From positions 1 through 64,000 of the forward strand of contig JACSRW010000020.1 in assembly GCA_014879565.1 (NCBI GenBank): 64,000 nucleotides of DNA. The letters run 5' to 3'. The position numbers and the translations under genes were made by a program. The DNA is from Chitinophagaceae bacterium. GTDB lineage: Bacteria; Bacteroidota; Bacteroidia; Chitinophagales; Chitinophagaceae. The notes under the pieces are model-generated. The model was not told where the DNA came from. It saw only the letters and a list, made by a program, of their open reading frames with translations, and searched no databases. This document shows, one piece after another, positions 1-64,000 of this stretch. The first letter of the stretch is position 1. Each line of letters opens with the position of its first letter.

Positions 1-159
1 TTTATTTGGATCATATGATCAAATAATTTAAATTGCCTTGAAGTTCAATACGTTCTGTTGAAAAAGCCACGTGGTGGGTATTTTTTGAGTATAAGTCAAA
101 AACCAACTGTATATTCTTTAACCCTTAAAATACACCATTTTAAAACCATACCTATGAGC

Positions 160-1029
160 ATGCGCCAGTTAAAGATCACGAAGTCTATAACGAACCGTGA
201 ATCCCAGAGTCTTGAAAAATACCTGCAGGAAATCGGCAAGGTAGAATTAATCAGCCCCGAAGAAGAAGTCAAATTAGCCACCCTGATCAAACAGGGGGAT
301 CAGCGTGCCCTGGAGCGGCTGACCAAGGCCAATCTGCGTTTTGTGGTATCGGTGGCCAAACAGTACCAGAACCAGGGGCTTTCACTTCCCGACCTGATCA
401 ATGAGGGAAACCTGGGTCTGATCAAGGCCGCCCAGCGATTTGATGAAACCCGCGGTTTTAAATTCATTTCCTACGCCGTATGGTGGATCCGCCAGAGTAT
501 CCTGCAGGCCCTGGCCGAACAGGCCCGGATTGTACGCCTTCCGCTGAATAAAGTGGGACTTACGAACCGGATCCAGAAAGCATTTTCCCAGCTGGAACAG
601 CAATATGAGCGGGAACCCTCTGCTGAAGAACTGGCCGAAGTACTGGATATGGACCTGGAAGAGGTTTCATCCACCCTGGGTATCAATGCCCGCCATGTAA
701 GTATGGATTCCCCGCTTTCAGAAGGCGAGGAAAACACCCTGATTGATGTGCTGATAAACCCCAATGCGGAAAAAACGGATGAGGAACTGGATCACCGCCA
801 GTCCCTGAAAACAGAAATAGACCGCTCCCTGAAGACCCTTACCGAAAGACAGAAAGAAGTAATCTGTTATTTCTTTGGGATCGGGGTCGACCACCCCATG
901 AGCCTGGAAGATATCGGCGAGCGCTTCAACCTCACCCGGGAAAGGGTCCGGCAGATCAAGGACAAAGCCATCACCAAACTGAAAACCTCCAATCGTTGCA
1001 AACTTTTAAGAACCTATTTAGGCGCATGA
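160..1029 (+). CDS. rpoD: Primary RNA polymerase sigma factor (sigma-70/RpoD)
   Basis: Housekeeping sigma factor that directs RNA polymerase to promoters. The 289-residue chain holds region 1.2 near the start, region 2 ([13 protein letters not shown], then [15 protein letters not shown], the -10 melting helix), region 3, and region 4 with the HTH ending in [16 protein letters not shown]. It lacks the acidic region 1.1 and the long non-conserved insert, which is usual for Bacteroidota primary sigma factors. An upstream in-frame TTG at 58 exists, but the family's N-terminus ([15 protein letters not shown]) starts at ATG 160; ATG 154 is the alternative. The gene stands alone, followed by a strong hairpin at 1065-1093. 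The TAnnTTTG promoters seen across the window are what this sigma factor is expected to read. Confidence 0.96.
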
Positions 1030-1047
1030 TATAAACAATACACTACG

Positions 1048-1055
1048 TATCTTTG
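1048..1055 (+). promoter_or_regulatory. TAnnTTTG -7 element upstream of ffh
   Basis: TATCTTTG is a perfect match to the Bacteroidota -7 element. Transcription would start near 1060, about 135 nt before the ffh start, and run at once into the hairpin at 1065-1093. It could be the ffh promoter with an attenuating leader, or a chance match inside the rpoD 3' region. Confidence 0.45.
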
Positions 1056-1064
1056 CAATTCTTT

Positions 1065-1093
1065 AAAAAGTGAACATTTTTTGTTCACTTTTT
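1065..1093 (+). terminator. 12-bp perfect hairpin between rpoD and ffh
   Basis: The arms AAAAAGTGAACA (1065-1076) and TGTTCACTTTTT (1082-1093) pair perfectly around a 5-nt T loop, and the 3' arm ends in a T run. It can end the rpoD transcript and, read in reverse, is equally symmetrical. It lies only 9 nt after a TATCTTTG element (1048-1055), so it would also be the first thing transcribed from that promoter if the promoter is real. Confidence 0.7.
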
Positions 1094-1194
1094 CTTTTGT
1101 CATTGGCTCAGACCGCAACAGGTGAAAGCATAAGAAGAAAGGCAGGCGTGCCGAAGCAGGACGAACCATGGATATTTAAAAAGTATTACGTACT

Positions 1195-2520
1195 ATGTTC
1201 AATTCATTACAGGAAAAACTGGAATCCGCCTTTAAGAACCTTAAGGGGCAGGGACGCATCACGGAAATCAATATCGCCAGCACGATCAAGGATATCCGCC
1301 GGGCCCTGGTGGATGCGGACGTGAATTACAAGATTGCCAAAGAGTTTACCGATAAGGTCAAGGATAAGGCCATGGGTGAAAAAGTGCTGAACAGCATTTC
1401 GCCCGGCCAGCTGATGACCAAAATTGTAAAAGATGAACTGGCCCTGCTGATGGGTGGCGAGGAAGCCGGTTTCAATGCAAAAGGGAATCCCGCCGTAATC
1501 CTGATCGCGGGTTTGCAGGGTTCCGGTAAAACTACTTTTAGTGGGAAACTGGCCCATTTCCTGAAAACCAAAAAAGGGCTCTCCCCCCTCCTGGTGGCCG
1601 CGGATATTTATCGTCCGGCCGCGATGGAACAGTTACGGGTGTTGGGTGAACAGATCGGGGTGGATGTGCATATTGAAACAGATAGCCGCGACGCGGTCGC
1701 GATTGCCCAAAATGCCGTGAAGGAAGCCCGGAGCCGGAATAAAAACGTAGTCATCATAGATACCGCCGGCCGCCTGGCCGTTGATGAACAGATGATGACC
1801 GAAGTCGCCAATATCCGGCAGGCGGTAAGCCCCCAGGAAATTCTTTTTGTGGTAGACAGTATGACCGGCCAGGATGCAGTCAATACTGCCAAAGCCTTTA
1901 ATGACCGGCTGGATTTTACCGGAGTGGTACTGACCAAACTGGATGGTGATACCAGGGGCGGGGCCGCGATTTCCATCAAGTATACCGTTAATAAACCCAT
2001 CAAGTTTATCAGCAGCGGGGAAAAAATGGATACCCTGGATGTGTTTTATCCGGACAGGATGGCACAGCGGATTCTCGGAATGGGAGATATTACTTCCCTG
2101 GTGGAAAAAGCCCAGGCCCAGTTTGATGAAGCGGAAGCCAAAAAACTGGAAGCCAAACTCCGGAAAAACAAATTTGATTTTGCCGATTTCAAAATGCAGC
2201 TGGAGCAGATCAAAAAAATGGGCAATATGAAGGATCTGCTGGGTATGGTTCCGGGGCTGGGCAGTAAGATTAAAGACCTGGATATTAACGATGATGCCTT
2301 TAAAGGCATTGAAGCCATGATCAATTCCATGACCCCCGCCGAAAGAGCCGATCCGGACCTGATTGACGGCAGCCGGAAAAAGCGGATTGCCAAAGGAGCC
2401 GGTAAGGATATTCAGGACGTCAACAATTTCATGAAACAATTCGACCAGATGCGGCAGATGATGAAGAATATGAATAAGATGGGTGCGTTTGGGAAGATGA
2501 TGCCCGGAATGAGGAAATAG
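1195..2520 (+). CDS. ffh: Signal recognition particle GTPase Ffh
   Basis: SRP54 homologue: binds signal sequences of nascent membrane proteins and the 4.5S RNA, and delivers ribosomes to FtsY. The 441 residues hold the N domain (1-95), the G domain with P-loop AGLQGSGKTTFSGKLA, DTAGRLAVDEQMM (G3) and TKLDGDTRGG (G4), then the methionine-rich M domain that ends in a run of Met-Asn-Lys (QMMKNMNKMGAFGKMMPGM). Length and domain order are those of the family. ATG 1195 gives the canonical MFNSLQEKLE start. It stands alone after rpoD; the 3' side carries a heptamer array. Confidence 0.97.
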   Translation: MFNSLQEKLESAFKNLKGQGRITEINIASTIKDIRRALVDADVNYKIAKEFTDKVKDKAMGEKVLNSISPGQLMTKIVKDELALLMGGEEAGFNAKGNPAVILIAGLQGSGKTTFSGKLAHFLKTKKGLSPLLVAADIYRPAAMEQLRVLGEQIGVDVHIETDSRDAVAIAQNAVKEARSRNKNVVIIDTAGRLAVDEQMMTEVANIRQAVSPQEILFVVDSMTGQDAVNTAKAFNDRLDFTGVVLTKLDGDTRGGAAISIKYTVNKPIKFISSGEKMDTLDVFYPDRMAQRILGMGDITSLVEKAQAQFDEAEAKKLEAKLRKNKFDFADFKMQLEQIKKMGNMKDLLGMVPGLGSKIKDLDINDDAFKGIEAMINSMTPAERADPDLIDGSRKKRIAKGAGKDIQDVNNFMKQFDQMRQMMKNMNKMGAFGKMMPGMRK

Positions 2521-2530
2521 TCGGGAAGGA

Positions 2531-2565
2531 GGAGACTACGGACTCTGGACTTCTGGCTCCAGTCT
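2531..2565 (+). repeat. Heptamer array (xxGGACT x5), left flank of rpsP
   Basis: Five consecutive 7-bp units read GGAGACT, ACGGACT, CTGGACT, TCTGGCT, CCAGTCT. An inverted counterpart (ACTCCAG units) lies at 3178-3212 on the far side of rpsP, so the two arrays could pair. Confidence 0.6.
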
Positions 2566-2577
2566 CGTATTTCGGGG

Positions 2578-2607
2578 TTGCAAATTCCTCCTCTTTTCCT
2601 ATATTTG
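2578..2607 (+). promoter_or_regulatory. Promoter of rpsP (TTG-19-TATATTTG)
   Basis: TTG at 2578-2580 is followed after 19 nt by TATATTTG (2600-2607), matching the Bacteroidota -33/-7 arrangement. The predicted start near 2612 leaves about 53 nt of leader before the S16 start codon. Confidence 0.65.
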
Positions 2608-2664
2608 CAGCCCGGTATCTACCGGACCTAACAATTATTGTTTAACGCTGTTAAATGTCTATTT

Positions 2665-3117
2665 ATGTCAGCAAAAATCCGTCTTCAGAGACACGGGTCT
2701 AAAAAAAGACCTTTTTATTTCATTGTTGTTGCCGATTCCCGGGCTCCCCGTGATGGCAAATTCATCCAGAAATTAGGCACTTACAATCCCCTGACCGTTC
2801 CGGCCACTATTCAGCTGGACCGCCAGAAGGCTTTGGAGTGGCTGAACAAAGGGGCTACCCCCACTGATACTGTTCGCCGTATCCTGAGCTTTAAAGGAGT
2901 GTTGTACCTGAAACACCTGCTCCGTGGTGTAGGCCTGGGGCTGTTTGATGATGCAACAGCTATGGAGAAATTCACCAAGTGGAGTGCCGAGCATGAAGCA
3001 CAGGTGAAAAGACGCCAGGAAGAAGCCCAGCGCCAGAAAAGAGCCCGCCGGATGCAGGGTGGTGGTCGCAGACCCCAGCAACCCAAAGCCGAAGGCAATG
3101 GCGGTGGTGAAGGATAA
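2665..3117 (+). CDS. rpsP: 30S ribosomal protein S16
   Basis: Small-subunit ribosomal protein. The N-terminal 80 residues are the S16 fold ([20 protein letters not shown], then [21 protein letters not shown]). The chain continues for about 70 more residues, with a Lys/Arg-rich helix ([18 protein letters not shown]) and a Gly/Pro tail, as in other Bacteroidota S16 proteins and unlike the short E. coli form. A TTG at 2638 would add nine residues, but ATG 2665 matches the family start. It is followed by its own terminator, then rimM on a separate promoter, so the classic rpsP-rimM-trmD-rplS operon is split here: trmD lies at 28.9 kb. Confidence 0.96.
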
Positions 3118-3144
3118 TAAAATGTCCGCATCCTGAAAGTTCGT

Positions 3145-3172
3145 AATCCCGGCTCCGGCCGGGATTTTTTTT
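3145..3172 (+). terminator. Rho-independent terminator after rpsP
   Basis: The arms AATCCCGGC and GCCGGGATT form a 9-bp GC-rich stem closed by a UCCG (UNCG-type) tetraloop and followed by a T run. It separates rpsP from rimM. Confidence 0.85.
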
Positions 3173-3177
3173 ACCCG

Positions 3178-3212
3178 ACTCCCATCTCCAGACTCCAGAC
3201 TCCGGTCTCCCT
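3178..3212 (+). repeat. Heptamer array (ACTCCAG x5), right flank of rpsP
   Basis: The units are ACTCCCA, TCTCCAG, ACTCCAG, ACTCCGG, TCTCCCT. They are near the reverse complement of the array at 2531-2565. The array ends a few bases before the rimM -7 element. Confidence 0.65.
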
Positions 3213-3214
3213 AC

Positions 3215-3222
3215 TATCTTTG
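3215..3222 (+). promoter_or_regulatory. rimM promoter, leaderless type
   Basis: TATCTTTG followed by four bases (CTCC) and then the rimM ATG. If transcription starts five bases after the G, the transcript begins at the A of AUG. trmD has the same arrangement (TATCTTTG-TTCC-ATG). Confidence 0.7.
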
Positions 3223-3226
3223 CTCC

Positions 3227-3745
3227 ATGTCTTCCTATTACAAGATCGGCAAGTTTGTTTCCGCCCACGGGGTGAACGGAGAACTCATCCTATTGCATGA
3301 ACTGGGAAAAAAAACGTCCCTTAAAGGACTCGGGGCGGTATTTACGGAAGACCTGAAAAACAGTTTTCTTCCCTGGTTTATCGAAAGCACCCGGATAAAG
3401 TCAGAAACGGAAATCTGCCTCAAACTGGAAACCATCAATACCCGGGAAGCGGCGCAGAAACTGGTGCGCAAACAAGTCTGGTTACCGGATGAGGAATTTA
3501 AAAAATATGCCGCGAAAAATGCACCTGCCAGCCTGCTGGGTTATTCGGTGATTGACAAAGGGGAAAGACTGGGCGAAATCCTCGAACTGATTGAGCAACC
3601 CCATCAGCTGTTGTGCCGGCTGGAAATAAAAGGCCGTGAAGTACTGATTCCGCTCCATGAAAGCACCCTTGAAAAACTGGATCACCGGAAAAAAGAAATA
3701 CGGGTTAATCTGCCGGAAGGTTTGCTGGATATTTATCTGTCCTGA
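3227..3745 (+). CDS. rimM: 16S rRNA processing protein RimM
   Basis: Assists maturation of the 30S head domain and binds S19. The 172 residues show the N-terminal RimM barrel (YYKIGKFVSAHGVNGELIL) and a C-terminal PRC-barrel (LGYSVIDKGERLGEILELIE, ending in PEGLLDIYLS). Length is normal. The ATG sits 4 nt after the -7 element, so the message is probably leaderless. dinB follows 36 nt downstream with its own weak promoter. Confidence 0.93.
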   Translation: MSSYYKIGKFVSAHGVNGELILLHELGKKTSLKGLGAVFTEDLKNSFLPWFIESTRIKSETEICLKLETINTREAAQKLVRKQVWLPDEEFKKYAAKNAPASLLGYSVIDKGERLGEILELIEQPHQLLCRLEIKGREVLIPLHESTLEKLDHRKKEIRVNLPEGLLDIYLS

Positions 3746-3781
3746 TAAGACCGGCTGGTTGAATAGGTATCTTTAAAATCA

Positions 3782-4942
3782 ATGGAATCCCCGCTGCGCT
3801 ATATTGCCCACCTGGATCTCGACTCCTTTTTTGTGTCAGTTGAGATCCTGAACAACCCTTCGCTCAGGGGCAAACCGGTACTGGTGGGTGGTTATGAACG
3901 GGGGGTGGTGGCGGCCTGCAGTTATGAAGCCAGGAAATTTGGCATTCATTCCGCTATGCCGATGAAAAAAGCAATGCAGCTCTGCCCGCAGGCCATTATC
4001 ACCAGTTCCAGCCGCGACCAGTACAGCAAATACTCCCGCTGGGTAACGGATATCATCGCCTCCCGTGTTCCGCTGTTTGAAAAAGCCAGTATTGATGAGT
4101 TCTATATAGACCTCACCGGTATGGACAAATTTTTCGGCGTGAGTAAGTATGCCCGTGAACTCCGACAGTTTATCATCCGGGAAACCGGACTGCCCATTTC
4201 AGGCGGTTTGTCATCCGCCCGCTTTATCAGCAAAATGGCCACCAACGAAGCCAAGCCTAATGGATTCCTGGAAATACCACAGGGAAAAGAAACCGAATTT
4301 CTCTGGCCCCTGGGAGTTGAAAAAATAAATGGGGTGGGTAAACAAACAGAACAACAGCTGAAAAATTTTGGCATTTATACAATTGAAGACCTGGCCAGAA
4401 CACCCGTGGAAGTGCTGGAACGTATTGCCGGAAAAATGGGTGAAAGTCTCTGGCATAAAGCCCATGGTCAAGGCAGTGCAGATATCAGTACCGACTGGGA
4501 GCAAAAAAGTATGAGTCATGAGAATACATTTGACAGTGACCGGGCGGACGAGGATTTCCTGCACCGGGAACTGGTAAGGCTGACCGAAAAAACCGCTTAC
4601 GGACTGCGGGAAGATGAAAAGATGACCGGCTGTGTAACCGTAAAAATCCGTTATGCCGATTTTGAAACCAGCACCTGCCAGGAAACGATAGATTATACGG
4701 CACTGGATGATGATCTTATTGCCAAAGTAAAAAGCCTGTTTGCCAAAAACTGGCAAAGGGGCAGACCGGTCCGTTTACTGGGCGTACGGTTCAGTCACCT
4801 GATCCCGATCACCATGCAAATGAGTTTGTTTGACAATAAAGTGGAAAAGCTGAATCTCTACAAGGCAGTGGATGAAATCCGGGACCGGTTTGGCGCCAAA
4901 CTGGTAACAAAGGCCGTAGTCACGAAAAAGGAAAAGAAATAA
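3782..4942 (+). CDS. dinB: DNA polymerase IV (Y family)
   Basis: Error-prone translesion polymerase. The 386 residues start with the catalytic YIAHLDLDSFFVSVE (first metal-binding Asp) and include YEARKFGIHSAMPMKKA, and the second acidic pair in KASIDEFYIDLTGMDKFFG. They continue through the helix-hairpin-helix thumb (GVGKQTEQQLKNFGIYTIEDLA) and the little-finger domain. The C-terminal motif MQMSLFDNKVEKL fits a beta-clamp binding peptide (QxxLF). TATCTTTA at 3768-3775 lies 6 nt before the ATG, suggesting a very short or absent leader. It converges with the gene at 4954. Confidence 0.95.
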   Translation: MESPLRYIAHLDLDSFFVSVEILNNPSLRGKPVLVGGYERGVVAACSYEARKFGIHSAMPMKKAMQLCPQAIITSSSRDQYSKYSRWVTDIIASRVPLFEKASIDEFYIDLTGMDKFFGVSKYARELRQFIIRETGLPISGGLSSARFISKMATNEAKPNGFLEIPQGKETEFLWPLGVEKINGVGKQTEQQLKNFGIYTIEDLARTPVEVLERIAGKMGESLWHKAHGQGSADISTDWEQKSMSHENTFDSDRADEDFLHRELVRLTEKTAYGLREDEKMTGCVTVKIRYADFETSTCQETIDYTALDDDLIAKVKSLFAKNWQRGRPVRLLGVRFSHLIPITMQMSLFDNKVEKLNLYKAVDEIRDRFGAKLVTKAVVTKKEKK

Positions 4943-4953
4943 AACCCGCCGGT

Positions 4954-5334
4954 TCAGGAAGCCGTTTTCTTTTCCGCTTTTGCCGCCGCCCCCATAAACA
5001 GAATAAAAAACAGGACCACCGCGCCGATCAGGATCAGAAATTCTTTCAGCATACCCAGCCAGATAGCCACCCCGAAACAAAGCAGGATTAATACAATACT
5101 CAGGATCAGCATACCGGTATTCATGCCTTCCTTTTTCCCTTTTTTCTGTTTGCGCCGGATACCGAGCCTGGCTTTCACCATTTCTACGGCCATTTTCCAT
5201 TTCAGTTTCCGGATTTGTTTTCGGGTCAGGGTGCCGGCCGCCATAGCCGCCAGGGCAGCAGCCAGCCAGGCCGGAAGATCCGGGCTCCCCGGCACAACAG
5301 GAAAGGAAACAGCACTCAGCAGGGTAAAAAACAT
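4954..5334 (-). CDS. Small two-helix membrane protein of unknown function
   Basis: A 126-residue protein I do not recognise. It has an Ala/Pro-rich N-terminal hydrophobic stretch (about residues 1-33), a basic middle (RKQIRKLKWK; KQKKGKKEG), then two strong transmembrane segments (about 72-92 and 95-115) and a Lys-rich tail. The basic loop between hydrophobic parts suggests a cytoplasmic face. It converges with dinB. The overlapping plus-strand frame at 5123 looks like a shadow. Confidence 0.6.
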   Translation of the reverse strand: MFFTLLSAVSFPVVPGSPDLPAWLAAALAAMAAGTLTRKQIRKLKWKMAVEMVKARLGIRRKQKKGKKEGMNTGMLILSIVLILLCFGVAIWLGMLKEFLILIGAVVLFFILFMGAAAKAEKKTAS

Positions 5335-5513
5335 ACAGCAGGTTTATGGTTTTGATGACTGAAAAATCCGGAACAAAATATAAAATGAAACGGAAAGGAC
5401 TATCCGTGCCAATGGGTATTTGTCATCTGCCTGAAACCGGAAACCCTTTATCTTCGTAACCGGCTTGTTAACCCGTTAATAAGCACACCTATCATCTTTT
5501 AAAAACGAATGTC

Positions 5514-6878
5514 ATGTCACAACAATGGAAAGAATACCAGGAAAAACACCAGCAACGCTTCCTGGATGAAATGATTGATCTGCTCCGCATTCCCTCCATC
5601 AGCGCAAAAGCAGAACACAAAGAGGATATGCTGAAATGTGCCGAAGCCGTTAAAAAAAGCCTGCTGTCGGCCGGCTGTGATAAAGCAGAAGTAATGGCTA
5701 CCGCAGGGCACCCGGTAGTGTATGGTGAAAAAATAACTGATCCCTCCAAACCGACTGTGCTGGTATACGGCCACTATGATGTACAGCCCGTGGATCCCAT
5801 TGAACTCTGGCACAGCGGACCCTTTGAACCGGTGATCAAAGACGGGAAAGTGTTTGCCCGTGGTTCAGCCGACGATAAAGGGCAGTTCTATATGCATGTA
5901 AAAGCCCTTGAGATCATGAACCAGACCGGCACCCTGAGCACCAATATCAAATTCCTGATTGAGGGTGAAGAAGAAGTGGGTTCTCCCAACCTGGGTCCCT
6001 TTGTGGCCGCGCACAAAGATCTCCTGAAGTGTGATGTGATCCTGATCAGCGACAGCGCCCTGCTGAGTATGGAGAATCCTTCCCTGGATGTGGGTATGCG
6101 CGGGCTGAGTTATATAGAAGTGGAAGTTACCGGCGCCAACCGCGACCTGCACAGCGGTACCTACGGGGGTGCGGTAGCCAATCCGATCACGATCCTGGCC
6201 AAGATGATCGCCAGCTGTCATGATGAAAACAACCACATCACCATCCCCGGTTTTTATGATGATGTACTGGTGGCAACCCCTGAAGAAAGAGCCCTGCTGA
6301 ATAAAGCCCCGTACGATGAACAGGAATACAAAGACGAACTGGGTGTAAAAGAACTCTGGGGAGAAAAAGGCTTTACCACGTATGAACGTACCGGTATCCG
6401 TCCCACACTGGAACTGAACGGTATCTGGGGGGGCTATACCGGCGAAGGGGCTAAAACCGTACTGCCTTCAAAAGCCTTTGCCAAAATTTCAGCCAGGCTG
6501 GTGCCCAACCAGACCACGCAAAAGATTACCGATATTCTCATCAGCTATTTCAAGTCCATTGCACCGCCTTCTGTTACCGTTAAGGCCGAACTGCACCATG
6601 GTGGCGAGCCTTATCTCACCCCCATTGACAGCAAAGGGTACCAGGCTGCGTCCAAGGCCGTGGAAACCACCTTCGGTAAAGCACCCATACCGGTGCGCGG
6701 CGGCGGCAGTATACCCATCTGCACCATCCTGGAAAGAGAACTGGGGGTGAAGATTGTGTTTATGGGCATGGGGCTGGACAATGACAACCTGCACAGCCCG
6801 AATGAGAAGTACAATATTGAGAATTATTATAAAGGGATAGAAACTATCCCGTACTTCCATAAGTATTTTGCTGAATAG
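5514..6878 (+). CDS. M20 family dipeptidase (CNDP-like)
   Basis: Zinc aminoacyl dipeptidase/carboxypeptidase, probably cytosolic. The 454 residues show the metal ligands in order: His in VLVYGHYDVQP, bridging Asp in ARGSADDKGQ, the catalytic Glu-Glu in IEGEEEVGSPN, an Asp in ISDSALLSM, and a His near the C-terminus (DNDNLHSPNEKY). The dimerisation lid contains NRDLHSGTYGG. Length fits the M20 dipeptidase group with no signal peptide. A TATCTTCG element at 5449-5456 is the likely promoter. A clear terminator follows at 6903. The substrate cannot be read from sequence. Confidence 0.9.
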   Translation: MSQQWKEYQEKHQQRFLDEMIDLLRIPSISAKAEHKEDMLKCAEAVKKSLLSAGCDKAEVMATAGHPVVYGEKITDPSKPTVLVYGHYDVQPVDPIELWHSGPFEPVIKDGKVFARGSADDKGQFYMHVKALEIMNQTGTLSTNIKFLIEGEEEVGSPNLGPFVAAHKDLLKCDVILISDSALLSMENPSLDVGMRGLSYIEVEVTGANRDLHSGTYGGAVANPITILAKMIASCHDENNHITIPGFYDDVLVATPEERALLNKAPYDEQEYKDELGVKELWGEKGFTTYERTGIRPTLELNGIWGGYTGEGAKTVLPSKAFAKISARLVPNQTTQKITDILISYFKSIAPPSVTVKAELHHGGEPYLTPIDSKGYQAASKAVETTFGKAPIPVRGGGSIPICTILERELGVKIVFMGMGLDNDNLHSPNEKYNIENYYKGIETIPYFHKYFAE

Positions 6879-6902
6879 GTGAGTGGCAAAAAGAGAAGGA
6901 GT

Positions 6903-6936
6903 AAAACGCGCAGTGATTTTTTCTGCGCGTTTTTTA
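6903..6936 (+). terminator. Rho-independent terminator after the M20 dipeptidase gene
   Basis: The arms AAAACGCGCAG (6903-6913) and CTGCGCGTTTT (6923-6933) form an 11-bp stem with a 9-nt loop and a following T run. Confidence 0.88.
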
Positions 6937-7012
6937 TTTTTGATGAATATTCATGGGTTACCCCAAACCTGAACATATTTAATCAAGTAAGATTTTTTAA
7001 CCCTTTTGAATT

Positions 7013-7396
7013 TTGACTTTAAAAGAAAAACTCCGCCTCGACAAATACCTCTGGTCTATCCGGCTGTTTAAAACAAGGACCGCGGCCGCGGCGGCTTGCG
7101 ACACCGGAAAAGTGAAATATGAGGGGGCGGCGGCCAAAGCAGCCAAAAATGTAAGTGTGGGGGATGAATATGAAGTTAAAACAGAAGCCAAACGCTGGCG
7201 GATCAAAGTCACCGGATTATTGCACAACCGGGTAGCTTACAGTGAAGCCATAAAGTTTTACCTGGACATCACCCCGGAAGAAGAAATTCAGCGCATCCAG
7301 TACCAGGCTGCCACTTTTCATACCGGGAAAAGAAGGAGTAAAATCGGCCGGCCAACTAAAAAAGAAAGAAGAGACCTGGATGAATTCCTGGACTAA
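7013..7396 (+). CDS. S4-domain RNA-binding protein (Hsp15-like)
   Basis: 127 residues with an N-terminal S4 RNA-binding domain (KLRLDKYLWSIRLFKTRTAA through VKYEGAAAKAAKNVSVGDEY) and a basic C-terminal tail (GKRRSKIGRPTKKERRDLDE), as in heat-shock protein 15/HslR, which binds stalled 50S-nascent chain complexes. The start must be the TTG at 7013: an in-frame TGA lies at 7007 and there is no Met codon in the S4 domain. It converges with the Rrf2 gene, with only 7 nt between the stops. Confidence 0.82.
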   Translation: MTLKEKLRLDKYLWSIRLFKTRTAAAAACDTGKVKYEGAAAKAAKNVSVGDEYEVKTEAKRWRIKVTGLLHNRVAYSEAIKFYLDITPEEEIQRIQYQAATFHTGKRRSKIGRPTKKERRDLDEFLD

Positions 7397-7403
7397 AGTC
7401 CTA

Positions 7404-7847
7404 TCAGGCAATGGTAGAGATACTCTTTATAAAATCCGGATTTTTTTCATCCAGCAGGTCTCCAAGTGTTTTAGAGGAAAACTCGGCCAGCATGCCATCA
7501 CGTATTTTCAGCATATTCAGGTGAAGCGGGCAGGGATTCTCATTGTTGCATTTTCTCAGACTGAGTACACAGGTATTAAACTGTGCCATGCCGTCAGTCA
7601 GTTTTACCAGAGATATTAACTTTGTTTTTAATGTTGATTCGTGCAGCGAAAACCCGCCGTATGGGCCTTTCGTGGAGTTCAAAACGCCCTCCTTAACCAT
7701 ATTCTTCATGATTTTCGCCAGAAAATGACGGGGAACCTTCAGTTTATCAGCCATTTCGTCAAGCTGCACCTTTCTTCCCTCCTTGTGTATCAGGGCCACA
7801 TATAAAACCCCGCGAAGGGCATAACCAAAGGATTTTGATAAAAACAT
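7404..7847 (-). CDS. Rrf2-family transcriptional regulator with cysteine triad
   Basis: 147-residue winged-helix repressor of the IscR/NsrR/RirA type. The N-terminal HTH contains LDEMADKLKVPRHFLAKIMK. The wing carries STKGPYGGFSL, and three cysteines follow in the pattern C-X6-C-X5-C (CVLSLRKCNNENPC), able to hold an Fe-S cluster. It diverges from the nos operon across a shared 197-bp control region, so an NO-, O2- or iron-responsive role in nos control is likely; which ligand cannot be told. A perfect TAGCTTTG promoter (7871-7878) sits 29.5 nt from the centre of the FNR-like box at 7901, so it may itself be activated from that box. Confidence 0.88.
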   Translation of the reverse strand: MFLSKSFGYALRGVLYVALIHKEGRKVQLDEMADKLKVPRHFLAKIMKNMVKEGVLNSTKGPYGGFSLHESTLKTKLISLVKLTDGMAQFNTCVLSLRKCNNENPCPLHLNMLKIRDGMLAEFSSKTLGDLLDEKNPDFIKSISTIA

Positions 7848-7870
7848 GACAGGACTTTACAGGTTTGTCG

Positions 7871-7878
7871 CAAAGCTA
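7871..7878 (-). promoter_or_regulatory. Rrf2 gene promoter (TAGCTTTG)
   Basis: Perfect TAnnTTTG on the minus strand. No TTG -33 element is seen; instead the FNR-like box occupies the upstream position, with its centre 29.5 nt from the T. That equals -41.5 if transcription starts 5 nt after the G. Confidence 0.65.
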
Positions 7879-7900
7879 TCCGCCCTTTAACGGGTGAGGG

Positions 7901-7914
7901 GTGATTAATATCAC
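7901..7914. promoter_or_regulatory. FNR/CRP-type box shared by Rrf2 and nos
   Basis: GTGATTAATATCAC, within GGTGAT-TAAT-ATCACC, is an inverted repeat with the TGA/TCA half-sites of the Crp/Fnr family. It lies 29.5 nt from the Rrf2 -7 element on one side and 51.5 nt from the nos -7 element on the other. Confidence 0.7.
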
Positions 7915-7958
7915 CGGCCTGAATGATGAATGTCAGACAGGCCCGGAAAAGCCGAAGA

Positions 7959-7966
7959 TACATTTG
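7959..7966 (+). promoter_or_regulatory. nos operon promoter (TACATTTG)
   Basis: Perfect TAnnTTTG with no TTG at -33, 51.5 nt from the box centre. The predicted start is near 7971. A second possible element, TATCTTTT (7986-7993), lies further down. Confidence 0.55.
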
Positions 7967-7975
7967 CCTCATTAA

Positions 7976-7991
7976 AAGACATCTATATCTT
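7976..7991. promoter_or_regulatory. Possible Rrf2 operator
   Basis: AAGACATCTATATCTT is a 16-bp imperfect palindrome (6 of 8 positions symmetrical) with AAGA/TCTT ends, resembling NsrR-type sites. It lies just after the predicted nos start, where a bound repressor would block initiation. Confidence 0.4.
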
Positions 7992-8044
7992 TTTTATTTT
8001 TTAACCCTAACTTAGTTTTTTATTTCACTAAATACAAACTCACA

Positions 8045-8515
8045 ATGAAACGCAACATCATCTCTGCCCTGGCAGTACTGGCTGCCGTATTTTTATTCGC
8101 GTCCTGCTCCGAAGGGGTGAAAAAAGAACCCAAGCCGGTGGATATCCAGGAACTTACTAAAGACAAACCGGAAACACACGGTACTGAAATCAAGGACGCC
8201 GATGTAACCCTCTCCACACCGCTCGATCAGGCCATGGTAACAACCGGGAAAGCCACCTACGAATTAAAATGCCAGAGTTGTCATAAGCTCACCGAAGAAA
8301 AACTGGTAGGCCCGGGCTGGAAAAATGTGACTAAAAACCGGAAACCCGCCTGGATTCTCAATATGATCACCAACGTAGATATGATGCTGGAAAAAGATCC
8401 GGAAGCCCAGAAGCTGCTGGAACTCTGTCTTGTCCGTATGCCCAACCAGAATATCGGGGTGGATGAAGCCCGGAAAGTACTGGAATTTATGCGCAGCAAC
8501 GACGGGGAGAAATAA
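8045..8515 (+). CDS. Monohaem cytochrome c lipoprotein of the nos cluster
   Basis: 156 residues with a lipoprotein signal (lipobox FASC, Cys20), one c-type haem motif CQSCH (about residue 76) in a cytochrome c domain, and candidate axial Met in VRMPNQN. It is exported and lipid-anchored, most likely the electron donor that feeds NosZ. First gene of the nos operon, 66 nt before nosZ. Cytochromes c at this place are typical of clade II nos clusters, which lack nosR and nosX; neither is present here. Confidence 0.87.
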   Translation: MKRNIISALAVLAAVFLFASCSEGVKKEPKPVDIQELTKDKPETHGTEIKDADVTLSTPLDQAMVTTGKATYELKCQSCHKLTEEKLVGPGWKNVTKNRKPAWILNMITNVDMMLEKDPEAQKLLELCLVRMPNQNIGVDEARKVLEFMRSNDGEK

Positions 8516-8581
8516 GCCCGCTCACACTGAAACAAAAACCACCGGCATTCCTCGTTTTTTCTTAACTGCTAAATATTATAT

Positions 8582-10588
8582 ATGAAACACTCTTTCTTCA
8601 AATCGCTCTTCGCCGTCACGACGCTGAGCCTTACCCTCGCCGGCTTCCAGTCCTGTAAGCCCAAGGGAGGCCAGTCAGCCGCAGCCGGCGATGCAGCAGC
8701 CAAAACCTATGTAGCACCCGGCAAATACGACGAGTTCTACAATATTGTTTCCGGTGGTTTCAGCGGACAAATGTCTGTTTACGGATTACCCTCCGGCCGC
8801 CTTTTCCGTGTGATCCCCGTTTTCTCTGTAGATCCTGAAAAAGGATGGGGCTACAGCGAGGAAACCAAGCCGATGCTGAACACATCGCATGGTTTTGTTC
8901 CCTGGGATGACCTGCACCACATTGCCCTTTCCCAAACCAAGGGCGAACATGATGGCCGCTGGGCATTCGGGAACGCGAACAATACGCCGCGTATCGCCCG
9001 TATTGACATGAAAACCTTCCGCACCGCGGAAATCCTGGAGATCCCCAACAGTGCGGGTAACCACTCCTCCCCTTTCATTACTGAAAATTCTGAGTATGTG
9101 GTGGCCGGTACCCGTTTCAGTGTACCGATGGGCGACAACCTCGATGTACCGATCAACACGTACAAGCAGAATTTCAAAGGCACCGTCAGCTTTATCAGTG
9201 TGGATAAGGACAACGGTGGCATGAAAGTAGCTTTCCAGATTGAAACTCCCGGGGTGAACTATGACCTGGCCCGTGCCGGTAAAGGCAAATCCCATGGCTG
9301 GTTCTTCTTCAGCTGTTATAACTCAGAAAGAGCCAATACCCTGCTGGAAGTAAACGCCTCCCAGAAAGACAAGGACTTTATTCTTTGTGTAAACTGGAAA
9401 AAAGCAGAAGAATATGTGAAAGCCGGCAAAGGCACGAAGAAAGCCGTGAAGTATGCGCATAATGTATGGAATGAAGAAACCCAATCTGCCACTTCCACTA
9501 TCGAAAATGAAGTGGTGGTGCTGAATGCCAAAGACAATCCCGATATCGTGTATTATATGCCCTGCCCCAAATCTCCGCACGGTTGTGATACCGATCCCAC
9601 CGGTGAATATATTGTGGGCAGTGGTAAACTGGCCGCTGTTATCCCGGTATTCTCCTTTACAAAAATTCAGCAGGCTATCGCCAACAAGACCTTTGATGGC
9701 GACTATGAAGGAATTCCTGTGCTGAAGTATGACGCCGTATTACACGGGGAAGTGCAGAAACCCGGTCTCGGCCCCTTACACACCGAATTTGATGCTAACG
9801 GGAATGCCTACACCTCTTTCTTCGTTTCTTCTGAAATCGTGAAGTGGAATGTGAAGGACCTGAAAGTGCTTGACCGCGTACCGACCTATTACTCGATTGG
9901 TCACCTCTGCGTACCCGGAGGTCCCACTGTTAAGCCGCATGGTAAATATGTGATCGCCTATAACAAAATCACCAAAGACCGTTATCTGCCCACCGGTCCG
10001 GAGCTGACCCAAAGCGCCCAGCTCTATGATATCACCGGAGAGAAAATGAAACTCCTGCTGGACTTCCCGACGATCGGCGAACCTCACTATGCAGAAGCCA
10101 TTCCGGCCAGTCTGGTGATGCCGAACAGCAAGAAAATCTACAAACTGGAAGAGAACAAACATCCCCAGGCTGCCCTGGGTGAAGGCAAGGCCCGGGTGGA
10201 AAGAAAAGGAAATGAAGTGCATGTATATATGACAGCCATCCGCTCTCACTTCAATCCGGATAATATTGAAGGCGTGAAGCTGGGTGATGTGGTATACTTC
10301 CACGTAACCAACCTCGAGCAGGACTGGGATGTGCCCCATGGTTTTGCCATCAAAGGCGCGGATAATGCCGAACTGCTGATTATGCCCGGTGAAACATCTA
10401 CCCTGAAATGGAAACCGGAGCGTGCAGGGGTATATCCGATGTATTGCACCGACTTCTGCTCAGCGCTGCACCAGGAAATGCAGGGATATATCCGGATCAG
10501 CCCCGCTGGTTCCAGTGTGCCGCTCAGCTTCAGTACCGGTACGAATATGCCGGCCGCTGAACCTGCAGCTGCTCCCGCACAGAAATAA
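8582..10588 (+). CDS. nosZ: Nitrous oxide reductase, Sec-dependent (clade II) NosZ
   Basis: Reduces N2O to N2 with a CuZ cluster in a seven-bladed propeller and a CuA electron-entry site. The 668 residues begin with a Sec/lipoprotein-like signal (LAGFQSC) and no twin-arginine motif, which marks clade II. CuZ histidines can be seen in DDLHHIALSQ, KSPHGCDTD, GPLHTEFD, KPHGKYV and GEPHYAEA. The C-terminal cupredoxin has DWDVPHGF and the CuA motif YCTDFCSALHQEMQGY (Cys about 621 and 625, His about 629). Length is normal. It is followed by a stable hairpin, then the fasciclin gene. Confidence 0.97.
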   Translation: MKHSFFKSLFAVTTLSLTLAGFQSCKPKGGQSAAAGDAAAKTYVAPGKYDEFYNIVSGGFSGQMSVYGLPSGRLFRVIPVFSVDPEKGWGYSEETKPMLNTSHGFVPWDDLHHIALSQTKGEHDGRWAFGNANNTPRIARIDMKTFRTAEILEIPNSAGNHSSPFITENSEYVVAGTRFSVPMGDNLDVPINTYKQNFKGTVSFISVDKDNGGMKVAFQIETPGVNYDLARAGKGKSHGWFFFSCYNSERANTLLEVNASQKDKDFILCVNWKKAEEYVKAGKGTKKAVKYAHNVWNEETQSATSTIENEVVVLNAKDNPDIVYYMPCPKSPHGCDTDPTGEYIVGSGKLAAVIPVFSFTKIQQAIANKTFDGDYEGIPVLKYDAVLHGEVQKPGLGPLHTEFDANGNAYTSFFVSSEIVKWNVKDLKVLDRVPTYYSIGHLCVPGGPTVKPHGKYVIAYNKITKDRYLPTGPELTQSAQLYDITGEKMKLLLDFPTIGEPHYAEAIPASLVMPNSKKIYKLEENKHPQAALGEGKARVERKGNEVHVYMTAIRSHFNPDNIEGVKLGDVVYFHVTNLEQDWDVPHGFAIKGADNAELLIMPGETSTLKWKPERAGVYPMYCTDFCSALHQEMQGYIRISPAGSSVPLSFSTGTNMPAAEPAAAPAQK

Positions 10589-10600
10589 ACGATTCTTCCG

Positions 10601-10624
10601 TGGTAACGCCTCCGGGCGTTACCA
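10601..10624 (+). other. Perfect 10-bp hairpin with UCCG loop after nosZ
   Basis: TGGTAACGCC-TCCG-GGCGTTACCA. The UNCG-type loop closed by C-G is very stable, but no T run follows, so it is more likely an mRNA-stabilising 3' end or a partial attenuator inside the nos operon than a full terminator. Confidence 0.65.
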
Positions 10625-10651
10625 CTTTACTGCCAATTCAAAACTCAGTTT

Positions 10652-11218
10652 ATGAAAAAGATTTTCAGTCTGCTCGCAATCAGCGGTATCCTGCTGTTCT
10701 GCAGCTGCAATAATAAATCCGCCGAAACCGGTGCTGCCGGTACAACCGATGCGGCCGTTCCTGCCGGTGGCCAGGAGAATGTAAAAGATGATGATTCCCA
10801 GAAAGACGTGGTGAAAGTGGCTGTAGGGTCTCCCGACCATACTACCCTGGTAGCCGCGCTGAAACAGGCCGAACTGGTGACCTCCCTTGCGAATGCCGGT
10901 CCCTTTACCGTGTTCGCCCCCACCAATGCCGCTTTTGATAAATTACCCGCCGGCACTGTTGACGGCCTGATGAAAGACGACAAGAAGGCGGACCTGCAGA
11001 ATATCCTCCAGTACCATGTAACCACTTCCGCCCTGGATGTATCCTTCCTGCGGGACGGAATGAACCTCGGTATGGTAAACGGGGATAATCTCAGCATCAG
11101 TGTAAAAGACGGCAAAACGGTCCTGAACGGCAGCGCCACGATTGTGGCTTCTGTAAGGGCTTCAAACGGCTGGGTACATGTTATAGACGGCGTGCTGCTG
11201 CCCCCGGCTAAAAAATAA
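10652..11218 (+). CDS. Fasciclin (FAS1) domain lipoprotein in the nos operon
   Basis: 188 residues: lipoprotein signal with lipobox FCSC, an Ala/Gly-rich linker, then one FAS1 domain (about 55-186) with the conserved FTVFAPTNAAFDKLP (H1) and an ending of the type GWVHVIDGVLLPP (H2). FAS1 domains mediate adhesion or protein-protein contact; no catalytic role is known. Its position between nosZ and the nos membrane protein suggests a periplasmic accessory for NosZ or the cytochrome, but that is inference. Orientation and close spacing (63 nt after nosZ) support co-transcription. Confidence 0.85.
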   Translation: MKKIFSLLAISGILLFCSCNNKSAETGAAGTTDAAVPAGGQENVKDDDSQKDVVKVAVGSPDHTTLVAALKQAELVTSLANAGPFTVFAPTNAAFDKLPAGTVDGLMKDDKKADLQNILQYHVTTSALDVSFLRDGMNLGMVNGDNLSISVKDGKTVLNGSATIVASVRASNGWVHVIDGVLLPPAKK

Positions 11219-11294
11219 CTCAACGCTGTTGCGTTTCTATTGTTCTTTACCGCTTCCGGGCTTCAACACCCGGAAGCTCTTTCAAATTTCGTAT

Positions 11295-11885
11295 ATGAAA
11301 AACAAACTCAGTACCACCTCCCGTATCCTGGTGGCCTTTGCCACAGGCGCCCTGGTATGTGCCTTTTTCCTCCCGGTGTGGAGGATTGATCTTTTTGCCC
11401 CCCAGTATCCCGAAGGACTGATGATGAATATCTGGATCAATGGTCTCTCCGGAGATGTGGAAATTATCAACGGTCTCAATCACTATATCGGCATGAAACA
11501 TATCAGCGTGGATATGTTCCCCGAGTTTAAATTTCTGCCCTACGTGGTTGGATTCTATATGCTGCTGGGTATGCTCGTAGCCGTCACCGGAAGCCGCAAA
11601 TTCCTCCTGGTATACCTGGGTCTGATTGTTATCGGGGGTGCGCTGGCCATGTACGACTTCTACCAGTGGGGGTATGATTATGGCCATAACCTGGACCCCA
11701 GTGCGGCCATCCAGGTTCCCGGTTTTTCCTACCAGCCCCCCCTGTTCGGCCATAAACGCCTGCTCAATTTTGACGCCTATTCTTTCCCGGATGTGGGCGG
11801 ATGGGTGGTTATCGGTGCTTCAGCCCTGGCCTTCAGTATCTGGTTTTATGAATGGTACCGTAACCGTAAAAAAGTAAGTGCATGA
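11295..11885 (+). CDS. Nos-cluster integral membrane protein (NosB-like position)
   Basis: 196 residues with about four transmembrane segments (near residues 12-30, 84-104, 110-128, 166-184) and a large outside loop rich in Tyr/Trp and aromatic-Pro motifs (FSYQPPLFGHK). I do not recognise a named domain. Clade II nos clusters regularly carry a small membrane protein after nosZ (called NosB in some species), and this gene fits by place and topology. ATG 11295 is chosen; the longer frame from 11229 has no matching hydrophobic start. It overlaps nosL by 4 nt (ATGA), so translational coupling is likely. Confidence 0.72.
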   Translation: MKNKLSTTSRILVAFATGALVCAFFLPVWRIDLFAPQYPEGLMMNIWINGLSGDVEIINGLNHYIGMKHISVDMFPEFKFLPYVVGFYMLLGMLVAVTGSRKFLLVYLGLIVIGGALAMYDFYQWGYDYGHNLDPSAAIQVPGFSYQPPLFGHKRLLNFDAYSFPDVGGWVVIGASALAFSIWFYEWYRNRKKVSA

Positions 11886-12313
11886 GATTCCTGAACCTGC
11901 TGCTGATTGTTTCTTTTTTAACCGGGGCCTGCTCGGTGAAACCCGAACCCTTCAAATTCGGGAAAGATCTCTGCCATACCTGTAAGATGACCCTGATGGA
12001 TCCGAAATTCGGCGCCGAGGTGGTAACCAAAAAAGGCAGGATTTTTAAATTTGATGACCTGGTTTGCCTGAACCAGTATCTGCAGACAGAAAAAGAGGCG
12101 GAGCAAAATTTATCACACCTGCTGGTGATTGACTTTGAAAAAGGAGATGCATTTACTGATGCCCGGGAAGCCTGGTATGTTTTCTCAACGGAGATCAAAA
12201 GCCCGATGGCCGGCCATACAGCCGCTTTCAGTTCCAGAGAAACAGCTGAAAAATTCAGTGGTACAGTGAACGGCACCCTGAAACGCTGGGACGAAGTTTC
12301 CGGCAAAAAATAA
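11882..12313 (+). CDS. nosL: NosL copper chaperone lipoprotein
   Basis: 143-residue outer/periplasmic lipoprotein (lipobox TGAC) that delivers Cu(I) for CuZ assembly. It shows the NosL pattern: CHTCKMTLMDPKFGAEV near residues 34-50 (Cys and Met copper ligands) and FDDLVCLNQYL. It overlaps the preceding gene by 4 nt and is 5 nt from nosD. Confidence 0.92.
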   Translation: MRFLNLLLIVSFLTGACSVKPEPFKFGKDLCHTCKMTLMDPKFGAEVVTKKGRIFKFDDLVCLNQYLQTEKEAEQNLSHLLVIDFEKGDAFTDAREAWYVFSTEIKSPMAGHTAAFSSRETAEKFSGTVNGTLKRWDEVSGKK

Positions 12314-12318
12314 CACGG

Positions 12319-13551
12319 ATGAAACTGTTTCTGACCTTTTTTCTTTGTTCCCTCACTCAGCTGGCAACTGCCCGTACCCTGCTGGTCGGTCCCGCCGAAT
12401 CCATCCGGAGTCTGCAAAAAGCTTTTGCACTGGCTGCCGACGGAGACACGATCCGGCTTCGTCAGGGGATCTATAAAGAAGGCACCCTGCAACTGACCAA
12501 ATCTATTACCCTGCTGGGAGAAAACTACCCGGTACTGGAAGGAGAAAAAAAATTCGAGATCCTCCATATCAGCGGAAAAAATATTACCATCCGGGGAATC
12601 CATTTCCGCAATTCGGGCTATTCCGCCATGAATGATTTCGCTTCCATCAAACTGGTGGATGGCAGTCATATCACCCTTGACCAGAATATTGTCAGCAATG
12701 CCTACTTTGCCATCCATGTATCCAACTGCACCTATGTTCATATCCGGAATAACCGGATTACCGGCATCCCGGCTTCCGAACAAATGACGGGCAACGGCAT
12801 CCACCTGTGGAAATCCTCTCATGCCACGATTGAAAACAATGTGATCAAAGGCCACCGGGACGGCATTTATTTTGAATTTGTCACTTCCTCCTTTATCCGG
12901 AATAACCACAGCGAAAACAATATCCGTTACGGTCTGCACTTCATGTTTTCCAATGATGACAGCTATATGCAGAACCGTTTTATCAATAACGGAGCCGGAG
13001 TGGCCGTGATGTACTCCAAAAGGGTACGAATGGAAAAAAATCACTTTGAGGAAAACTGGGGCGCCTCCGCTTATGGTATCCTGCTGAAGGATATTACAGA
13101 CAGTCATATCCTTCAAAACGTTTTCATGAAAAACACCGTAGGCATTTTTATGGAGGGAAGCAGCCGGATGGAAATCACCCGGAACCGTTTTCTAAACAAC
13201 GGTTGGGCCATGAAAATACAGGCCAGTTGTGATGACAATCTTTTTCACTACAATAATTTTACCGGCAACAGCTTTGACGTGGGCACCAACGGCACCATGG
13301 TGCTCAACCGGTTTGAAAATAATTACTGGGATAAATACGACGGTTATGATATGAACAAGGACGGGATCGGGGATGTGCCCTATCATCCCGTCAGTATGTA
13401 CTCCGTTATCGTTGAACAAAATCCCACTACCCTGATTCTCTTCCGCAGTTTTATGGTATCCCTGCTCGACAGGGCCGAAAAAGCCATACCCAGCCTGACC
13501 CCCGAACACCTGATTGACAACAAACCCATGATGAAAATGCTCCGCTTATGA
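12319..13551 (+). CDS. nosD: NosD periplasmic beta-helix maturation factor
   Basis: 410 residues with a Sec signal (cleavage after ATA/RT), then a right-handed beta-helix made of repeats such as ITIRGIHFRNSGYSAMN, HIRNNRITG and IENNVIKGHRDGIYF (pectate-lyase-like/CASH repeats). NosD works with NosF and NosY to supply sulfur or otherwise mature the CuZ cluster. The last codons overlap nosF (ATGA at 13548). Confidence 0.94.
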   Translation: MKLFLTFFLCSLTQLATARTLLVGPAESIRSLQKAFALAADGDTIRLRQGIYKEGTLQLTKSITLLGENYPVLEGEKKFEILHISGKNITIRGIHFRNSGYSAMNDFASIKLVDGSHITLDQNIVSNAYFAIHVSNCTYVHIRNNRITGIPASEQMTGNGIHLWKSSHATIENNVIKGHRDGIYFEFVTSSFIRNNHSENNIRYGLHFMFSNDDSYMQNRFINNGAGVAVMYSKRVRMEKNHFEENWGASAYGILLKDITDSHILQNVFMKNTVGIFMEGSSRMEITRNRFLNNGWAMKIQASCDDNLFHYNNFTGNSFDVGTNGTMVLNRFENNYWDKYDGYDMNKDGIGDVPYHPVSMYSVIVEQNPTTLILFRSFMVSLLDRAEKAIPSLTPEHLIDNKPMMKMLRL

Positions 13552-14321
13552 TCCGCATTGAAGAAATATCAAAAAAATTCCGGCGGCTGCAGGCGCTTGA
13601 TCATATCTCCGTCCGTTTTACGGAGGGGCAGGTCGTAGCGCTGATCGGCCCCAACGGTTCGGGCAAGACCACCCTGATCAAATCAGTGCTGGGCATGGTC
13701 AGGCCTGACAGCGGCCGCATCTTTGTAAAAGACCAGCCCGTCAGCGGTGATCCTTCTTACCGGGAACATATCGGGTATATGCCGCAGATCGGCCGTTACC
13801 CGGATAACATGAAAGTGGGCCAGCTATTTGATATGATGCAAAAGATCCGGAACCGGGAACATACCGATACCGATCTGCTGTATAAATTCAATATTCCGGC
13901 TATTTATGAAAAGCCCATGCGTACCCTCAGCGGGGGAACCCGGCAGAAGGTAAGCGCGGCCCTGGCTTTTTTATTTGATCCCTCCATCCTGATCCTGGAT
14001 GAACCCACTGCAGGACTGGATCCGCTTTCCACCGAAATCCTGAAAGAAAAGATCCAGAAAGAAAAGAAGAAGAACAAACTCATCCTGATTACCTCCCATG
14101 TGCTGAGTGACCTGGAGGAACTGACCACCCATATCATGTACCTGCAGGACGGCAAACTGCAGTTCTTTAAAGATTTTGAAACCCTGCAGGAAGAAACCGG
14201 TGAACTGCGGCTGAGCAAGGCCATTGCCAGGGTGATGCAGGGTTTTGAACCGGCCAGTGAATGGATTGACGAGTTGTTTGATGTACATCCGAAAGGGAAA
14301 CAACAAGACAAAAAGAAATAA
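13548..14321 (+). CDS. nosF: NosF ABC transporter ATPase
   Basis: 257 residues; Walker A IGPNGSGKTTLIKS (about 32-45), signature LSGGTRQKVSAAL, Walker B SILILDEPTAGLD, and switch His in LITSHVLSDLEE. It powers the NosDFY complex in CuZ maturation. It overlaps nosD by 4 nt and ends 1 nt before nosY. Confidence 0.95.
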   Translation: MIRIEEISKKFRRLQALDHISVRFTEGQVVALIGPNGSGKTTLIKSVLGMVRPDSGRIFVKDQPVSGDPSYREHIGYMPQIGRYPDNMKVGQLFDMMQKIRNREHTDTDLLYKFNIPAIYEKPMRTLSGGTRQKVSAALAFLFDPSILILDEPTAGLDPLSTEILKEKIQKEKKKNKLILITSHVLSDLEELTTHIMYLQDGKLQFFKDFETLQEETGELRLSKAIARVMQGFEPASEWIDELFDVHPKGKQQDKKK

Positions 14322-14322
14322 G

Positions 14323-15090
14323 ATGCTGAAACTCTCGCGTTACGTACTGTATGATATCCTGCGCAATAAAATTGTAATTGCCTACACCCTGTTCCTGCTG
14401 CTCGTATCTTTCAGCATGTTCCGGATGGAAGACAACAGCAGTAAGGCACAGCTCAGCCTGCTTACTATTGTCCTGATTGTACTGCCGCTGGTAAGCCTGG
14501 TTTTCACCACAATCCATTATTATAACTCGTACGAATTTATTGAGCTCATGCTTTCCCAGCCGCTGAGCCGTACAAAAATTCTGCTCAGCGAGTACGCAGG
14601 TGTATGCCTGTCGCTGCTTTCCGCGTTCTGGATCGGGGTGGGGGTACCGGTACTTCTTTTTTCTGCCGATGCCACCGGTTTCGCCCTGCTGTTTACCGGC
14701 TCGGCCCTCACCATCGTATTTACGAGTATCGCCTTTTACACTTCAGTACGGTCCAAGGACAAAGCCAGGGGGATCGGCTTCGCACTCCTGCTCTGGTTCT
14801 ATTTCGCCCTTATTTACGACGGGCTGGTCCTGCTGACACTTTATGCCTTCAGCGATTACCCGATGGAAAAATTCACCCTGCTTCTGTCCGCCCTGAACCC
14901 CATTGATCTGGGCCGGATATTTATTATGCTAAAAATGGATATCAGTGTCCTGATGGGTTACACCGGCGCGCTGTATAAGGACTTTTTCGGCAGCGGAACC
15001 GGGGTGCTTTTCACCACGGGCATCATGCTGCTCTGGGCCCTTATTCCTCTTTGGCTGGCCCTGCGCAGCTTCCGCCGCAAGGATATGTAA
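14323..15090 (+). CDS. nosY: NosY ABC transporter permease
   Basis: 255 residues with six predicted membrane segments (first at about 15-35 after the start MLKLSRYVLYDILRN), typical of the NosY/ABC-2 type permease. ATG 14323 is chosen over an upstream in-frame Met inside nosF because the family begins with this amphipathic stretch. Last gene of the nos operon; no strong terminator is seen after it, only an FNR-like box at 15116. Confidence 0.92.
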   Translation: MLKLSRYVLYDILRNKIVIAYTLFLLLVSFSMFRMEDNSSKAQLSLLTIVLIVLPLVSLVFTTIHYYNSYEFIELMLSQPLSRTKILLSEYAGVCLSLLSAFWIGVGVPVLLFSADATGFALLFTGSALTIVFTSIAFYTSVRSKDKARGIGFALLLWFYFALIYDGLVLLTLYAFSDYPMEKFTLLLSALNPIDLGRIFIMLKMDISVLMGYTGALYKDFFGSGTGVLFTTGIMLLWALIPLWLALRSFRRKDM

Positions 15091-15115
15091 GACTCTCTTT
15101 CCCGCGCCTTTCCTG

Positions 15116-15129
15116 CTGACTAAAATCAT
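15116..15129. promoter_or_regulatory. FNR-like box upstream of hsp20
   Basis: CTGACTAAAATCAT matches the YTGAYnnnnRTCA pattern of the other boxes with one end base off. No convincing TAnnTTTG is found at the usual 29.5- or 51.5-nt distance; TGTTTTTC at 15152 is the best candidate. Confidence 0.45.
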
Positions 15130-15220
15130 AGTACTGGTTCAGCCGGATCATTGTTTTTCCCAAAATGACCGGTAGAACTTAGTCCTGTAAACAATATTAT
15201 TCACCCTTAAAAAGCAGTGT

Positions 15221-15673
15221 ATGGAAACCAAAGCTTTGGATAAGCCCAAGTCCTCCTGGCCGACATTGTTTGACCCCGGGTGGATGGAAAAGTTCTTCAA
15301 TGCCCCGATTGATGAATTTTTCAGTATGGGCAAGATCATGAATGTTCCGGCTGTAAACGTTTCGGAGACCGACAAGGAATTTAAACTTTGCGTAGCGGCT
15401 CCCGGAATGGACAAAAAGGATTTTAAGGTAGAAGCCTTTGACGAAATGCTGACCATTTCCGCTGAAAAGGAAAAAGAGGAAAAAGAAGAAAAGAACGGGC
15501 GTTACAACAGAAGAGAATATAATTACAGCAGCTGGAGCAGAAGTTTTACCCTCCCTGAAAACTGCGATGCATCAAAAATCAATGCCGAGTACAAAAACGG
15601 GGAACTGCTGATCCTGATTCCGAAAAAAGAAATCAATCAGCCGAAAAATGTAAAGAGTATCTCAGTGAACTGA
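15221..15673 (+). CDS. Hsp20/alpha-crystallin small heat-shock protein
   Basis: 150-residue ATP-independent holdase. The alpha-crystallin domain spans about 43-140 (VPAVNVSETDKEFKLCVAAP, FTLPENCDASKINAEYKNGE), with the ending LLILIPKKE in place of the canonical IxI. The N-terminus is short with DPGWMEKFF. It lies between nos and the Crp-type regulator, behind an FNR-like box, so oxygen control is possible. Terminated by the hairpin at 15693, shared with the converging regulator gene. Confidence 0.9.
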   Translation: METKALDKPKSSWPTLFDPGWMEKFFNAPIDEFFSMGKIMNVPAVNVSETDKEFKLCVAAPGMDKKDFKVEAFDEMLTISAEKEKEEKEEKNGRYNRREYNYSSWSRSFTLPENCDASKINAEYKNGELLILIPKKEINQPKNVKSISVN

Positions 15674-15692
15674 CAGGATGTGTCTGAACGAC

Positions 15693-15727
15693 AACCCCCG
15701 CCATCAGCTGAAAGGCGGGGGTTTTTT
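15693..15727. terminator. Bidirectional terminator between hsp20 and the regulator gene
   Basis: The arms AACCCCCGCC and GGCGGGGGTT (10 bp) enclose an 11-nt loop and are followed by T6 on the plus strand. It sits in the gap between two converging genes. Confidence 0.85.
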
Positions 15728-15729
15728 AC

Positions 15730-16791
15730 TTAATACAGCAGGTGTTTCAGTTTCTCAATATTGCTGATACTGATCTTGCCGTCTTTTATCTCAATGAGTT
15801 TTTCTGATTTGAAATCACTCAGGGTCCGGATCAGGGATTCGGTGGCGGTACCCACATAATGGGCAATGTCTTCCCTGGAAATTTCAATGGGTTTGTTTTC
15901 CCCGCCGGAATTAAACTTGCCATGGATATCCACCAGGGCCTTGGCCACGCGTTTCCGGAGGGAGCTATAGGCCAGGCTCAGCAGGCGTTCCTCTTTTTCC
16001 TTGACATTCTGGGTGATTATCCGGATAAACTTGGAAGCCACAGAAATATTTCCTTCAATCATCTGCTGGAAATCTTCCCGGGGCACCTGTACGATTTCAG
16101 TATCTTCCAGCGCTACAGCCGAGTCATCATAGTTTTTTTCTTCGATCAGGGCCGGGTAACCCACAAAGTCGCCGTCGCTGTAGAGATCAGTGATATATTC
16201 CTTGCCGTCTTCATGCGTTTTGAAACCCTTTACTTTCCCTTTTACGATATAATACAGGAAGCGGGGTCTTTTGCCCTCCGCATAAATCACCTGTTTCTTG
16301 GTATACAGTTCTGAGTTGTAATTATCGGGATTGAACTGCAGCATACCGCTCTCCCGCAGGTCATTGGCCAGTTCGCTCAGTCCCTTTCCGCTGGCCCGGT
16401 AATTTTTCTGGAGGATATCATATTTTTTGAGCCGGGACTCAATGGCGTTCATCAGCTCAATTTCCTCAAAGGGTTTGGTGATATAGTCATCCGCGCCCAT
16501 TTCCATGCCTTTGCGCAGGTCACTTCTTTCCGCTTTGGCAGTCAGAAAAATCAGCGGAATGTTTTCTGTTTCCGGATTTTTACGGAGCAGGTGCAACACT
16601 CCGTATCCATCCAACTCGGGCATCATGATATCACATACAATCAGATCCGGTTTTCCCTGTAGGGCTGCTTCCACCCCCCTTTTCCCGTTTTCGGCAGTCA
16701 TGGTCTTATAGCCTCCCAGTGAGAGGATTTCTGCCGTATTTTCCCGGATATCTTCGTTATCGTCAATAATAAGGATCGTTCTTTGGGACAT
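15730..16791 (-). CDS. Response regulator fused to a Crp/Fnr-type DNA-binding module
   Basis: 353 residues from MSQRTILIIDD (a further ATG 13 codons upstream at 16830 is less likely). Domains in order: CheY receiver (1-120) with acidic pocket DD10-11, phosphoacceptor Asp54 in VCDIMMPELDG, Thr/Ser in FLTAKAERS and Lys105 in YITKPFEE; a cyclic-nucleotide-binding-type barrel (about 150-255); a Crp-family winged HTH (about 280-345) with recognition helix GTATESLIRTLSDFK. The Glu and Arg (E-S-L-I-R) sit where FNR/CRP use them to read TGA/TCA. It has none of FNR's cluster cysteines, so the signal must arrive by phosphorylation. It lies next to hsp20, ccoI and the cbb3 operon, behind an FNR-like box. 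Confidence 0.92.
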   Translation of the reverse strand: MSQRTILIIDDNEDIRENTAEILSLGGYKTMTAENGKRGVEAALQGKPDLIVCDIMMPELDGYGVLHLLRKNPETENIPLIFLTAKAERSDLRKGMEMGADDYITKPFEEIELMNAIESRLKKYDILQKNYRASGKGLSELANDLRESGMLQFNPDNYNSELYTKKQVIYAEGKRPRFLYYIVKGKVKGFKTHEDGKEYITDLYSDGDFVGYPALIEEKNYDDSAVALEDTEIVQVPREDFQQMIEGNISVASKFIRIITQNVKEKEERLLSLAYSSLRKRVAKALVDIHGKFNSGGENKPIEISREDIAHYVGTATESLIRTLSDFKSEKLIEIKDGKISISNIEKLKHLLY

Positions 16792-16817
16792 AGCGCGGTT
16801 TTTGGTTCTAAACGGCT

Positions 16818-16825
16818 GCAAAATA
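16818..16825 (-). promoter_or_regulatory. Candidate promoter of the Crp-type response regulator
   Basis: TATTTTGC on the minus strand, the same sequence as the ric -7 element, 22.5 nt from the FNR-like box centre at 16847.5. This is closer than the 29.5 nt seen elsewhere, so the box may repress instead of activate here. Confidence 0.4.
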
Positions 16826-16840
16826 GGCAAAACCGGGGTT

Positions 16841-16854
16841 TTGATGAAAATCAG
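16841..16854. promoter_or_regulatory. FNR-like box between the regulator gene and ccoI
   Basis: TTGATGAAAATCAG matches FNR's TTGATnnnnATCAA with one end base off. It sits 51.5 nt upstream of TAATTTAG (16899-16906), the likely ccoI -7 element. Confidence 0.65.
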
Positions 16855-16932
16855 TTTGCCGGGTGAATTTTCTCAGCCGCCCCCCCGGGAGGTCCCGATA
16901 ATTTAGCAACTTCAAAATTTTTTCACCCTTTC

Positions 16933-19329
16933 ATGTCTGCCACAGTACTCACTGACCAGGAAATCCATTGTTACCATTGCGGAGAACCCTGCCTGAACGA
17001 TAAAATCCGGGCGGAGGAAAAAATTTTCTGTTGTGAGGGATGTAAGATGGTGTATGGTATTCTGAACCAGAGTGAACTTTGTGATTATTATTCCCTGAAC
17101 GAAAATCCGGGGATCAACCAGCGGATCCGGGTGAGGCAGGATAAGTTCGCCTTCCTGGATGATGCCAAAATACAGGAAGAACTGATCAGTTTCCAGGATG
17201 ACAAACAGGTGCATATTACTTTTTACCTGCCCCAGATGCACTGCAGCTCCTGTCTTTACCTGTTGGAAAACCTGCACCGGCTGAACCCGGGGGTTGTTTC
17301 CAGTAAGGTAAACTTTACCCGGAAAGAAGCGGAAATCGTGTTCCTGAAAGAAAAAACCAGCTTGAGGCGGGTAGCCGAAACGCTCACCAGTATCGGGTAC
17401 GAACCCTATATCAGCCTGAATGATCTGAAGGAAAAAAGACCGGCTATTGACAAGAGCATGGTGTACCAGCTCGGGGTGGCGGGTTTCGCTTTCGGCAATA
17501 TCATGCTGATGAGTTTTCCCGAATACCTGGGTATTGACGCGAGCGAACGCGGTCTGCTGGAAATTTTCCGCTGGGCCAATTTTGCCCTGGCTATCCCCGT
17601 ATTATTGTATTCAGCCCTTCCCTTTTATATCTCCTCCTGGAAAAGCCTGAAACATAAATTCCTGAATATTGATGCCCCCATTGCACTGGCCATCATTATT
17701 ACTTTTATCCGCAGTGCCTGGGAAGTGCTGAGCGGAACCGGGGGCGGGTATTTTGATTCCATGACTGGCATTGTATTTTTTATGCTGGCCGGCCGTATTG
17801 TTCAGGATAAAACCTACCGGCAGCTTTCTTTTGAAAGAGATTATACTTCCTATTTCCCGATCGCGGTATCGGTACTGAAAAACGGACTGGAAACACCGAC
17901 CACCCTTCCCGAAATCAAACCCGGCGATACCCTGCTGATTCATAATGAAGAACTGATTCCTGCCGATGGTATACTGACCCGGGGCAAGGCCTTTATTGAC
18001 TATAGTTTTGTAACCGGCGAGTCTCTCCCGGTACAAAAAGAGATCGGGGAAATCGTGTATGCCGGTGGCAAACAGACGGAAGGTACCATTGAAATGCTGG
18101 TAGTAAAAGAGGTGACCCAAAGTTATTTGACCAAACTCTGGAACCGCGACGAATTCAAAGAAAAAGAGGAAATCAATACCCGTTCCTTTGTACACCTGCT
18201 CAGCCGGTATTTTACCTATATTGTTCTGACCCTGGCAACGGCTACTGCGATTTACTGGTATTTCAATGACCCCTCCCGGATCTGGCCGGCCGTAACGGCT
18301 ATTTTTATAATTGCCTGCCCCTGCGCCCTGTTTCTTTCGAATACTTTCACCAACGGCAATGTCCTCAGTATACTGGGCCGTAACCGGTTATATATGCGTA
18401 ATGCCCAGGCTATTGAAGATATGGCCCTGGCCACCCATATCGTATTTGATAAAACCGGCACCCTGACCTCTACCCGTGAACAGGATATCCGTTGGGAAGG
18501 ACTTGACCTGGATCCTGCCCGCCTGGAAATCATCGCCGCCCTGGCCGATCAGTCAAACCACCCGCTCAGTAAAGCGCTGGCCCGGCATATTGGCCGGAAA
18601 AGCAGCCTGCCCTTTACTTCCTTCCGGGAAATACCCGGACAAGGGATTGAAGGGGAAGCCGGAAATCAACAGTACCGGCTGGGGTCGGCCGTATTTGTAA
18701 CTGGTCATTCGCATGCGGCCCGGGGTACCTCCGTTTTTGTCCGGATCGGGGACCAGGTGTATGGTCATTTCCATTTCAGTAATCATTACCGGGAGTCTAT
18801 TCCGGAGCTGATCCGGGAACTGAAAAAAGATTTCCGGTTGTCGGTATTATCGGGGGATACGGCCGATGAACAGGATAACCTGATCCGGCTGATGGGGCGC
18901 AATACCAGCCTGCTTTTCCACCAGAAACCGGAAGACAAGCTGAATTATATCAAACAGCTCCAGGCGGAAGGCGGTAAAGTGATGATGATAGGAGACGGCT
19001 TGAATGATGCCGGAGCATTGAAACAGAGCGACATAGGCATAGCGGTGGCGGAACAAACCAATAATTTCACCCCCTCCAGCGATGCCATTATTGAAGCCAG
19101 ACAACTATCAAAACTGACCCGATTTATCCGGCTCTGCAAAGCCAACCGGAACATCATAGTGGCCAGTTTTGTCCTCTCAATCGTATATAATGTAATCGGG
19201 CTGTTTTTTGCTGTGCAGGGGACCCTGTCCCCCGTGATTGCTGCCATCCTCATGCCCAGCAGCTCTCTGAGTATCCTGTTGCTGACATTCGGAAGCAGCA
19301 GCCTGATTGCCAGGCGGTTGAAACTGTAA
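16933..19329 (+). CDS. ccoI: Copper-translocating P1B ATPase for cbb3 oxidase assembly (CcoI/FixI)
   Basis: 798 residues. The N-terminus carries a Cys-rich metal domain (HCYHCGEPC, FCCEGCKMVYGIL), then an HMA domain with MHCSSCLYLLENLHRL. The core has TGES, the CPC ion-binding motif (ACPCALFLSN, about 461), the phosphorylation site FDKTGTLT (Asp about 505), a His-Pro pair in QSNHPLSKAL and GDGLNDAGALKQSD. This arrangement and the next-door cco genes mark the CcoI/CopA2 type, which exports Cu for the binuclear centre, not for detoxification. Weak TAATTTAG promoter at 16899 with an FNR-like box 51.5 nt upstream. Confidence 0.93.
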   Translation: MSATVLTDQEIHCYHCGEPCLNDKIRAEEKIFCCEGCKMVYGILNQSELCDYYSLNENPGINQRIRVRQDKFAFLDDAKIQEELISFQDDKQVHITFYLPQMHCSSCLYLLENLHRLNPGVVSSKVNFTRKEAEIVFLKEKTSLRRVAETLTSIGYEPYISLNDLKEKRPAIDKSMVYQLGVAGFAFGNIMLMSFPEYLGIDASERGLLEIFRWANFALAIPVLLYSALPFYISSWKSLKHKFLNIDAPIALAIIITFIRSAWEVLSGTGGGYFDSMTGIVFFMLAGRIVQDKTYRQLSFERDYTSYFPIAVSVLKNGLETPTTLPEIKPGDTLLIHNEELIPADGILTRGKAFIDYSFVTGESLPVQKEIGEIVYAGGKQTEGTIEMLVVKEVTQSYLTKLWNRDEFKEKEEINTRSFVHLLSRYFTYIVLTLATATAIYWYFNDPSRIWPAVTAIFIIACPCALFLSNTFTNGNVLSILGRNRLYMRNAQAIEDMALATHIVFDKTGTLTSTREQDIRWEGLDLDPARLEIIAALADQSNHPLSKALARHIGRKSSLPFTSFREIPGQGIEGEAGNQQYRLGSAVFVTGHSHAARGTSVFVRIGDQVYGHFHFSNHYRESIPELIRELKKDFRLSVLSGDTADEQDNLIRLMGRNTSLLFHQKPEDKLNYIKQLQAEGGKVMMIGDGLNDAGALKQSDIGIAVAEQTNNFTPSSDAIIEARQLSKLTRFIRLCKANRNIIVASFVLSIVYNVIGLFFAVQGTLSPVIAAILMPSSSLSILLLTFGSSSLIARRLKL

Positions 19330-19360
19330 ATACCTCTTACTCCTGTATCGTTCGGTTATG

Positions 19361-19374
19361 CTGATTAAAATCAG
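19361..19374. promoter_or_regulatory. FNR-like box of the cco operon
   Basis: CTGATTAAAATCAG: perfectly inverted 5-bp half-sites. Its centre is 52.5 nt before TACTTTCG (19420-19427), the probable -7 element of the ccoS-ccoNO operon. Confidence 0.7.
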
Positions 19375-19419
19375 TTAACCCCTTGATAGTGGTTACCCCT
19401 TGCTCTTAAGGTGAAAAAA

Positions 19420-19427
19420 TACTTTCG
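19420..19427 (+). promoter_or_regulatory. cco operon promoter (TACTTTCG)
   Basis: One mismatch from TAnnTTTG. The predicted start is near 19432, giving a leader of about 15 nt before ccoS. Confidence 0.5.
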
Positions 19428-19446
19428 CCCCTAATTGAACCCAACC

Positions 19447-19608
19447 ATGAGTGTAATTATCATCTTGTTGATAGCCAGTATTTCAATAGCCGCCCTTTTC
19501 CTGGGCGCCTTTTTATGGGGCGTGAAAACAGGCCAGTTTGAAGACGACTTTTCCCCCTCTTCCAGGATTCTCTTCGAAGACAAACCCTCCTCAACCAAAA
19601 CCGTATAA
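19447..19608 (+). CDS. ccoS: cbb3 oxidase assembly protein CcoS
   Basis: 53 residues. One N-terminal transmembrane helix (about 3-25, MSVIIILLIASISIAALFLG), then KTGQFEDDFSPSSRILFED, the typical CcoS layout (W-x-x-x-x-GQFDD). Needed for cofactor insertion into CcoN. It lies just ahead of ccoNO in the same operon. Confidence 0.9.
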   Translation: MSVIIILLIASISIAALFLGAFLWGVKTGQFEDDFSPSSRILFEDKPSSTKTV

Positions 19609-19629
19609 CACAATAAAACAACCCAGTTT

Positions 19630-21756
19630 ATGCAAGTAGAAAAGTTCTATTATGACAACAAAATTGTAAAGGCATTTGGTATTGCCACAATTGTATTTGG
19701 CATAGTAGGGATGCTGGCGGGATTATGGGCTGCGATCCAGATTTATTATCCGGCGATCAGTCTGAATCTTCCGGCAACGACATTTGGTCGTCTCCGTCCC
19801 CTGCATACCAATGCGATCATTTTTGCCTTTGTGGGCAACTCCATCTTTACGGGAGTTTACTATTCCCTGCAAAGACTCTGTAAAGCCCGCATGTTCAGCG
19901 ACAAACTTTCCTGGCTCCATTTCTGGGGCTGGCAGGCCATTATTGCCGCGGCTGCCATTACCCTGCTGATGGGGGTAACCACCGGAAAAGAATATGCCGA
20001 GCTGGAATGGCCGATTGATATCGCCATTACCCTGATCTGGGTTGTTTTTGGTATCAATATGTTTGGTACCATCCTCAAAAGAAGGGAGCGTCACCTTTAC
20101 GTGGCTATCTGGTTCTATATCGCCACCTGGGTAACGGTTGCCATGCTGCATATTGTGAACTCCGTGGAAATCCCGGTAACCTTCCTGAAAAGTTACAGCT
20201 GGTACGCCGGTGTTCAGGATGCCCTGGTACAATGGTGGTACGGGCACAATGCCGTAGCCTTCTTCCTGACTACTCCCGTACTGGGTCTGATGTATTATTT
20301 CCTGCCTAAGGCAGCGAACCGCCCCGTATATTCCTATCGTCTTTCCATTATTCACTTCTGGGCGCTGATCTTTATTTATATCTGGGCCGGTCCGCACCAC
20401 CTGCTGTACACTGCCCTGCCCGACTGGGCACAGTCACTGGGTACAGTATTTTCTGTAATGCTGATTGCCCCGAGCTGGGGAGGGATGCTGAACGGTCTGT
20501 TTACTCTGCGCGGCGCCTGGGATAAGGTACGTGAAGAACCGGTACTGAAATTTATGGTGGTGGCTATTACCTGTTACGGGATGTCCACTTTTGAAGGTCC
20601 GATGCTCAGTCTGAAAAACGTAAATGCTATTTCCCACTTTACCGACTGGACCATTGCCCACGTGCATATCGGCGGTCTGGGCTGGAATGGATTCCTGGCA
20701 TTCGCCATTATCTATTACCTGCTGCCCAAAATGTGGAACACACAGTTGTACTCTAAAAAACTTGCCACCAACCACTTCTGGCTGGGCACTATAGGTATCA
20801 TCCTCTATGCGGTGCCGATGTACTGGGCCGGTTTTGAACAGGCTTCCATGTGGAAACAGTTTACCGCTGAAGGACAACTGAAATTCCAGTTCCTGGAAAC
20901 GGTAACCAATATTATTCCGATGTATGTGGCCCGGAGTGTGGGTGGTCTGCTTTACCTGACCGGCGCCCTGATGATGGTGTATAACGTCTATAAAACCGTT
21001 AAACAGGGAAGCTTTATCGCAGAAGAAGCCGCGGAAGCGCCTGCCCTGGTTAAAGAAGCCCCGCATAAGGAATACTGGCACCGGGTACTGGAGCGCAAGC
21101 CCGTTACCATGCTGGTACTGAGCCTGATCCTGGTTTCCATCGGTGGCCTGGTACAGATGATCCCCACCTTCCTGGTGAAATCAAATGTACCCACCATTGC
21201 GAGTGTGAAGCCGTATACTCCGCTGGAGCTGCAGGGCCGGGATCTCTATGTTAAAGAAGGTTGTTACACCTGCCACTCCCAGATGATCCGTCCGTTCCGG
21301 GATGAAGTGGCCCGGTATGGCGAATACTCCAAAGCCGGCGAATTCGTATATGATCACCCCTTCCAGTGGGGCAGTAAACGTACCGGACCGGATCTGGCCC
21401 GTATCGGCGGCAAATACCCCGACAGCTGGCATTACAACCATATGTATGACCCCCGTTCCATGTCACCCGGTTCGGTAATGCCGCCCTATCCCTGGCTGCT
21501 CGACAAAGCCATTGATACCAGCAATACTGCCGCTAAAATCCGGGCCATGCAAACCCTGGGTGTTCCCTATCCGGAAGGTTATGATCAGCAGGCTAACCGC
21601 GATCTGATGAAACAGGCTGAAACAATTGCCGCCAACCTGAAAAAGGATAAGATAGAGACAGCACCCAATGCCCAGATTGTAGCCCTGATCGCTTACCTGC
21701 AGCGGGTAGGTACCGACATCAAACTGGAACCGAAACCTCTTGCTGAAAATAAATAA
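19630..21756 (+). CDS. ccoNO: cbb3-type cytochrome c oxidase, fused subunits I and II (CcoN-CcoO)
   Basis: High-affinity terminal oxidase. The 708 residues hold CcoN (1-480, 12 membrane helices with haem and CuB histidines such as LRPLHTNAIIFA, WWYGHNAVAFFLT, GPHHLLYT and AHVHIGGLGWNGF) and, after a loop, CcoO (about 490-708) with one membrane anchor and a c haem GCYTCHSQMIRPF (about 545-556). Axial Met candidates lie in SPGSVMPPYPWL. The fusion is normal for Bacteroidota. It supports respiration at low O2, in keeping with the FNR-like box. Confidence 0.96.
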   Translation: MQVEKFYYDNKIVKAFGIATIVFGIVGMLAGLWAAIQIYYPAISLNLPATTFGRLRPLHTNAIIFAFVGNSIFTGVYYSLQRLCKARMFSDKLSWLHFWGWQAIIAAAAITLLMGVTTGKEYAELEWPIDIAITLIWVVFGINMFGTILKRRERHLYVAIWFYIATWVTVAMLHIVNSVEIPVTFLKSYSWYAGVQDALVQWWYGHNAVAFFLTTPVLGLMYYFLPKAANRPVYSYRLSIIHFWALIFIYIWAGPHHLLYTALPDWAQSLGTVFSVMLIAPSWGGMLNGLFTLRGAWDKVREEPVLKFMVVAITCYGMSTFEGPMLSLKNVNAISHFTDWTIAHVHIGGLGWNGFLAFAIIYYLLPKMWNTQLYSKKLATNHFWLGTIGIILYAVPMYWAGFEQASMWKQFTAEGQLKFQFLETVTNIIPMYVARSVGGLLYLTGALMMVYNVYKTVKQGSFIAEEAAEAPALVKEAPHKEYWHRVLERKPVTMLVLSLILVSIGGLVQMIPTFLVKSNVPTIASVKPYTPLELQGRDLYVKEGCYTCHSQMIRPFRDEVARYGEYSKAGEFVYDHPFQWGSKRTGPDLARIGGKYPDSWHYNHMYDPRSMSPGSVMPPYPWLLDKAIDTSNTAAKIRAMQTLGVPYPEGYDQQANRDLMKQAETIAANLKKDKIETAPNAQIVALIAYLQRVGTDIKLEPKPLAENK

Positions 21757-21767
21757 AGGAAACCTGT

Positions 21768-21932
21768 ATGAAATTCATCAATTACCTGGAGAAAGTCAGC
21801 GGAGTGGACATTTTCGGACTTACGTCCCTCATCCTGTTTTTCCTCTTCTTCTCCATCATGGTCATCTGGGTGTTTAAAACCAAAAAGAAAAGCTTCCAGG
21901 AGATCAGCCGGATTCCTTTAGACAACAATTAA
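21768..21932 (+). CDS. ccoQ: Small cbb3 oxidase subunit CcoQ-like
   Basis: 54 residues: a short amphipathic start, one membrane helix (about 15-37, GLTSLILFFLFFSIMVIWVF), and a basic cytoplasmic tail KTKKKSFQEISRIPLDNN. Position between ccoNO and ccoP and topology match CcoQ/FixQ, which stabilises the complex. Sequence identity in this family is low, so the name rests on context. Confidence 0.8.
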   Translation: MKFINYLEKVSGVDIFGLTSLILFFLFFSIMVIWVFKTKKKSFQEISRIPLDNN

Positions 21933-21945
21933 TACTTTACCTGTA

Positions 21946-23109
21946 ATGTCATTCTATATGCGTACAAAAACAAAATATACCCTGGGGCTGCTGGCAGCCC
22001 TGCTTCTCGGCGCCGCAACGCCTGTTTGGGCTGCAGGCCCCCCGGCCCCTTCTATTTTCAGCAATCCGCTGGCGCTGACCTTCATTATCCTGATGGTACT
22101 GCTGCTGGTAATTATCGGCATCCTGGCCAATATCCTGATTGGCGCAGCGGATGTAAAACTGAAAAAAAGGAAAAAAGCTTCCGGGCTGCTGGCCTCTGTA
22201 CTCACCGGCCTCCTGCTGCTGGCTTCACCGGCCCTTTTTGCGCAGGATGCGCCTGCAGCGGCTGAGGCGACGAATACGGCTGCCAAAACCATTGCCGGTA
22301 TGTCTGCTTCAACTTTCTACATCCTGGCTACCGTGATCTTCCTGGAACTGTTTATTATTATCGCCCTGCTGATCAATATTAAGTTCCTGCTCCGTAATGA
22401 GAAAGATAAAATTGCGGCAGAAACAGAAACAGCTGAAGAAAAAGCCAATAAACTCAGCTGGTGGGATCGTTTCAACGCCCTTCGGCCGGTTACGGAAGAA
22501 GCTTCGCTGGACCTGGGTCATGATTATGATGGTATCCGCGAACTGAATAACCGGCTTCCCGGATGGTGGCTCTATGGATTTTATTTCTGTATCGCTTTTG
22601 CCGGGGTGTATATGTGGCGTTATCACGTGTCACACACTGCCCCGCTCAGTGCACAGGAATACGAACGCTCCGTGGTGAAAGCCGACCTGGCACTGAAAGA
22701 ATACCTGAAATCAAAAGGTGAGGCGGTGGATGAAAATACCGTCAAAATGATGACCGGGGCGGATGATCTGGCTGCCGGGAAAGCCATCTTTGTGAAATCC
22801 TGTGCCGCCTGCCACCTGGAAACCGGTGCCGGCAGTGTGGGGCCGAACCTCACAGATGATTACTGGCTGCATGGAAATGACATGAAGAGTATCTTCAAGA
22901 CGATCCGCTATGGTATCAATGCCATGCCGCCCTGGCAATCCTCCCTTAACAATAAACAGATTGCCCAGGTTTCCAGTTATATTAAAACCCTGCACGGCAC
23001 CAACCCTCCCAATCAGAAACCCCCGCAGGGTAACCTGATGAAGGAAGAAGCCGCCCCCGCCGCACCCGCTGCCGATACGGCCCAGGCCAAGCCGGTAGCC
23101 AAAAACTAA
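21946..23109 (+). CDS. ccoP: cbb3 oxidase subunit III, monohaem CcoP
   Basis: 387 residues. Three hydrophobic segments near the N-terminus (about 12-30, 42-66, 80-100), another at 125-146, then the WWLYGFYFCIAFAGVYMWRY helix before the periplasmic domain. That domain has one c haem, CAACHLETGAGSVGPNLT (about 285), and Met in AMPPW. Proteobacterial CcoP has two haems; Bacteroidota often have one. The C-terminus is a low-complexity Ala/Pro tail. The start may be ATG 21958 instead. It passes electrons into CcoO. Confidence 0.93.
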   Translation: MSFYMRTKTKYTLGLLAALLLGAATPVWAAGPPAPSIFSNPLALTFIILMVLLLVIIGILANILIGAADVKLKKRKKASGLLASVLTGLLLLASPALFAQDAPAAAEATNTAAKTIAGMSASTFYILATVIFLELFIIIALLINIKFLLRNEKDKIAAETETAEEKANKLSWWDRFNALRPVTEEASLDLGHDYDGIRELNNRLPGWWLYGFYFCIAFAGVYMWRYHVSHTAPLSAQEYERSVVKADLALKEYLKSKGEAVDENTVKMMTGADDLAAGKAIFVKSCAACHLETGAGSVGPNLTDDYWLHGNDMKSIFKTIRYGINAMPPWQSSLNNKQIAQVSSYIKTLHGTNPPNQKPPQGNLMKEEAAPAAPAADTAQAKPVAKN

Positions 23110-23136
23110 AAAAGTTCTTTATCCAGTAAAGTGTGA

Positions 23137-24564
23137 ATGATGTCCCAGCCTACCCAACCCGAGGAAAATGTACAGGAATCCTTCCGTGACCGTATCGCCA
23201 CGGTGGACCAGAAAGGCAAAAGAAACTGGGTTTTCGCCCATAAGCCTAAAGGAAAATTCTACAATATCCGGACCTGGGTAAGCTGGGGCTTCTTCGCCTT
23301 GTTTTTTACCCTGCCGTTTCTGAAATCAAATGGCAGGCCTCTCTTTCTTTTTAATGTCCCGGAAGCCAAGTTCATCATCTTCGGAAAAGTGTTCTGGCCC
23401 CAGGACTTTTTTATTTTCGGCCTGACGATGGTGACCTTCATCATCTTCATTGTGCTGTTTACCGCCGCTTTCGGCCGGCTGTTCTGCGGCTGGGTTTGCC
23501 CCCAGACCATTTTTATGGAAATGCTGTTCCGTAAAGTGGAGTTCCTGATTGAAGGCAATGGCCCCAAACAGAAACTGCTCAAAAACGGTCCCTGGACCAC
23601 AGAAAAGATCTGGAAAAAAAGCCTGAAACACGGGGTCTTTTTCCTGCTCTCTTTTATCATTGCCAACTTTTTCCTTTCCTATATTATCGGGGTTGACGAA
23701 CTGAAAAAAATTATTACCGAACCGGTCAGCCAGCATGTCGTTGGTTTCTTTGCGATCGTACTGTTCAGTGCCGTCTTCTATGCGGTTTACGCCTTCTTCC
23801 GGGAACAGGCCTGTACCGTGGTTTGTCCCTATGGACGCCTGCAAAGTGTGCTGCTTGACCGTAACTCCATGATCGTGGCCTATGATTATAAACGCGGCGA
23901 ACCCAGAGGTAAATACAAGAAAGGCCAGACAGCCGATAACAGCCTGGGAGATTGCATAGACTGCCACCAGTGCGTACATGTTTGTCCCACCGGTATTGAT
24001 ATCCGGAATGGTACCCAGATGGAATGTGTGGGCTGCACAGCCTGTATTGATGCCTGCGACAAGATGATGGATGCCGTAGGCCGTCCCCGCGGTCTGGTAC
24101 GGTACGCTTCCGAAAACGGGATCGCGGAAGGCCAGAAACTGAATTACACCACACGGATGAAGCTGTATACCTTCCTGCTGTTTGTACTCACCGGGCTGCT
24201 GACGGTATTGCTGCTTACCCGGAAAGATGTAGGGGGTACTATTGTAAGGGCCGGAGGTATACTGTACCAGGAAAGGGGCGCCGACAGCATCTCCAACCTG
24301 TATACCATCAAACTGACCAACAAGACCATGAAGGATATCAATCTGACACTGAAACTGGAAGGGGCCCCGGGCCAGATCATCCAGGCAACAGGTGAACAGA
24401 TCCTGGTGAAAAAAGAAGACCAGGGCCGTGGGTCCTTCTTTATTGTGCTTCCCCGGAACTATATCAGCAAACGGAAGATCAGTTTGCGGGTAGGCTTGTA
24501 TGAAGGAGACAAAAAAATTACCACCTTAAAGACTAACTTTATGGGGCCGTTCAGCCGTCTCTGA
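23137..24564 (+). CDS. ccoG: CcoG/RdxA/FixG ferredoxin-type membrane protein
   Basis: 475 residues; reduces Cu(II) for cbb3 assembly. Membrane helices at about 45-65, 88-112, 165-185, 205-225 and 340-360. CGWVCPQTIFMEM lies on the second helix, and two [4Fe-4S] motifs occur in CIDCHQCVHVCP and CVGCTACIDACD. The C-terminal Ig-like FixG domain (about 370-475) ends in FMGPFSRL. Six nt separate its stop from the ccoH frame. Confidence 0.95.
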   Translation: MMSQPTQPEENVQESFRDRIATVDQKGKRNWVFAHKPKGKFYNIRTWVSWGFFALFFTLPFLKSNGRPLFLFNVPEAKFIIFGKVFWPQDFFIFGLTMVTFIIFIVLFTAAFGRLFCGWVCPQTIFMEMLFRKVEFLIEGNGPKQKLLKNGPWTTEKIWKKSLKHGVFFLLSFIIANFFLSYIIGVDELKKIITEPVSQHVVGFFAIVLFSAVFYAVYAFFREQACTVVCPYGRLQSVLLDRNSMIVAYDYKRGEPRGKYKKGQTADNSLGDCIDCHQCVHVCPTGIDIRNGTQMECVGCTACIDACDKMMDAVGRPRGLVRYASENGIAEGQKLNYTTRMKLYTFLLFVLTGLLTVLLLTRKDVGGTIVRAGGILYQERGADSISNLYTIKLTNKTMKDINLTLKLEGAPGQIIQATGEQILVKKEDQGRGSFFIVLPRNYISKRKISLRVGLYEGDKKITTLKTNFMGPFSRL

Positions 24565-24593
24565 CGGTATTGCTGAACAAAAACCTGTACTAC

Positions 24594-25031
24594 ATGAATT
24601 GGGGGAATCGTCTTTTACTGGTCTTTATTGTGTTTGGAGCGGGTATGTTTTACCTGGTTTACCGTTCGGTGAATACTGACTTTGAAATGGTGGAAAAGGA
24701 CTATTACAAACAGGAACTTCGTTATCAGCAGGTAATAAACGACCATGAGGAGGCAAATAAACTTTCTTCCTCCATTCAATTCAGCCAGCAGGAAGCGCTG
24801 CTCCGTATGCAACTCCCGGAGGAAATGAAAAACAAATCCCTGACGGGCGAAGTGTATTTCTATTGCGCGTATGATTCTAAAAAAGACAAACGTTTTGAAC
24901 TGAAAACCGACAGCCTGGCCATACAGCAGTTCCTGACCTCGGTGGTTACTCCCGGCACTTACACCGTAAAGGTGAAATGGAAAGACGGCGACCAGTCCTA
25001 TTATTCCGAAAAAACAATTTCCGTTTTATAA
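24594..25031 (+). CDS. ccoH: FixH/CcoH-family protein
   Basis: 145 residues from ATG 24594 (MNWGNRLLLVFIVFGAGMFY, the usual FixH start; a TTG at 24570 would add eight residues). One N-terminal membrane helix, then a periplasmic beta-rich FixH domain with KDYYKQELRYQQVINDH and a C-terminal Ig-like strand pair (GTYTVKVKWKDGDQSYYSEK). Required for CcoN/CcoI function. It lies 2 nt from the next gene. Confidence 0.9.
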   Translation: MNWGNRLLLVFIVFGAGMFYLVYRSVNTDFEMVEKDYYKQELRYQQVINDHEEANKLSSSIQFSQQEALLRMQLPEEMKNKSLTGEVYFYCAYDSKKDKRFELKTDSLAIQQFLTSVVTPGTYTVKVKWKDGDQSYYSEKTISVL

Positions 25032-25033
25032 TC

Positions 25034-25750
25034 ATGCTCTGGGCTGCCCTGATATCCGGCCTGACCCTGGGTGCGGCGGGAAGCCTGCACTGCGTGGGAA
25101 TGTGCGGCCCCCTGGCCCTGGCATTGCCCACTGCACACCTGACAAAAGGGAGCCAGTTTATATCCCTCCTGGCTTATAATGCAGGCAGGGTGGTTACCTA
25201 CAGCATATTGGGGATGGTGTTTGGCCTGGCCGGCCGCCGGATATATATCAGCGGATACCAGCAATGGTTTTCTATCGCTATGGGGGTACTGGTACTGGGA
25301 CTGGCTGCTCTTTATTATTTGCGTAAAACCAGTATCCGGATCGGCTTATTTGACCGGTTTTATTTCCGTTTACAGCAACTGATCGGACAAATAATCCGGA
25401 AAAAAAGAGGGGTACCGGGTTTTTTCAGCCTGGGACTGGCCAATGGTCTGCTTCCCTGCGGCCTGGTGTATGTGGCCATTGCCGCTACATTATCATTTTC
25501 TGAAATCGGGGAAAGTGTGGCTTTTATGGCCGCCTTCGGAGCAGGCACCCTGCCGGCCATGATGCTGGTGGGTATGGCAGGAAAGATGATCGGACCCGAA
25601 GCCCGGCAATCACTGCGGAAAGCGGTTCCGGTATTTGTCACCCTGATGGGCATTGTGCTGATTCTTCGCGGTTTGAACCTTGGCATTCCATATCTCAGCC
25701 CTGCATTACCCGTAAATCCGGGAGATGCCGTGATCTGCCACCCGGAATAA
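25034..25750 (+). CDS. Sulfite exporter TauE/SafE-family membrane protein of the cco operon
   Basis: 238 residues with about six membrane helices. It has the conserved start GSLHCVGMCGPLALALP and the internal repeat-like NGLLPCGLVYVAIAATL. Such proteins close the fixGHIS operon in Bacteroidota and are thought to handle copper or haem export for oxidase assembly; the substrate is not known. ATG 25034 follows ccoH by 2 nt. The stop lies 1 nt from the converging kinase gene. Confidence 0.87.
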   Translation: MLWAALISGLTLGAAGSLHCVGMCGPLALALPTAHLTKGSQFISLLAYNAGRVVTYSILGMVFGLAGRRIYISGYQQWFSIAMGVLVLGLAALYYLRKTSIRIGLFDRFYFRLQQLIGQIIRKKRGVPGFFSLGLANGLLPCGLVYVAIAATLSFSEIGESVAFMAAFGAGTLPAMMLVGMAGKMIGPEARQSLRKAVPVFVTLMGIVLILRGLNLGIPYLSPALPVNPGDAVICHPE

Positions 25751-25751
25751 A

Positions 25752-27314
25752 TTAATCTTCTTTGTATTCAGGAAGCTCCACCGTAACCTCTGTACCCTCT
25801 TCCAGTTCACTTTTCAGATGAATTTCGCCACCCAGCAGGTTTACATACCGTTTTACAATAGGCAAACCCAGACCGGTTCCCTGTATATTGCTCACATTTT
25901 TGGCCCGGTAAAACGTACTGAACAGGTGCGGCAGATCTTCCTCCGGTATACCCAGCCCTTCATCCCGTACACGGATAAAAAGCTGATCGGCTCGGGTAAT
26001 TGTCTGTATCCAGACCCTTTTTCCCTCACCGGAAAATTTAATGGCGTTGGACAGAATATTCAGGATGATATTTTTCAGCATCCTTTTGTCCGTGATGAAC
26101 TGTGCATCGCCGGTACACTCCGGGAGTATTTCCTGTCCATTCTTCAGCATGGCCTTCATTTCGTCCACCACATCTTCAATAAAGTCCCTGACAGAAAACC
26201 GGGTGATGGTCACCCCCACTTTTCCTTCCTCGAGTTTTCCGAGTGACAGGAAGTCTTCCAGCAATTCGTTAAGATGATTTACGGAATCCTTGATCCGCCG
26301 TATATGTTTTTCCCTTTTCTCAAAATCCTCCGTTTGCGGATATTTGGAAACCAGGGTAGCCGAGGAGAGAATAGTACTGAGCGGAGTCCGGAACTCATGG
26401 GAAGCCATGGACACAAAACGGCTTTTAATTTCGTTCAGTTGTTTTTCTTTATCCAGGGATTCACTGAGTTCGGTCTGTGACTGTTCCAGTTTTTGCAGGG
26501 CTTCCTTTAAAATAAGCGTACGTTCCTCCACCTTCCCCTCCAGGTCGGCATTCAGTTTCCGGATATCATCGCTGATTTTTTCCAGTTCCATTTTCTGGCG
26601 GAGCAGGTTTTTTTCTATCTCTTTCCGGGCGGTGATATCCACGATAAAGGCAATGACAAAAGGCTCATTCCGCTGGAAATAATGACTCAGGCTCACTTCC
26701 ACCGGAAACTCACTGCCGTCTTTCCTCCGGGCATAAAGATCGCGGCCCGTACCCATCGTACGGTTTCCCGGATTATGATAATACCCTTCCCGCAAGCCCT
26801 CATGCCTGTTCAGAAAACGCATCGGAATCAGTTTTTCCACTTTCTCCTCCACCAGGTCCAGCGCATCATACCCAAACATCCGCTCAGCCGCCGGATTGAC
26901 CAGTACTATTTTGCCGGACCGGTCGGTCAGAATAATCCCCTCCGTTGCATTCTCAAAGAGAGAAGCCATATGCGTTTTTTCATAGGCGAAATTCTGCTGC
27001 ATTTTTTTCAGGTAAAAAATGACAATCACAGAAAAAACAACTACAAAAAGAGAATATATCTGGGACAGCAGGGCGCGCGTGATGTTATGATTTTCGTCCC
27101 GGAAATAAATGACCAGCGCGGTCATAACGATCATACTGCTCAGTCCGGCCAGCAGGGTGGAACGCCAGCCCGGTATAAAAGCGGTGAGAATGATGAACAG
27201 GAGAAGCCCGCTGACGGCCAGCTGGTAATCCCTGAACATAAAGGCCAGGACCAGGGAAAAACTGAAAACGAGAATAGCCCAGAAAGTCATTAAGCCGCTG
27301 TTCGAACGATCCAT
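25752..27314 (-). CDS. PAS sensor histidine kinase with FixL-like PAS signature
   Basis: 520 residues. Three to four membrane helices (about 10-27, 32-48, 53-70, 84-102), PAS domain (about 115-232), coiled coil (235-295), HisKA with phospho-acceptor His306 in SMASHEFRTPLS, and HATPase_c with NILSNAIKFS, DEGLGIPEED and GTGLGLPIVKRYV. The PAS domain has His171 (NRHEGL) and Arg191 (GTGRDLYARRKDG). In B. japonicum FixL the haem ligand His200 and the O2-sensing Arg220 have the same 20-residue spacing, though many PAS domains of untested ligand share this motif. No partner regulator adjoins it; the receiver-Crp fusion 9 kb away is the nearest candidate. Confidence 0.93.
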   Translation of the reverse strand: MDRSNSGLMTFWAILVFSFSLVLAFMFRDYQLAVSGLLLFIILTAFIPGWRSTLLAGLSSMIVMTALVIYFRDENHNITRALLSQIYSLFVVVFSVIVIFYLKKMQQNFAYEKTHMASLFENATEGIILTDRSGKIVLVNPAAERMFGYDALDLVEEKVEKLIPMRFLNRHEGLREGYYHNPGNRTMGTGRDLYARRKDGSEFPVEVSLSHYFQRNEPFVIAFIVDITARKEIEKNLLRQKMELEKISDDIRKLNADLEGKVEERTLILKEALQKLEQSQTELSESLDKEKQLNEIKSRFVSMASHEFRTPLSTILSSATLVSKYPQTEDFEKREKHIRRIKDSVNHLNELLEDFLSLGKLEEGKVGVTITRFSVRDFIEDVVDEMKAMLKNGQEILPECTGDAQFITDKRMLKNIILNILSNAIKFSGEGKRVWIQTITRADQLFIRVRDEGLGIPEEDLPHLFSTFYRAKNVSNIQGTGLGLPIVKRYVNLLGGEIHLKSELEEGTEVTVELPEYKED

Positions 27315-27370
27315 TCACCGGAGAATTAAGGGCGTAAATTAAGATAAAAAAAACGGGTGGCGAAACCGGC

Positions 27371-28126
27371 TCAGGGGCGCGCCAGTAATTCTTTTTCCAT
27401 CGCGATTGCTTTGGGGAAAAGCACTTCATTCTCCAGGAAAATATGCTGCACCAGGTCCTGATCCAGTTCTTTCAGTAAAGAAAAAGCGAGCCGGTGACTG
27501 GTACAGGCGTTTTCAGGCGCTGTATAATAATGGGTCAGCTCCCTGACACGGATCAGCAGTTTTTCTATGGTTTCATGTTCCTCATGCATCAGGGCTTCCA
27601 CCGGTTTCCGGAGGGTCCGGACCAGCAGGGTGGCATAGGCTTCCTGGCTTTCATAGGCATGGCTGATCTGGCGGATGTAGGGAAATATCACATTTTCTTC
27701 CTGCATCAGGTGCGGAATCATGGTTTTTCCCAGGAACTGTAAATGCTGGCTCAGTTCCTCCAGTTCGGGATATTTCTTCCGGTGTTCCTCCACAAAGCGG
27801 GCAACCTGTTCCAGCAAGGGGTTCAAAGACCTGCGCAAATACTCATGATGAATATTAATAATGTAATCAATCAGGAAATCAACCGACCAGGTCTGATAAG
27901 GCAGGCCAGCCGGTGTAATCAGTACCCGGCAGGCTTCTTCCAGTTCTTTCATCAGTTTTGGACCATCGAGCTTCTTTTCCTCCACTACCATCTTCAGCGG
28001 CCAGCGGCCTCCGCAGCAATACTCAATATCATATTTGCGGAATACCCTGGCTGTCCTGTAATAAGCCCGGACAATGTCGGCGGCACAGGCATTTTCATTT
28101 ATCAGTACTGAAGGGCTCATGTTCAT
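27371..28126 (-). CDS. ric: Iron-sulfur cluster repair di-iron protein (Ric/ScdA/YtfE)
   Basis: 251 residues from ATG 28126 (or 28120, MSPSVLIN). The N-terminal DUF542 contains NACAADIVRAYYRTARVF and EYCCGG (ScdA_N Cys pair). The C-terminal hemerythrin-like domain has di-iron ligands in IINIHHEYLRR, FVEEHRKKYPE, HLMQEENVIFPY, MHEEHETIEK and QHIFLENEVLFPKA. It repairs Fe-S clusters damaged by NO or oxidants and releases NO. Promoter TATTTTGC (28142-28149) with an FNR-like box centred 29.5 nt upstream. The longer frame to 28189 runs through that box and is rejected. Confidence 0.93.
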   Translation of the reverse strand: MNMSPSVLINENACAADIVRAYYRTARVFRKYDIEYCCGGRWPLKMVVEEKKLDGPKLMKELEEACRVLITPAGLPYQTWSVDFLIDYIINIHHEYLRRSLNPLLEQVARFVEEHRKKYPELEELSQHLQFLGKTMIPHLMQEENVIFPYIRQISHAYESQEAYATLLVRTLRKPVEALMHEEHETIEKLLIRVRELTHYYTAPENACTSHRLAFSLLKELDQDLVQHIFLENEVLFPKAIAMEKELLARP

Positions 28127-28141
28127 TTTTGCGTATCGCGG

Positions 28142-28149
28142 GCAAAATA
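28142..28149 (-). promoter_or_regulatory. ric promoter -7 element (TATTTTGC)
   Basis: Minus-strand TATTTTGC; the predicted start near 28137 leaves a leader of 11-17 nt. Confidence 0.55.
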
Positions 28150-28171
28150 ATATTCTGCCCGGCCGCAAAAA

Positions 28172-28185
28172 CTGATTTAAATCAC
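28172..28185. promoter_or_regulatory. FNR-like box of ric
   Basis: CTGATTTAAATCAC, inverted half-sites TGAT/ATCA, centre 28178.5, exactly 29.5 nt from the T of the ric -7 element. Confidence 0.7.
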
Positions 28186-28269
28186 CCAAAATATCCGGGG
28201 AAAACCATGAAACGGAAATGGACCATAAAAATCGTTAAAAAACAGGGCTGACACATATCAATGACCGGG

Positions 28270-28283
28270 CTGACCAAGGTCAC
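28270..28283. promoter_or_regulatory. FNR-like box of the small-RNA promoter
   Basis: CTGACCAAGGTCAC, a perfect TGACC/GGTCA inverted repeat. Its centre 28276.5 is 29.5 nt before the T of TACTTTTG (28306-28313). Confidence 0.6.
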
Positions 28284-28305
28284 TTTTCAGTGAATAATGC
28301 CGCTG

Positions 28306-28313
28306 TACTTTTG
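28306..28313 (+). promoter_or_regulatory. Promoter TACTTTTG of the candidate small RNA
   Basis: Perfect TAnnTTTG with no coding sequence close behind it; the predicted start is near 28318. Confidence 0.55.
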
Positions 28314-28317
28314 ATCC

Positions 28318-28412
28318 AGAGGTGAAAAAATACACTTAAAATGTGGCTCATGAAAATGAGCTATCGTTGGTTTTTGTTTCAATGTCAACCCCCGGTTCCC
28401 CGGGGGTTTCTC
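28318..28412 (+). ncRNA. Candidate FNR-type-box-controlled small RNA, about 95 nt
   Basis: It starts 5 nt after a perfect TAnnTTTG and ends at a strong terminator. From 5' to 3' it has an A-rich leader, a hairpin GCTCAT-GAAA-ATGAGC (28346-28361, GNRA loop, extendable by three pairs including G-U), a U-rich single-stranded linker (GTTGGTTTTTGTTTC), and the terminator hairpin AACCCCCGG-TTCC-CCGGGGGTT (28387-28408) followed by TTCTCTTT. The layout of activator box, promoter, short hairpin, unpaired linker and terminator resembles FNR-induced regulatory RNAs such as E. coli FnrS, without sequence similarity being claimed. A weaker alternative is a short peptide from ATG 28341, whose frame runs through the terminator. 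Confidence 0.5.
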
Positions 28413-28416
28413 TTTA
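28387..28416 (+). terminator. Terminator of the candidate small RNA
   Basis: 9-bp stem AACCCCCGG/CCGGGGGTT with TTCC loop and a TTCTCTTT tail. Confidence 0.75.
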
Positions 28417-28440
28417 CCCCCTCCCTCAAAAAAAACCCGT

Positions 28441-28448
28441 TAACTTTA
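28441..28448 (+). promoter_or_regulatory. Leaderless-type promoter of the lipoprotein gene
   Basis: TAACTTTA followed by four bases (GGGA) and ATG 28453, the same spacing as at rimM and trmD. Confidence 0.5.
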
Positions 28449-28452
28449 GGGA

Positions 28453-28830
28453 ATGAAACGAATCACCTCATTGGTTCTGACAGGGCTGCTGCTCTCCTCC
28501 TGCCATAAAGGGGCAGAGGAGAAAGACAGGCTGCCTCCTGTGGTCAGTCTGAGTGCCCCGCTGGAGAACCAGGTATTCAGTGCCGGACAAACCATCCGGG
28601 TACAGGGAACGGTCACCGATGATAAGTTTATTGCGGAAATTCACCTGCATGTCAGTAACGCCCAAACCGGCGGTTTACTGATTGATGTGCATGAATACCC
28701 CGCCGCAGCCAGCACGAACCTTGATCTTCCCTTTACGGCGGTTGCCGGCACCAGCTATAAAGTCCAGGTAATTGCAAAAGACCGGGGCGCCAATGAGTCC
28801 CGGGCCACCCTAAACATTAGCTGCAACTGA
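28453..28830 (+). CDS. Small lipoprotein with one Ig-like domain
   Basis: 125 residues: lipoprotein signal (lipobox LSSC), then one Ig/cadherin-like beta domain ([53 protein letters not shown]). It resembles the DUF4625-type domain of Bacteroidota lipoproteins. It is exposed to the periplasm or surface; function unknown. 20 nt before trmD, which has its own promoter. Confidence 0.75.
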
Positions 28831-28838
28831 GCAGTCCC

Positions 28839-28846
28839 TATCTTTG
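28839..28846 (+). promoter_or_regulatory. trmD promoter, leaderless type
   Basis: TATCTTTG, then TTCC, then ATG 28851: the same layout as rimM. Confidence 0.7.
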
Positions 28847-28850
28847 TTCC

Positions 28851-29531
28851 ATGCACATAGATATTCTCACCGTTTTACCGGAATTACTGGAAAGTCCCTT
28901 TGCCCACAGTATGATGAAGCGGGCACAGGAAAAAGGCCTGCTTACCATTGGCGTGCACCCGCTGCGGAAATGGGCGGTGAATGAATACGGGCAAATTGAT
29001 GATTACCAGTATGGAGGCGGCGCGGGTATGGTGATGATGTGTGAGCCACTGGCTAAAGCAATTGATGAGCTTTCGGCCGGAAGAACCTACGATGAAATTA
29101 TCTATATGACCCCCGATGGCAGCCGTTTTAACCAGAAGATGGCAAACAGCTTCTCCCTGAAACAAAACCTCCTGATCATCTGTGGTCATTATAAAGGAAT
29201 AGATGACCGGATCCGGCAGCACTATGTAACTCGTGAAATTTCTGTGGGGGACTTTGTGCTCAGTGGTGGTGAAATACCGGCCGCCCTGCTGGTGGATGCG
29301 ATCGGCCGGCTGATCCCCGGTGTGCTGAATGATGAGACATCGGCGCTGACAGATTCTTTCCAGGACAACCTGCTGGCACCCCCTGTGTACACCCGCCCCG
29401 TTGAATTCCGGGGCTGGAAAGTGCCCGATGTGCTGATGAGCGGAAACCATAAACTGATTGAAGAATGGCGTCATGACCAGTCTCTCTTACGCACCCGGGA
29501 AAGAAGACCCGATCTGCTGGATGAAAACTGA
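28851..29531 (+). CDS. trmD: tRNA (guanine-37-N1) methyltransferase TrmD
   Basis: 226 residues; methylates G37 in tRNAs to prevent frameshifting. It has the trefoil-knot SAM site ([37 protein letters not shown]) and the catalytic Asp region [18 protein letters not shown]. Length is family-typical. It is separated from rpsP-rimM, with which it forms one operon in many bacteria, but keeps the same kind of promoter as rimM. Confidence 0.96.
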
Positions 29532-29581
29532 ACTGTCCGTTGATTTGTATTCTCTCTTCACTGACTGTATAAAACGATTGT

Positions 29582-31093
29582 ATGCGTCCCATTTCTTTTT
29601 TTGCCGCTGTCTGCACAGCCGCCTTACTATTTCACGCCTGCAAACCCGCCATGCAAACAACCAGCCATAAGTCCGAAGGCCCGGCAGCCATGCGGGAATT
29701 CAGGGCAGCCTGGGTAGCCACGGTAGCGAATATCAACTGGCCCAGCAAACCCGGCCTGCCGGCTGAAAGCCAGCAAAAAGAAGCGATTGAACTGCTGGAT
29801 TTTTTACAGACCCATCATTTCAATGCAGTTATTCTCCAGGTGAGGCCCCAGTGTGATGCGCTTTACCCCAGTGATCTGGAACCCTGGTCATATTACCTTT
29901 CAGGAAAACAAGGACAGCCCCCGGTCCCATTTTACGATCCCCTTGCATTCTGGACCGAAGCCGCGCATGCCCGCGGTCTTGAACTGCATGTCTGGCTGAA
30001 TCCCTACCGGGCACATCATAAAGACGGCAAAGAAATTACTGAACAGTCCATCGTAAAAAAGAAACCCGAACTGGCTTTATACCTGAAAGAAGGATACTGG
30101 TGGCTGGACCCGGCCCAAAAAGGCACACAGGAACATTCCACCGCTGTGGTCATGGATATTGTAAACCGGTATGATATTGACGGAGTGCATTTTGATGACT
30201 ATTTCTACCCCTACCCCTCGTATAACCTGGGTGAAGATTTTCCTGATTCGGCAAGCTGGAATGCCTACCGGCAAACAGGAGGCAAACTTTCCCGGGGCGA
30301 CTGGCGAAGGGAAGCCGTCAATATTTTTATAGCACAACTCTATAAAAAAATTAAAGCGGCCAAACCCTGGGTTAAATTCGGCCTGAGCCCATTTGGCCTC
30401 TGGCGGCCGGGTTATCCGGCAATGGCAGAGGGTTTTGATCAGTATGAACAGTTATATGCAGATGCCCGGCTCTGGCTGAACAAAGGCTGGATTGACTATT
30501 TTACTCCCCAGCTTTACTGGCCCATCAACCGGCCCGGACAAAGTTTTCCCGTCCTGCTGGGCTGGTGGGCCGGAGAAAATAACTATAAACGGCATCTCTG
30601 GCCGGGAATCAGTGTGGGCCGCGACAGCAGTACCCGTAATATCACTGAAATCCTGAACCAGCTGCAGATTACGCGGGGCATGTTGCCGGAAAGTATGGGA
30701 GCCGTACACTGGAGTATCTCTTCCCTTACCAAAAATCCGCCCATGGCCAAAGCGGTGCTGGAAAGTCCTTACCGTAAACCGGCACTGGTGCCTTCCAGTC
30801 CCTGGCTTGATAATAAAGCCCCGGCTGCCCCGAACCTTCAGGTTCAGACAGCTGTTGAAACGGAATTAAACTGGGCTCATCCGGATACAAAAGATGTGTT
30901 TCGCTGGGTACTTTATTACCGTTACGGGACTAATTTCTCCTATGAAATTATTGCGGGACAACACAAACGCTGGACCCTTCCGGCACAAAAAGAAATCAAC
31001 AAAAAAATAACCCCGTTGTCAGAAGTACGTCTGACAGCAGTAGACCGGACCGGCAATGAAAGCGCAGCCGCTGTCTGGCTGGCGGCGGAATGA
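29582..31093 (+). CDS. GH10-like (GHL10/DUF187) surface lipoprotein
   Basis: 503 residues: lipobox FHAC, then a TIM-barrel glycosidase-like domain (about 35-375) with REFRAAWVATVANINWPSKP, NAVILQVRPQCDALYPSDLEPW, LHVWLNPYRAHH and DGVHFDDYFYPYP, all hallmarks of the GHL10/DUF187 (YngK-like) family. A fibronectin-like domain makes up the C-terminus (NLQVQTAVETELNWAHPD onward). Probably acts on peptidoglycan- or glycan-derived sugars outside the inner membrane; the substrate is not known. Confidence 0.88.
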   Translation: MRPISFFAAVCTAALLFHACKPAMQTTSHKSEGPAAMREFRAAWVATVANINWPSKPGLPAESQQKEAIELLDFLQTHHFNAVILQVRPQCDALYPSDLEPWSYYLSGKQGQPPVPFYDPLAFWTEAAHARGLELHVWLNPYRAHHKDGKEITEQSIVKKKPELALYLKEGYWWLDPAQKGTQEHSTAVVMDIVNRYDIDGVHFDDYFYPYPSYNLGEDFPDSASWNAYRQTGGKLSRGDWRREAVNIFIAQLYKKIKAAKPWVKFGLSPFGLWRPGYPAMAEGFDQYEQLYADARLWLNKGWIDYFTPQLYWPINRPGQSFPVLLGWWAGENNYKRHLWPGISVGRDSSTRNITEILNQLQITRGMLPESMGAVHWSISSLTKNPPMAKAVLESPYRKPALVPSSPWLDNKAPAAPNLQVQTAVETELNWAHPDTKDVFRWVLYYRYGTNFSYEIIAGQHKRWTLPAQKEINKKITPLSEVRLTAVDRTGNESAAAVWLAAE

Positions 31094-31177
31094 GGCAAAC
31101 GATTGTGTCTTTTTTCCGGTAAACAGCCCGGACAGCTGAGAATTTCCGCAATTTGCAGAAACATTAAATGATTGCTT

Positions 31178-32599
31178 ATGCAAAACAGCCGCAGACAATT
31201 TTTACGCCAGGCCATGATCAGCAGTTCTGTGCTGGCAGCCGGCATTCCCTCCTTTGCCACTACGGATGAGCAAATGAACCGCTCCTCGGAAGCGGAACGG
31301 AAAGGCCAGCGCTTTAATATGTGCGGATATGCAGCCCCCAAACTGGAAACGGTGCGTATCGGCATCATCGGACTGGGAATGCGTGGATCCGATGCGGTGG
31401 AAAGGCTCAGTTTTATTGAAGGTGTTGAGATCACCGCTCTTTGTGATAAATATCCTGACCGGGTGGCTGCTGCCCAAAAAACCCTGGAAAAAGCGGGCCG
31501 GCCCAAAGCAAAAGAGTACAGCGGGGAAGAAGGCTGGAAAGCCTTATGCGACGGGCAGGATACGGATTTAATATACACCCCCACCCCCTGGCACCTGCAT
31601 ACACCGGTTGCTTTACGGGCCATGCGCAACGGCAAACATGCGGCCGTGGAAGTGCCCGCCGGTAAAACCATGGATGAACTCTGGGAACTGGTGGAAACCT
31701 CTGAGAAAACAAAGCGGCATTGTATGATGCTGGAGAACTGCTGCTATGACTTCTTTGAACTGCTTACCCTCAATATGGCCCGCAACGGTTTATTCGGGGA
31801 GATTGTACATACCGAAGGCGCTTATATCCACGACCTGAGCCGTGACTGGAATTTCAATAAAAAAGCCTACGCGGATATGTGGCGGCTCAAAGAGAATATA
31901 GGGCATAACGGCAATCTCTATCCCACCCACGGACTGGGTCCGGTGGCTCAGTGTATGAATATTAACCGGGGTGACCGTTTTGATCACCTGGTCAGCATGA
32001 GCAGCAACGACTTTACCATGAATGATCTGGCAAAAGAACTCGCGGCCAAAGATCCCTTCTTCAATGAATATACCGATCGGCCCTATCGCGGTAATATGAA
32101 CAGTACACTGATCCGCACCATAAACGGCAAGACCATCCTGGTACAGCATGATGTGTCCACCATCCGGCCTTATTCCCGGATTCACCTCGTAAGCGGTACT
32201 AAAGGTATCGCGCAAAAATGGCCGGGCCCTGCCCGGCTGGCTTTTGGACACAGCTGGATGAAACCTGAAGAACAGAAAAAACTGGAGGAAAAATATACCC
32301 TGCCGATTGTAAAACATATAGGAGAAATCGCGAAAGAAGTGGGCGGACACGGAGGAATGGATTTTATCATGGACTGGCGGCTTATTGATTGTCTTCGCAA
32401 TGGCCTGCCGCTTGATCAGGATGTATATGATGCGGCCGCCTGGAGTTGTCTGATGCCACTCAGCGAAAGATCCGTGAGCAAAAAATCCAGAACTGTGGAT
32501 ATCCCCGACTTTACCCGTGGCGCCTGGAGCAGCAACAAACCCATGAGCCTTACATTGGAAGGAGGCGGAACAACAGGGGTGAGGAAAGTGAAAAAATGA
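31178..32599 (+). CDS. Gfo/Idh/MocA oxidoreductase, GH109-like, Tat-exported
   Basis: 473 residues from ATG 31178. Twin-arginine signal NSRRQFLRQAMISSSVLAAG, then a Rossmann domain (VRIGIIGLGMRGSDAVERL), the TPTPWHLHTPVALRAM and EVPAGKTMDELWEL segments, and a C-terminal domain with GAYIHDLSRDWNFNKKAY, NGNLYPTHGLGPVAQ and MNINRGDRFDHL. These match the NAD-dependent glycosidase family GH109 (alpha-N-acetylgalactosaminidase type). Activity on another sugar is possible. The alternative TTG at 31172 is less likely. It ends at a heptamer array. Confidence 0.88.
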   Translation: MQNSRRQFLRQAMISSSVLAAGIPSFATTDEQMNRSSEAERKGQRFNMCGYAAPKLETVRIGIIGLGMRGSDAVERLSFIEGVEITALCDKYPDRVAAAQKTLEKAGRPKAKEYSGEEGWKALCDGQDTDLIYTPTPWHLHTPVALRAMRNGKHAAVEVPAGKTMDELWELVETSEKTKRHCMMLENCCYDFFELLTLNMARNGLFGEIVHTEGAYIHDLSRDWNFNKKAYADMWRLKENIGHNGNLYPTHGLGPVAQCMNINRGDRFDHLVSMSSNDFTMNDLAKELAAKDPFFNEYTDRPYRGNMNSTLIRTINGKTILVQHDVSTIRPYSRIHLVSGTKGIAQKWPGPARLAFGHSWMKPEEQKKLEEKYTLPIVKHIGEIAKEVGGHGGMDFIMDWRLIDCLRNGLPLDQDVYDAAAWSCLMPLSERSVSKKSRTVDIPDFTRGAWSSNKPMSLTLEGGGTTGVRKVKK

Positions 32600-32609
32600 G
32601 GGATCAGAA

Positions 32610-32637
32610 ATGAGTAATGAATAATGAGTAATGAGTA
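32610..32637 (+). repeat. Heptamer array ATGAGTA x4
   Basis: Units ATGAGTA, ATGAATA, ATGAGTA, ATGAGTA, directly after the GH109-like gene. The inverted partner is at 32723-32778, with a long hairpin between. Confidence 0.8.
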
Positions 32638-32663
32638 AGGCGTAAATTATTGAAAACACCCTG

Positions 32664-32702
32664 AAAGATTGAACCCTCCGAAAGTCGGAGGGTTCAATCT
32701 TT
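32664..32702. terminator. 18-bp bidirectional terminator hairpin
   Basis: The arms AAAGATTGAACCCTCCGA and TCGGAGGGTTCAATCTTT pair perfectly around AAG, with T/A runs at both ends. It lies between converging genes and is framed by inverted heptamer arrays. Confidence 0.88.
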
Positions 32703-32722
32703 TACATTATGTCCGGGAACCC

Positions 32723-32778
32723 ACTCATCACTCATTATTCATCACTCATTATTCATTACTCATTACTCACTACTCACC
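32723..32778 (+). repeat. Heptamer array ACTCATT x8
   Basis: Eight units of the form AYTCATY/ACTCACY, the reverse complement of the array at 32610. It covers the last codons and stop of the sortilin-like gene on the minus strand (VSSE-stop is encoded by the repeat). Confidence 0.8.
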
Positions 32779-35700
32779 ACCGGCAACCTCACCTCATGTA
32801 TTTTCTCATTCACCCGCTTAAGGTCATCGCGCAGGATAGCTTTTAATTTATCCAGTTGCTTATCGGTCTGTTCTTTTAAATCGGCAAAAGCTTCTTTTGA
32901 CTGTCTGGAAGGAGCCGTATTCCCTGCTGCCGCAGCATTATATACTCCTGCAATTTTATCATCCAGCCGGATCGGGTAATTCAGCACATCCTGACCGCTT
33001 TTGGCTTTGGTCTGGTGCAGGGCCTCTTCAACGGCAGTCAGTTGCAGTTGTACACTGTCCATCATTTTCTTCAGCTCTGCCGGGATAGATTTGCCGGAAC
33101 GTTTTCCCAGATCTGTTAACTGCTGGCGAATATCCCGGATACTCCGAATGGCTTTCATTACTTCACTGAATTTATCTCTTACCTCCAGCAGAAAACCTAC
33201 CTGCTCATCATACTCGTCTGTAGTGGTTGAATAATTCGGATCACCCAGGATCGTAAACGAAGTGCGCACAGAATCATTACCGGTCTTAAATACTGCAGTG
33301 TACATTCCCGGCGCCGCTTTCGGACCGCGTACAAATCCATTCCAAAGGATGAGCCCCTCGACCCGTTCTGCTTCGGGATAATTCATATCCCATACAAACT
33401 GGTTCATCCCTTTTTTAATTTCCAGTTTATTCTCTTTTTCCTGCGTGGAAAACTGTTTTATTATTTTTTGCTGTTTATCATAAACTGTAACACTGAAACG
33501 GATGGAATCTTCCGCTTCTCTGAGATAATAATGGAATACCACTCCATTCGGAGGATTGAGCCCCGCATTGGACGGTGTCTGACCGGCAGATCTTCCCGCA
33601 CGACGCCCCCCGCCGGGCATCCGCCATGCGGGATTCACAGAAAAAACATGAAGATTCTTTTCACTGATTTCTTTACTGGCTTCCTGCACCGGGGTCAGAT
33701 CATCCAATATATACAGGCTGCGGCCCTGGGTAGCCACAATCAGATCGTTATTTTTTATCGCAAGATCCGTGACCGGCGTAACGGGCAGATTAAGCTGGAA
33801 AGGAAACCAGTTCTCCCCGGCATCATAGGAAATATACATACCGTACTCCGTACCCGCATATAACAGTCCAGGTCTTTTCCGGTCGGCCCGGATAGCCCGC
33901 GTAAAATGCAGTTCAGGTATGCCATTTACAATCTTTTTCCAGGTTCGGCCATAATCTTCCGTTTTATACAGATAGGGCCGGAAGTCATCCGATTTATAGC
34001 GGGTGCCTGCAAAATAGGCCGTTCCCTTTTTAAAAGGATCGGCTTCTGCACAGTTCCACATCATCAGGGCGGGTAAACTGGCTGGTGTTACATTTTCCCA
34101 GTTCTTTCCGCCATCCCGGCTGATATGGATCAGTCCGTCATCACTGCCGGTCCAGAGCAGGTCTTTTTCATAAGGTGATTCAATGGCGGTAAAAATTGTG
34201 CAGTAATATTCCACCGATGTATTGTCCTGCGTCACCGGTCCGCCGCTGGATGCCTGTTTGCGCTTATCATTCGTAGTCAGGTCGGGAGATATTTGCTCCC
34301 AGCTTTTCCCTTCATTCTCTGTAACAAATAAATGATTGCCGGCCGCGTAGAGGCGTTTCGGATTATGCGGTGAGAAGAAGATGGGGTAATTCCATTGAAA
34401 CCTGTAACGGGCTGCTTCAGCCCCCGCACCCATATTGTCCACCGGCCAGACATTGATCAAACGGGTTTCTCTTGTCCGGTGATCCAGTCGCTGCAGCATT
34501 CCCATATAATTTCCCCCGTAAGTAATTTCGGGGTTCAGCGGGTCTGCTACCACGTAGCCGCTTTCGCTGCCGGCTGCCGTTTCCATATCTGTTTCTGTTA
34601 TAAAAGCTCCATAAGTCCGGCTGCGGATACGGAAAGCGCTGTTATCCTGCTGCCCGCCGAGAATACGATACGGAAAGGCATTATCAGTACTCAGCCGGTA
34701 TACCTGTGCCGTTGGCTGGTTGAGGTAAGTGCTCCAGTTTTGTCCCCCGTCAAAGGATACCTGGGCCCCTCCGTCATCTGCTACTACCATCCGGTTGCCA
34801 TCCGCCGGATCAATCCATAAGTCGTGATGATCACCATGGGGAGTGGAAATGGCTTTAAAGGTTTTACCTCCGTCGCTGCTCACCATAAATTCCACATTGG
34901 GACAATACACTTTGTTTTCATTTTTCGGATCCACAAATACTTTGGTATAATACCAGGCCCGCTGCCGGATATTATTATCATTGGATTGCAGGGTCCAGTG
35001 CTGGCCCGCATCGGCGCTCATATACAAACCGCCTTTTTCATTTTCAATGATCGCATACACTTTATCTGTATTGGAAGGGGCTACTGCCACTCCCACAATC
35101 CCCCAGGTATTTTTGGGAAGTCCTTTCGCGGAACTGATATTTGTCCAGGTCTCTCCCCCGTCGGTACTTTTCCAGAGGCCACTGCCATCCCCGCCACTTT
35201 CAAGGGAATAGGGCCGGCGGATCAGCCGCCAGGTGCCCGCATAAAAAACAGCCGGGTTTCCGGGCTCCATTACCAGGTCGCTGCAGCCTGTCTGGTTATT
35301 GACAAAAAGTGTGCGTTTCCAGGTTTTTCCGCCATCTGTTGTTTTAAAAACACCCCTTTCTTCATTCGGACCAAAGAGGTGTCCCATGACGGCCACCCAT
35401 ACGATATCCGGATTTTTCGGATGAATAATAATCCGGATAATATGCCGGCCGTCTTTTAATCCGAGATTTCGCCAGCTTTTTCCGCCATCATCACTGCGCC
35501 ACATACCACCCAGCCCTTCACTGACATTACCGCGCATGGTATTCTCGCCTTCCCCTGCATATAGAATCGTTTCATCGGAGGGCGCCACTGCCACGGCACC
35601 TATTGAGCCGCCAAAATAATTGTCGGAAATATTTTTCCAGTTACTTCCTCCATCCGCTGTCTTCCACAAACCGCCGCCGGTACCCCCGAAATAAAAAACT

Positions 35701-35891
35701 GTTTTACTGGTATAACTGCCTGCAACCGCCCCGCTCCGGCCGCCACGAAAAGGACCAATAAGGCGGTATTGCAAATGATTATAAAAAGCTTCGGCTGTAT
35801 TGGTTGCTGTCACCGGGGCAGCCGGTTTTTTCTTTTGGGCACCGGCTGTCAAAGCCAGAAAGATGACTGAAAGGAAGATTACTTTTTTCAT
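32763..35891 (-). CDS. Giant sortilin-like (VPS10/BNR repeat) exported protein, paralogue 1
   Basis: 1042 residues with a Sec signal (MKKVIFLSVIFLALTAGAQ). Two large beta-propellers are built from Asp-box/BNR repeats such as TADGGSNWKN, SDDGGKSWRN, TTDGGKTWKRT and TEDYGRTWKK, with conserved HIIRIIIHPKNPDIVWVAVMG. A short beta domain (about 800-900) and a C-terminal helical, coiled-coil region (about 905-1035) follow. Sortilin_N-type proteins of Bacteroidota are exported; some relatives are annotated as glycosidases, but no catalytic residues can be named here. A second copy follows upstream, 30 nt away. Confidence 0.87.
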   Translation of the reverse strand: MKKVIFLSVIFLALTAGAQKKKPAAPVTATNTAEAFYNHLQYRLIGPFRGGRSGAVAGSYTSKTVFYFGGTGGGLWKTADGGSNWKNISDNYFGGSIGAVAVAPSDETILYAGEGENTMRGNVSEGLGGMWRSDDGGKSWRNLGLKDGRHIIRIIIHPKNPDIVWVAVMGHLFGPNEERGVFKTTDGGKTWKRTLFVNNQTGCSDLVMEPGNPAVFYAGTWRLIRRPYSLESGGDGSGLWKSTDGGETWTNISSAKGLPKNTWGIVGVAVAPSNTDKVYAIIENEKGGLYMSADAGQHWTLQSNDNNIRQRAWYYTKVFVDPKNENKVYCPNVEFMVSSDGGKTFKAISTPHGDHHDLWIDPADGNRMVVADDGGAQVSFDGGQNWSTYLNQPTAQVYRLSTDNAFPYRILGGQQDNSAFRIRSRTYGAFITETDMETAAGSESGYVVADPLNPEITYGGNYMGMLQRLDHRTRETRLINVWPVDNMGAGAEAARYRFQWNYPIFFSPHNPKRLYAAGNHLFVTENEGKSWEQISPDLTTNDKRKQASSGGPVTQDNTSVEYYCTIFTAIESPYEKDLLWTGSDDGLIHISRDGGKNWENVTPASLPALMMWNCAEADPFKKGTAYFAGTRYKSDDFRPYLYKTEDYGRTWKKIVNGIPELHFTRAIRADRKRPGLLYAGTEYGMYISYDAGENWFPFQLNLPVTPVTDLAIKNNDLIVATQGRSLYILDDLTPVQEASKEISEKNLHVFSVNPAWRMPGGGRRAGRSAGQTPSNAGLNPPNGVVFHYYLREAEDSIRFSVTVYDKQQKIIKQFSTQEKENKLEIKKGMNQFVWDMNYPEAERVEGLILWNGFVRGPKAAPGMYTAVFKTGNDSVRTSFTILGDPNYSTTTDEYDEQVGFLLEVRDKFSEVMKAIRSIRDIRQQLTDLGKRSGKSIPAELKKMMDSVQLQLTAVEEALHQTKAKSGQDVLNYPIRLDDKIAGVYNAAAAGNTAPSRQSKEAFADLKEQTDKQLDKLKAILRDDLKRVNEKIHEVRLPVVSSE

Positions 35892-35921
35892 ACGCAGTTT
35901 ATTCGGGATGGAAATTACAAC

Positions 35922-38900
35922 TTAAAACCCTTTCTTACCGGCACCAAGGGCGGCATCCGTTTTTTGCCGGATCATTTTGCCCTGTTCTTCCTTCTTCTTC
36001 AACTCCGCCTGCAACTGGGTAATGCGCTGCAGTTGCAGATTGGAAGGGGCAGCTTCCTGCCCGGTTATACTGGTATACACCTCCGTTATATCTTCCCTTA
36101 GTTTTTTCTCTTCCGCAAAGATGGATTTCTGACGCGTGGAGAGACACTCACTGCGCAGGGCTTCCAGTTCCGCTGCTAATTGCTGCCACTTTTTCTTTTG
36201 CACAGAATCATTCGTCTGGCGAATTGCTTCTCCCAGTTTTTTCTGCCGGTCATTCAGGGTGTCTACCAGTGTGGCCAGTCTTTCATGTAAATTGTACAGG
36301 TCCATCGCCGCCTTATATTGTTTCAGGCGGTCATCCGGGGTAAAATTTTTATCTGCCGGATCATGCACCAGTTTCATTTTTGTGGCGTATACCGAATCTG
36401 CCACTTTCAGTTTTACCGTGTATTCACCCGGCATTACCATTGGTGCCACAAAACCGGAAAAATCCACTTTCGCGCCGCCGGTAGCCACTTTCGGCGGCTT
36501 CATACGCAGGTTCCAGCTCACGAGGTTGACCCCCTTCCTTTTTCCGCCGGGCATTGATTGCATAAGTTTCCCGGCTGCATCATAGATTTCCACTTTTACA
36601 TCTCCTTTTAGCAGGCGGTCTTTGAGATAGTATTTAACCGGAGGAACCGATGGAGGATTCGGCGCTACCCAACCGCCTGTGCTGGGAAAACCGCCATCTC
36701 CAAACTGTCCCATACTGAGGGTAACCGGTTCGGGGGTGAATAAAACCACCTCTTTCTCCAATTCCTTTTTCTTCAGTTTGCGTACAGGTGAAATATCATC
36801 CACAATCAATATACCTCTCCCGTGGGTGGCCACAATCAGATCATGGGTAACCGGATGCACCTGGATATCACGCGCGGATACATATTCAGGTATCCGGTTT
36901 TTCATCCGGAACCAGTTTTCTCCGCCATCCAATGTGGCAAAAAGTCCCATTTCCGTACCCAGGAATAAAAGGTCCTTGTTCAACAGGTCCTGCCGGATTT
37001 TATGCGCAAAGCCGGTGAATTCGGGACTGCTGAATACCTGCCAGGTCTTTCCCATATCCCGGCTATAGGCGGCCCATGTTTTATGATCACCGTACATGTG
37101 GTTGTCAAAAGTTACATAAACTGTTTTGCGGTCAAAACGGGACAACTCTATACTGCTGACCCATGTTTGTGCCGGTATGCCTGCTTGGGCATAATTCGGA
37201 GATACATTGGTCCAGGTTCTCCCCCCGTCGGTCGTATACTGAAGATTACCGTCATCCGTACCGGCCCATATCAGCTTTTCATCAAAGGGAGATTCGGCAA
37301 TCGTAAATATTGTACAATGATTTTCCGCCGATGTATTATCGGCACTCAGCCCGCCGCTGTTTTCCTGTTGCTGTTTCTTTTTATCATTGGTGCTGAGGTC
37401 AGGTGAAATCCGCACCCAGTTGCGTCCCTGGTCAACCGATTTATACAGGTACTGACTTCCCGTATAAAGGTTCTTTTTATTGAAAGTACCGGTGGCGATC
37501 GGGGTGTTCCAGTTCCAGCGGAGTTTATCTTCACCGGGACCCTGCTGTGGTTTAATTGTAACCGCTTTATTCGTCTGCAGATTGACCCGGGCCATATTGC
37601 CACCCTGGTATTCTGCATAGGCCATCACCGGATCGGAGGGATCAGGCAATACCCAGAATCCATCCCCGCCATATATGGGCTTCCAGGCATTATTCCCCAC
37701 CCCTCCGGGTGCAGCAGAAGGACCTACCCAGCTGCCATTATCCTGAAGTCCTCCGTAAATATTGTACGGTTTTTTATTGTCCACTGCCGCATGGTAAAAT
37801 TGCCCAACCGGCAACCCCTGAACAAAGTTCCAGTTGGCCCCGCGGTCCAGGCTGAAATATACGCCACCGTCTGTTCCCAGGTACAACTGGTTTGTATTGG
37901 CCGGATTGATCCATAACGCGTGGTGATCGCTGTGTACCCATCCTCCTTCATAACTGGCTTCGGCAAAAGAATAACCCCCGTCATCAGAATAAGAAAAAGA
38001 ATAAGCAGGCCGGTAAACCCTTTTAGGATTATGCGGATCAATGACAATGGTGGAGAAATAAAAAGGCCTGGACACTACATTCAGTGTGGCACTTTGTTTT
38101 TTCCAGTTTTCACCTCCGTCAGCTGAAATATAAAGACCTGTTTCCGCAGCCTCCACAATGGCCACAATATTTTCCGGCGCGGAAGGTGCTATGGCAAATG
38201 CAATCCGGCCGAATGGTTTTGCCGGCAATCCCTGCCGGAGTTCCCGCCAGGTTTTTCCGCCGTCGGTGCTCTTCCACATACCACTTCCGTTACCACCCGA
38301 ACTGAACGAATAAGGGGTGCGCCTGAATTCCCAGGTTGAAGCATAAAGAATATCCGGATTACGGGGATCTATGGCCACATCCGCGCAGCCTGCATCCGGG
38401 CTGATATAAAGTATTTTTTCAAAGGTTTTTCCGCCATCCGTTGATTTATACAATCCTCTATCCGGACTGCTGCTCCAGAGCGGACCGGGTGCGGCTACAA
38501 ACAGAATATTTGTTTTCGCCGGATGAACTGCGATTTTGGCAATATGCTCTGTTTTTTCCAGTCCCAGTCGGATCCAGTTCTCCCCGCCATCCGTTGATTT
38601 ATAGAGACCATCGCCGATGGATACGGAGTTGCGCATGTTACTTTCCCCTGTACCGGCATAAATGACTTTCGGGTTCAGGGGATCAATCGCCAGGGCGCCG
38701 ATACTCTGGTTATGCCGGTCAAATACCGGTTTAAAAGTGGCCCCGGCATTCGTGGTTTTCCAGATACCGCCGCCGGCCGTTCCGACATAAATGGTTTTCC
38801 CGTCTTTCGCCACACCTTCAATAGCGGTAATCCGGCCGCTCATGGTACCGGGACCCAGCCAGCGGGCTTCCATCATTCCGAAAATACTGCTGTTGACAGG

Positions 38901-38960
38901 TGTTTGTGCTGAAAGCAGCATGCTCATATACAGGCTGCAGGTAAGTAACAGGTAGCGCAT
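35922..38960 (-). CDS. Giant sortilin-like (VPS10/BNR repeat) exported protein, paralogue 2
   Basis: 1012 residues, same architecture as its neighbour: Sec signal (MRYLLLTCSLYMSMLLSAQ), Asp-box propellers (KTTNAGATFKP, STDGGENWIR, STDGGKTFEK, SADGGENWKK), beta domain, C-terminal coiled coil rich in Lys/Glu/Gln (QAELKKKEEQGKMIRQK). Shared motifs (DNKKPYNIYGGLQDNGSW against DNAFPYRILGGQQDNSAF) show an old tandem duplication. Transcribed first of the pair and probably co-transcribed. Confidence 0.87.
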   Translation of the reverse strand: MRYLLLTCSLYMSMLLSAQTPVNSSIFGMMEARWLGPGTMSGRITAIEGVAKDGKTIYVGTAGGGIWKTTNAGATFKPVFDRHNQSIGALAIDPLNPKVIYAGTGESNMRNSVSIGDGLYKSTDGGENWIRLGLEKTEHIAKIAVHPAKTNILFVAAPGPLWSSSPDRGLYKSTDGGKTFEKILYISPDAGCADVAIDPRNPDILYASTWEFRRTPYSFSSGGNGSGMWKSTDGGKTWRELRQGLPAKPFGRIAFAIAPSAPENIVAIVEAAETGLYISADGGENWKKQSATLNVVSRPFYFSTIVIDPHNPKRVYRPAYSFSYSDDGGYSFAEASYEGGWVHSDHHALWINPANTNQLYLGTDGGVYFSLDRGANWNFVQGLPVGQFYHAAVDNKKPYNIYGGLQDNGSWVGPSAAPGGVGNNAWKPIYGGDGFWVLPDPSDPVMAYAEYQGGNMARVNLQTNKAVTIKPQQGPGEDKLRWNWNTPIATGTFNKKNLYTGSQYLYKSVDQGRNWVRISPDLSTNDKKKQQQENSGGLSADNTSAENHCTIFTIAESPFDEKLIWAGTDDGNLQYTTDGGRTWTNVSPNYAQAGIPAQTWVSSIELSRFDRKTVYVTFDNHMYGDHKTWAAYSRDMGKTWQVFSSPEFTGFAHKIRQDLLNKDLLFLGTEMGLFATLDGGENWFRMKNRIPEYVSARDIQVHPVTHDLIVATHGRGILIVDDISPVRKLKKKELEKEVVLFTPEPVTLSMGQFGDGGFPSTGGWVAPNPPSVPPVKYYLKDRLLKGDVKVEIYDAAGKLMQSMPGGKRKGVNLVSWNLRMKPPKVATGGAKVDFSGFVAPMVMPGEYTVKLKVADSVYATKMKLVHDPADKNFTPDDRLKQYKAAMDLYNLHERLATLVDTLNDRQKKLGEAIRQTNDSVQKKKWQQLAAELEALRSECLSTRQKSIFAEEKKLREDITEVYTSITGQEAAPSNLQLQRITQLQAELKKKEEQGKMIRQKTDAALGAGKKGF

Positions 38961-38984
38961 GGTTTACTGTATTTGTATAAAAAA

Positions 38985-39013
38985 AGGAACCCCGATATGG
39001 TACCGGGGTTCCT
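38985..39013 (-). terminator. Terminator of the LolA-like gene
   Basis: 10-bp stem AGGAACCCCG/CGGGGTTCCT with a 9-nt loop; on the minus strand a T run follows. Confidence 0.82.
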
Positions 39014-39028
39014 GAAAAATGTTTGCAT

Positions 39029-39724
39029 TTATTTTTTGAAAACGGATTCTTCCACGGGGCCATTGATGGTTACTTTACCCAGCACCATTTCCCCGAATGG
39101 CAGTGTGATGGATTTGGCAATTACAATCCCCTCCGGCAGTTTTTCATAATTCGCGAAAGTGGAAGTGACTTCCATTTCCTGGCCGTTGGCTTTCTGCACG
39201 GTTTTGCTCTGGAGAACATAAAAGGTCTTAGGATCAATGAACATGGTTTCATGCGTGCCGCCTTTTTTATTCAGCCGGATCTTAAAACATTCGGTTCCTT
39301 CCACATCTTCCTTGCCCAGGTATTCGGCGCTATGTCCTTTCTGCGCATAATCCACCAGGTTACCCTGCGCATCCAGCTGGTCCTGTGATTCAGCCAGTTT
39401 CTCGGCTGTCATGGCTTCCGGCTCCTGCTGACCCTGGAAAGGCATAAAACTCCAGCCTTCGGTAGGTGTCACAAATTCATAACCGGTCATGCCCATAACG
39501 GAAATATCCTGTCGCATACCTTTATTATGCAGCACCGTGATCGTAACCGCCACTTCAGCTCCCTGTACCTGTAAAACGCCTTCCATTTTAACAGAATTCA
39601 CTTTCCGCCAGTTATCGGCGCCCCCGATGGCTTCAATATGTTTGCTGATGATTTCTTCAGCGGTCTGGGCTTTTGCACTTATTAATAAAGCAAAAGCAAA
39701 AAGGGATAATACAATCTTTTTCAT
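39029..39724 (-). CDS. LolA-like outer-membrane lipoprotein-sorting protein family
   Basis: 231 residues with a Sec signal (MKKIVLSLFAFALLISAKAQ) and a half-barrel typical of the LolA/LppX superfamily (AEEIISKHIEAIGGADNWRK, KIRLNKKGGTHETMFIDPKT, YEKLPEGIVIAKSITLP). Bacteroidota carry many such periplasmic proteins; the ligand is unknown and true LolA function is not implied. It is transcribed towards the sortilin-like genes but ended by its own terminator. Confidence 0.78.
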   Translation of the reverse strand: MKKIVLSLFAFALLISAKAQTAEEIISKHIEAIGGADNWRKVNSVKMEGVLQVQGAEVAVTITVLHNKGMRQDISVMGMTGYEFVTPTEGWSFMPFQGQQEPEAMTAEKLAESQDQLDAQGNLVDYAQKGHSAEYLGKEDVEGTECFKIRLNKKGGTHETMFIDPKTFYVLQSKTVQKANGQEMEVTSTFANYEKLPEGIVIAKSITLPFGEMVLGKVTINGPVEESVFKK

Positions 39725-39815
39725 GGTTAATGATTGGGTAAAAAATTTGAGTGAACAAATCTACTTGTTCCCGCGATTCAAATTATTAATTTTATTCAGA
39801 TAACAACCTGTTTAT

Positions 39816-41531
39816 ATGAATGGTTCATTTTCCATCCGGGCGATCCTGGCGGACATTCCGGGCAGATCACAATACCCCGTCACCCTGCAGGTTTCTGCCG
39901 GAAAAATCGTCTCGGTACTGCGGGAAATCCCTGTACCCGGAGAAGTCCTGCCCTTCCTGCTTCCTGGTTTTGTGGACAGTCATGTCCATATAGAAAGTTC
40001 ATTGCTGGCTCCTTCCGAATTCGCCCGCCTGGCCGTGCTGCATGGCACGGTGGCCACAATCAGTGATCCGCACGAAATCGCGAATGTTTGCGGGATGGAT
40101 GGAGTGGAATTCATGATCCGCAACGGGCAGAGCGTGCCTTTTAAATTTTATTTCGGGGCCCCGAGTTGTGTGCCGGCCACTGTTTTTGAAACAGCCGGGG
40201 CAGAACTGGATTCCGCCGCGGTGGAGCAACTGCTTGACCGGCCGGAGATCCGGTACCTGAGTGAGATGATGAATTTTCCCGGGGTCCTGCAGGGAGATCC
40301 GGAGGTACTTAAAAAAATCAGCGCCGCGCGGCAAAGGGGAAAACCGGTAGATGGTCATGCGCCGGGACTTCGGGGAGAACAGGCAGCTTTATATGCCCGG
40401 CCCGTTAAGCTGCCGGCCGAAGCAGGGGGTGGTCCGGTCATTTCAACAGATCATGAGTGTTTTACCGCCGAAGAAGCGCTGGATAAATTAAAGACCGGTA
40501 TGAAAATCCTGATCAGGGAAGGAAGTGCCGCGAAAAATTTTGAGGCCCTGATCGGATTACTGAATGACTGGCCGTCGCAGATCATGTTTTGCAGCGATGA
40601 TAAACACCCCGACAGTTTACTGGAAGGACATATCAACCAGCTATGCGCCCGGGCGGTAAAAAAAGGAGCCGATTTGTATAAAGTCTTACAGGCAGCCTGT
40701 ATGAATCCGGTTCAGCATTATGGCCTGGAGCTGGGCCAGCTCCGGCCCGGGGATCCGGCTGATTTTATACTCTTGAAGGATCTGAAGGATTTTGTAGTAC
40801 TGAAAACCTTTATCGGTGGTGAACTGGTAGCAGAGGAAAATAAATCCTATATAAAAAGACAAGCGATCGAGCCTGTAAATAATTTCTGCTGTACGCCTAA
40901 GCAGGTTAAGGATTTTGAGCTAAAGGGTATGAGTTCCCGGGAGAAAATCACCGCAAACTGGCTGGTAACAGACGGGGATAAACAACTTGCCATCCCGGTG
41001 ATTCAGGCGATTGACGGGCAGCTGATTACCAACCGTATTTCAGCCAGGGTGGGCGAACATGAAGAAATCCTCCAACCGGACCGCCCCGGTGATATTCTGA
41101 AAATAGCTGTGATCAACCGGTACCGGGATGCGCCGGCAGCTACAGCATTCATCAACGGATTTGGGCTGAAAAAGGGAGCCCTGGCTTCTTCGGTCGCGCA
41201 CGACAGCCATAATATCGTGGCAGTGGGTGTGGATGATGAAAGCCTCTGCCGGGCCGTTAACCTGGTTATCGCTGAAAAAGGCGGGTTGAGTGCAGTATGT
41301 GGTCAGCATGAAATGATCCTGCCCCTGCCATTGGCCGGTCTGATGAGTGACCAGGATGCCTTTGAGATCGCCGCCGCATATACTGCCATAGACCGGATGA
41401 CAAAAGAAGAAATGGGCTCTGTACTCCGTTCACCTTTTATGACCCTCTCCTTTATGGCCCTGCTGGTGATTCCCCATCTTAAGCTCAGCGACAAAGGATT
41501 ATTTGACGGTGACCGGTTTTGTTTTATATGA
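39816..41531 (+). CDS. ade: Adenine deaminase
   Basis: 571 residues; converts adenine to hypoxanthine (purine salvage). Amidohydrolase metal site in LPGFVDSHVHIESSLL, catalytic DPHEIANVCGMDG, GHAPGL and SDDKHPDSLLEGHINQ. The C-terminal Ade domain has VAHDSHNIVAVGVDDESLC. Length and motif order fit bacterial Ade (571-600 residues). It stands alone on the plus strand after the divergent LolA-like gene. Confidence 0.95.
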   Translation: MNGSFSIRAILADIPGRSQYPVTLQVSAGKIVSVLREIPVPGEVLPFLLPGFVDSHVHIESSLLAPSEFARLAVLHGTVATISDPHEIANVCGMDGVEFMIRNGQSVPFKFYFGAPSCVPATVFETAGAELDSAAVEQLLDRPEIRYLSEMMNFPGVLQGDPEVLKKISAARQRGKPVDGHAPGLRGEQAALYARPVKLPAEAGGGPVISTDHECFTAEEALDKLKTGMKILIREGSAAKNFEALIGLLNDWPSQIMFCSDDKHPDSLLEGHINQLCARAVKKGADLYKVLQAACMNPVQHYGLELGQLRPGDPADFILLKDLKDFVVLKTFIGGELVAEENKSYIKRQAIEPVNNFCCTPKQVKDFELKGMSSREKITANWLVTDGDKQLAIPVIQAIDGQLITNRISARVGEHEEILQPDRPGDILKIAVINRYRDAPAATAFINGFGLKKGALASSVAHDSHNIVAVGVDDESLCRAVNLVIAEKGGLSAVCGQHEMILPLPLAGLMSDQDAFEIAAAYTAIDRMTKEEMGSVLRSPFMTLSFMALLVIPHLKLSDKGLFDGDRFCFI

Positions 41532-41553
41532 TCCCTTTAAAAAGCGCTATATC

Positions 41554-41925
41554 ATGTTGTACAAAAAAATACTCAACTTATTGCTTATTCTTTTACCCCT
41601 CGCCGGCTACCTGGAATGGGGAAAGGATCAGCATGGATTTATTTTCCAGATGGAAGCTGAAGTATTCACAAAAGGTTTCCGTGATCCGTCTGCTGTGATG
41701 CACCCCTTTGTCATTTTGCCCTTACTGGGTCAGCTCCTGTTGCTTTACACCCTGTTTCAGCGAAACCCGTCCCGGCATCTCAGTCTCGCCGGCATTGTAA
41801 GTATTGCCCTGCTGATGAGTCTTATGCTGTTTATCGGACTGATGGAATCCAATCTCCGGATTACAGCCTCCGTATTGCCTTTCTTCCTGGTTATGTTACT
41901 GGCAATCAGGGCACACAGGCCGTGA
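41554..41925 (+). CDS. Unknown four-helix membrane protein
   Basis: 123 residues from ATG 41554 (MLYKKILNLLLILLPLAGYL). Hydrophobic segments at about 5-21, 52-70, 76-98 and 102-119, with a soluble loop GKDQHGFIFQMEAEVFTK between the first two. I do not recognise the family. It follows ade by 22 nt and could be co-transcribed. Confidence 0.6.
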   Translation: MLYKKILNLLLILLPLAGYLEWGKDQHGFIFQMEAEVFTKGFRDPSAVMHPFVILPLLGQLLLLYTLFQRNPSRHLSLAGIVSIALLMSLMLFIGLMESNLRITASVLPFFLVMLLAIRAHRP

Positions 41926-42417
41926 GGTGGGGGTTTGGGTTTATGGGCAATAGGCAATGACAGCACCCTGCAGGGGTGCATTGTGGGTTTATTGGCTTGC
42001 GAAGCCCCCCAACCCGCAAAAAATACCCCGAAAGTAGTATTGTCCCGCCTCCTCCGGGACTTTACCTTTACACTTCATACCTCCGCAACCCCCTCCGGCC
42101 CGCATGCAGATAATCCACCCCGGTTAATGGTTTCCTGATAGCGTATCCGTATTGGAGGAACCCGAAAAGGTTCCTGTTTAATCCGTAGCCGTACCGGAAA
42201 CAAACATCCCTTGCCCGGAATACACTGCTTCACCTGAACAGCCTTTCCTCAGTCAATTACAGTAACCAGAGAAGCAGGGTTCCGGGCTTTTTTTATACCC
42301 CGGCTATGCTGATTTCACATTCCTTTAGTAAGTAACCCGGGACATTCCTGCATCTAATAGTTAAAGGCAACCGGTGCGAAAGTGCAGTGCAGACGGGGTT
42401 GTTCAAAACTTCAGGTT
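41926..42417. other. 492-bp non-coding stretch
   Basis: Contains one copy of the diverged repeat at 41945-42020 and a small hairpin AGGAACC-CGAAAA-GGTTCCT (42156-42175), followed by a T-rich run near 42287-42295 behind weakly paired AAGC/GCTT. No tRNA, convincing ORF or FNR-like box was seen. Confidence 0.5.
41945..42020 (+). repeat. Diverged intergenic repeat, copy 1 (REP-like palindrome)
   Basis: GCAATGACAGCACCCTGCAG continues into GGGTGCATTGTGGGTTTATT and CTTGCGAAGCCCCCC. The core GCACCC-TGCAG-GGGTGC is palindromic. A relative lies at 42769-42880. Confidence 0.5.
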
Positions 42418-42714
42418 ATGAAAAAGGATCTGCACATCTCCGCTATGATTGACCAGCCGGGACTGGTTCAGAACCTTGTGGAAAGGCTGGCTTACCGCCG
42501 CTATGATATCGGTTATGGCCGGCAGACAGTTCCCCGCGGGCTCAAGGCCCTGGAAACTTCCACCACGGAAGCCTATGTTTCCGGGTCTCTTGACATGGCC
42601 GTACCCGGCAGCCGGGAGAACTACCGCATTCCGTTTATTACCTGCTTCACTTTTACCTGTATAAAAGGACCGGGGGATCCGTATGAACTGATATGGAGTG
42701 CCTCGCTGAATTAG
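42418..42714 (+). CDS. Small protein of unknown function
   Basis: 98 residues from ATG 42418 (MKKDLHISAMIDQPGLVQNL). No signal peptide or membrane helix, a mixed alpha/beta look, and a Cys pair near the end (ITCFTFTCIKGPG). I do not recognise it. Flanked on both sides by repeat-rich non-coding DNA. It may be a real small gene; codon use resembles its neighbours. Confidence 0.45.
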   Translation: MKKDLHISAMIDQPGLVQNLVERLAYRRYDIGYGRQTVPRGLKALETSTTEAYVSGSLDMAVPGSRENYRIPFITCFTFTCIKGPGDPYELIWSASLN

Positions 42715-42768
42715 GAGAATGGGGAGTGGGCAATACGGAACAGGCACCAGGCAATATGCATTAGACAG

Positions 42769-42880
42769 TAATCATGACAGCTCCCTGTAAAGGTGCTTTG
42801 TGGGTTCTCAATGGCCAACAAACAATAGGGCATCCTAAGAAACATTGTTAAGCTTTCGAAGCCAGCCCAAACCCCCAAAC
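42769..42880 (+). repeat. Diverged intergenic repeat, copy 2
   Basis: ATGACAGCTCCCTGTAAAGG, then TGCTTTGTGGGTTCTCAATG and TTTCGAAGCCAGCCCAAACC. It keeps the order of blocks of copy 1 with substitutions and an insertion of about 35 bp. Confidence 0.5.
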
Positions 42881-42927
42881 ATCAAACTCCAAACAAGAGT
42901 TTGATATTTGGACCTGCTCTCCAACTT

Positions 42928-42952
42928 CACCCTTCGGCACGCTCAGGGTGAC
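42928..42952 (+). repeat. REP-like palindrome CCCTTCGGC...GCTCAGGG
   Basis: CACCCTTCGGCACGCTCAGG continues GTGA. Imperfect palindrome of the kind CCCTGAGC...GCCGAAGGG that is found scattered in many bacterial genomes. Confidence 0.55.
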
Positions 42953-42960
42953 ATCCGTGT

Positions 42961-43014
42961 CAACCCCTCAACCTCTCAACCCCTCAACCCCTCAACCTCT
43001 CAACCCCTCAACTC
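42961..43014 (+). repeat. Octamer array CAACCCCT/CAACCTCT, about six units
   Basis: Tandem 8-bp units CAACCCCT and CAACCTCT in mixed order. Exact borders may be off by one base. Confidence 0.75.
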
Positions 43015-43097
43015 CAATTGGCCCTTTAAAATCCGCCATTCACCGATAATACTGCCTTTCCGGCCCATCCGGAGTTGACTTATCCGTCTGCCGGGTA

Positions 43098-43105
43098 TAG
43101 TTTTG
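43098..43105 (+). promoter_or_regulatory. Promoter TAGTTTTG of the LiaF-like gene
   Basis: Perfect TAnnTTTG; the predicted start near 43110 leaves a leader of about 11 nt. Confidence 0.6.
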
Positions 43106-43120
43106 GAAAAAATTGCTACT

Positions 43121-43954
43121 ATGGACCGCGACGATAGAAGAACCTACCGGGAGGAACGCAGGCAGTACTGGGAAGAACGGAAAATGCATCTGATGGCAGA
43201 AGGCAGCCGGCACGGGCATGTGTGGACCGGCCTTCTTATCCTGATAGTGGGTATAGCCGCCCTTTTGCGGGTAAGTGTACCGGAACTGCCCGACTGGATA
43301 TTCAGCTGGCAAATGTTATTGATCACCCTTGGCTTGTTTCTGGGATTCCGTCACGGTTTCCGGGGGGCGGCCTGGTTCATCCTTATTTTTATTGGTGGCG
43401 CTTTCCTGCTGCGCGACTTTTTTCCCGGACTTCCCTTTTACCGTTATTTCTGGCCCATTGCCCTGATTGCGGCAGGTCTGCTGATCATCCTGCGCCCCCG
43501 GCGGAAAATCTGGGAACAATGCGGCCGTTCCGAAAAAAATGAATTCTCCCGCAGTGGTCCGCAAACGGAAACCGGCCGGACTGAACAATCCTTCGCCGAA
43601 GAAAACTGGAGTAAGGAAGATTTTGTGGATGCCACATCTGTTTTCGGCGGTTATAAAAAGAATATCCTGTCGAAAGATTTTAAGGGAGGAGATATTGTAA
43701 ACATTTTTGGCGGCACCGAACTGAACCTGAGCCAGGCTGATATCCGGGGAAAAGCAGTTATTGAAGTGACCACGATTTTTGGCGGGAGCAAACTGATCAT
43801 CCCCTCCAACTGGGAAGTGAAATCGGAAGCCGTTATGATCTTTGGCGGTCTGGAAGACAAACGCCATTTTACCCATCCATCCGCAGAAAGTGATAAAGTA
43901 CTTGTCATCAAGGGAACTGTGATATTCGGCGGAATTGAAATCAAAAGTTTCTGA
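43121..43954 (+). CDS. LiaF-like transmembrane envelope-stress protein
   Basis: 277 residues from ATG 43121. A basic N-terminus (DRRTYREERRQYWEERKMH), three to four short membrane helices (about 37-52, 62-77, 84-98, 108-124), a linker, and a C-terminal beta-helix with the LiaF_C repeat (VFGGYKKN, IFGGTELNL, IFGGSKLIIP, IFGGLEDKR, IFGGIEIKSF). In Firmicutes LiaF inhibits a cell-wall-stress kinase. Here a LytS-type kinase and LytTR regulator follow, so a similar partnership is plausible. Confidence 0.85.
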   Translation: MDRDDRRTYREERRQYWEERKMHLMAEGSRHGHVWTGLLILIVGIAALLRVSVPELPDWIFSWQMLLITLGLFLGFRHGFRGAAWFILIFIGGAFLLRDFFPGLPFYRYFWPIALIAAGLLIILRPRRKIWEQCGRSEKNEFSRSGPQTETGRTEQSFAEENWSKEDFVDATSVFGGYKKNILSKDFKGGDIVNIFGGTELNLSQADIRGKAVIEVTTIFGGSKLIIPSNWEVKSEAVMIFGGLEDKRHFTHPSAESDKVLVIKGTVIFGGIEIKSF

Positions 43955-43996
43955 CCCATTCAACCTCTTTAACCATAAAACCTGTCAACCAACCGC

Positions 43997-44356
43997 ATGA
44001 ACTGGTATTTAACCAAACTGATCTTCCGCATCATCTGCGGCGATGGCCAACACACCGCCCAGTTCGATGAACAACTCCGCCTCATTCAGGCAGGCAGCCG
44101 GGAAGAAGCCTATCACAAAGCCCACAGTATGGGCATGAAGGAAGAAGAAATTTTTTATAACCAGCAACTGCAACTGGTGCAGTGGCAGTTTATCAGTATC
44201 AGCGAACTGTACCAGCTTGGTGAACTGATCGACGGGGCCGAGCTGTACAGCCGTATTGAGGAAAGAGAGAATGCCGACAGTTACCTTCACCTGGTACAGA
44301 AAAAAGCGGAACAGATCCGTTTTGGCAATACCCTGGAAATGCTGAACCTTGCATAA
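43997..44356 (+). CDS. DUF4288-like protein
   Basis: 119 residues, soluble, starting MNWYLTKLIFRIICGDGQHT and containing SREEAYHKAHSMGMKEEE. This looks like the DUF4288 family of small proteins of unknown function. It lies between the LiaF-like gene and the kinase, 42 and 8 nt from each, so it is probably part of the same operon. Confidence 0.7.
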   Translation: MNWYLTKLIFRIICGDGQHTAQFDEQLRLIQAGSREEAYHKAHSMGMKEEEIFYNQQLQLVQWQFISISELYQLGELIDGAELYSRIEERENADSYLHLVQKKAEQIRFGNTLEMLNLA

Positions 44357-44364
44357 GCAAACTC

Positions 44365-45405
44365 ATGGCTTTATCCCCCTTATCAGTAATACGTTTCCGG
44401 ATCATCTTTATCCTCTGCTGGCTGATCATCGCGGCCGACCAGGCCATGCTGCTGCATTTCTTCGGACTGAACTGGCAGACAGCGGCCCTGGATACCCTGA
44501 TCAGCAACGGACTGCTCCTGGGTGCCTGTCTGCTGGTGATGCTGGTTCTCCGCTATTACCTGCCCAGAGGTCAGCAATATATCAATGTCTTTGCCCTCTG
44601 TCTGCTGCTGACCATTATCTGGCTGTTGCTGAGCAAGGGATTATTAAAATGGATCCTGGGAGATGTTTCCGGTTATACCTTACTGTTATATAATTCCCTG
44701 TCTATCCGCTTCAGCATGGCTTTTCTGTTGCTTGGCTTTATCACCATGGTGAGTATTCTCTGGTACAGTCAGCTTGAGCAAAAGGAACAGGAGGAAAGAA
44801 AAAAAGATGCGGAAAAACTGGCCCGGGAAGCGGAACTGTTCAAACTCCGTCAGCAGTTGCAGCCGCATTTTCTGTTTAACAGTCTCAATTCCATCAATGC
44901 CCTGATTGGCAGCCGGCCTCAGGAAGCCCGTAAAATGGTGCAGCAATTATCTGATTTTCTCCGGGGCACTATAAAAAAAGATGAAACCCAGTGGGTCACC
45001 CTGTCGGAAGAACTGCAGTATCTCGAACTCTACCTGGATATTGAAAAAGTGCGGTTCGGCAACCGGCTCAGTACTGCTATCAGTGTGCCGGCTGAGGCCG
45101 GCGCTCTCCGGCTTCCGGCGCTCTTGCTCCAGCCAATAGTAGAAAATGCCATTAAATTCGGGCTCTATGATACGATCGGGGAAACCGTTATCCGGCTGAC
45201 AGCTGTGGCGGAAAACAAACAACTGATCATAACCGTTACCAATCCCTTTGATCCCGAAACCTCTTCTCCCAAACAGGGAACCGGTTTCGGACTGAAGTCG
45301 GTACAGCGCCGGTTATACCTGCTTTTTGCCCGGAACGACCTGGTACAAACCGAAGCCAGTGACCATACTTTTATTACCCGTGTACAGATACCCCAACCTG
45401 AATAA
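44365..45405 (+). CDS. LytS-type membrane sensor histidine kinase
   Basis: 346 residues: four membrane helices (about 10-30, 40-62, 70-95, 108-130), a short coiled coil (QKEQEERKKDAEKLAREAEL), the His_kinase motif LRQQLQPHFLFNSLNSINAL (phospho-acceptor His in QPHFLFNSLN), then HATPase with ALLLQPIVENAIKFG and GTGFGLKSVQRRL. Pairs with the LytTR regulator 17 nt downstream. Confidence 0.93.
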   Translation: MALSPLSVIRFRIIFILCWLIIAADQAMLLHFFGLNWQTAALDTLISNGLLLGACLLVMLVLRYYLPRGQQYINVFALCLLLTIIWLLLSKGLLKWILGDVSGYTLLLYNSLSIRFSMAFLLLGFITMVSILWYSQLEQKEQEERKKDAEKLAREAELFKLRQQLQPHFLFNSLNSINALIGSRPQEARKMVQQLSDFLRGTIKKDETQWVTLSEELQYLELYLDIEKVRFGNRLSTAISVPAEAGALRLPALLLQPIVENAIKFGLYDTIGETVIRLTAVAENKQLIITVTNPFDPETSSPKQGTGFGLKSVQRRLYLLFARNDLVQTEASDHTFITRVQIPQPE

Positions 45406-45422
45406 ACCTGATAAAGCATCGT

Positions 45423-46166
45423 ATGAATAAAGTAATCATTATTGACGACGAACCCCTTGCCCGCAGTGTGGTCAGGGAATACCTGCAGGCACACCCCCAG
45501 CTGGAAATCGTGCAGGAATGCGGCGACGGATTTGAGGGCGTGAAAGCCATCCAGCAACAGCAACCCTCCCTGATTTTCCTGGATATTCAGATGCCCAAAA
45601 TCACCGGATTTGAAATGCTGGAACTGCTGGAAAATCCACCGGCCGTAATTTTTACCACAGCCTTTGATGAGTATGCCATCCGGGCTTTTGAAGCCCATGC
45701 AGTGGATTACCTGCTCAAGCCTTTTAACCAGGATCGTTTTGACCGGGCTATCGCTAAATGGATGGAGAAAAAAGCCAAACCGGAAGAAGCATCCGCCACG
45801 GCAGAATTACTGGATACCGCCGGTCTTTCCCCGGCTCAGCGGCAACGGATCGTGGTGCGGAATGGCAGTAAAATCAAAATCATTTCCGTACAGGATGTAT
45901 GGTTCCTGGAAGCCGCCGATGATTATGTAAAAATTCATACCGCGGAAGGTTATTTTCTCAAAAACAAAACCATGACCCATTTTGAACAGGCCCTGGATCC
46001 CCAGCATTTTGTCCGTTCCCATCGCTCCTATATTGTCAATGTACAACAGATCACCCGGATTGATCCCTATGAAAAAGACAATCATGTGGCCATCCTCCGT
46101 TCAGGCGCTAAAGTGCCTGTAAGCCGGACCGGTTACAGTAAACTGAAAGAAGTACTCGGGTTATAA
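45423..46166 (+). CDS. LytTR-family response regulator
   Basis: 247 residues: receiver (1-120) with IIDDEPLARSVVRE, phospho-Asp in LIFLDIQMPKITGFE and Lys in VDYLLKPFNQDRF; then a LytTR DNA-binding domain (about 145-245) with VWFLEAADDYVKIHTAEG and FVRSHRSYIVNVQQI. Partner of the upstream kinase. The stop lies 1 nt from converging anmK. Confidence 0.94.
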   Translation: MNKVIIIDDEPLARSVVREYLQAHPQLEIVQECGDGFEGVKAIQQQQPSLIFLDIQMPKITGFEMLELLENPPAVIFTTAFDEYAIRAFEAHAVDYLLKPFNQDRFDRAIAKWMEKKAKPEEASATAELLDTAGLSPAQRQRIVVRNGSKIKIISVQDVWFLEAADDYVKIHTAEGYFLKNKTMTHFEQALDPQHFVRSHRSYIVNVQQITRIDPYEKDNHVAILRSGAKVPVSRTGYSKLKEVLGL

Positions 46167-46167
46167 A

Positions 46168-47265
46168 TCAGGCATCCTGCCCTGTCCACAATGCCCCCCC
46201 TATTGAAGAACGGGTGGCCCCGGTAACGGATGCCAGCACATTGTATTCCTGCCGCCAGCGCAATACAGCGATAAACGCCATGACCAGGGCTTCCTTGTAA
46301 TTAACCAGTTTTTCATCGGGTACGAGTACCGAAACGGAAGAAGGCTGCAGGTAAAACGAAAGCCGCTCTACCAGGTAGCGGTTAAATGCACCGCCCCCGG
46401 TAACCAGCATCCGGGCAGCTTCCCGGCGGCCGGTATGTTCCCGTAGCGCGAGGACTGCATTCCCCGTCTGGCGGGCAATATGCTCTGTATAGGTGGCCAG
46501 CGCATCCGGCAGGGAGAGCCCTGCTTTTTTAATCATCGGGTATACCACATCTGTTCCAAATTCATTGGCCAGGGATTTGGGCCAGGTCCGGCGATAATAA
46601 TCCAGCTGGTTGAGCTTTTCAAAAAGGGAAAAATCCGTTTTTCCCGATGCGGCCAGCTCTCCTCCCTCATCCATCTCTTTTCCGGCATCATTGGCCAGCA
46701 GGTTCAGCACCCGGTTGGCCGGACAAATATCAAAGGCAATATAAGGTTCCGTGTTGCAGGAAATATTGGCAATACCCCCGATGTTCAGGAAATAATCACT
46801 GTCCCCCATCAGCATTTTTTCCCCCACCGGTACAATGGGAGCACCCTGGCCGCCAAATGCCAGATCCAGTGCACGCAGATCGGAAACAACCGGCAGCTGC
46901 GTTTCAGCGGCAATGGCTGCCCCTTCTCCCAACTGGGCGGTCATCCTTTCTGCCGGCAGGTGAAAACTGGTATGCCCGTGTGAACCGATAACCGCCACCT
47001 GGTACTGAAGCCCGTATTTTTCTATAAATGCATTCACCTGCTTTCCCGTGTAATGTCCGTAGGCACTGTGCAGCAGCAGATATTCCCGGGCAGAAAGGGA
47101 GGTCGCGGTCCGCAATTTCTCCCGCCAGTCGTTAGCATAGGGCAGGCATTCCGCCTCCTTTATTTCAAAAGTCCATTTCCCGCCCTGTTCCTGAAATTCA
47201 ACAAATGCGATATCCAGTCCGTCCAGCGAACTGCCGCTCATTAAACCGATTGCCCTGTAAAGCAT
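46168..47265 (-). CDS. anmK: Anhydro-N-acetylmuramic acid kinase
   Basis: 365 residues; phosphorylates and opens 1,6-anhydro-MurNAc in peptidoglycan recycling. Motifs: MLYRAIGLMSGSSLDGLD, VIGSHGHTSFH, FLNIGGIANIS, FDICPANRVLNLLA and LVTGGGAFNRYL. Normal length. Its -7 element (TACTTTCG, minus strand, 47290-47297) interlocks with that of upp on the other strand. Confidence 0.95.
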   Translation of the reverse strand: MLYRAIGLMSGSSLDGLDIAFVEFQEQGGKWTFEIKEAECLPYANDWREKLRTATSLSAREYLLLHSAYGHYTGKQVNAFIEKYGLQYQVAVIGSHGHTSFHLPAERMTAQLGEGAAIAAETQLPVVSDLRALDLAFGGQGAPIVPVGEKMLMGDSDYFLNIGGIANISCNTEPYIAFDICPANRVLNLLANDAGKEMDEGGELAASGKTDFSLFEKLNQLDYYRRTWPKSLANEFGTDVVYPMIKKAGLSLPDALATYTEHIARQTGNAVLALREHTGRREAARMLVTGGGAFNRYLVERLSFYLQPSSVSVLVPDEKLVNYKEALVMAFIAVLRWRQEYNVLASVTGATRSSIGGALWTGQDA

Positions 47266-47281
47266 GAAAGCATTTTTAGAT

Positions 47282-47297
47282 TAGTTTTGCGAAAGTA
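47282..47297. promoter_or_regulatory. Interlocked anmK and upp promoters
   Basis: Plus strand TAGTTTTG (47282-47289) faces minus strand TACTTTCG (47297-47290), back to back without a gap. Each predicted start lies beyond the other's -7 element, so the two RNA polymerases would exclude each other. Confidence 0.5.
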
Positions 47298-47364
47298 AAT
47301 GATCCTTTCTCTTTCGGGCATGACTTTCTTCCCGGACCGGAGGAAGTTAAAACCAGCATGCATC

Positions 47365-48015
47365 ATGATCGTCAATCTCAGTCAGCAGCATTCTTTAATC
47401 AGTAACTGGGTCAGTGAACTGCGGGACACGCAGATACAAACCGACAGGATGCGGTTCCGCCGTAACCTGGAACGGATCGGCGAAGTGGCCGCATATGAAA
47501 TCAGTAAAATTCTGCCCCAGGTCACCAAAGAGGTACCCACCCCACTCGGTATCGCCAGCCACCAGGTACTGGAAGATTACCCGGTACTGGCCACCATTTT
47601 AAGGGCCGGTCTGCCCCTGCATCAGGGCCTGCTGAACTATTTTGACAAATCGGACAATGCATTTATTTCCGCGTACCGGAAACATCATCCCGACGGCAGT
47701 TTTGAAATCAGCCTTGAATACCTTTCCTGTCCCGAAATAGATGACCGGGTACTGATCATCTCCGATCCCATGCTGGCCACGGGTTCTTCCCTCGTAAAAA
47801 CCATTCATTTTCTGCGGGCTGAAGGAAAACCCCGTGAAATCCATATCGTAGCTGCCATTGCCTGTACGGTTGGCATAGAGTATGTGAGAAGAGAAGAACC
47901 CACGGTAAAAATCTGGTGCGGGGATATTGATGATGAGCTCACGGCCAAAGGTTATATCGTGCCCGGACTGGGTGATGCCGGCGACCTGGCATTTGGTCCC
48001 AAAATGCAAATGTGA
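47365..48015 (+). CDS. upp: Uracil phosphoribosyltransferase
   Basis: 216 residues from ATG 47365 (MIVNLSQQHSLISNWVSELR, the family start; ATG 47299 would add 22 residues). Makes UMP from uracil and PRPP. It has ILRAGLPLHQGLLNYF, the PRPP loop VLIISDPMLATGSSLV, and the uracil-binding C-terminus GYIVPGLGDAGDLAFG. It diverges from anmK. Confidence 0.93.
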   Translation: MIVNLSQQHSLISNWVSELRDTQIQTDRMRFRRNLERIGEVAAYEISKILPQVTKEVPTPLGIASHQVLEDYPVLATILRAGLPLHQGLLNYFDKSDNAFISAYRKHHPDGSFEISLEYLSCPEIDDRVLIISDPMLATGSSLVKTIHFLRAEGKPREIHIVAAIACTVGIEYVRREEPTVKIWCGDIDDELTAKGYIVPGLGDAGDLAFGPKMQM

Positions 48016-48262
48016 GCCGTCTGCCCCCTCAGTCCCTTGAAGCCAGCCAGTTAGTCAAAGCCGGGCCCTATTGATTTGCCACAAATTCGGTCCATGCAGC
48101 ATTAATTCTACCGGCCGGGTCTTTAAAAAGTTGTATTTTACCGGTTCGTACCAACCTGAATTTTGGACGGCCGGGCAATCAAAGGGTGATTCTTTACGTT
48201 TTGACGGTTTTAGAACGGACGGAACTCCCCCGGCAAATGCCGATAAACTTATTTTGCTGAGA

Positions 48263-49276
48263 ATGAAAAAACTGTTTTCCACCCTGCTGATATGGATGGC
48301 ACTGGTTAGCGGAACCCGTGCACAGGATCCCAATTTTTCCCAGTTCTTCGCCTCCCCGCTTACCCTGAATCCCGCGCTGACGGGGAAATTTGACGGCGAT
48401 TTCCGGATTGCCGGTAATTACCGCAATCAATGGCCTACGATCAGCAACGCCTTTGTTACCAAAACCGTTTCCTTCGACATGGGCATTATGAAAAACAGGC
48501 TGGCGGAAGTGGATCAGCTGGGTGTTGGACTCCTGGGGGTTACCGACCGGGCTGGTGATGGCGTACTCGTAACCAATTATGCCGGCGGTTCGGTGGCTTT
48601 TCATAAAGGACTGGATGAAGACGGTTTCCACCAGATCGGGGTAGGGTTTCAGGGTGCCTATATCAACAAACGGCTGGACATTACCAAAGTGACATTTGCC
48701 GACCAGTTAACCCCGCTCGGATTCACCGGAGTAACCAGTGAAATTTTTCTGAACAACCAGCTCAACCTGAGTTATTTTGACATGAACGCAGGGGTACTCT
48801 ATAACGGAAGCACCAACGGCTATAACAATTTTTATATCGGAGCCTCCATGTATCATATCAACCGCCCCAAGGAAAGTTTCCAGGGAGGGAATTATATCCT
48901 GAATACACGTACCACCATTCAGGCCGGCGGACGTATCCCCGTAGGTTCTTATAACTACTTACATATCGCGGCCAATCATAGTATGCAGGCCAAAGCTTAT
49001 AATACTGTGGTGGGCGGCGCGTTCTCCTATAATGTAAATAACAATGAAGACGATCCGGTAAATGTTTATGCCGGTCTCTGGTACCGTTTTAAAGATGCGG
49101 CGATACCCTATGTAGGTCTTGAATTTAAAGGTCTCCAGATCGGTGCCTCCTATGATGCCAATACCTCCAGCCTGAAACCCGCTTCCAATACAAGGGGAGG
49201 CATGGAGATTTCCCTGATTTATATTAAAAAGCCTTCCGATCCGAATGCGAAGAAACTGAACTGTCCGCGGTTCTGA
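48263..49276 (+). CDS. PorP/SprF-family type IX secretion outer-membrane protein
   Basis: 337 residues from ATG 48263: Sec signal (MKKLFSTLLIWMALVSGTRAQ), the family start DPNFSQFFASPLTLNPALTG, then a beta-barrel of alternating strands. The family acts with the type IX secretion system, often tethering secreted proteins, and is specific to Bacteroidota. A TATTTTG element (48250-48256) lies 6 nt before the ATG. The longer frame from 48071 lacks a matching N-terminus. Confidence 0.9.
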   Translation: MKKLFSTLLIWMALVSGTRAQDPNFSQFFASPLTLNPALTGKFDGDFRIAGNYRNQWPTISNAFVTKTVSFDMGIMKNRLAEVDQLGVGLLGVTDRAGDGVLVTNYAGGSVAFHKGLDEDGFHQIGVGFQGAYINKRLDITKVTFADQLTPLGFTGVTSEIFLNNQLNLSYFDMNAGVLYNGSTNGYNNFYIGASMYHINRPKESFQGGNYILNTRTTIQAGGRIPVGSYNYLHIAANHSMQAKAYNTVVGGAFSYNVNNNEDDPVNVYAGLWYRFKDAAIPYVGLEFKGLQIGASYDANTSSLKPASNTRGGMEISLIYIKKPSDPNAKKLNCPRF

Positions 49277-49287
49277 TCTTTCCGTTC

Positions 49288-49301
49288 ACTCACCACTCAC
49301 C
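49288..49301 (+). repeat. Two-unit ACTCACC remnant
   Basis: ACTCACC-ACTCACC between two converging genes, the same unit family as the longer arrays at 32723 and 55718. Confidence 0.45.
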
Positions 49302-49306
49302 CTCCA

Positions 49307-50752
49307 TCAAAGCTTCATCAGCAGGGGCAGCAGATACCAGCTGAAAAGGGTTATCAGCCCTATGGCCAGCAGGTTCATCACCAGCCCGGCTTTCAGCATA
49401 TCCCTGATCTTTACATGACCACTGGCAAAAACTATGGCGTTCGGAGGCGTGCCCATGGGCAGCATGCTGGCACAACTTGCTGCGAGTGTCATCGGAATAC
49501 CCAGTAAAAGCGGATTCATGCCTACGGAATCTGCAAGCGTACAGACTACCGGAGAAAAAACAATCACCTGTGCCACATTACTCATCACTTCACTGACAAA
49601 TATAGATAACAGTGTAACGAGGAACACCAGCAGGAGCCCGCTCCCGGCATACTGTCCCATCCATTCTCCCAGCCCGGTAATCAGTCCGGCTTTCTCCAAA
49701 GCATCCGCAAGGGCAATTCCCCCGCCGAATAAAAGCAGGATGCCCCAGGCCATGTCTTTGGTATCCTGCCAGTTCAATAATCCTTCCAACGGATCCTTTT
49801 CTGCATCCCTTGTTCCGGAGGGACATATAAAAAGCGAAACCCCGCCCAGGATGGCAATCATATTATCATCCAGGCGGAAATAAGTCTGGACTGAATTGAT
49901 CAGGTCCTTGCAAATCCATAACAGGGCAGTACACCCGAAAATAACCAGTACCCTTTTCTCGGGTATCCGCAATTTTCCCAGCAGGGCAATTTCCCCCGCT
50001 ATATGCTGTCTGGCGGCATCACTGGAGCGGATATGGTTGGGAAAAAGCCAGCGGGTGGTGACCCAGTACAAACTGAGCATGAGCAGCAGGGCCAGGGGCG
50101 TACATAAGAGCATCCAATCCAGAAAATCAATATTCGTATTGTACTTTTTCTCGAAATAACCGACAAACTGTACATTGGGAGGAGTGCCAATCACCGTTGA
50201 AATGCCACCGAAATTGGAAGACCAGGCAATTGCCAGCATCAGGCTCAGACTGAAATGAGCAAAATGCCCCTCTTCCCGGTTCTCTTTTAAAACATGGATC
50301 ACCGACAGGGCTATCGGAAACATCATCATGGTGGTGGCGGTATTACTCAGCCACATACTCAGGAAACCGGTTGCCAGGATAAACCCCAATACAATCCGGT
50401 TGCCGCTCGTACCGGTCATCCTGACAATATTAAGCGCAATGCGGCGGTGCAGGTTCCATTTTTCAATGGCCAGTCCGAGCATAAATCCGCCCATAAAAAG
50501 AAAAATCACTTCATTGCCATAGGCCGCTGCCGTGGCCTTGATGGTGTTGATCTGCAGAAGAGGAAATAATACCAGGGGAAGCAACGCCACAACGGGCATT
50601 GGAATAGCTTCGGTTACCCACCAGGTAATCATCAGTCCGGCCACCGCAAGCACCCGGGCCGCCGGTTCCTCCACCTGGAAAGGATTCAGCCAGTAAAGCA
50701 GCCCCGCAACCAGGGGACCTGCAAGCAAGGCAATCAGTTTTAATTTTTTCAC
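49307..50752 (-). CDS. DASS/SLC13-family sodium:anion symporter
   Basis: 481 residues with 11-12 membrane segments. Signature features: WWVTEAIPMPVVALLPLVLF, the SNT motif in WLSNTATTMMMFPIAL, SSNFGGISTVIGTPPNVQF, then a second SN half in FVSEVMSNVAQVIVFSPV and the Thr/Pro motif LPMGTPPNAIVFASG. Carries di- or tricarboxylates, or sulfate, with Na+; which one cannot be read. It converges with the porP-type gene. Confidence 0.9.
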   Translation of the reverse strand: MKKLKLIALLAGPLVAGLLYWLNPFQVEEPAARVLAVAGLMITWWVTEAIPMPVVALLPLVLFPLLQINTIKATAAAYGNEVIFLFMGGFMLGLAIEKWNLHRRIALNIVRMTGTSGNRIVLGFILATGFLSMWLSNTATTMMMFPIALSVIHVLKENREEGHFAHFSLSLMLAIAWSSNFGGISTVIGTPPNVQFVGYFEKKYNTNIDFLDWMLLCTPLALLLMLSLYWVTTRWLFPNHIRSSDAARQHIAGEIALLGKLRIPEKRVLVIFGCTALLWICKDLINSVQTYFRLDDNMIAILGGVSLFICPSGTRDAEKDPLEGLLNWQDTKDMAWGILLLFGGGIALADALEKAGLITGLGEWMGQYAGSGLLLVFLVTLLSIFVSEVMSNVAQVIVFSPVVCTLADSVGMNPLLLGIPMTLAASCASMLPMGTPPNAIVFASGHVKIRDMLKAGLVMNLLAIGLITLFSWYLLPLLMKL

Positions 50753-50826
50753 AGCGGTCAGCCAATTTTCAGCGGAAGATAAATCATTTGGGCTTTGCTC
50801 ACTGATGCTTTATTATCCGGTTTTGG

Positions 50827-51441
50827 TTAACGCCTGCTAACAGCCGCATGACCTTTCAGGTAAAACCGATAAGGCAATAAGGCATCGGCTCCGGCATACT
50901 CCACACCTATCCGGGGACCGGTTAAAACAGTGTTCTTTGCAGGCCTGAAGCCATCATCCGTTATAAACAGGGAGCCGGATAAAAGCGATTGCCCGCTCAT
51001 CCCTTTATGAATCCCCAGGGCTTTACTCAGTCGTCCGGGGCCGCTCATTAATGTATGATCTGCTTTTTTCCTTCCGGTTCGCTGCAACATTTTTTCCGTT
51101 CCTTCCAGCGGTTCCAGGGCCCGGATTAAAATGGCATGCGGTGTATCCTTCTCGCCGGTCACCACATTAAAAAGATGATGAATCCCGTAGCAGAGATAGA
51201 CATAGGCCACTCCTCCGGAAGCATACATAATTTCCGTACGGTTGGTACGCCGCCCGCCAAACGCATGCGATGCTTTATCCGAAATGCCGGCATAAGCTTC
51301 CAGTTCCACAATACGGCCTGAACAGGTAAATCCATCCTGCCGGCTTACCAGTATTTTTCCGAGTAATTCCCGGGCAATCCCCAGCACATCCGGTCCGGCA
51401 TAGAAATCTTTACTTAGTTTTTTTGATTGGCTCACAGACAA
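50827..51441 (-). CDS. DNA-3-methyladenine glycosylase (AAG/MPG family)
   Basis: 204 residues; removes alkylated purines. It has ELLGKILVSRQDG, the catalytic Glu in VELEAYAGISDKASHAFGG, NRTEIMYASGGVAYVYLCYG and a substrate loop MSGPGRLSKALGI. Typical length for the bacterial AAG family. Diverges from the EI24-like gene. Confidence 0.93.
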   Translation of the reverse strand: MSVSQSKKLSKDFYAGPDVLGIARELLGKILVSRQDGFTCSGRIVELEAYAGISDKASHAFGGRRTNRTEIMYASGGVAYVYLCYGIHHLFNVVTGEKDTPHAILIRALEPLEGTEKMLQRTGRKKADHTLMSGPGRLSKALGIHKGMSGQSLLSGSLFITDDGFRPAKNTVLTGPRIGVEYAGADALLPYRFYLKGHAAVSRR

Positions 51442-51508
51442 AAATTATACGGCAGCGTTTCAGTTCCTCGCTGTAAAACAGCTATATTTAGCCCTGAAAA
51501 TTAAGGAT

Positions 51509-52255
51509 TTGCTCAAAGAAATTGTCATAGCCTTTCAATCCTTCGAAGATGCCCGGATCTTTATCCGGCGCAACCGGCTTTTCCGCTGGATATTGCTGCC
51601 AGGGCTGGTGTACAGTGTGCTGTTTATTACCGGTATGATTTTTTTCTGGCAATCTTCCAATGAAGTGGTTTCCTGGATGAGTCAGCAACTGGGAGTGGAA
51701 AACTGGCTGCAAAAAGAAAGAAGCGAATGGCTGAGTTTTTTCTTTGTGATGTCCGGCATGATGCTGCGGCTGGTACTGGTCTTATTTTATTTCTCCCTGT
51801 TCAAATATGTTATACTCATTATCGGTTCTCCCCTGTTTACTTACCTGAGTGAAAAAACAGAAGCGATTATTGACGGCAGGGAACACCAGTTTGTATGGGC
51901 GGATATTAAAAAGGATGCCGCCCGGGGCGTTCGGCTTGCACTACGAAATGCCGGCTGGCAAAGTGTTTATCTGCTGGCCCTGCTGCTGTTGTCGCTGATT
52001 CCTTTTGCCGGATGGGTTACACCGGTAATTGCCCTCTTCCTTGAATCCTATTATTTTGGGGTATCCATGCTGGACTATAGCCTGGCCCGGAACGAATTCA
52101 CCCTTTCCCAGAGTATTGCATTCACCGGCCGCCACAAAGGGCTGTCAATAGGTAACGGTTTTCTTTTTTATGCCATGCATATATTACTGGTATTGGCCCC
52201 GGCCTATGCGGTGATTGCCGCCACCCTGAGTGTTCACCATGTAAAAAACAGATAA
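51509..52255 (+). CDS. EI24/CysZ-like membrane protein
   Basis: 248 residues with four to five membrane helices (about 30-52, 85-107, 148-170, 172-190, 215-238) and the pattern FKYVILIIGSPLFTYLSEKT seen in the EI24/CysZ-like family (sulfate-uptake related in E. coli, uncertain here). No ATG fits the N-terminus; TTG 51509 is the first plausible start, 19 nt after TATATTTA (51483-51490). The next gene begins 3 nt after its stop. Confidence 0.8.
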   Translation: MLKEIVIAFQSFEDARIFIRRNRLFRWILLPGLVYSVLFITGMIFFWQSSNEVVSWMSQQLGVENWLQKERSEWLSFFFVMSGMMLRLVLVLFYFSLFKYVILIIGSPLFTYLSEKTEAIIDGREHQFVWADIKKDAARGVRLALRNAGWQSVYLLALLLLSLIPFAGWVTPVIALFLESYYFGVSMLDYSLARNEFTLSQSIAFTGRHKGLSIGNGFLFYAMHILLVLAPAYAVIAATLSVHHVKNR

Positions 52256-52258
52256 GCC

Positions 52259-52954
52259 CTGGCACAGGTACTCCTCATACCCGCCAACCTGGAAGAAAAT
52301 GCACTGGATACGATTCCTGCAGCAGTGGTTACCCATATTCTTTCCTGCCAGGTTTTTTTTGCCGAAAACGAACGCACCACCCGGCGTTATTTCAAACAAT
52401 TGCATAAAGCGATCGTCATTGACGATTACGAATGGTTTACAATGGATGACCCGGAACAGGCGCGGATACAATTCAGGCAAAAAATCAAGGAAGGAAAAAC
52501 CATTGGCATCGTCAGTGAAGCCGGTTGCCCCGGTATTGCAGATCCGGGTCAGCAGCTTATAGCCGTCGCACAGGAAATGAATGTGCCGGTTAAACCCCTC
52601 ACCGGCCCCAGCTCCATCCTGCTGGCGCTGATGGCCAGTGGTATGAATGGTCAACATTTCAGTTTTCACGGGTATCTGCCGATTGAACAGGCACAACGGA
52701 TGAAAGCCCTGAAAGAGCTTGAGCAGCAATCCGCCCGGACAAAATGCACCCAGATTTTTATAGAAACACCTTATCGCAATAATCAACTGGTTGAAGCCAT
52801 TTTAAAAACCTGCCAGCCAGGTACCCGTTTGTGTATTGCGGCCGGACTTACCGGCTCCGCCGAATGGGTGAAAACAAAAACAATTGCCGCCTGGAAAAAA
52901 GAAATACCCGGGCTGCATAAACGTCCGGTCATTTTCCTGCTTCAGGCCGGGTGA
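52259..52954 (+). CDS. Tetrapyrrole-methylase-fold SAM methyltransferase (RsmI-like)
   Basis: 231 residues if begun at CTG 52259, giving AQVLLIPANLEENALDTIPA, the strand-loop that opens this family. The frame is closed by the TAA of the preceding gene at 52253, and no ATG/GTG/TTG lies before the core; GTG 52325 would cut off the first strand. Other motifs: IGIVSEAGCPGIADPGQ, VKPLTGPSSILLALMASG, FSFHGYLP and FIETPYRNNQLVE. These resemble RsmI (16S rRNA C1402 2'-O-methylation) without its C-terminal part; the target may differ. The stop abuts the converging gene at 52955. Confidence 0.8.
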   Translation: MAQVLLIPANLEENALDTIPAAVVTHILSCQVFFAENERTTRRYFKQLHKAIVIDDYEWFTMDDPEQARIQFRQKIKEGKTIGIVSEAGCPGIADPGQQLIAVAQEMNVPVKPLTGPSSILLALMASGMNGQHFSFHGYLPIEQAQRMKALKELEQQSARTKCTQIFIETPYRNNQLVEAILKTCQPGTRLCIAAGLTGSAEWVKTKTIAAWKKEIPGLHKRPVIFLLQAG

Positions 52955-53419
52955 TTATTCCGGCAGCGGATCGCGGGTATTTATTTTTCTGACCGAAATG
53001 ATACTGTCTACCACATAGCGGCTCATCCCCCGCCAGGGAAGCGCACCCAGGTATTCCCGGTAATGCAGTTCCAGAAAGGCACCGCTGTTCGACATCAGTT
53101 GCTGTGCCACTTTTTCGTTGACTACAGAAAACTCAAACTCGTTGGATTGAATACTGCCGGGAATCTTTGACCGGTAACCGGTTTGTATCAGCCGGCCCTC
53201 AAAGGTTTTGAACACATACCCTTTCTTTACAAAAAAATTGAGTTCACCGGCCTTGCTGCCTTCTCCGAAAACAAACCAGAAACGGAAATAGCAGAAAACC
53301 AGCAGTGCCAGCAGCAGCAGCACTATAAAGCGTTTGATAAAACGCCGGAATCCGGATTTTTTCCTTTGCCCTTTATTGGCTAACGATTGTTCTTGTATAG
53401 CTGAGAATGTCTGTTCCAT
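52955..53419 (-). CDS. Single-pass membrane protein of unknown function
   Basis: 154 residues: a basic N-terminus (KGQRKKSGFRRFIKRF), one membrane helix (about 32-50), then a periplasmic domain with FGEGSKAGELNFFVKKGYVF, KTFEGRLIQTGYRSK and LHYREYLGALPWRG. Similar proteins are common in Bacteroidota and often carry an unsupported '6-phosphogluconate dehydrogenase' label; nothing here supports that enzyme. It converges with the methyltransferase gene and diverges from the arg operon leader. Confidence 0.75.
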   Translation of the reverse strand: MEQTFSAIQEQSLANKGQRKKSGFRRFIKRFIVLLLLALLVFCYFRFWFVFGEGSKAGELNFFVKKGYVFKTFEGRLIQTGYRSKIPGSIQSNEFEFSVVNEKVAQQLMSNSGAFLELHYREYLGALPWRGMSRYVVDSIISVRKINTRDPLPE

Positions 53420-53469
53420 ACAACTGTTTTATAACAAAAATTTTTAGCCCCTGAAATAAATTAATAGCA

Positions 53470-53477
53470 TAAATTTG
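53470..53477 (+). promoter_or_regulatory. arg operon promoter (TAAATTTG)
   Basis: Perfect TAnnTTTG. The predicted start near 53482 gives a leader of about 245 nt before the N-acyltransferase gene, with the leader peptide inside. Confidence 0.7.
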
Positions 53478-53504
53478 CGTCCAATTTACAACCTATTCAG
53501 CCAG

Positions 53505-53627
53505 ATGGCGAATATTCTGACACATACCAAACAATTTGCGTTCCATGCGCCGATTACCAGCGGAGTCTATTCCGTTGGGTTTGATGTGTTTACTTTTTCC
53601 CGCCCGCGACGCCGCCCTGTTATCTGA
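53505..53627 (+). CDS. Candidate arginine leader peptide (40 residues)
   Basis: The only ORF in the arg operon leader. It starts 23 nt after the predicted transcript start and ends in FSRPRRRPVI, four Arg codons among five (CGC, CGA, CGC, CGC) just before the stop. The stop codon TGA is part of the 5' arm of an 8-bp hairpin (53624-53659). A ribosome held at the Arg codons would cover that arm. Placement directly before arginine biosynthesis genes makes attenuation by Arg-tRNA shortage the natural reading. No family match is known to me. Confidence 0.6.
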   Translation: MANILTHTKQFAFHAPITSGVYSVGFDVFTFSRPRRRPVI

Positions 53628-53659
53628 CAGGACGAACCGCTCACCATGGTCCCTGTCAG
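53624..53659 (+). promoter_or_regulatory. Attenuator-type hairpin in the arg leader
   Basis: CTGACAGG (53624-53631) pairs with CCTGTCAG (53652-53659). An alternative pairing joins TCACC...GGTCC (53641-53652) with GGACTGGTGA (53692-53701). There is no T run after the first stem, so a classical intrinsic terminator is not shown; Rho action or control of the GTG start at 53727 are options. Confidence 0.5.
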
Positions 53660-53726
53660 TGAAAAATCCCCCCGGCTATTAAAAGCAATCTGGACTGGTG
53701 ACCCCTTACGATTAACGAAGTGACAA

Positions 53727-54434
53727 GTGGACAATCAAAAAATTATTATCAGAGTAGCCTCCGCGGCTGACAAAGTATATTCCAAAACAATTACCGATGA
53801 AATGGAAGCGTCGGCTGCCGCCCGCGGAACCGGTATTGCCAAACGCACACCGGAGTATATTGAACAAAAAATAGACGAGGGTAAAGCCGTCATCGCCATT
53901 ACCGATCTGAATGAGTGGGTGGGTTTCTGTTATATTGAAACCTGGAGTCATGGCGAATATGTGGCCAACAGCGGCCTGATCGTTTCTCCCGGTTTCCGTA
54001 AAAGCGGAGTGGCCAAATCCATCAAAAAAAGAATTTTTGAACTCTCCCGCGAAAAATACCCGGATGCCAAAATTTTCGGACTTACAACCGGACTGGCGGT
54101 AATGAAAATCAACAGTGAACTGGGTTATGAACCGGTTACCTATTCAGAGCTGACCCAGGACGAAGCATTCTGGGCCGGATGCAAAAGCTGTGTGAACTAC
54201 GATATCCTGATGAGTAAGGACCGGAAAAACTGTATGTGTACGGCCATGCTCTACGATCCGAAGGATCACTACGAACCGGAAGAAACACGGCAGTATTTTG
54301 AAGAAAACAAAAAAGGATTTGAACGGCTTTTAAAGTTCAAACAATGGAAACTGCTCCGGCCCTTCCTGAAAAAAGAAAACGGGAACGGGGGTGCCAGACC
54401 CAAATCCCTCCTGCATCATTTCTTTCATTTATAA
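53727..54434 (+). CDS. GNAT N-acyltransferase of the arg operon (probable N-acylglutamate synthase)
   Basis: 235 residues with a GNAT fold in the first 150 (IIIRVASAADKVYSK, NSGLIVSPGFRKSGVAKSIK with the acetyl-CoA loop, IFGLTTGLAVMKINSELGYE), then a Cys-containing C-terminal region (CKSCVNYDILMSKDRKNCMC). As first gene of the arg operon, and with no argA or argJ seen here, it probably makes N-acetyl- or N-succinylglutamate. Start GTG 53727 is forced: an in-frame TGA lies two codons upstream. argG follows 9 nt after its stop. Confidence 0.82.
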   Translation: MDNQKIIIRVASAADKVYSKTITDEMEASAAARGTGIAKRTPEYIEQKIDEGKAVIAITDLNEWVGFCYIETWSHGEYVANSGLIVSPGFRKSGVAKSIKKRIFELSREKYPDAKIFGLTTGLAVMKINSELGYEPVTYSELTQDEAFWAGCKSCVNYDILMSKDRKNCMCTAMLYDPKDHYEPEETRQYFEENKKGFERLLKFKQWKLLRPFLKKENGNGGARPKSLLHHFFHL

Positions 54435-54443
54435 TTTCCAGTT

Positions 54444-55646
54444 ATGTCTAAAAAAGTTGTACTCGGGTTTAGCGGCGGTCTGGATACCACCTACTGCGTA
54501 AAATACCTGGGTGAAGAAAAGGGCTATGAAGTCCACAGTATCATCGTGAATACCGGTGGCTTCAGCGAAGAGGAACTGAACCAGATTGAAAGCCACGCCC
54601 GGAGGCTCGGGGTAAAATCCCATACGACGATCAATGCCGTTAAGGGATATTATGACAGGATCCTGAAATACCTCGTTTTCGGAAATGTGCTGAAGAATAA
54701 TACCTATCCCCTTTCTGTTTCGGCCGAACGGCTCAGTCAGGCCCTGCATATTGCGGAACATGCGCAAAAGCTCAACGCAGATGCAGTGGCGCATGGAAGT
54801 ACCGGGGCCGGCAACGACCAGGTGCGTTTTGATATGATTTTTCATATCATGATCCCCGGGGTGGAAATCATTACCCCGGTACGCGACCTGAACCTGAGCC
54901 GGGAAGAAGAAATCGCCTACCTGAAAAGCAAGGGGGTTGATATGAATTTTGAAAAAGCGCAGTATTCCATCAATAAAGGCCTCTGGGGTACCAGTGTTGG
55001 CGGCCGGGAAACCCTGTCCTCCAAAGGCATGCTGCCGGAAGATGCATGGCCCACCCCCGTCAGCAAAACCGGAACGGAAGAAGTGAAACTGGGCTTCACC
55101 AAAGGAGAGCTGACCACGGTGAATGGCCAGTCATTCACCCATCCCAGTGATGCAATCCTGTACCTGCAAAGTCTGGCAGGTCCCTATGGTATCGGCCGGG
55201 ATATCCATGTGGGCGATACCATTATAGGGATCAAGGGCCGGGTAGGCTTTGAAGCCGCCGCTCCCATGCTTATCCTGAAAGCCCATCATGCCCTGGAAAA
55301 ACATGTGCTTACCAAATGGCAATTGCAGTGGAAAGATCAGCTGGCTTCCTTCTACGGTAACTGGCTGCACGAGGGACAGATCCTGGATCCGGTCATGCGC
55401 GATATCGAAGCCTTCCTCACCCGCAGCCAGGAAAATGTAACGGGAGATGTTTTTGTTCAGCTTTTTCCTTACCGCTTCCAGATAAACGGCATTGAATCAG
55501 CCTATGACCTCATGAACAGCAAATTCGGCAAATACGGAGAAATGAACAGCGGCTTTACCGGGGATGATGTACGGGGATTCAGTAAAATATTCGGAAACCA
55601 GGTTGCGATCTGGACGGCAGTAAACGAGCGTATGAGTAATGAGTAA
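54444..55646 (+). CDS. argG: Argininosuccinate synthase
   Basis: 400 residues; joins citrulline and aspartate with ATP. The start KKVVLGFSGGLDTTYCVKYL holds the ATP PP-loop (SGGLDT); AHGSTGAGNDQVRFD and KGLWGTSVGGRETLSS follow. It resembles the ArgG group of Bacteroidota. The last codons (MSNE-stop) are encoded by a heptamer repeat that begins at 55632. Confidence 0.95.
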   Translation: MSKKVVLGFSGGLDTTYCVKYLGEEKGYEVHSIIVNTGGFSEEELNQIESHARRLGVKSHTTINAVKGYYDRILKYLVFGNVLKNNTYPLSVSAERLSQALHIAEHAQKLNADAVAHGSTGAGNDQVRFDMIFHIMIPGVEIITPVRDLNLSREEEIAYLKSKGVDMNFEKAQYSINKGLWGTSVGGRETLSSKGMLPEDAWPTPVSKTGTEEVKLGFTKGELTTVNGQSFTHPSDAILYLQSLAGPYGIGRDIHVGDTIIGIKGRVGFEAAAPMLILKAHHALEKHVLTKWQLQWKDQLASFYGNWLHEGQILDPVMRDIEAFLTRSQENVTGDVFVQLFPYRFQINGIESAYDLMNSKFGKYGEMNSGFTGDDVRGFSKIFGNQVAIWTAVNERMSNE

Positions 55647-55666
55647 TCAGTAATGAGTAATCGGTA
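55632..55666 (+). repeat. Heptamer array ATGAGTA x5
   Basis: Units ATGAGTA, ATGAGTA, ATCAGTA, ATGAGTA, ATCGGTA. It encodes the C-terminus and stop of ArgG. The inverted partner is at 55718-55794. Confidence 0.8.
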
Positions 55667-55717
55667 AACGCTGTATAGTTCTTACAGCAAAGAAAGAATT
55701 CTCAGCAGCAGAGGGCC

Positions 55718-55794
55718 ACTTATCACTCATTACTGATCACTCATCACTCATCACTCATTACTCATTACTCATTACTCATTACTGATCACTCATT
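55718..55794 (+). repeat. Heptamer array ACTCATT x11
   Basis: Eleven contiguous units of the pattern ACTCATY/ACTGATC, the longest array in the window, inverted to 55632-55666, in the argG-argC gap. Confidence 0.85.
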
Positions 55795-55815
55795 TTTAAT
55801 TATTCAACATACGCC

Positions 55816-56805
<990 letters not shown>

Positions 56806-56813
56806 AGATAGTG

Positions 56814-56848
56814 GTAAGTTGTAAGTGATAAGTTATAAGTTGTAAGTA
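56814..56848 (+). repeat. Heptamer array GTAAGTT x5 before the four-helix-bundle gene
   Basis: Units GTAAGTT, GTAAGTG, ATAAGTT, ATAAGTT, GTAAGTA; the last base is the A of the ATG. Inverted units (ACTTATA etc.) lie after the gene. Confidence 0.8.
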
Positions 56849-57213
56849 TGCAGAACTTCAAGGACCTGGCAGTTTGGGAACGAGCCCATCACTTCACATT
56901 GAAAGTGTATGAAGTGTCGCGTGCCTTTCCTAAAGAAGAAGTTTACGGTATTACCAGTCAGCTAAGAAGAGCTGCATCTTCAATTCCCTCAAATATTGCT
57001 GAAGGTTGCGGAAAAAATTCGCAGAATGATTTCGCTCATTACCTGAACATAGCACTCGGCTCAGCGAACGAATCCGAATATTTTCTGATTCTTGCCAAAG
57101 ACCTTAAATATCTTGAATTACCAGCTTTTGAAATTTTATCGTCAACAATTAATGAAATCAAAGCCATGCTTATTTCACTCATAACCAAAGTCCGGTCAAA
57201 AACTAACAATTAA
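56848..57213 (+). CDS. Four-helix-bundle protein (23S rRNA intervening-sequence type)
   Basis: 121 residues with the S23/IVS pattern: FKDLAVWERAHHFTLKVYEV, FPKEEVYGITSQLRRAASSI, PSNIAEGCGKNSQNDFAHYL, then two more helices. Relatives form pentameric barrels (Avd-like) and were first found inside 23S rRNA intervening sequences; their function is unknown. The gene is set between argC and argD and is framed by inverted heptamer arrays. Its base composition is more A+T-rich than its neighbours, which suggests insertion. Confidence 0.88.
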   Translation: MQNFKDLAVWERAHHFTLKVYEVSRAFPKEEVYGITSQLRRAASSIPSNIAEGCGKNSQNDFAHYLNIALGSANESEYFLILAKDLKYLELPAFEILSSTINEIKAMLISLITKVRSKTNN

Positions 57214-57232
57214 GTCATAAGCAATAGCCATT

Positions 57233-57263
57233 ACTTATAACTTATCACTTAAAACTTACAACT
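57233..57263 (+). repeat. Heptamer array ACTTATA x4.5 after the four-helix-bundle gene
   Basis: Units ACTTATA, ACTTATC, ACTTAAA, ACTTACA, ACT: inverted copies of the array at 56814-56848. argD starts 4 nt later. Confidence 0.8.
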
Positions 57264-57266
57264 CCA

Positions 57267-58421
57267 ATGAACTTATTCGACGTATATCCTATCAACGAAG
57301 TAACCATCGTGAAAGCCAAAGGCTCCTACGTGTGGGATGACAAAGGTGATCAGTACCTGGACCTCTACGGGGGACATGCCGTGATCAGTATCGGCCATAC
57401 ACACCCGCATTGGGTGAACCGGATAGAAGAGCAACTGGAAAAAATCGCATTCTATTCCAATTCAGTTCGTATTCCCCTGCAGGCTGAACTCGCCGAAAAA
57501 CTGGGCCGGGTTTCCGGCAAACCGGATTACCAGTTATTCCTGTGTAACAGCGGTGCGGAAGCCAACGAAAATGCACTCAAACTGGCTTCTTTCCATACCG
57601 GACGCAAAAAAGTAGTCGCTTTCAGTAAGGCTTTCCACGGCAGAACCTCCCTCGCTGTTTCAGTAACCGATAATAAAAATTATATCGCCCCGGTAAACGA
57701 GACGGAGAATGTCATCTTCCTCCCTTTCAACGACAGCAATGCCCTGAATGACTGTTTTGAAAATGAAGGAAAAAATATTGCGGCGGTGATTGTAGAAGGT
57801 ATCCAGGGAGTAGGCGGCATTAATGTGGCCGGAGACGGATTTCTCAAAAGTATCCGGGCCAATTGTGACAAATACGGAGCCGTTTATATTGCCGACAGTG
57901 TACAGTGCGGTTATGGAAGGAGTGGTAAATTTTTCAGTCATGACTTTGCCGGTGTATCCGCCGATATTTATACGATGGCCAAGGGCATGGGGAATGGATT
58001 CCCGGTAGCCGGTATTATTATCGCGCCGCATATCCGACCGAAACTTTTTCAGCTGGGTACCACATTCGGGGGTAACCATCTTGCCTGTGCCGCCGCGCTG
58101 GCCGTACTGGAAGTGATGGAAGAAGAAAAACTGATGGGCAATGCGGTCATGACCGGCAAATACCTGCGTGATGAGCTGGAAGCCATCCCCGTGATTGAAA
58201 ATGTCAGGGGCCGCGGACTGATGATCGGTTTTGATGTACCGGAAAAGCTGAAGGACCTGAAGAAAAACCTGCTGCTGAACCAGAAAATTTTTACCGGTGA
58301 AGCCAAACCGAATGTGATCCGCCTGCTGCCTTCCCTCGCACTGAAGAAAAAAGACGCCGAACAGTTTATAGAGGCCCTTAAAGAAGAAATAGCCCTTTTA
58401 ACCCAAGCCCCTTCTGAATAA
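57267..58421 (+). CDS. argD: Acylornithine aminotransferase
   Basis: 384 residues, class III PLP aminotransferase. LFLCNSGAEANENALKLASF, AFSKAFHGRTSLAVSVT, YIADSVQCGYGRSGKFF and the PLP-lysine in YTMAKGMGNGFPVAGI. Transfers the amino group from glutamate to the acylated semialdehyde. One nt separates it from the carbamoyltransferase gene. Confidence 0.94.
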   Translation: MNLFDVYPINEVTIVKAKGSYVWDDKGDQYLDLYGGHAVISIGHTHPHWVNRIEEQLEKIAFYSNSVRIPLQAELAEKLGRVSGKPDYQLFLCNSGAEANENALKLASFHTGRKKVVAFSKAFHGRTSLAVSVTDNKNYIAPVNETENVIFLPFNDSNALNDCFENEGKNIAAVIVEGIQGVGGINVAGDGFLKSIRANCDKYGAVYIADSVQCGYGRSGKFFSHDFAGVSADIYTMAKGMGNGFPVAGIIIAPHIRPKLFQLGTTFGGNHLACAAALAVLEVMEEEKLMGNAVMTGKYLRDELEAIPVIENVRGRGLMIGFDVPEKLKDLKKNLLLNQKIFTGEAKPNVIRLLPSLALKKKDAEQFIEALKEEIALLTQAPSE

Positions 58422-58422
58422 C

Positions 58423-59412
58423 ATGAAACATTTTACCTCTGTTCACGACCTGGTTCCGCCCCCCGGGGGTACGCTCAGTACTGCTATTGACAGCCTGGTA
58501 CAGCGGGCCCTCGTACATAAAGCCAATCCGGCTGCTGCCCGCAGCACCGGTGCCGGTAAGCGGGTGGGCTGCCTTTTTCTGAATCCCAGTATGCGTACCC
58601 GCCTGAGTACACAGATCGCCGCCCAGAATCTGGGCATGGAAGCTATTGTGTTTAATGTCGGCAGCGAAGGCTGGGCCCTTGAATTTGAGGAAGAAGCGAT
58701 CATGAGCGGCACCACGGTTGAACACGTAAAGGATGCCGCCCCGGTATTCGGAAAATACTTTGATATCCTGGCCATCCGGACCTTTCCCTCCCTGAAAAAC
58801 AGGGAAGATGATTACAGCGAATTGTACATACGGCAGTTTATCAAATATGCCGGCATCCCGGTACTGAGCCTGGAAAGCGCCACCCTGCACCCGTTGCAGT
58901 CACTGACGGATATCATTACCATCACCGAATCCCTGCAGGAAACAAACATAAAAAGGCCGAAAATTGTACTGAGCTGGGCGCCCCATGTAAAACCCCTGCC
59001 GCAATGTGTGGCCAATAGTTTCGCGCAATGGATTACGGCATGGGATAAAGCTGATTTTGTTATTACCCATCCCGAAGACTATGAACTGAGTAAGGAATTT
59101 ACACAGGGAGCTCACATCACCCATAACCAGGATGAAGCCTTAAAGGATGCCGATTTTGTATATGTGAAAAACTGGAGCACCTACACCGATTACGGAAAAA
59201 TCTACGAAAGTGATCCGAAATGGATGCTGAACAATAAAAAACTGGTAACTACCAACCATGCGCGGGTTATGCACTGCCTGCCTGTACGGCGGAATGTGGA
59301 GCTGAGCGATGAAGTGCTTGACGGGCCGAACAGCATCGTTACGCGTGAAGCAGGCAACCGGGTATGGGCCGCCCAGGCCGTACTGGAAAATCTTTTACAG
59401 CACAATGGATAA
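58423..59412 (+). CDS. argF': N-acylornithine (probably N-succinylornithine) carbamoyltransferase
   Basis: 329 residues. Carbamoyl-phosphate motif FLNPSMRTRLSTQ (the form used by acylornithine enzymes instead of STRT), HPLQSLTDI, HCLPVRRNVELSDEVL. At the position that, as I recall, separates acetylornithine (Glu92) from succinylornithine (Pro90) enzymes, the sequence reads GTTVEH, so the deciding residue is Val. Substituting Glu92 with Ser, Pro or Val is reported to switch the Xanthomonas enzyme to succinylornithine, so succinyl is favoured. Overlaps argB by 8 nt. Confidence 0.9.
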   Translation: MKHFTSVHDLVPPPGGTLSTAIDSLVQRALVHKANPAAARSTGAGKRVGCLFLNPSMRTRLSTQIAAQNLGMEAIVFNVGSEGWALEFEEEAIMSGTTVEHVKDAAPVFGKYFDILAIRTFPSLKNREDDYSELYIRQFIKYAGIPVLSLESATLHPLQSLTDIITITESLQETNIKRPKIVLSWAPHVKPLPQCVANSFAQWITAWDKADFVITHPEDYELSKEFTQGAHITHNQDEALKDADFVYVKNWSTYTDYGKIYESDPKWMLNNKKLVTTNHARVMHCLPVRRNVELSDEVLDGPNSIVTREAGNRVWAAQAVLENLLQHNG

Positions 59413-60193
59413 ACTCTATGTGATAAAAATCGGGGGAAACATCATTGATGATGAAGCCAAACTCCCAGCTTTTCTGCAGGCATTTGCCGCCGTAGAAGGG
59501 AAAAAGATCCTGGTACACGGAGGGGGCAAACTGGCCACACGCCTGGCGGAAAAAATGGGTATTGAACAGCAGCTCGTGGATGGCCGGCGCATCACCGATG
59601 CGGAAACCCTGAAGATTGTGACGATGGTCTACGCGGGATATATCAATAAAAACATTGTGGCAGCCCTGCAAAAAGAACATTGTAACGCCATCGGCCTTTG
59701 CGGCGCAGACGGCGACAGCATCCTGGCGCATAAACGGAAACATCCGGTGCTTGATTTCGGGTTTGTGGGAGATGTGGACGCTATCAATACCAGCCTGATC
59801 CGTCTTTTGCTGGAGCAAAACATAAGCCTCGTTTTTGCCCCGGTTACCCATGATCAGCAGGGACAGCTGCTGAATACAAATGCCGATACCATTGCTCAGG
59901 AAATCGCAGTGGGCATGAGCCCTTTATACGCAGTGGAACTTATTTATTCCTTTGAAAAAAGCGGGGTATTACTGAACGCGGAGGATGACAGTACCGTTAT
60001 CCCGGAAATCACGCCATCTTATTACCAGCAGCTGAAAACAGAGAAAAAAATATTTGCCGGCATGATTCCCAAGCTGGATAATGCCTTTGCCGCGATCCGG
60101 AGCGGCGTGCAAAAAGTAATTATCGGTAAAGCGGAACAATTGCATGCCCTGCTGAACAACCAGGGTGGCACCAGTATTACAGATGAACACTGA
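59405..60193 (+). CDS. argB: N-acylglutamate kinase
   Basis: 262 residues from ATG 59405 (MDKLYVIKIGGNIIDDEA), overlapping the preceding gene by 8 nt. Amino acid kinase fold: VIKIGGN, LVHGGGKLATRLAEKMG, GLCGADGDSILA, LNTNADTIAQEIA and KIFAGMIPKLDNAFAAI. Phosphorylates the acylated glutamate; in many bacteria inhibited by arginine. Overlaps argE by 11 nt. Confidence 0.94.
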   Translation: MDKLYVIKIGGNIIDDEAKLPAFLQAFAAVEGKKILVHGGGKLATRLAEKMGIEQQLVDGRRITDAETLKIVTMVYAGYINKNIVAALQKEHCNAIGLCGADGDSILAHKRKHPVLDFGFVGDVDAINTSLIRLLLEQNISLVFAPVTHDQQGQLLNTNADTIAQEIAVGMSPLYAVELIYSFEKSGVLLNAEDDSTVIPEITPSYYQQLKTEKKIFAGMIPKLDNAFAAIRSGVQKVIIGKAEQLHALLNNQGGTSITDEH

Positions 60194-61253
60194 ACTAACC
60201 ATATTACAGCATGATGCGGTTGAGCTCCTGAAAAAGCTGATCGCCACTCCATCCCTCAGCAAACAGGAAGACCTTACAGCCGGTATCCTGTGCCGGTTCC
60301 TTGGCGAAAGGAATGTGGTACATACCCGGGTGGGTAATAATGTATTTGCCCTGAATAAATATTACCGGGAAGACCTGCCCGGCATCCTGCTTAATTCCCA
60401 CCATGATACCGTTAAACCCAATCCCCAGTACACAAAAGATCCATTTAGTCCGCTGGAAGAAGACGGCAAACTTTTTGGCCTGGGCAGTAATGATGCGGGA
60501 GGCTGCCTGGTTTCCCTGCTGGCAGCATTCCTCCGTTTTTATGAAAAAGAGGACATGCGGTATAATATCATTTTTGCTGCCACTGCGGAAGAAGAAATCA
60601 GCGGCACAGGCGGCATTGAATATACTCTTCCTTTTCTGCCGGCCATTGACTGCGCCATTGTAGGCGAACCCACACAAATGCAGATGGCCGTAGCAGAACG
60701 AGGCCTGATGGTACTGGATTGTGTGAGCCATGGCAAAGCAGGTCATGCCGCCCGAAATGAAGGCGAAAACGCCCTTTATAAAGCCCTGAAAGATATTGAA
60801 TGGTTCCGCTCCTGCCGGCTCGACAGAATCTCCCCCCTGCTGGGCGCTTCCAAAATGAGTGTAACCGTAATAGAAACGGAAAACAAAGCGCACAACGTGG
60901 TGCCCGCCACCTGCCGCTTTGTGGTGGATACCCGTATAAATGAACTCTACAGTTTTGAGGAAATCATTGCGCTTATCCGGGAAAATGTCAGCTGTGAGGT
61001 CACTCCGCGCAGCACCCGTCTGCGCTCTACCAGTATAGCCACCGATCATCCGCTGGTTAAAGCGGGGCTGCAGTTGGGAAGAAGTTATTACGGCTCTCCC
61101 ACCACTTCCGACAAGGCCCTGATGCCCTTTCCCGCCCTGAAAATGGGCCCCGGCGATTCAGCCCGCAGCCATACGGCCGATGAGTATATTTACCTGGCTG
61201 AAATCCGGGAAGGCATTGATCTGTATATTCAACTCTTAAATCAGGTTGTATGA
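60183..61253 (+). CDS. argE: M20 deacylase, ArgE type
   Basis: 356 residues from ATG 60183. Zinc ligands: LLNSHHDTVKPNPQ (His), FGLGSNDAGGCLVSLL (Asp), ATAEEEISGTGGI (Glu-Glu), AIVGEPTQMQMAVAERG and a C-terminal His in DSARSHTADEY. Removes the acyl group from acylcitrulline or acylornithine. Its place between argB and argH in an operon with an acylornithine carbamoyltransferase favours N-acylcitrulline. Overlaps argH by 4 nt. Confidence 0.9.
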   Translation: MNTELTILQHDAVELLKKLIATPSLSKQEDLTAGILCRFLGERNVVHTRVGNNVFALNKYYREDLPGILLNSHHDTVKPNPQYTKDPFSPLEEDGKLFGLGSNDAGGCLVSLLAAFLRFYEKEDMRYNIIFAATAEEEISGTGGIEYTLPFLPAIDCAIVGEPTQMQMAVAERGLMVLDCVSHGKAGHAARNEGENALYKALKDIEWFRSCRLDRISPLLGASKMSVTVIETENKAHNVVPATCRFVVDTRINELYSFEEIIALIRENVSCEVTPRSTRLRSTSIATDHPLVKAGLQLGRSYYGSPTTSDKALMPFPALKMGPGDSARSHTADEYIYLAEIREGIDLYIQLLNQVV

Positions 61254-62590
61254 AACTCTGGCAAAAAGACACCGCCGCCCTGAAGGAAGTGGAACAATTT
61301 ACGGTTGGGCGTGACCGTGAGTTTGATCAGCAACTCGCTCCTTTTGATATCCTGGGCAGTATCGCCCATGTGACCATGCTGGAAACAGCAGGTCTGCTTA
61401 CGGTTGCTGAAAAAACAGAACTGGTCACCGCACTCCGGCGTATTTATAAAAGCACTCAACCCGGTTCAGCCACTCCTTTCACGATACAGCCGGAAGTGGA
61501 AGATGTTCATTCCCAGGTAGAACTGCTGCTGACACAGCAACTGGGAGAAACGGGGAAAAAAATCCATTCCGCCCGCAGCCGCAATGACCAGGTGCTGTTG
61601 GATGTGAAACTTTTCCTGCGGTTTGAACTGGAAACACTTGTACATGCCATCCAGCCGCTTTTTGCCCTGCTCCAGGCACAAAGTGAGAAATATAAAGATC
61701 ACCTGCTTCCGGGATACACGCATCTTCAGCTCGCCATGCCTTCTTCTTTCGGACTCTGGTTTGGCGCCTACGCGGAGAGCCTGGTGGATGATCTTGTAAC
61801 CCTGAAAGCTGCTTATGATGTAGTGAATAAAAACCCGCTGGGTTCAGCAGCCGGGTATGGCTCTTCCTTTCCTGTTAACCGCACACTGACTACCCGCCTG
61901 CTTGGATTTGATAATCTGAACTATAACGTGGTGTATGCCCAGATGGGCCGGGGAAAAGCAGAACGCATCACTGCCCAGGCGCTCGCCAACCTGGCCGATA
62001 CCCTGGCCCGGCTCAGTATGGATGCCTGTCTTTACCTGAACCAGAATTTCGGGTTCATTTCCTTTCCGGCCGAACTGACTACCGGCAGCAGTATCATGCC
62101 GCATAAAAAAAATCCGGATGTATTTGAACTGATCCGTTCACACTGCAACCGGATCAAAGCCCTGCCTAATGAAATCACCCTGATGACTACCAATCTCCCG
62201 AGCGGCTATCACCGCGACCTACAGTTACTGAAAGAGCACCTTTTCCCGGCATTCAAAACGCTGAAAGACTGTATTGAAATGACCGGGCTGATGCTGAACA
62301 ATATCAGAATCCGGGAGAATATTCTGGCAGATGAAAAGTACAAATACCTCTTCAGTGTGGAGGAAGTGAATAAACTGGTGAATGCCGGAATGCCCTTCCG
62401 GGATGCGTATAAACAAGTCGGGCGCGCTATTGAAGCCGGTCAGTACACGTATACCACAATGGTTGAACATACCCATGAAGGCAGCATCGGCAACCTGTGT
62501 ACAGCAGAGATTAAAGCGATGATGGAAGAAGTACTGGCCGGCTTTCCGTTCGAAAAAGTAAACCAGGCGCTGAAGGAACTGGCAGGATGA
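61250..62590 (+). CDS. argH: Argininosuccinate lyase
   Basis: 446 residues; last step of arginine synthesis. Fumarase/aspartase fold: VEDVHSQVELLLTQQLG, KIHSARSRNDQVLLDVKLFL, GYTHLQLAMPSSFGLW and the signature GSSIMPHKKNPDVFELIR. Operon end; followed by a heptamer array and terminator. Confidence 0.95.
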   Translation: MKLWQKDTAALKEVEQFTVGRDREFDQQLAPFDILGSIAHVTMLETAGLLTVAEKTELVTALRRIYKSTQPGSATPFTIQPEVEDVHSQVELLLTQQLGETGKKIHSARSRNDQVLLDVKLFLRFELETLVHAIQPLFALLQAQSEKYKDHLLPGYTHLQLAMPSSFGLWFGAYAESLVDDLVTLKAAYDVVNKNPLGSAAGYGSSFPVNRTLTTRLLGFDNLNYNVVYAQMGRGKAERITAQALANLADTLARLSMDACLYLNQNFGFISFPAELTTGSSIMPHKKNPDVFELIRSHCNRIKALPNEITLMTTNLPSGYHRDLQLLKEHLFPAFKTLKDCIEMTGLMLNNIRIRENILADEKYKYLFSVEEVNKLVNAGMPFRDAYKQVGRAIEAGQYTYTTMVEHTHEGSIGNLCTAEIKAMMEEVLAGFPFEKVNQALKELAG

Positions 62591-62596
62591 CGGGTA

Positions 62597-62617
62597 ATGA
62601 ATAATGAGTAATGAGTA
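62597..62617 (+). repeat. Heptamer array ATGAGTA x3
   Basis: ATGAATA, ATGAGTA, ATGAGTA just after argH. Inverted partner at 62699-62733. Confidence 0.75.
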
Positions 62618-62637
62618 ATTGATGAAGAGTCATAATG

Positions 62638-62676
62638 ACACTGAACCCTCCTTTTTCCGGAGGGTTCAGTGTTTAA
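62638..62676. terminator. 14-bp terminator after argH
   Basis: ACACTGAACCCTCC pairs with GGAGGGTTCAGTGT around a T-rich loop, then TTT. It shares the core GAACCCTCC...GGAGGGTTC with the hairpin at 32664, which has the same flanking arrays. Confidence 0.82.
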
Positions 62677-62698
62677 AACAGGTGCGATCGGTTACGCC

Positions 62699-62733
62699 TT
62701 ACTCATTATTCATTACTCATTACTCATTTCTCA
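62699..62733 (+). repeat. Heptamer array TTACTCA x5
   Basis: Units TTACTCA, TTATTCA, TTACTCA, TTACTCA, TTTCTCA. The array reaches into the stop codon of the M28 peptidase gene on the minus strand. Confidence 0.75.
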
Positions 62734-64000
62734 CAACCCATATTGATCAACCAGATAAATCAACGCTGCCATATTCACCGCGCCTAATTCCAGTTCCCTT
62801 TTGTTAACCGCTTCAAACACATCACTGCGGGCATGGTGAATATCAAAATAACGCTGGGTATCGGGATTCAGACTGGCCATCGGTGTTTTTAAAGCCCGGT
62901 TAAGCGGTCCAATATCAGCGCCTCCGCCTCCCCGTACAAATTCACTGCATCCATACGGTGCAATCAGGTTTCTCCAGCTGAGAAATTTTTCAAACTGGGT
63001 GTCTGATCCGGTAAAACCCAGGGCACGGGGGGTAAATCCTCCCGCGTCACTTTCCATAGCCAATATATGGTTCTCCTTTCTGGCAACCGCCTCTTCTGCG
63101 TATTTGCTACCCCCGCGCAGGCCGTTTTCTTCATTGGCAAAAAGTACAAACCGGATCGTATGTTTTGGCTGATACCCTATGGCTTTAAAGGCCCTTAATA
63201 TTTCAATGGTCTGAACACAGCCCGCCCCGTCATCATGGGCCCCTTCGCAGTTGTCCCAGCTGTCGAGATGCCCCCCTATGGTAATGATTTTATCAGGATA
63301 AACAGAACCGGTCAGTTCCCCGATGACATTATGCCCGATGGTATCCGGCAGCATCCGGCCCATTGTTTTTAATTGCACCGATACCTCGCCCTTTGCCAGT
63401 TGTCCGGCCAGCCAGTCAGCATCCCTTAACCCCACAGCAACCGCGGGTATTTTCGGATAGGCGCTATCATAGCGGGTGGCTCCGGTATGCGGATGATTAT
63501 CAGTAGCATGGCTCATACTGCGCACCATCACCCCGAGGGCGCCATATTTTGCTGCCCGGGAGGGTCCCTGTCCCCGGTACTGACCGGCATCGCGGTAAGC
63601 CTGAAAGGTATTGACGTAATTGGGATTAAACTTGTAATTATAAAACACAATCCGGCCCTTCACCTGGTCTTTCTTTGCTTCCAGTTCATCAAAAGAGTTG
63701 ACCAGTAATACCGGAGCTTTTAATCCTTTGAGGCCGATGCCTTCGCTGTTACCCAATGCCACGACATCCAGTATCTTTTTCTTCGGAAGCATATTTTTTG
63801 TTCCGATAGCCGGCACGGTATACACCGCTGTTGCCGCATCTGCGCCCCCTCTTACCCAATGCGGCACCTTGCACTGCTGCAACCAGGATTTATCGGCCCC
63901 GCTGCTTTTCATTTTTTCCAGCCCCCATTTTTCTGATTTCACCATACCGGATGAACCGGCCAGACGGGGACCAATCTCTTTGGTCAGCTGGCGCAGGTTT
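62731..64000 (-). CDS. M28 family metallopeptidase (5' end outside the window)
   Basis: At least 422 residues. The frame is open to the window edge and continues upstream of the internal Met at 63945 with LTKEIGPRLAGSSGM, a usual N-terminal motif of the family. A PA-like insert (about 75-190) precedes the Zn site: IITIGGHLDSWDNCEGAHDDGAG (split: His-Asp then Asp), LFANEENGLRGGSKYA (Glu-Glu), HILAMESDAGG and DIHHARSDVFEAV. Likely an exported aminopeptidase; the signal peptide would lie beyond the edge. Confidence 0.9.
   Translation of the reverse strand, partial: NLRQLTKEIGPRLAGSSGMVKSEKWGLEKMKSSGADKSWLQQCKVPHWVRGGADAATAVYTVPAIGTKNMLPKKKILDVVALGNSEGIGLKGLKAPVLLVNSFDELEAKKDQVKGRIVFYNYKFNPNYVNTFQAYRDAGQYRGQGPSRAAKYGALGVMVRSMSHATDNHPHTGATRYDSAYPKIPAVAVGLRDADWLAGQLAKGEVSVQLKTMGRMLPDTIGHNVIGELTGSVYPDKIITIGGHLDSWDNCEGAHDDGAGCVQTIEILRAFKAIGYQPKHTIRFVLFANEENGLRGGSKYAEEAVARKENHILAMESDAGGFTPRALGFTGSDTQFEKFLSWRNLIAPYGCSEFVRGGGGADIGPLNRALKTPMASLNPDTQRYFDIHHARSDVFEAVNKRELELGAVNMAALIYLVDQYGL

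Follow-up and report, generated by a model that had tools for sequence, protein, structure and literature searches.

The 64,000-nucleotide stretch of Chitinophagaceae DNA analysed here (the window) probably encodes a two-component low-oxygen switch whose response regulator is itself an FNR-type activator; we put the probability of this model as a whole at roughly two in three. The regulator and its sensor kinase are both encoded on the minus strand, with the cco genes on the plus strand between them (Table 1).

The kinase and its receiver-Crp partner

Domain profile searches placed PAS (PAS_9, E 1e-14), HisKA and HATPase_c domains in the single chain of the kinase, behind ~100 hydrophobic N-terminal residues that we judged by eye to be a membrane anchor. 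His171 lies in NRHEGL and Arg191 in GTGRDL. The PAS domain aligned with FixL without gaps (phmmer, E 3.9e-16); frame, domains and alignment thus bear out the preliminary description of a 520-residue kinase whose PAS domain carries His171 and Arg191 20 residues apart. The six top PDB sequence matches were all FixL, followed by 10jx (titled as a haem-binding PAS), another FixL and EcDOS/DosP. For the predicted fold of the PAS domain, PDB matches 1–24 were haem-PAS proteins (FixL, EcDOS/DosP and FG214), with a TM score of 0.83 to FixL. Sequence and predicted fold support assignment of the PAS domain to the FixL-like haem-PAS type, closest to FixL and DosP.

We aligned 108 family kinases, leaving aside one partial row (G012) and 32 kinase-core-only rows; a full kinase was defined by E <= 1e-60 and a match starting at or before query residue 120. 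His171, which aligns with the proximal haem His200 of FixL, was kept in 107 of the 108 while several adjacent positions varied, and the catalytic His306 of HisKA was present in all. Position 191, the equivalent of the distal Arg220 of FixL, was Arg in 67 kinases, Met in 26 and another residue in 15, with Leu in 6; it was Arg in 17 of the 19 membrane-anchored kinases lying no more than 15 kb from cco. The FixL propionate-binding residues Arg206 and His214 correspond to Gly177 and Arg185 in the window kinase, with Arg at the former position in 7/108 kinases and Arg185 kept in 103/108. Because Arg206 and His214 are not kept, we term the window kinase FixL-like rather than FixL, and since the O2-contacting Arg is replaced in 41/108 kinases and Arg206 is poorly kept, some kinases of the family need not sense O2. 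In a further set of loci, 57 of the 59 scored for the PAS His had it and 2 had a gap, 9 of the 68 loci having been left out for weak PAS alignment. Twenty of the 32 kinase-core-only rows adjoin a receiver-Crp gene; of the 19 of these that we inspected by eye, 15 contained the His motif, and one of the remaining four is cut by a contig end. Another, multi-PAS kinase of the same genome has the same His motif in one PAS domain.

The regulator comprises a receiver (residues 6–118), a cNMP-binding domain (163–247) and HTH_Crp_2 (280–351). This domain search agrees with the earlier account of a 353-residue receiver, barrel and Crp/Fnr HTH protein lacking Fe-S cysteines: the cluster cysteines are absent from the window regulator, whose sole Cys is Cys53, within the receiver. 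The same profiles revealed no NarL/LuxR HTH, so the regulator is not of the FixJ type. Receiver residues Asp11, Asp54, Thr84 and Lys106 were invariant in 50/50 receiver-Crp rows, the window regulator included, and the recognition helix (GTATESLIR in the window regulator) likewise had its TGA-reading Glu and Arg in 50/50. By eye, the Arg of the cAMP phosphate cassette is out of place. An AlphaFold model of the whole regulator (pLDDT 75, pTM 0.44) was used solely to match the Crp/FNR fold. Two other Crp/Fnr proteins of the genome scored above the Pfam cut-off (C6:2901 and C32:77097); their recognition helices read REVVTR and REVISR, compared with TESLIR in the regulator.

Across genomes, a co-oriented kinase match (a full kinase in 83 cases, kinase-core-only in 20) lay no more than 300 bp from 103/147 receiver-Crp rows. 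For the best 80 named loci, a set that overlaps the 147 genomes and is not independent of them, the regulator was kinase-adjacent in 58 and separated from the kinase by ~9 kb in 10, as in the window; in the other 12, no kinase of the locus shared its strand. Chitinophaga and Flavihumibacter strains are represented in this set. The arrangement of the window, with cco between kinase and regulator, recurred in 14 other genomes. This gene order supports the conclusion that the kinase and the receiver-Crp regulator are genetic partners. As to co-occurrence with cco, which the preliminary description proposed to check, only 42/147 receiver-Crp rows were within 15 kb of cco, and 24 of the 108 regulator-positive genomes (E <= 1e-50) gave no cco match at E <= 1e-100. 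These counts indicate that cco is not the sole task of receiver-Crp proteins, and the genomes without a cco match led us to reject an obligatory link between the pair and cco.

A predicted twin operator common to receiver-Crp and cysteine-FNR loci

The single box TGANNNNNNTCA occurred 27 times in the window, a count that 100 shuffled versions, averaging 15.4 (sd 3.5), never reached; several of the 27 fall within genes and may be there by chance. The canonical FNR box, TTGANNNNNNTCAA, was rejected as the operator for lack of enrichment: there were 0 copies where 1.7 were expected, and allowing one mismatch gave 20 against an expected 34. The relevant boxes are paired at exactly 22 bp, a point absent from the preliminary description, and form the twin TGAN6TCA-N10-TGAN6TCA. 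The whole genome contained 13 exact twins and the control 0; when spacers of 0–30 were allowed, 13 of the 28 matches had a spacer of 10. We counted 776 twins in 147 genomes, against 19 controls, with a density of 1.48 per Mb in genomes with the regulator (n = 108, three having none) and 0.37 per Mb in those without (n = 39). Three sets of cco loci yielded 26, 22 and 25 exact 22-bp twins, whereas other distances averaged 0.12, 0.30 and 0.21. With permuted palindromes, the same loci contained no exact match and 0–5 matches with one mismatch, compared with 34–35 for the real twin. Around the named receiver-Crp genes (best 80 named loci) there were 98 twins in 1.31 Mb, a density ~50-fold that of 1.48 per Mb genome-wide.

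An element resembling TAnnTTTG (at most one mismatch) accompanied the twins at a fixed offset. It was found at 43/45 twins of receiver-Crp cco loci (control windows 0–6), 18/26 twins of FNR cco loci (0–5) and 9/13 twins of the source genome (0–2). The distance from the centre of the downstream box to the first T of the element is 29.5 bp, or 30.5 bp at ccoN. FNR-only genomes also carry twins, at 0.66 per Mb among the matches listed, so the presence of a twin is no proof of a receiver-Crp protein, and a site private to receiver-Crp is ruled out.

We compared the receiver-Crp proteins with cysteine-FNRs, defined as the 37 matches, among those listed, with identity of at least 48%, a cut that we chose. 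Within 15 kb of cco in 100 cco genomes, and among the matches listed, receiver-Crp was present in 42, cysteine-FNR in 22 and both in 0, where 9.2 were expected (P 8e-7 under an assumption of independence that does not hold for these genomes). Both proteins occur somewhere in the genome in 19/147 cases, again among the matches listed. In 21/22 cases (among the matches listed) the cysteine-FNR gene preceded ccoNO and was co-oriented with it. Of the 42 receiver-Crp genes, 27 were upstream in the opposite orientation, 5 upstream in the same orientation and 10 downstream. Strands and sides differ, which rules out a strictly in-place swap. The cluster cysteines C10, C13, C59 and C112 were present in 20/20 FNR rows; in the 50 receiver-Crp rows the first two of these columns were gapped, and each of the other two held Cys in 2/50. 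The recognition helix of the regulator is mostly common to the cco-linked cysteine-FNRs, and the twin operator is common to the cco loci of both. In an unrooted tree without FixK, the receiver-Crp proteins formed one group of moderate support (88/97) beside the cysteine-FNRs; the FNR rows were not one clean group, and C6:2901 and C32:77097 fell apart from the FNR/receiver-Crp group. This tree used 18 of the 23 candidates that were neither FNR nor receiver proteins; of the five omitted, three were not Crp-like and two (L208 and L210) were or might be.

Because receiver-Crp or cysteine-FNR, but among the matches listed never both, is found near cco in 64 of the 100 cco genomes, and on the same twin operator, the regulator appears to be an FNR in which a receiver and a haem-type kinase have taken the place of the Fe-S sensor. 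By its sequence, it fits this reading better than the FixL-FixJ-FixK cascade collapsed into two proteins that had been suggested previously. What remains of that suggestion is a kinase that is FixL-like by sequence and fold, with a one-chain receiver-Crp regulator as its genetic partner. We dropped the FixJ-FixK history, since in a tree without FixK the Crp half falls beside the cco-linked cysteine-FNRs, with which it shares most of the recognition helix and the twin operator, and the NarL/LuxR HTH is missing.

The proposed switch and its alternatives

In the proposed switch, the membrane-anchored kinase would bind haem through PAS His171, and O2 on the haem would keep the kinase off. As O2 drops, His306 would become phosphorylated and pass its phosphate on to Asp54 in the regulator. 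The phosphorylated receiver would then allow a pair of Crp-type dimers to occupy the adjacent boxes of the twin operator, a site defined by its statistics. The downstream and upstream boxes would be centred at about -41 and -63 from the predicted start, ahead of the TAnnTTTG promoter element, and the regulator itself, with no FixK in between, would activate ccoI, ccoNO, nos and the small RNA. In evolution, it would have replaced the free-standing Fe-S-cysteine FNR found near cco in relatives, with the operator unchanged. Many Bacteroidota appear to use a kinase with a FixL-like haem pocket and a receiver-FNR partner to control low-oxygen respiration. We give even odds to a broader scheme of modular sensor exchange across Bacteroidota, in which a cbb3/denitrification regulon that includes an FNR-type small RNA would be under either an Fe-S FNR or a receiver-FNR commanded by a haem-PAS kinase. 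In this scheme both regulators would read one rigid twin operator, with the two dimers spaced by 22 bp at about -41/-63, and a distal Arg, Met or Leu would set the gas or the oxygen level to which the kinase responds.

The same circuit might respond to something other than O2, with the PAS haem sensing NO, CO or redox state, or with another cofactor bound, and with cco and nos following respiratory state. Haem-PAS proteins for other ligands have Met or Leu at the distal position, as do 26 and 6 of the 108 kinases; nos and ric-type genes adjoin, and Arg206 of FixL is not kept. We consider this reading unlikely, however, given the FixL distal Arg in the window kinase and in nearly all membrane-anchored kinases close to cco, and nearest folds that are mostly O2 sensors. 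It is quite unlikely that the PAS motif is a common subfamily signature without haem, the kinase sensing a small molecule or protein and its proximity to cco reflecting ordinary two-component clustering. The His of the multi-PAS kinase would suit such a signature, but the invariance of His171 amid varying neighbours, the distal Arg or Met, and the ranking of FixL and DosP above non-haem PAS domains in sequence and fold matches all count against it.

The regulator could also control something else, leaving the twin operators to another Crp/Fnr protein. C6:2901 and C32:77097 are present in the genome and could in principle fill this role. Their differing recognition helices, their place in the tree, the concentration of twins around named receiver-Crp genes (best 80 named loci) and the tracking of twins with receiver-Crp or cysteine-FNR over 147 genomes (among the matches listed) make it very improbable.

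The kinase resembles FixL of Sinorhizobium meliloti and Bradyrhizobium japonicum in its anchor (S. meliloti FixL is described as membrane-anchored), the PAS His with an Arg 20 residues later, the HisKA/HATPase core, the gap-free PAS alignment and its predicted cbb3 targets. Unlike FixL, it lacks Arg206, its partner is not FixJ, distal Met and Leu variants occur in the family, and the host belongs to the Bacteroidota. As in the FixJ-FixK cascade, the last component of the pathway would be an activator of the Crp/Fnr type acting on cco and denitrification genes. Here, by contrast, receiver and Crp module form one chain without a NarL/LuxR HTH, the operator is a 22-bp twin, and a tree without FixK places the Crp half beside FNR from the same family. 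Compared with cco-linked FNRs of Bacteroidota relatives, the regulator has the same operator and promoter spacing and a largely shared recognition helix; it differs from these and from E. coli FNR in having a receiver instead of cluster cysteines and in its presumed need for a kinase. DosP/EcDOS, the second-best match of the kinase PAS domain, has a similar haem-PAS fold and a different output, a c-di-GMP phosphodiesterase rather than a kinase. In the hFixL-FxkR-FixK system of Rhizobium leguminosarum, a FixL-type sensor feeds a Crp-type activator of fixNOQP and coexists with FnrN, some strains having just one of the two (PMC7888657); fixK is induced there by a distinct regulator, FxkR, and there is no receiver-Crp fusion.

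Our searches of open-access papers yielded no FixL-type sensor from Bacteroidota, and we found no Crp/cNMP outputs of response regulators in two surveys of signalling proteins; as evidence of absence, these results are weak. Genome annotations do include receiver-Crp architectures. If the model is correct, Bacteroidota gain a complete, testable oxygen switch, which would show a one-component Fe-S regulator turned two-component while its operators stay unchanged, and the twin box with its -7 element would be a promoter grammar predicting low-oxygen and N2O-reduction regulons, nosZ included, in the phylum.

Predicted targets in the window

Candidate operators at cco, nos and the small RNA are in line with the direct action on cco, nos, ric and a small RNA that had been put forward. 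For the ric-type gene we found no upstream twin; its box is single, suggesting a weaker target than the other three. The twin ahead of nos has TAGCTTTG at equal distance on its minus side, facing an Rrf2 gene. DNA similar to the small RNA was present in 9 others of the 147 family genomes (six at E <= 1.5e-7, three weak), and no Rfam family exceeded its gathering score (best E 0.011, 23.3 bits, gathering 50).

Table 1. Genes and candidate regulatory sites in the window
Feature	Position	Strand	Remark
Twin operator, exact	7902..7935	plus	TACATTTG at 7959-7966; upstream of cytochrome c/nosZ
nos cluster: cytochrome c, nosZ, fasciclin, unassigned frame, nosL, nosD, ABC ATPase, permease	8045..15090	plus	putative target
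Response regulator P0001	15730..16791	minus	353 aa
Twin operator, exact	16842..16875	plus	-7-like TAATTTAG at 16899-16906; divergent region regulator/ccoI-type ATPase
Copper-type P-ATPase, ccoI/FixI by position	16933..19329	plus	putative target; name given by no tool
Twin operator, one mismatch	19362..19395	plus	TACTTTCG at 19420-19427; upstream of ccoS-like frame and ccoNO
ccoN-ccoO fusion	19630..21756	plus	putative target
ccoP, ccoG, FixH-type and DsbD_2-type proteins	21946..25750	plus	putative target cluster
Sensor histidine kinase P0002	25752..27314	minus	520 aa
RIC-type di-iron protein gene	27371..28189		186 bits, NCBIfam cut-off 205
Single box TGATTTAAATCA	28173..28184	minus	upstream of ric-type gene
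Twin operator, exact	28249..28282	plus	TACTTTTG at 28306-28313; upstream of small RNA
Small RNA	28317..28412	plus	start predicted from -7 element; ends in G+C hairpin and T run

The ccoP match scored under the NCBIfam cut-off. At 21769, a single box coincides with the start of a ccoQ-like frame.

The twin operator and its promoter element

In the window, the kinase and the regulator, a receiver-Crp protein, flank the cbb3 oxidase (cco) cluster, which is encoded on the plus strand; past the far side of the regulator are nos genes. Small reading frames resembling ccoS (19447–19608) and ccoQ (21768–21933) were recognized by eye in the window; both are shorter than the 100-amino-acid limit of the ORF listing.

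Features of the window discussed in the text
Feature	Position	Strand	Description
Regulator, 353 residues	15730–16791	minus	Reading frame
Histidine kinase, 520 residues	25752–27314	minus	Reading frame
Twin, exact	7902		TGAN6TCA pair, 22 bp apart
Twin, exact	16842		TGAN6TCA pair, 22 bp apart
Twin, one mismatch	19362		TGAN6TCA pair, 22 bp apart
Twin, exact	28249		TGAN6TCA pair, 22 bp apart
Small RNA	about 28317–28412	plus	Downstream of the 28249 twin; strong hairpin terminator

We identified 13 exact twins (TGAN6TCA-N10-TGAN6TCA) genome-wide, and none with the reversed control. Allowing any spacer from 0 to 30 gave 28 hits genome-wide, 13 of them with a spacer of 10. Twelve of the 13 twins are intergenic, and the remaining twin overlaps the mechanically assigned start of a reading frame (locus L066). 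Neighbors of the twins include nos, ccoI, and genes for a NiFe-hydrogenase small subunit and HypB/CobW-type, Hsp90-type and OmpA-type proteins; which neighbor each twin controls is certain only in part. One twin (genome G000, contig C16:15564–15597; L065) lies between the NiFe-hydrogenase small subunit gene and the HypB/CobW-type gene, suggesting that an uptake hydrogenase belongs to the regulon. Others lie upstream of genes for PLD-like, OmpA-type and DUF4907/Kelch proteins and of several genes with no assignment (L061, L066, L067, L071–L073), which may have low-oxygen functions not yet recognized. An Rrf2-family regulator gene adjoins nos (window 7404–7847), and at three loci from relatives (L008, L014, L018) a twin and a −7 element precede a frame that appears Rrf2-like by eye, hinting at a layered O2/NO circuit.

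The −7 element is TAnnTTTG, the Bacteroidota −7 consensus. In the window's promoters it starts 23 bp past the downstream box at nos, at the small RNA and, with one mismatch, at ccoI, and 24 bp past it, likewise with one mismatch, at ccoN; ten simulated windows had 0 or 1 such site. At an offset of 22–25, the element follows 9 of the 13 twins in the window's own genome (0–2 in control windows), 43 of 45 twins from 36 receiver-Crp cco loci (0–6 in control windows), and 18 of 26 twins from 20 FNR cco loci (0–5 in control windows). In the 80 named loci, the element stands at that offset for 88 of 98 twins. If transcription starts a few bases past the −7 element, the boxes would lie near −41 and −63, which are usual activator positions.

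Between the small-RNA region and position 28453 of the window, no plus-strand frame of 100 amino acids starts, and comparison of the small RNA with Rfam gave no family above its gathering score. Similar DNA was found in nine other genomes of the 147 in the family, six with E-values of 1.5e-7 or lower and three matching weakly (1e-4 to 7e-4) on the terminator side only. Among the three nearest of these that were examined (G019, G091 and G051), a twin and −7 element precede the small RNA in G019 and G091. The logic of this twin-driven small RNA resembles that of E. coli FnrS, which would make it an FnrS-like element for Bacteroidota.

Receiver-Crp and cysteine-FNR proteins near cco

Among the best 80 matches to the regulator, the closest titled relatives are MAGs assigned to Chitinophagales and Bacteroidota, at 97% and 96% identity, and more distant ones are from Flavihumibacter, Terrimonas, Niastella, Chitinophaga, Segetibacter and Sediminibacterium. 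These relationships place the window, very probably, within or close to the Chitinophagaceae. At E ≤ 1e-60, this regulator type occurs in 43 of 296 genomes sampled across the phylum, in nine families (f1–f5, f7–f10).

The 147 family genomes contain 776 twins, as compared to 19 for controls. Twin density was 1.48 per Mb in the 108 genomes with a receiver-Crp and 0.37 in the 39 without (rank test P = 4e-11, the genomes being non-independent). Three receiver-Crp genomes (G011, G026, G103) have zero twins, and even some genomes without a receiver-Crp have several. In 8 of 11 such genomes examined, a free-standing Crp protein is encoded a few kb from ccoNO. All 20 cco-linked proteins of this kind have Cys at the equivalents of positions 10, 13, 59 and 112, and two further positions are Cys in 14 and 16 of the 20; of those four columns, the first two are gapped in receiver-Crp proteins, and the remaining two each contain Cys in 2 of 50. 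The helix pattern A/S-T-E-S/T-x-I-R is common to receiver-Crp and cco-linked FNR proteins, with the Thr replaced by Lys or Ser in 6 of 50 receiver-Crp proteins, and most of 18 other Crp proteins differ from it.

Within 15 kb of cco, we found a receiver-Crp in 42 of 100 cco genomes, a cysteine-FNR in 22, both in 0, a kinase alone in 1, and none of the three in 35 (contig ends included). Of the 22 cysteine-FNR genes, 21 precede ccoNO and share its strand; of the 42 receiver-Crp genes, 27 precede ccoNO on the opposite strand, 5 precede it on its own strand and 10 lie downstream. A ccoI-like ATPase is present in all 20 FNR loci fetched. Both proteins occur in 19 of the 147 genomes, and twins per Mb were 1.46 with receiver-Crp only (89 genomes), 1.57 with both (19), 0.66 with FNR only (17) and 0.16 with neither (22). 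In a midpoint-rooted tree built from 88 Crp halves, all 50 receiver-Crp sequences fall into one group (88/97) adjoining the FNRs, the exact join being unsure due to long rows; the FNRs do not form one clean group. We interpret these observations as a sensor change during which the operator stayed the same; the direction and number of such changes are at best inferred.

Among the papers listed by the literature searches, counting only the top entries of the longer lists, none concerned a Bacteroidota FixL, a receiver-Crp regulator of cbb3 genes or a 22-bp twin operator. The papers drawn on in more detail were PMC10765370, PMC7888657, PMC8510549 and PMC1183210, and a term count in PMC4558063 gave zero matches. 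Each single module is already known. As far as this literature reaches, the novelty lies in the assembly, in its taking the place of FNR and in the rigid twin promoter.

Kinase pairing and the PAS sensor

The 147 family genomes contain 147 receiver-Crp rows (108 genomes) and 109 full-kinase rows (98 genomes). For 103 of the 147 receiver-Crp rows, a same-strand kinase row (83 full, 20 core-only matches) is ≤300 bp away, and the case for kinase-regulator pairing does not depend on a location beside cco. In 15 genomes, including the window's own, cco lies between kinase and regulator; in two of these the pair is on opposite strands, and one has a spacing of 13.8 kb rather than about 9 kb. Judged from a kinase distance of about 9 kb, 10 of the 80 named loci share the window's layout, which may represent a split operon.

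The kinase PAS domain aligns with FixL without gaps, and its top PDB sequence matches are FixL, the haem-PAS FG214, a second FixL and EcDOS. A Foldseek search with the AlphaFold model (pLDDT 88) returned haem-PAS structures as hits 1–24, including FixL (TM 0.83, 24% identity), with non-haem PAS and LOV domains ranking after these. His171 is conserved in 107 of 108 aligned family kinases, and the kinases of named loci have His in 57 of 59 cases and a gap in 2. The PAS domain is thus likely to hold a haem pocket, given these sequence and model-based fold matches and the conserved His.

The roles of FixL His200, Arg206, His214 and Arg220 are as described in PMC10765370. Among the 108 family kinases, the Arg206 equivalent is not conserved (Arg in only 7), and the His214 position is taken by a conserved Arg (103). 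Residue 191 is Arg in 67, Met in 26, Leu in 6 and other residues in 9; in the 59 kinases of named loci, the corresponding counts are 31, 12, 8 and 8. Among the PAS-like stretches of two further large kinases from this genome, one has the His motif and the other aligned ones lack it. The distal haem-pocket position varies between Arg, Met and Leu, with the proximal His nearly invariant, and Met at the residue-191 equivalent is commoner in kinases without a membrane region (20 of 60) than in those with one (6 of 48).
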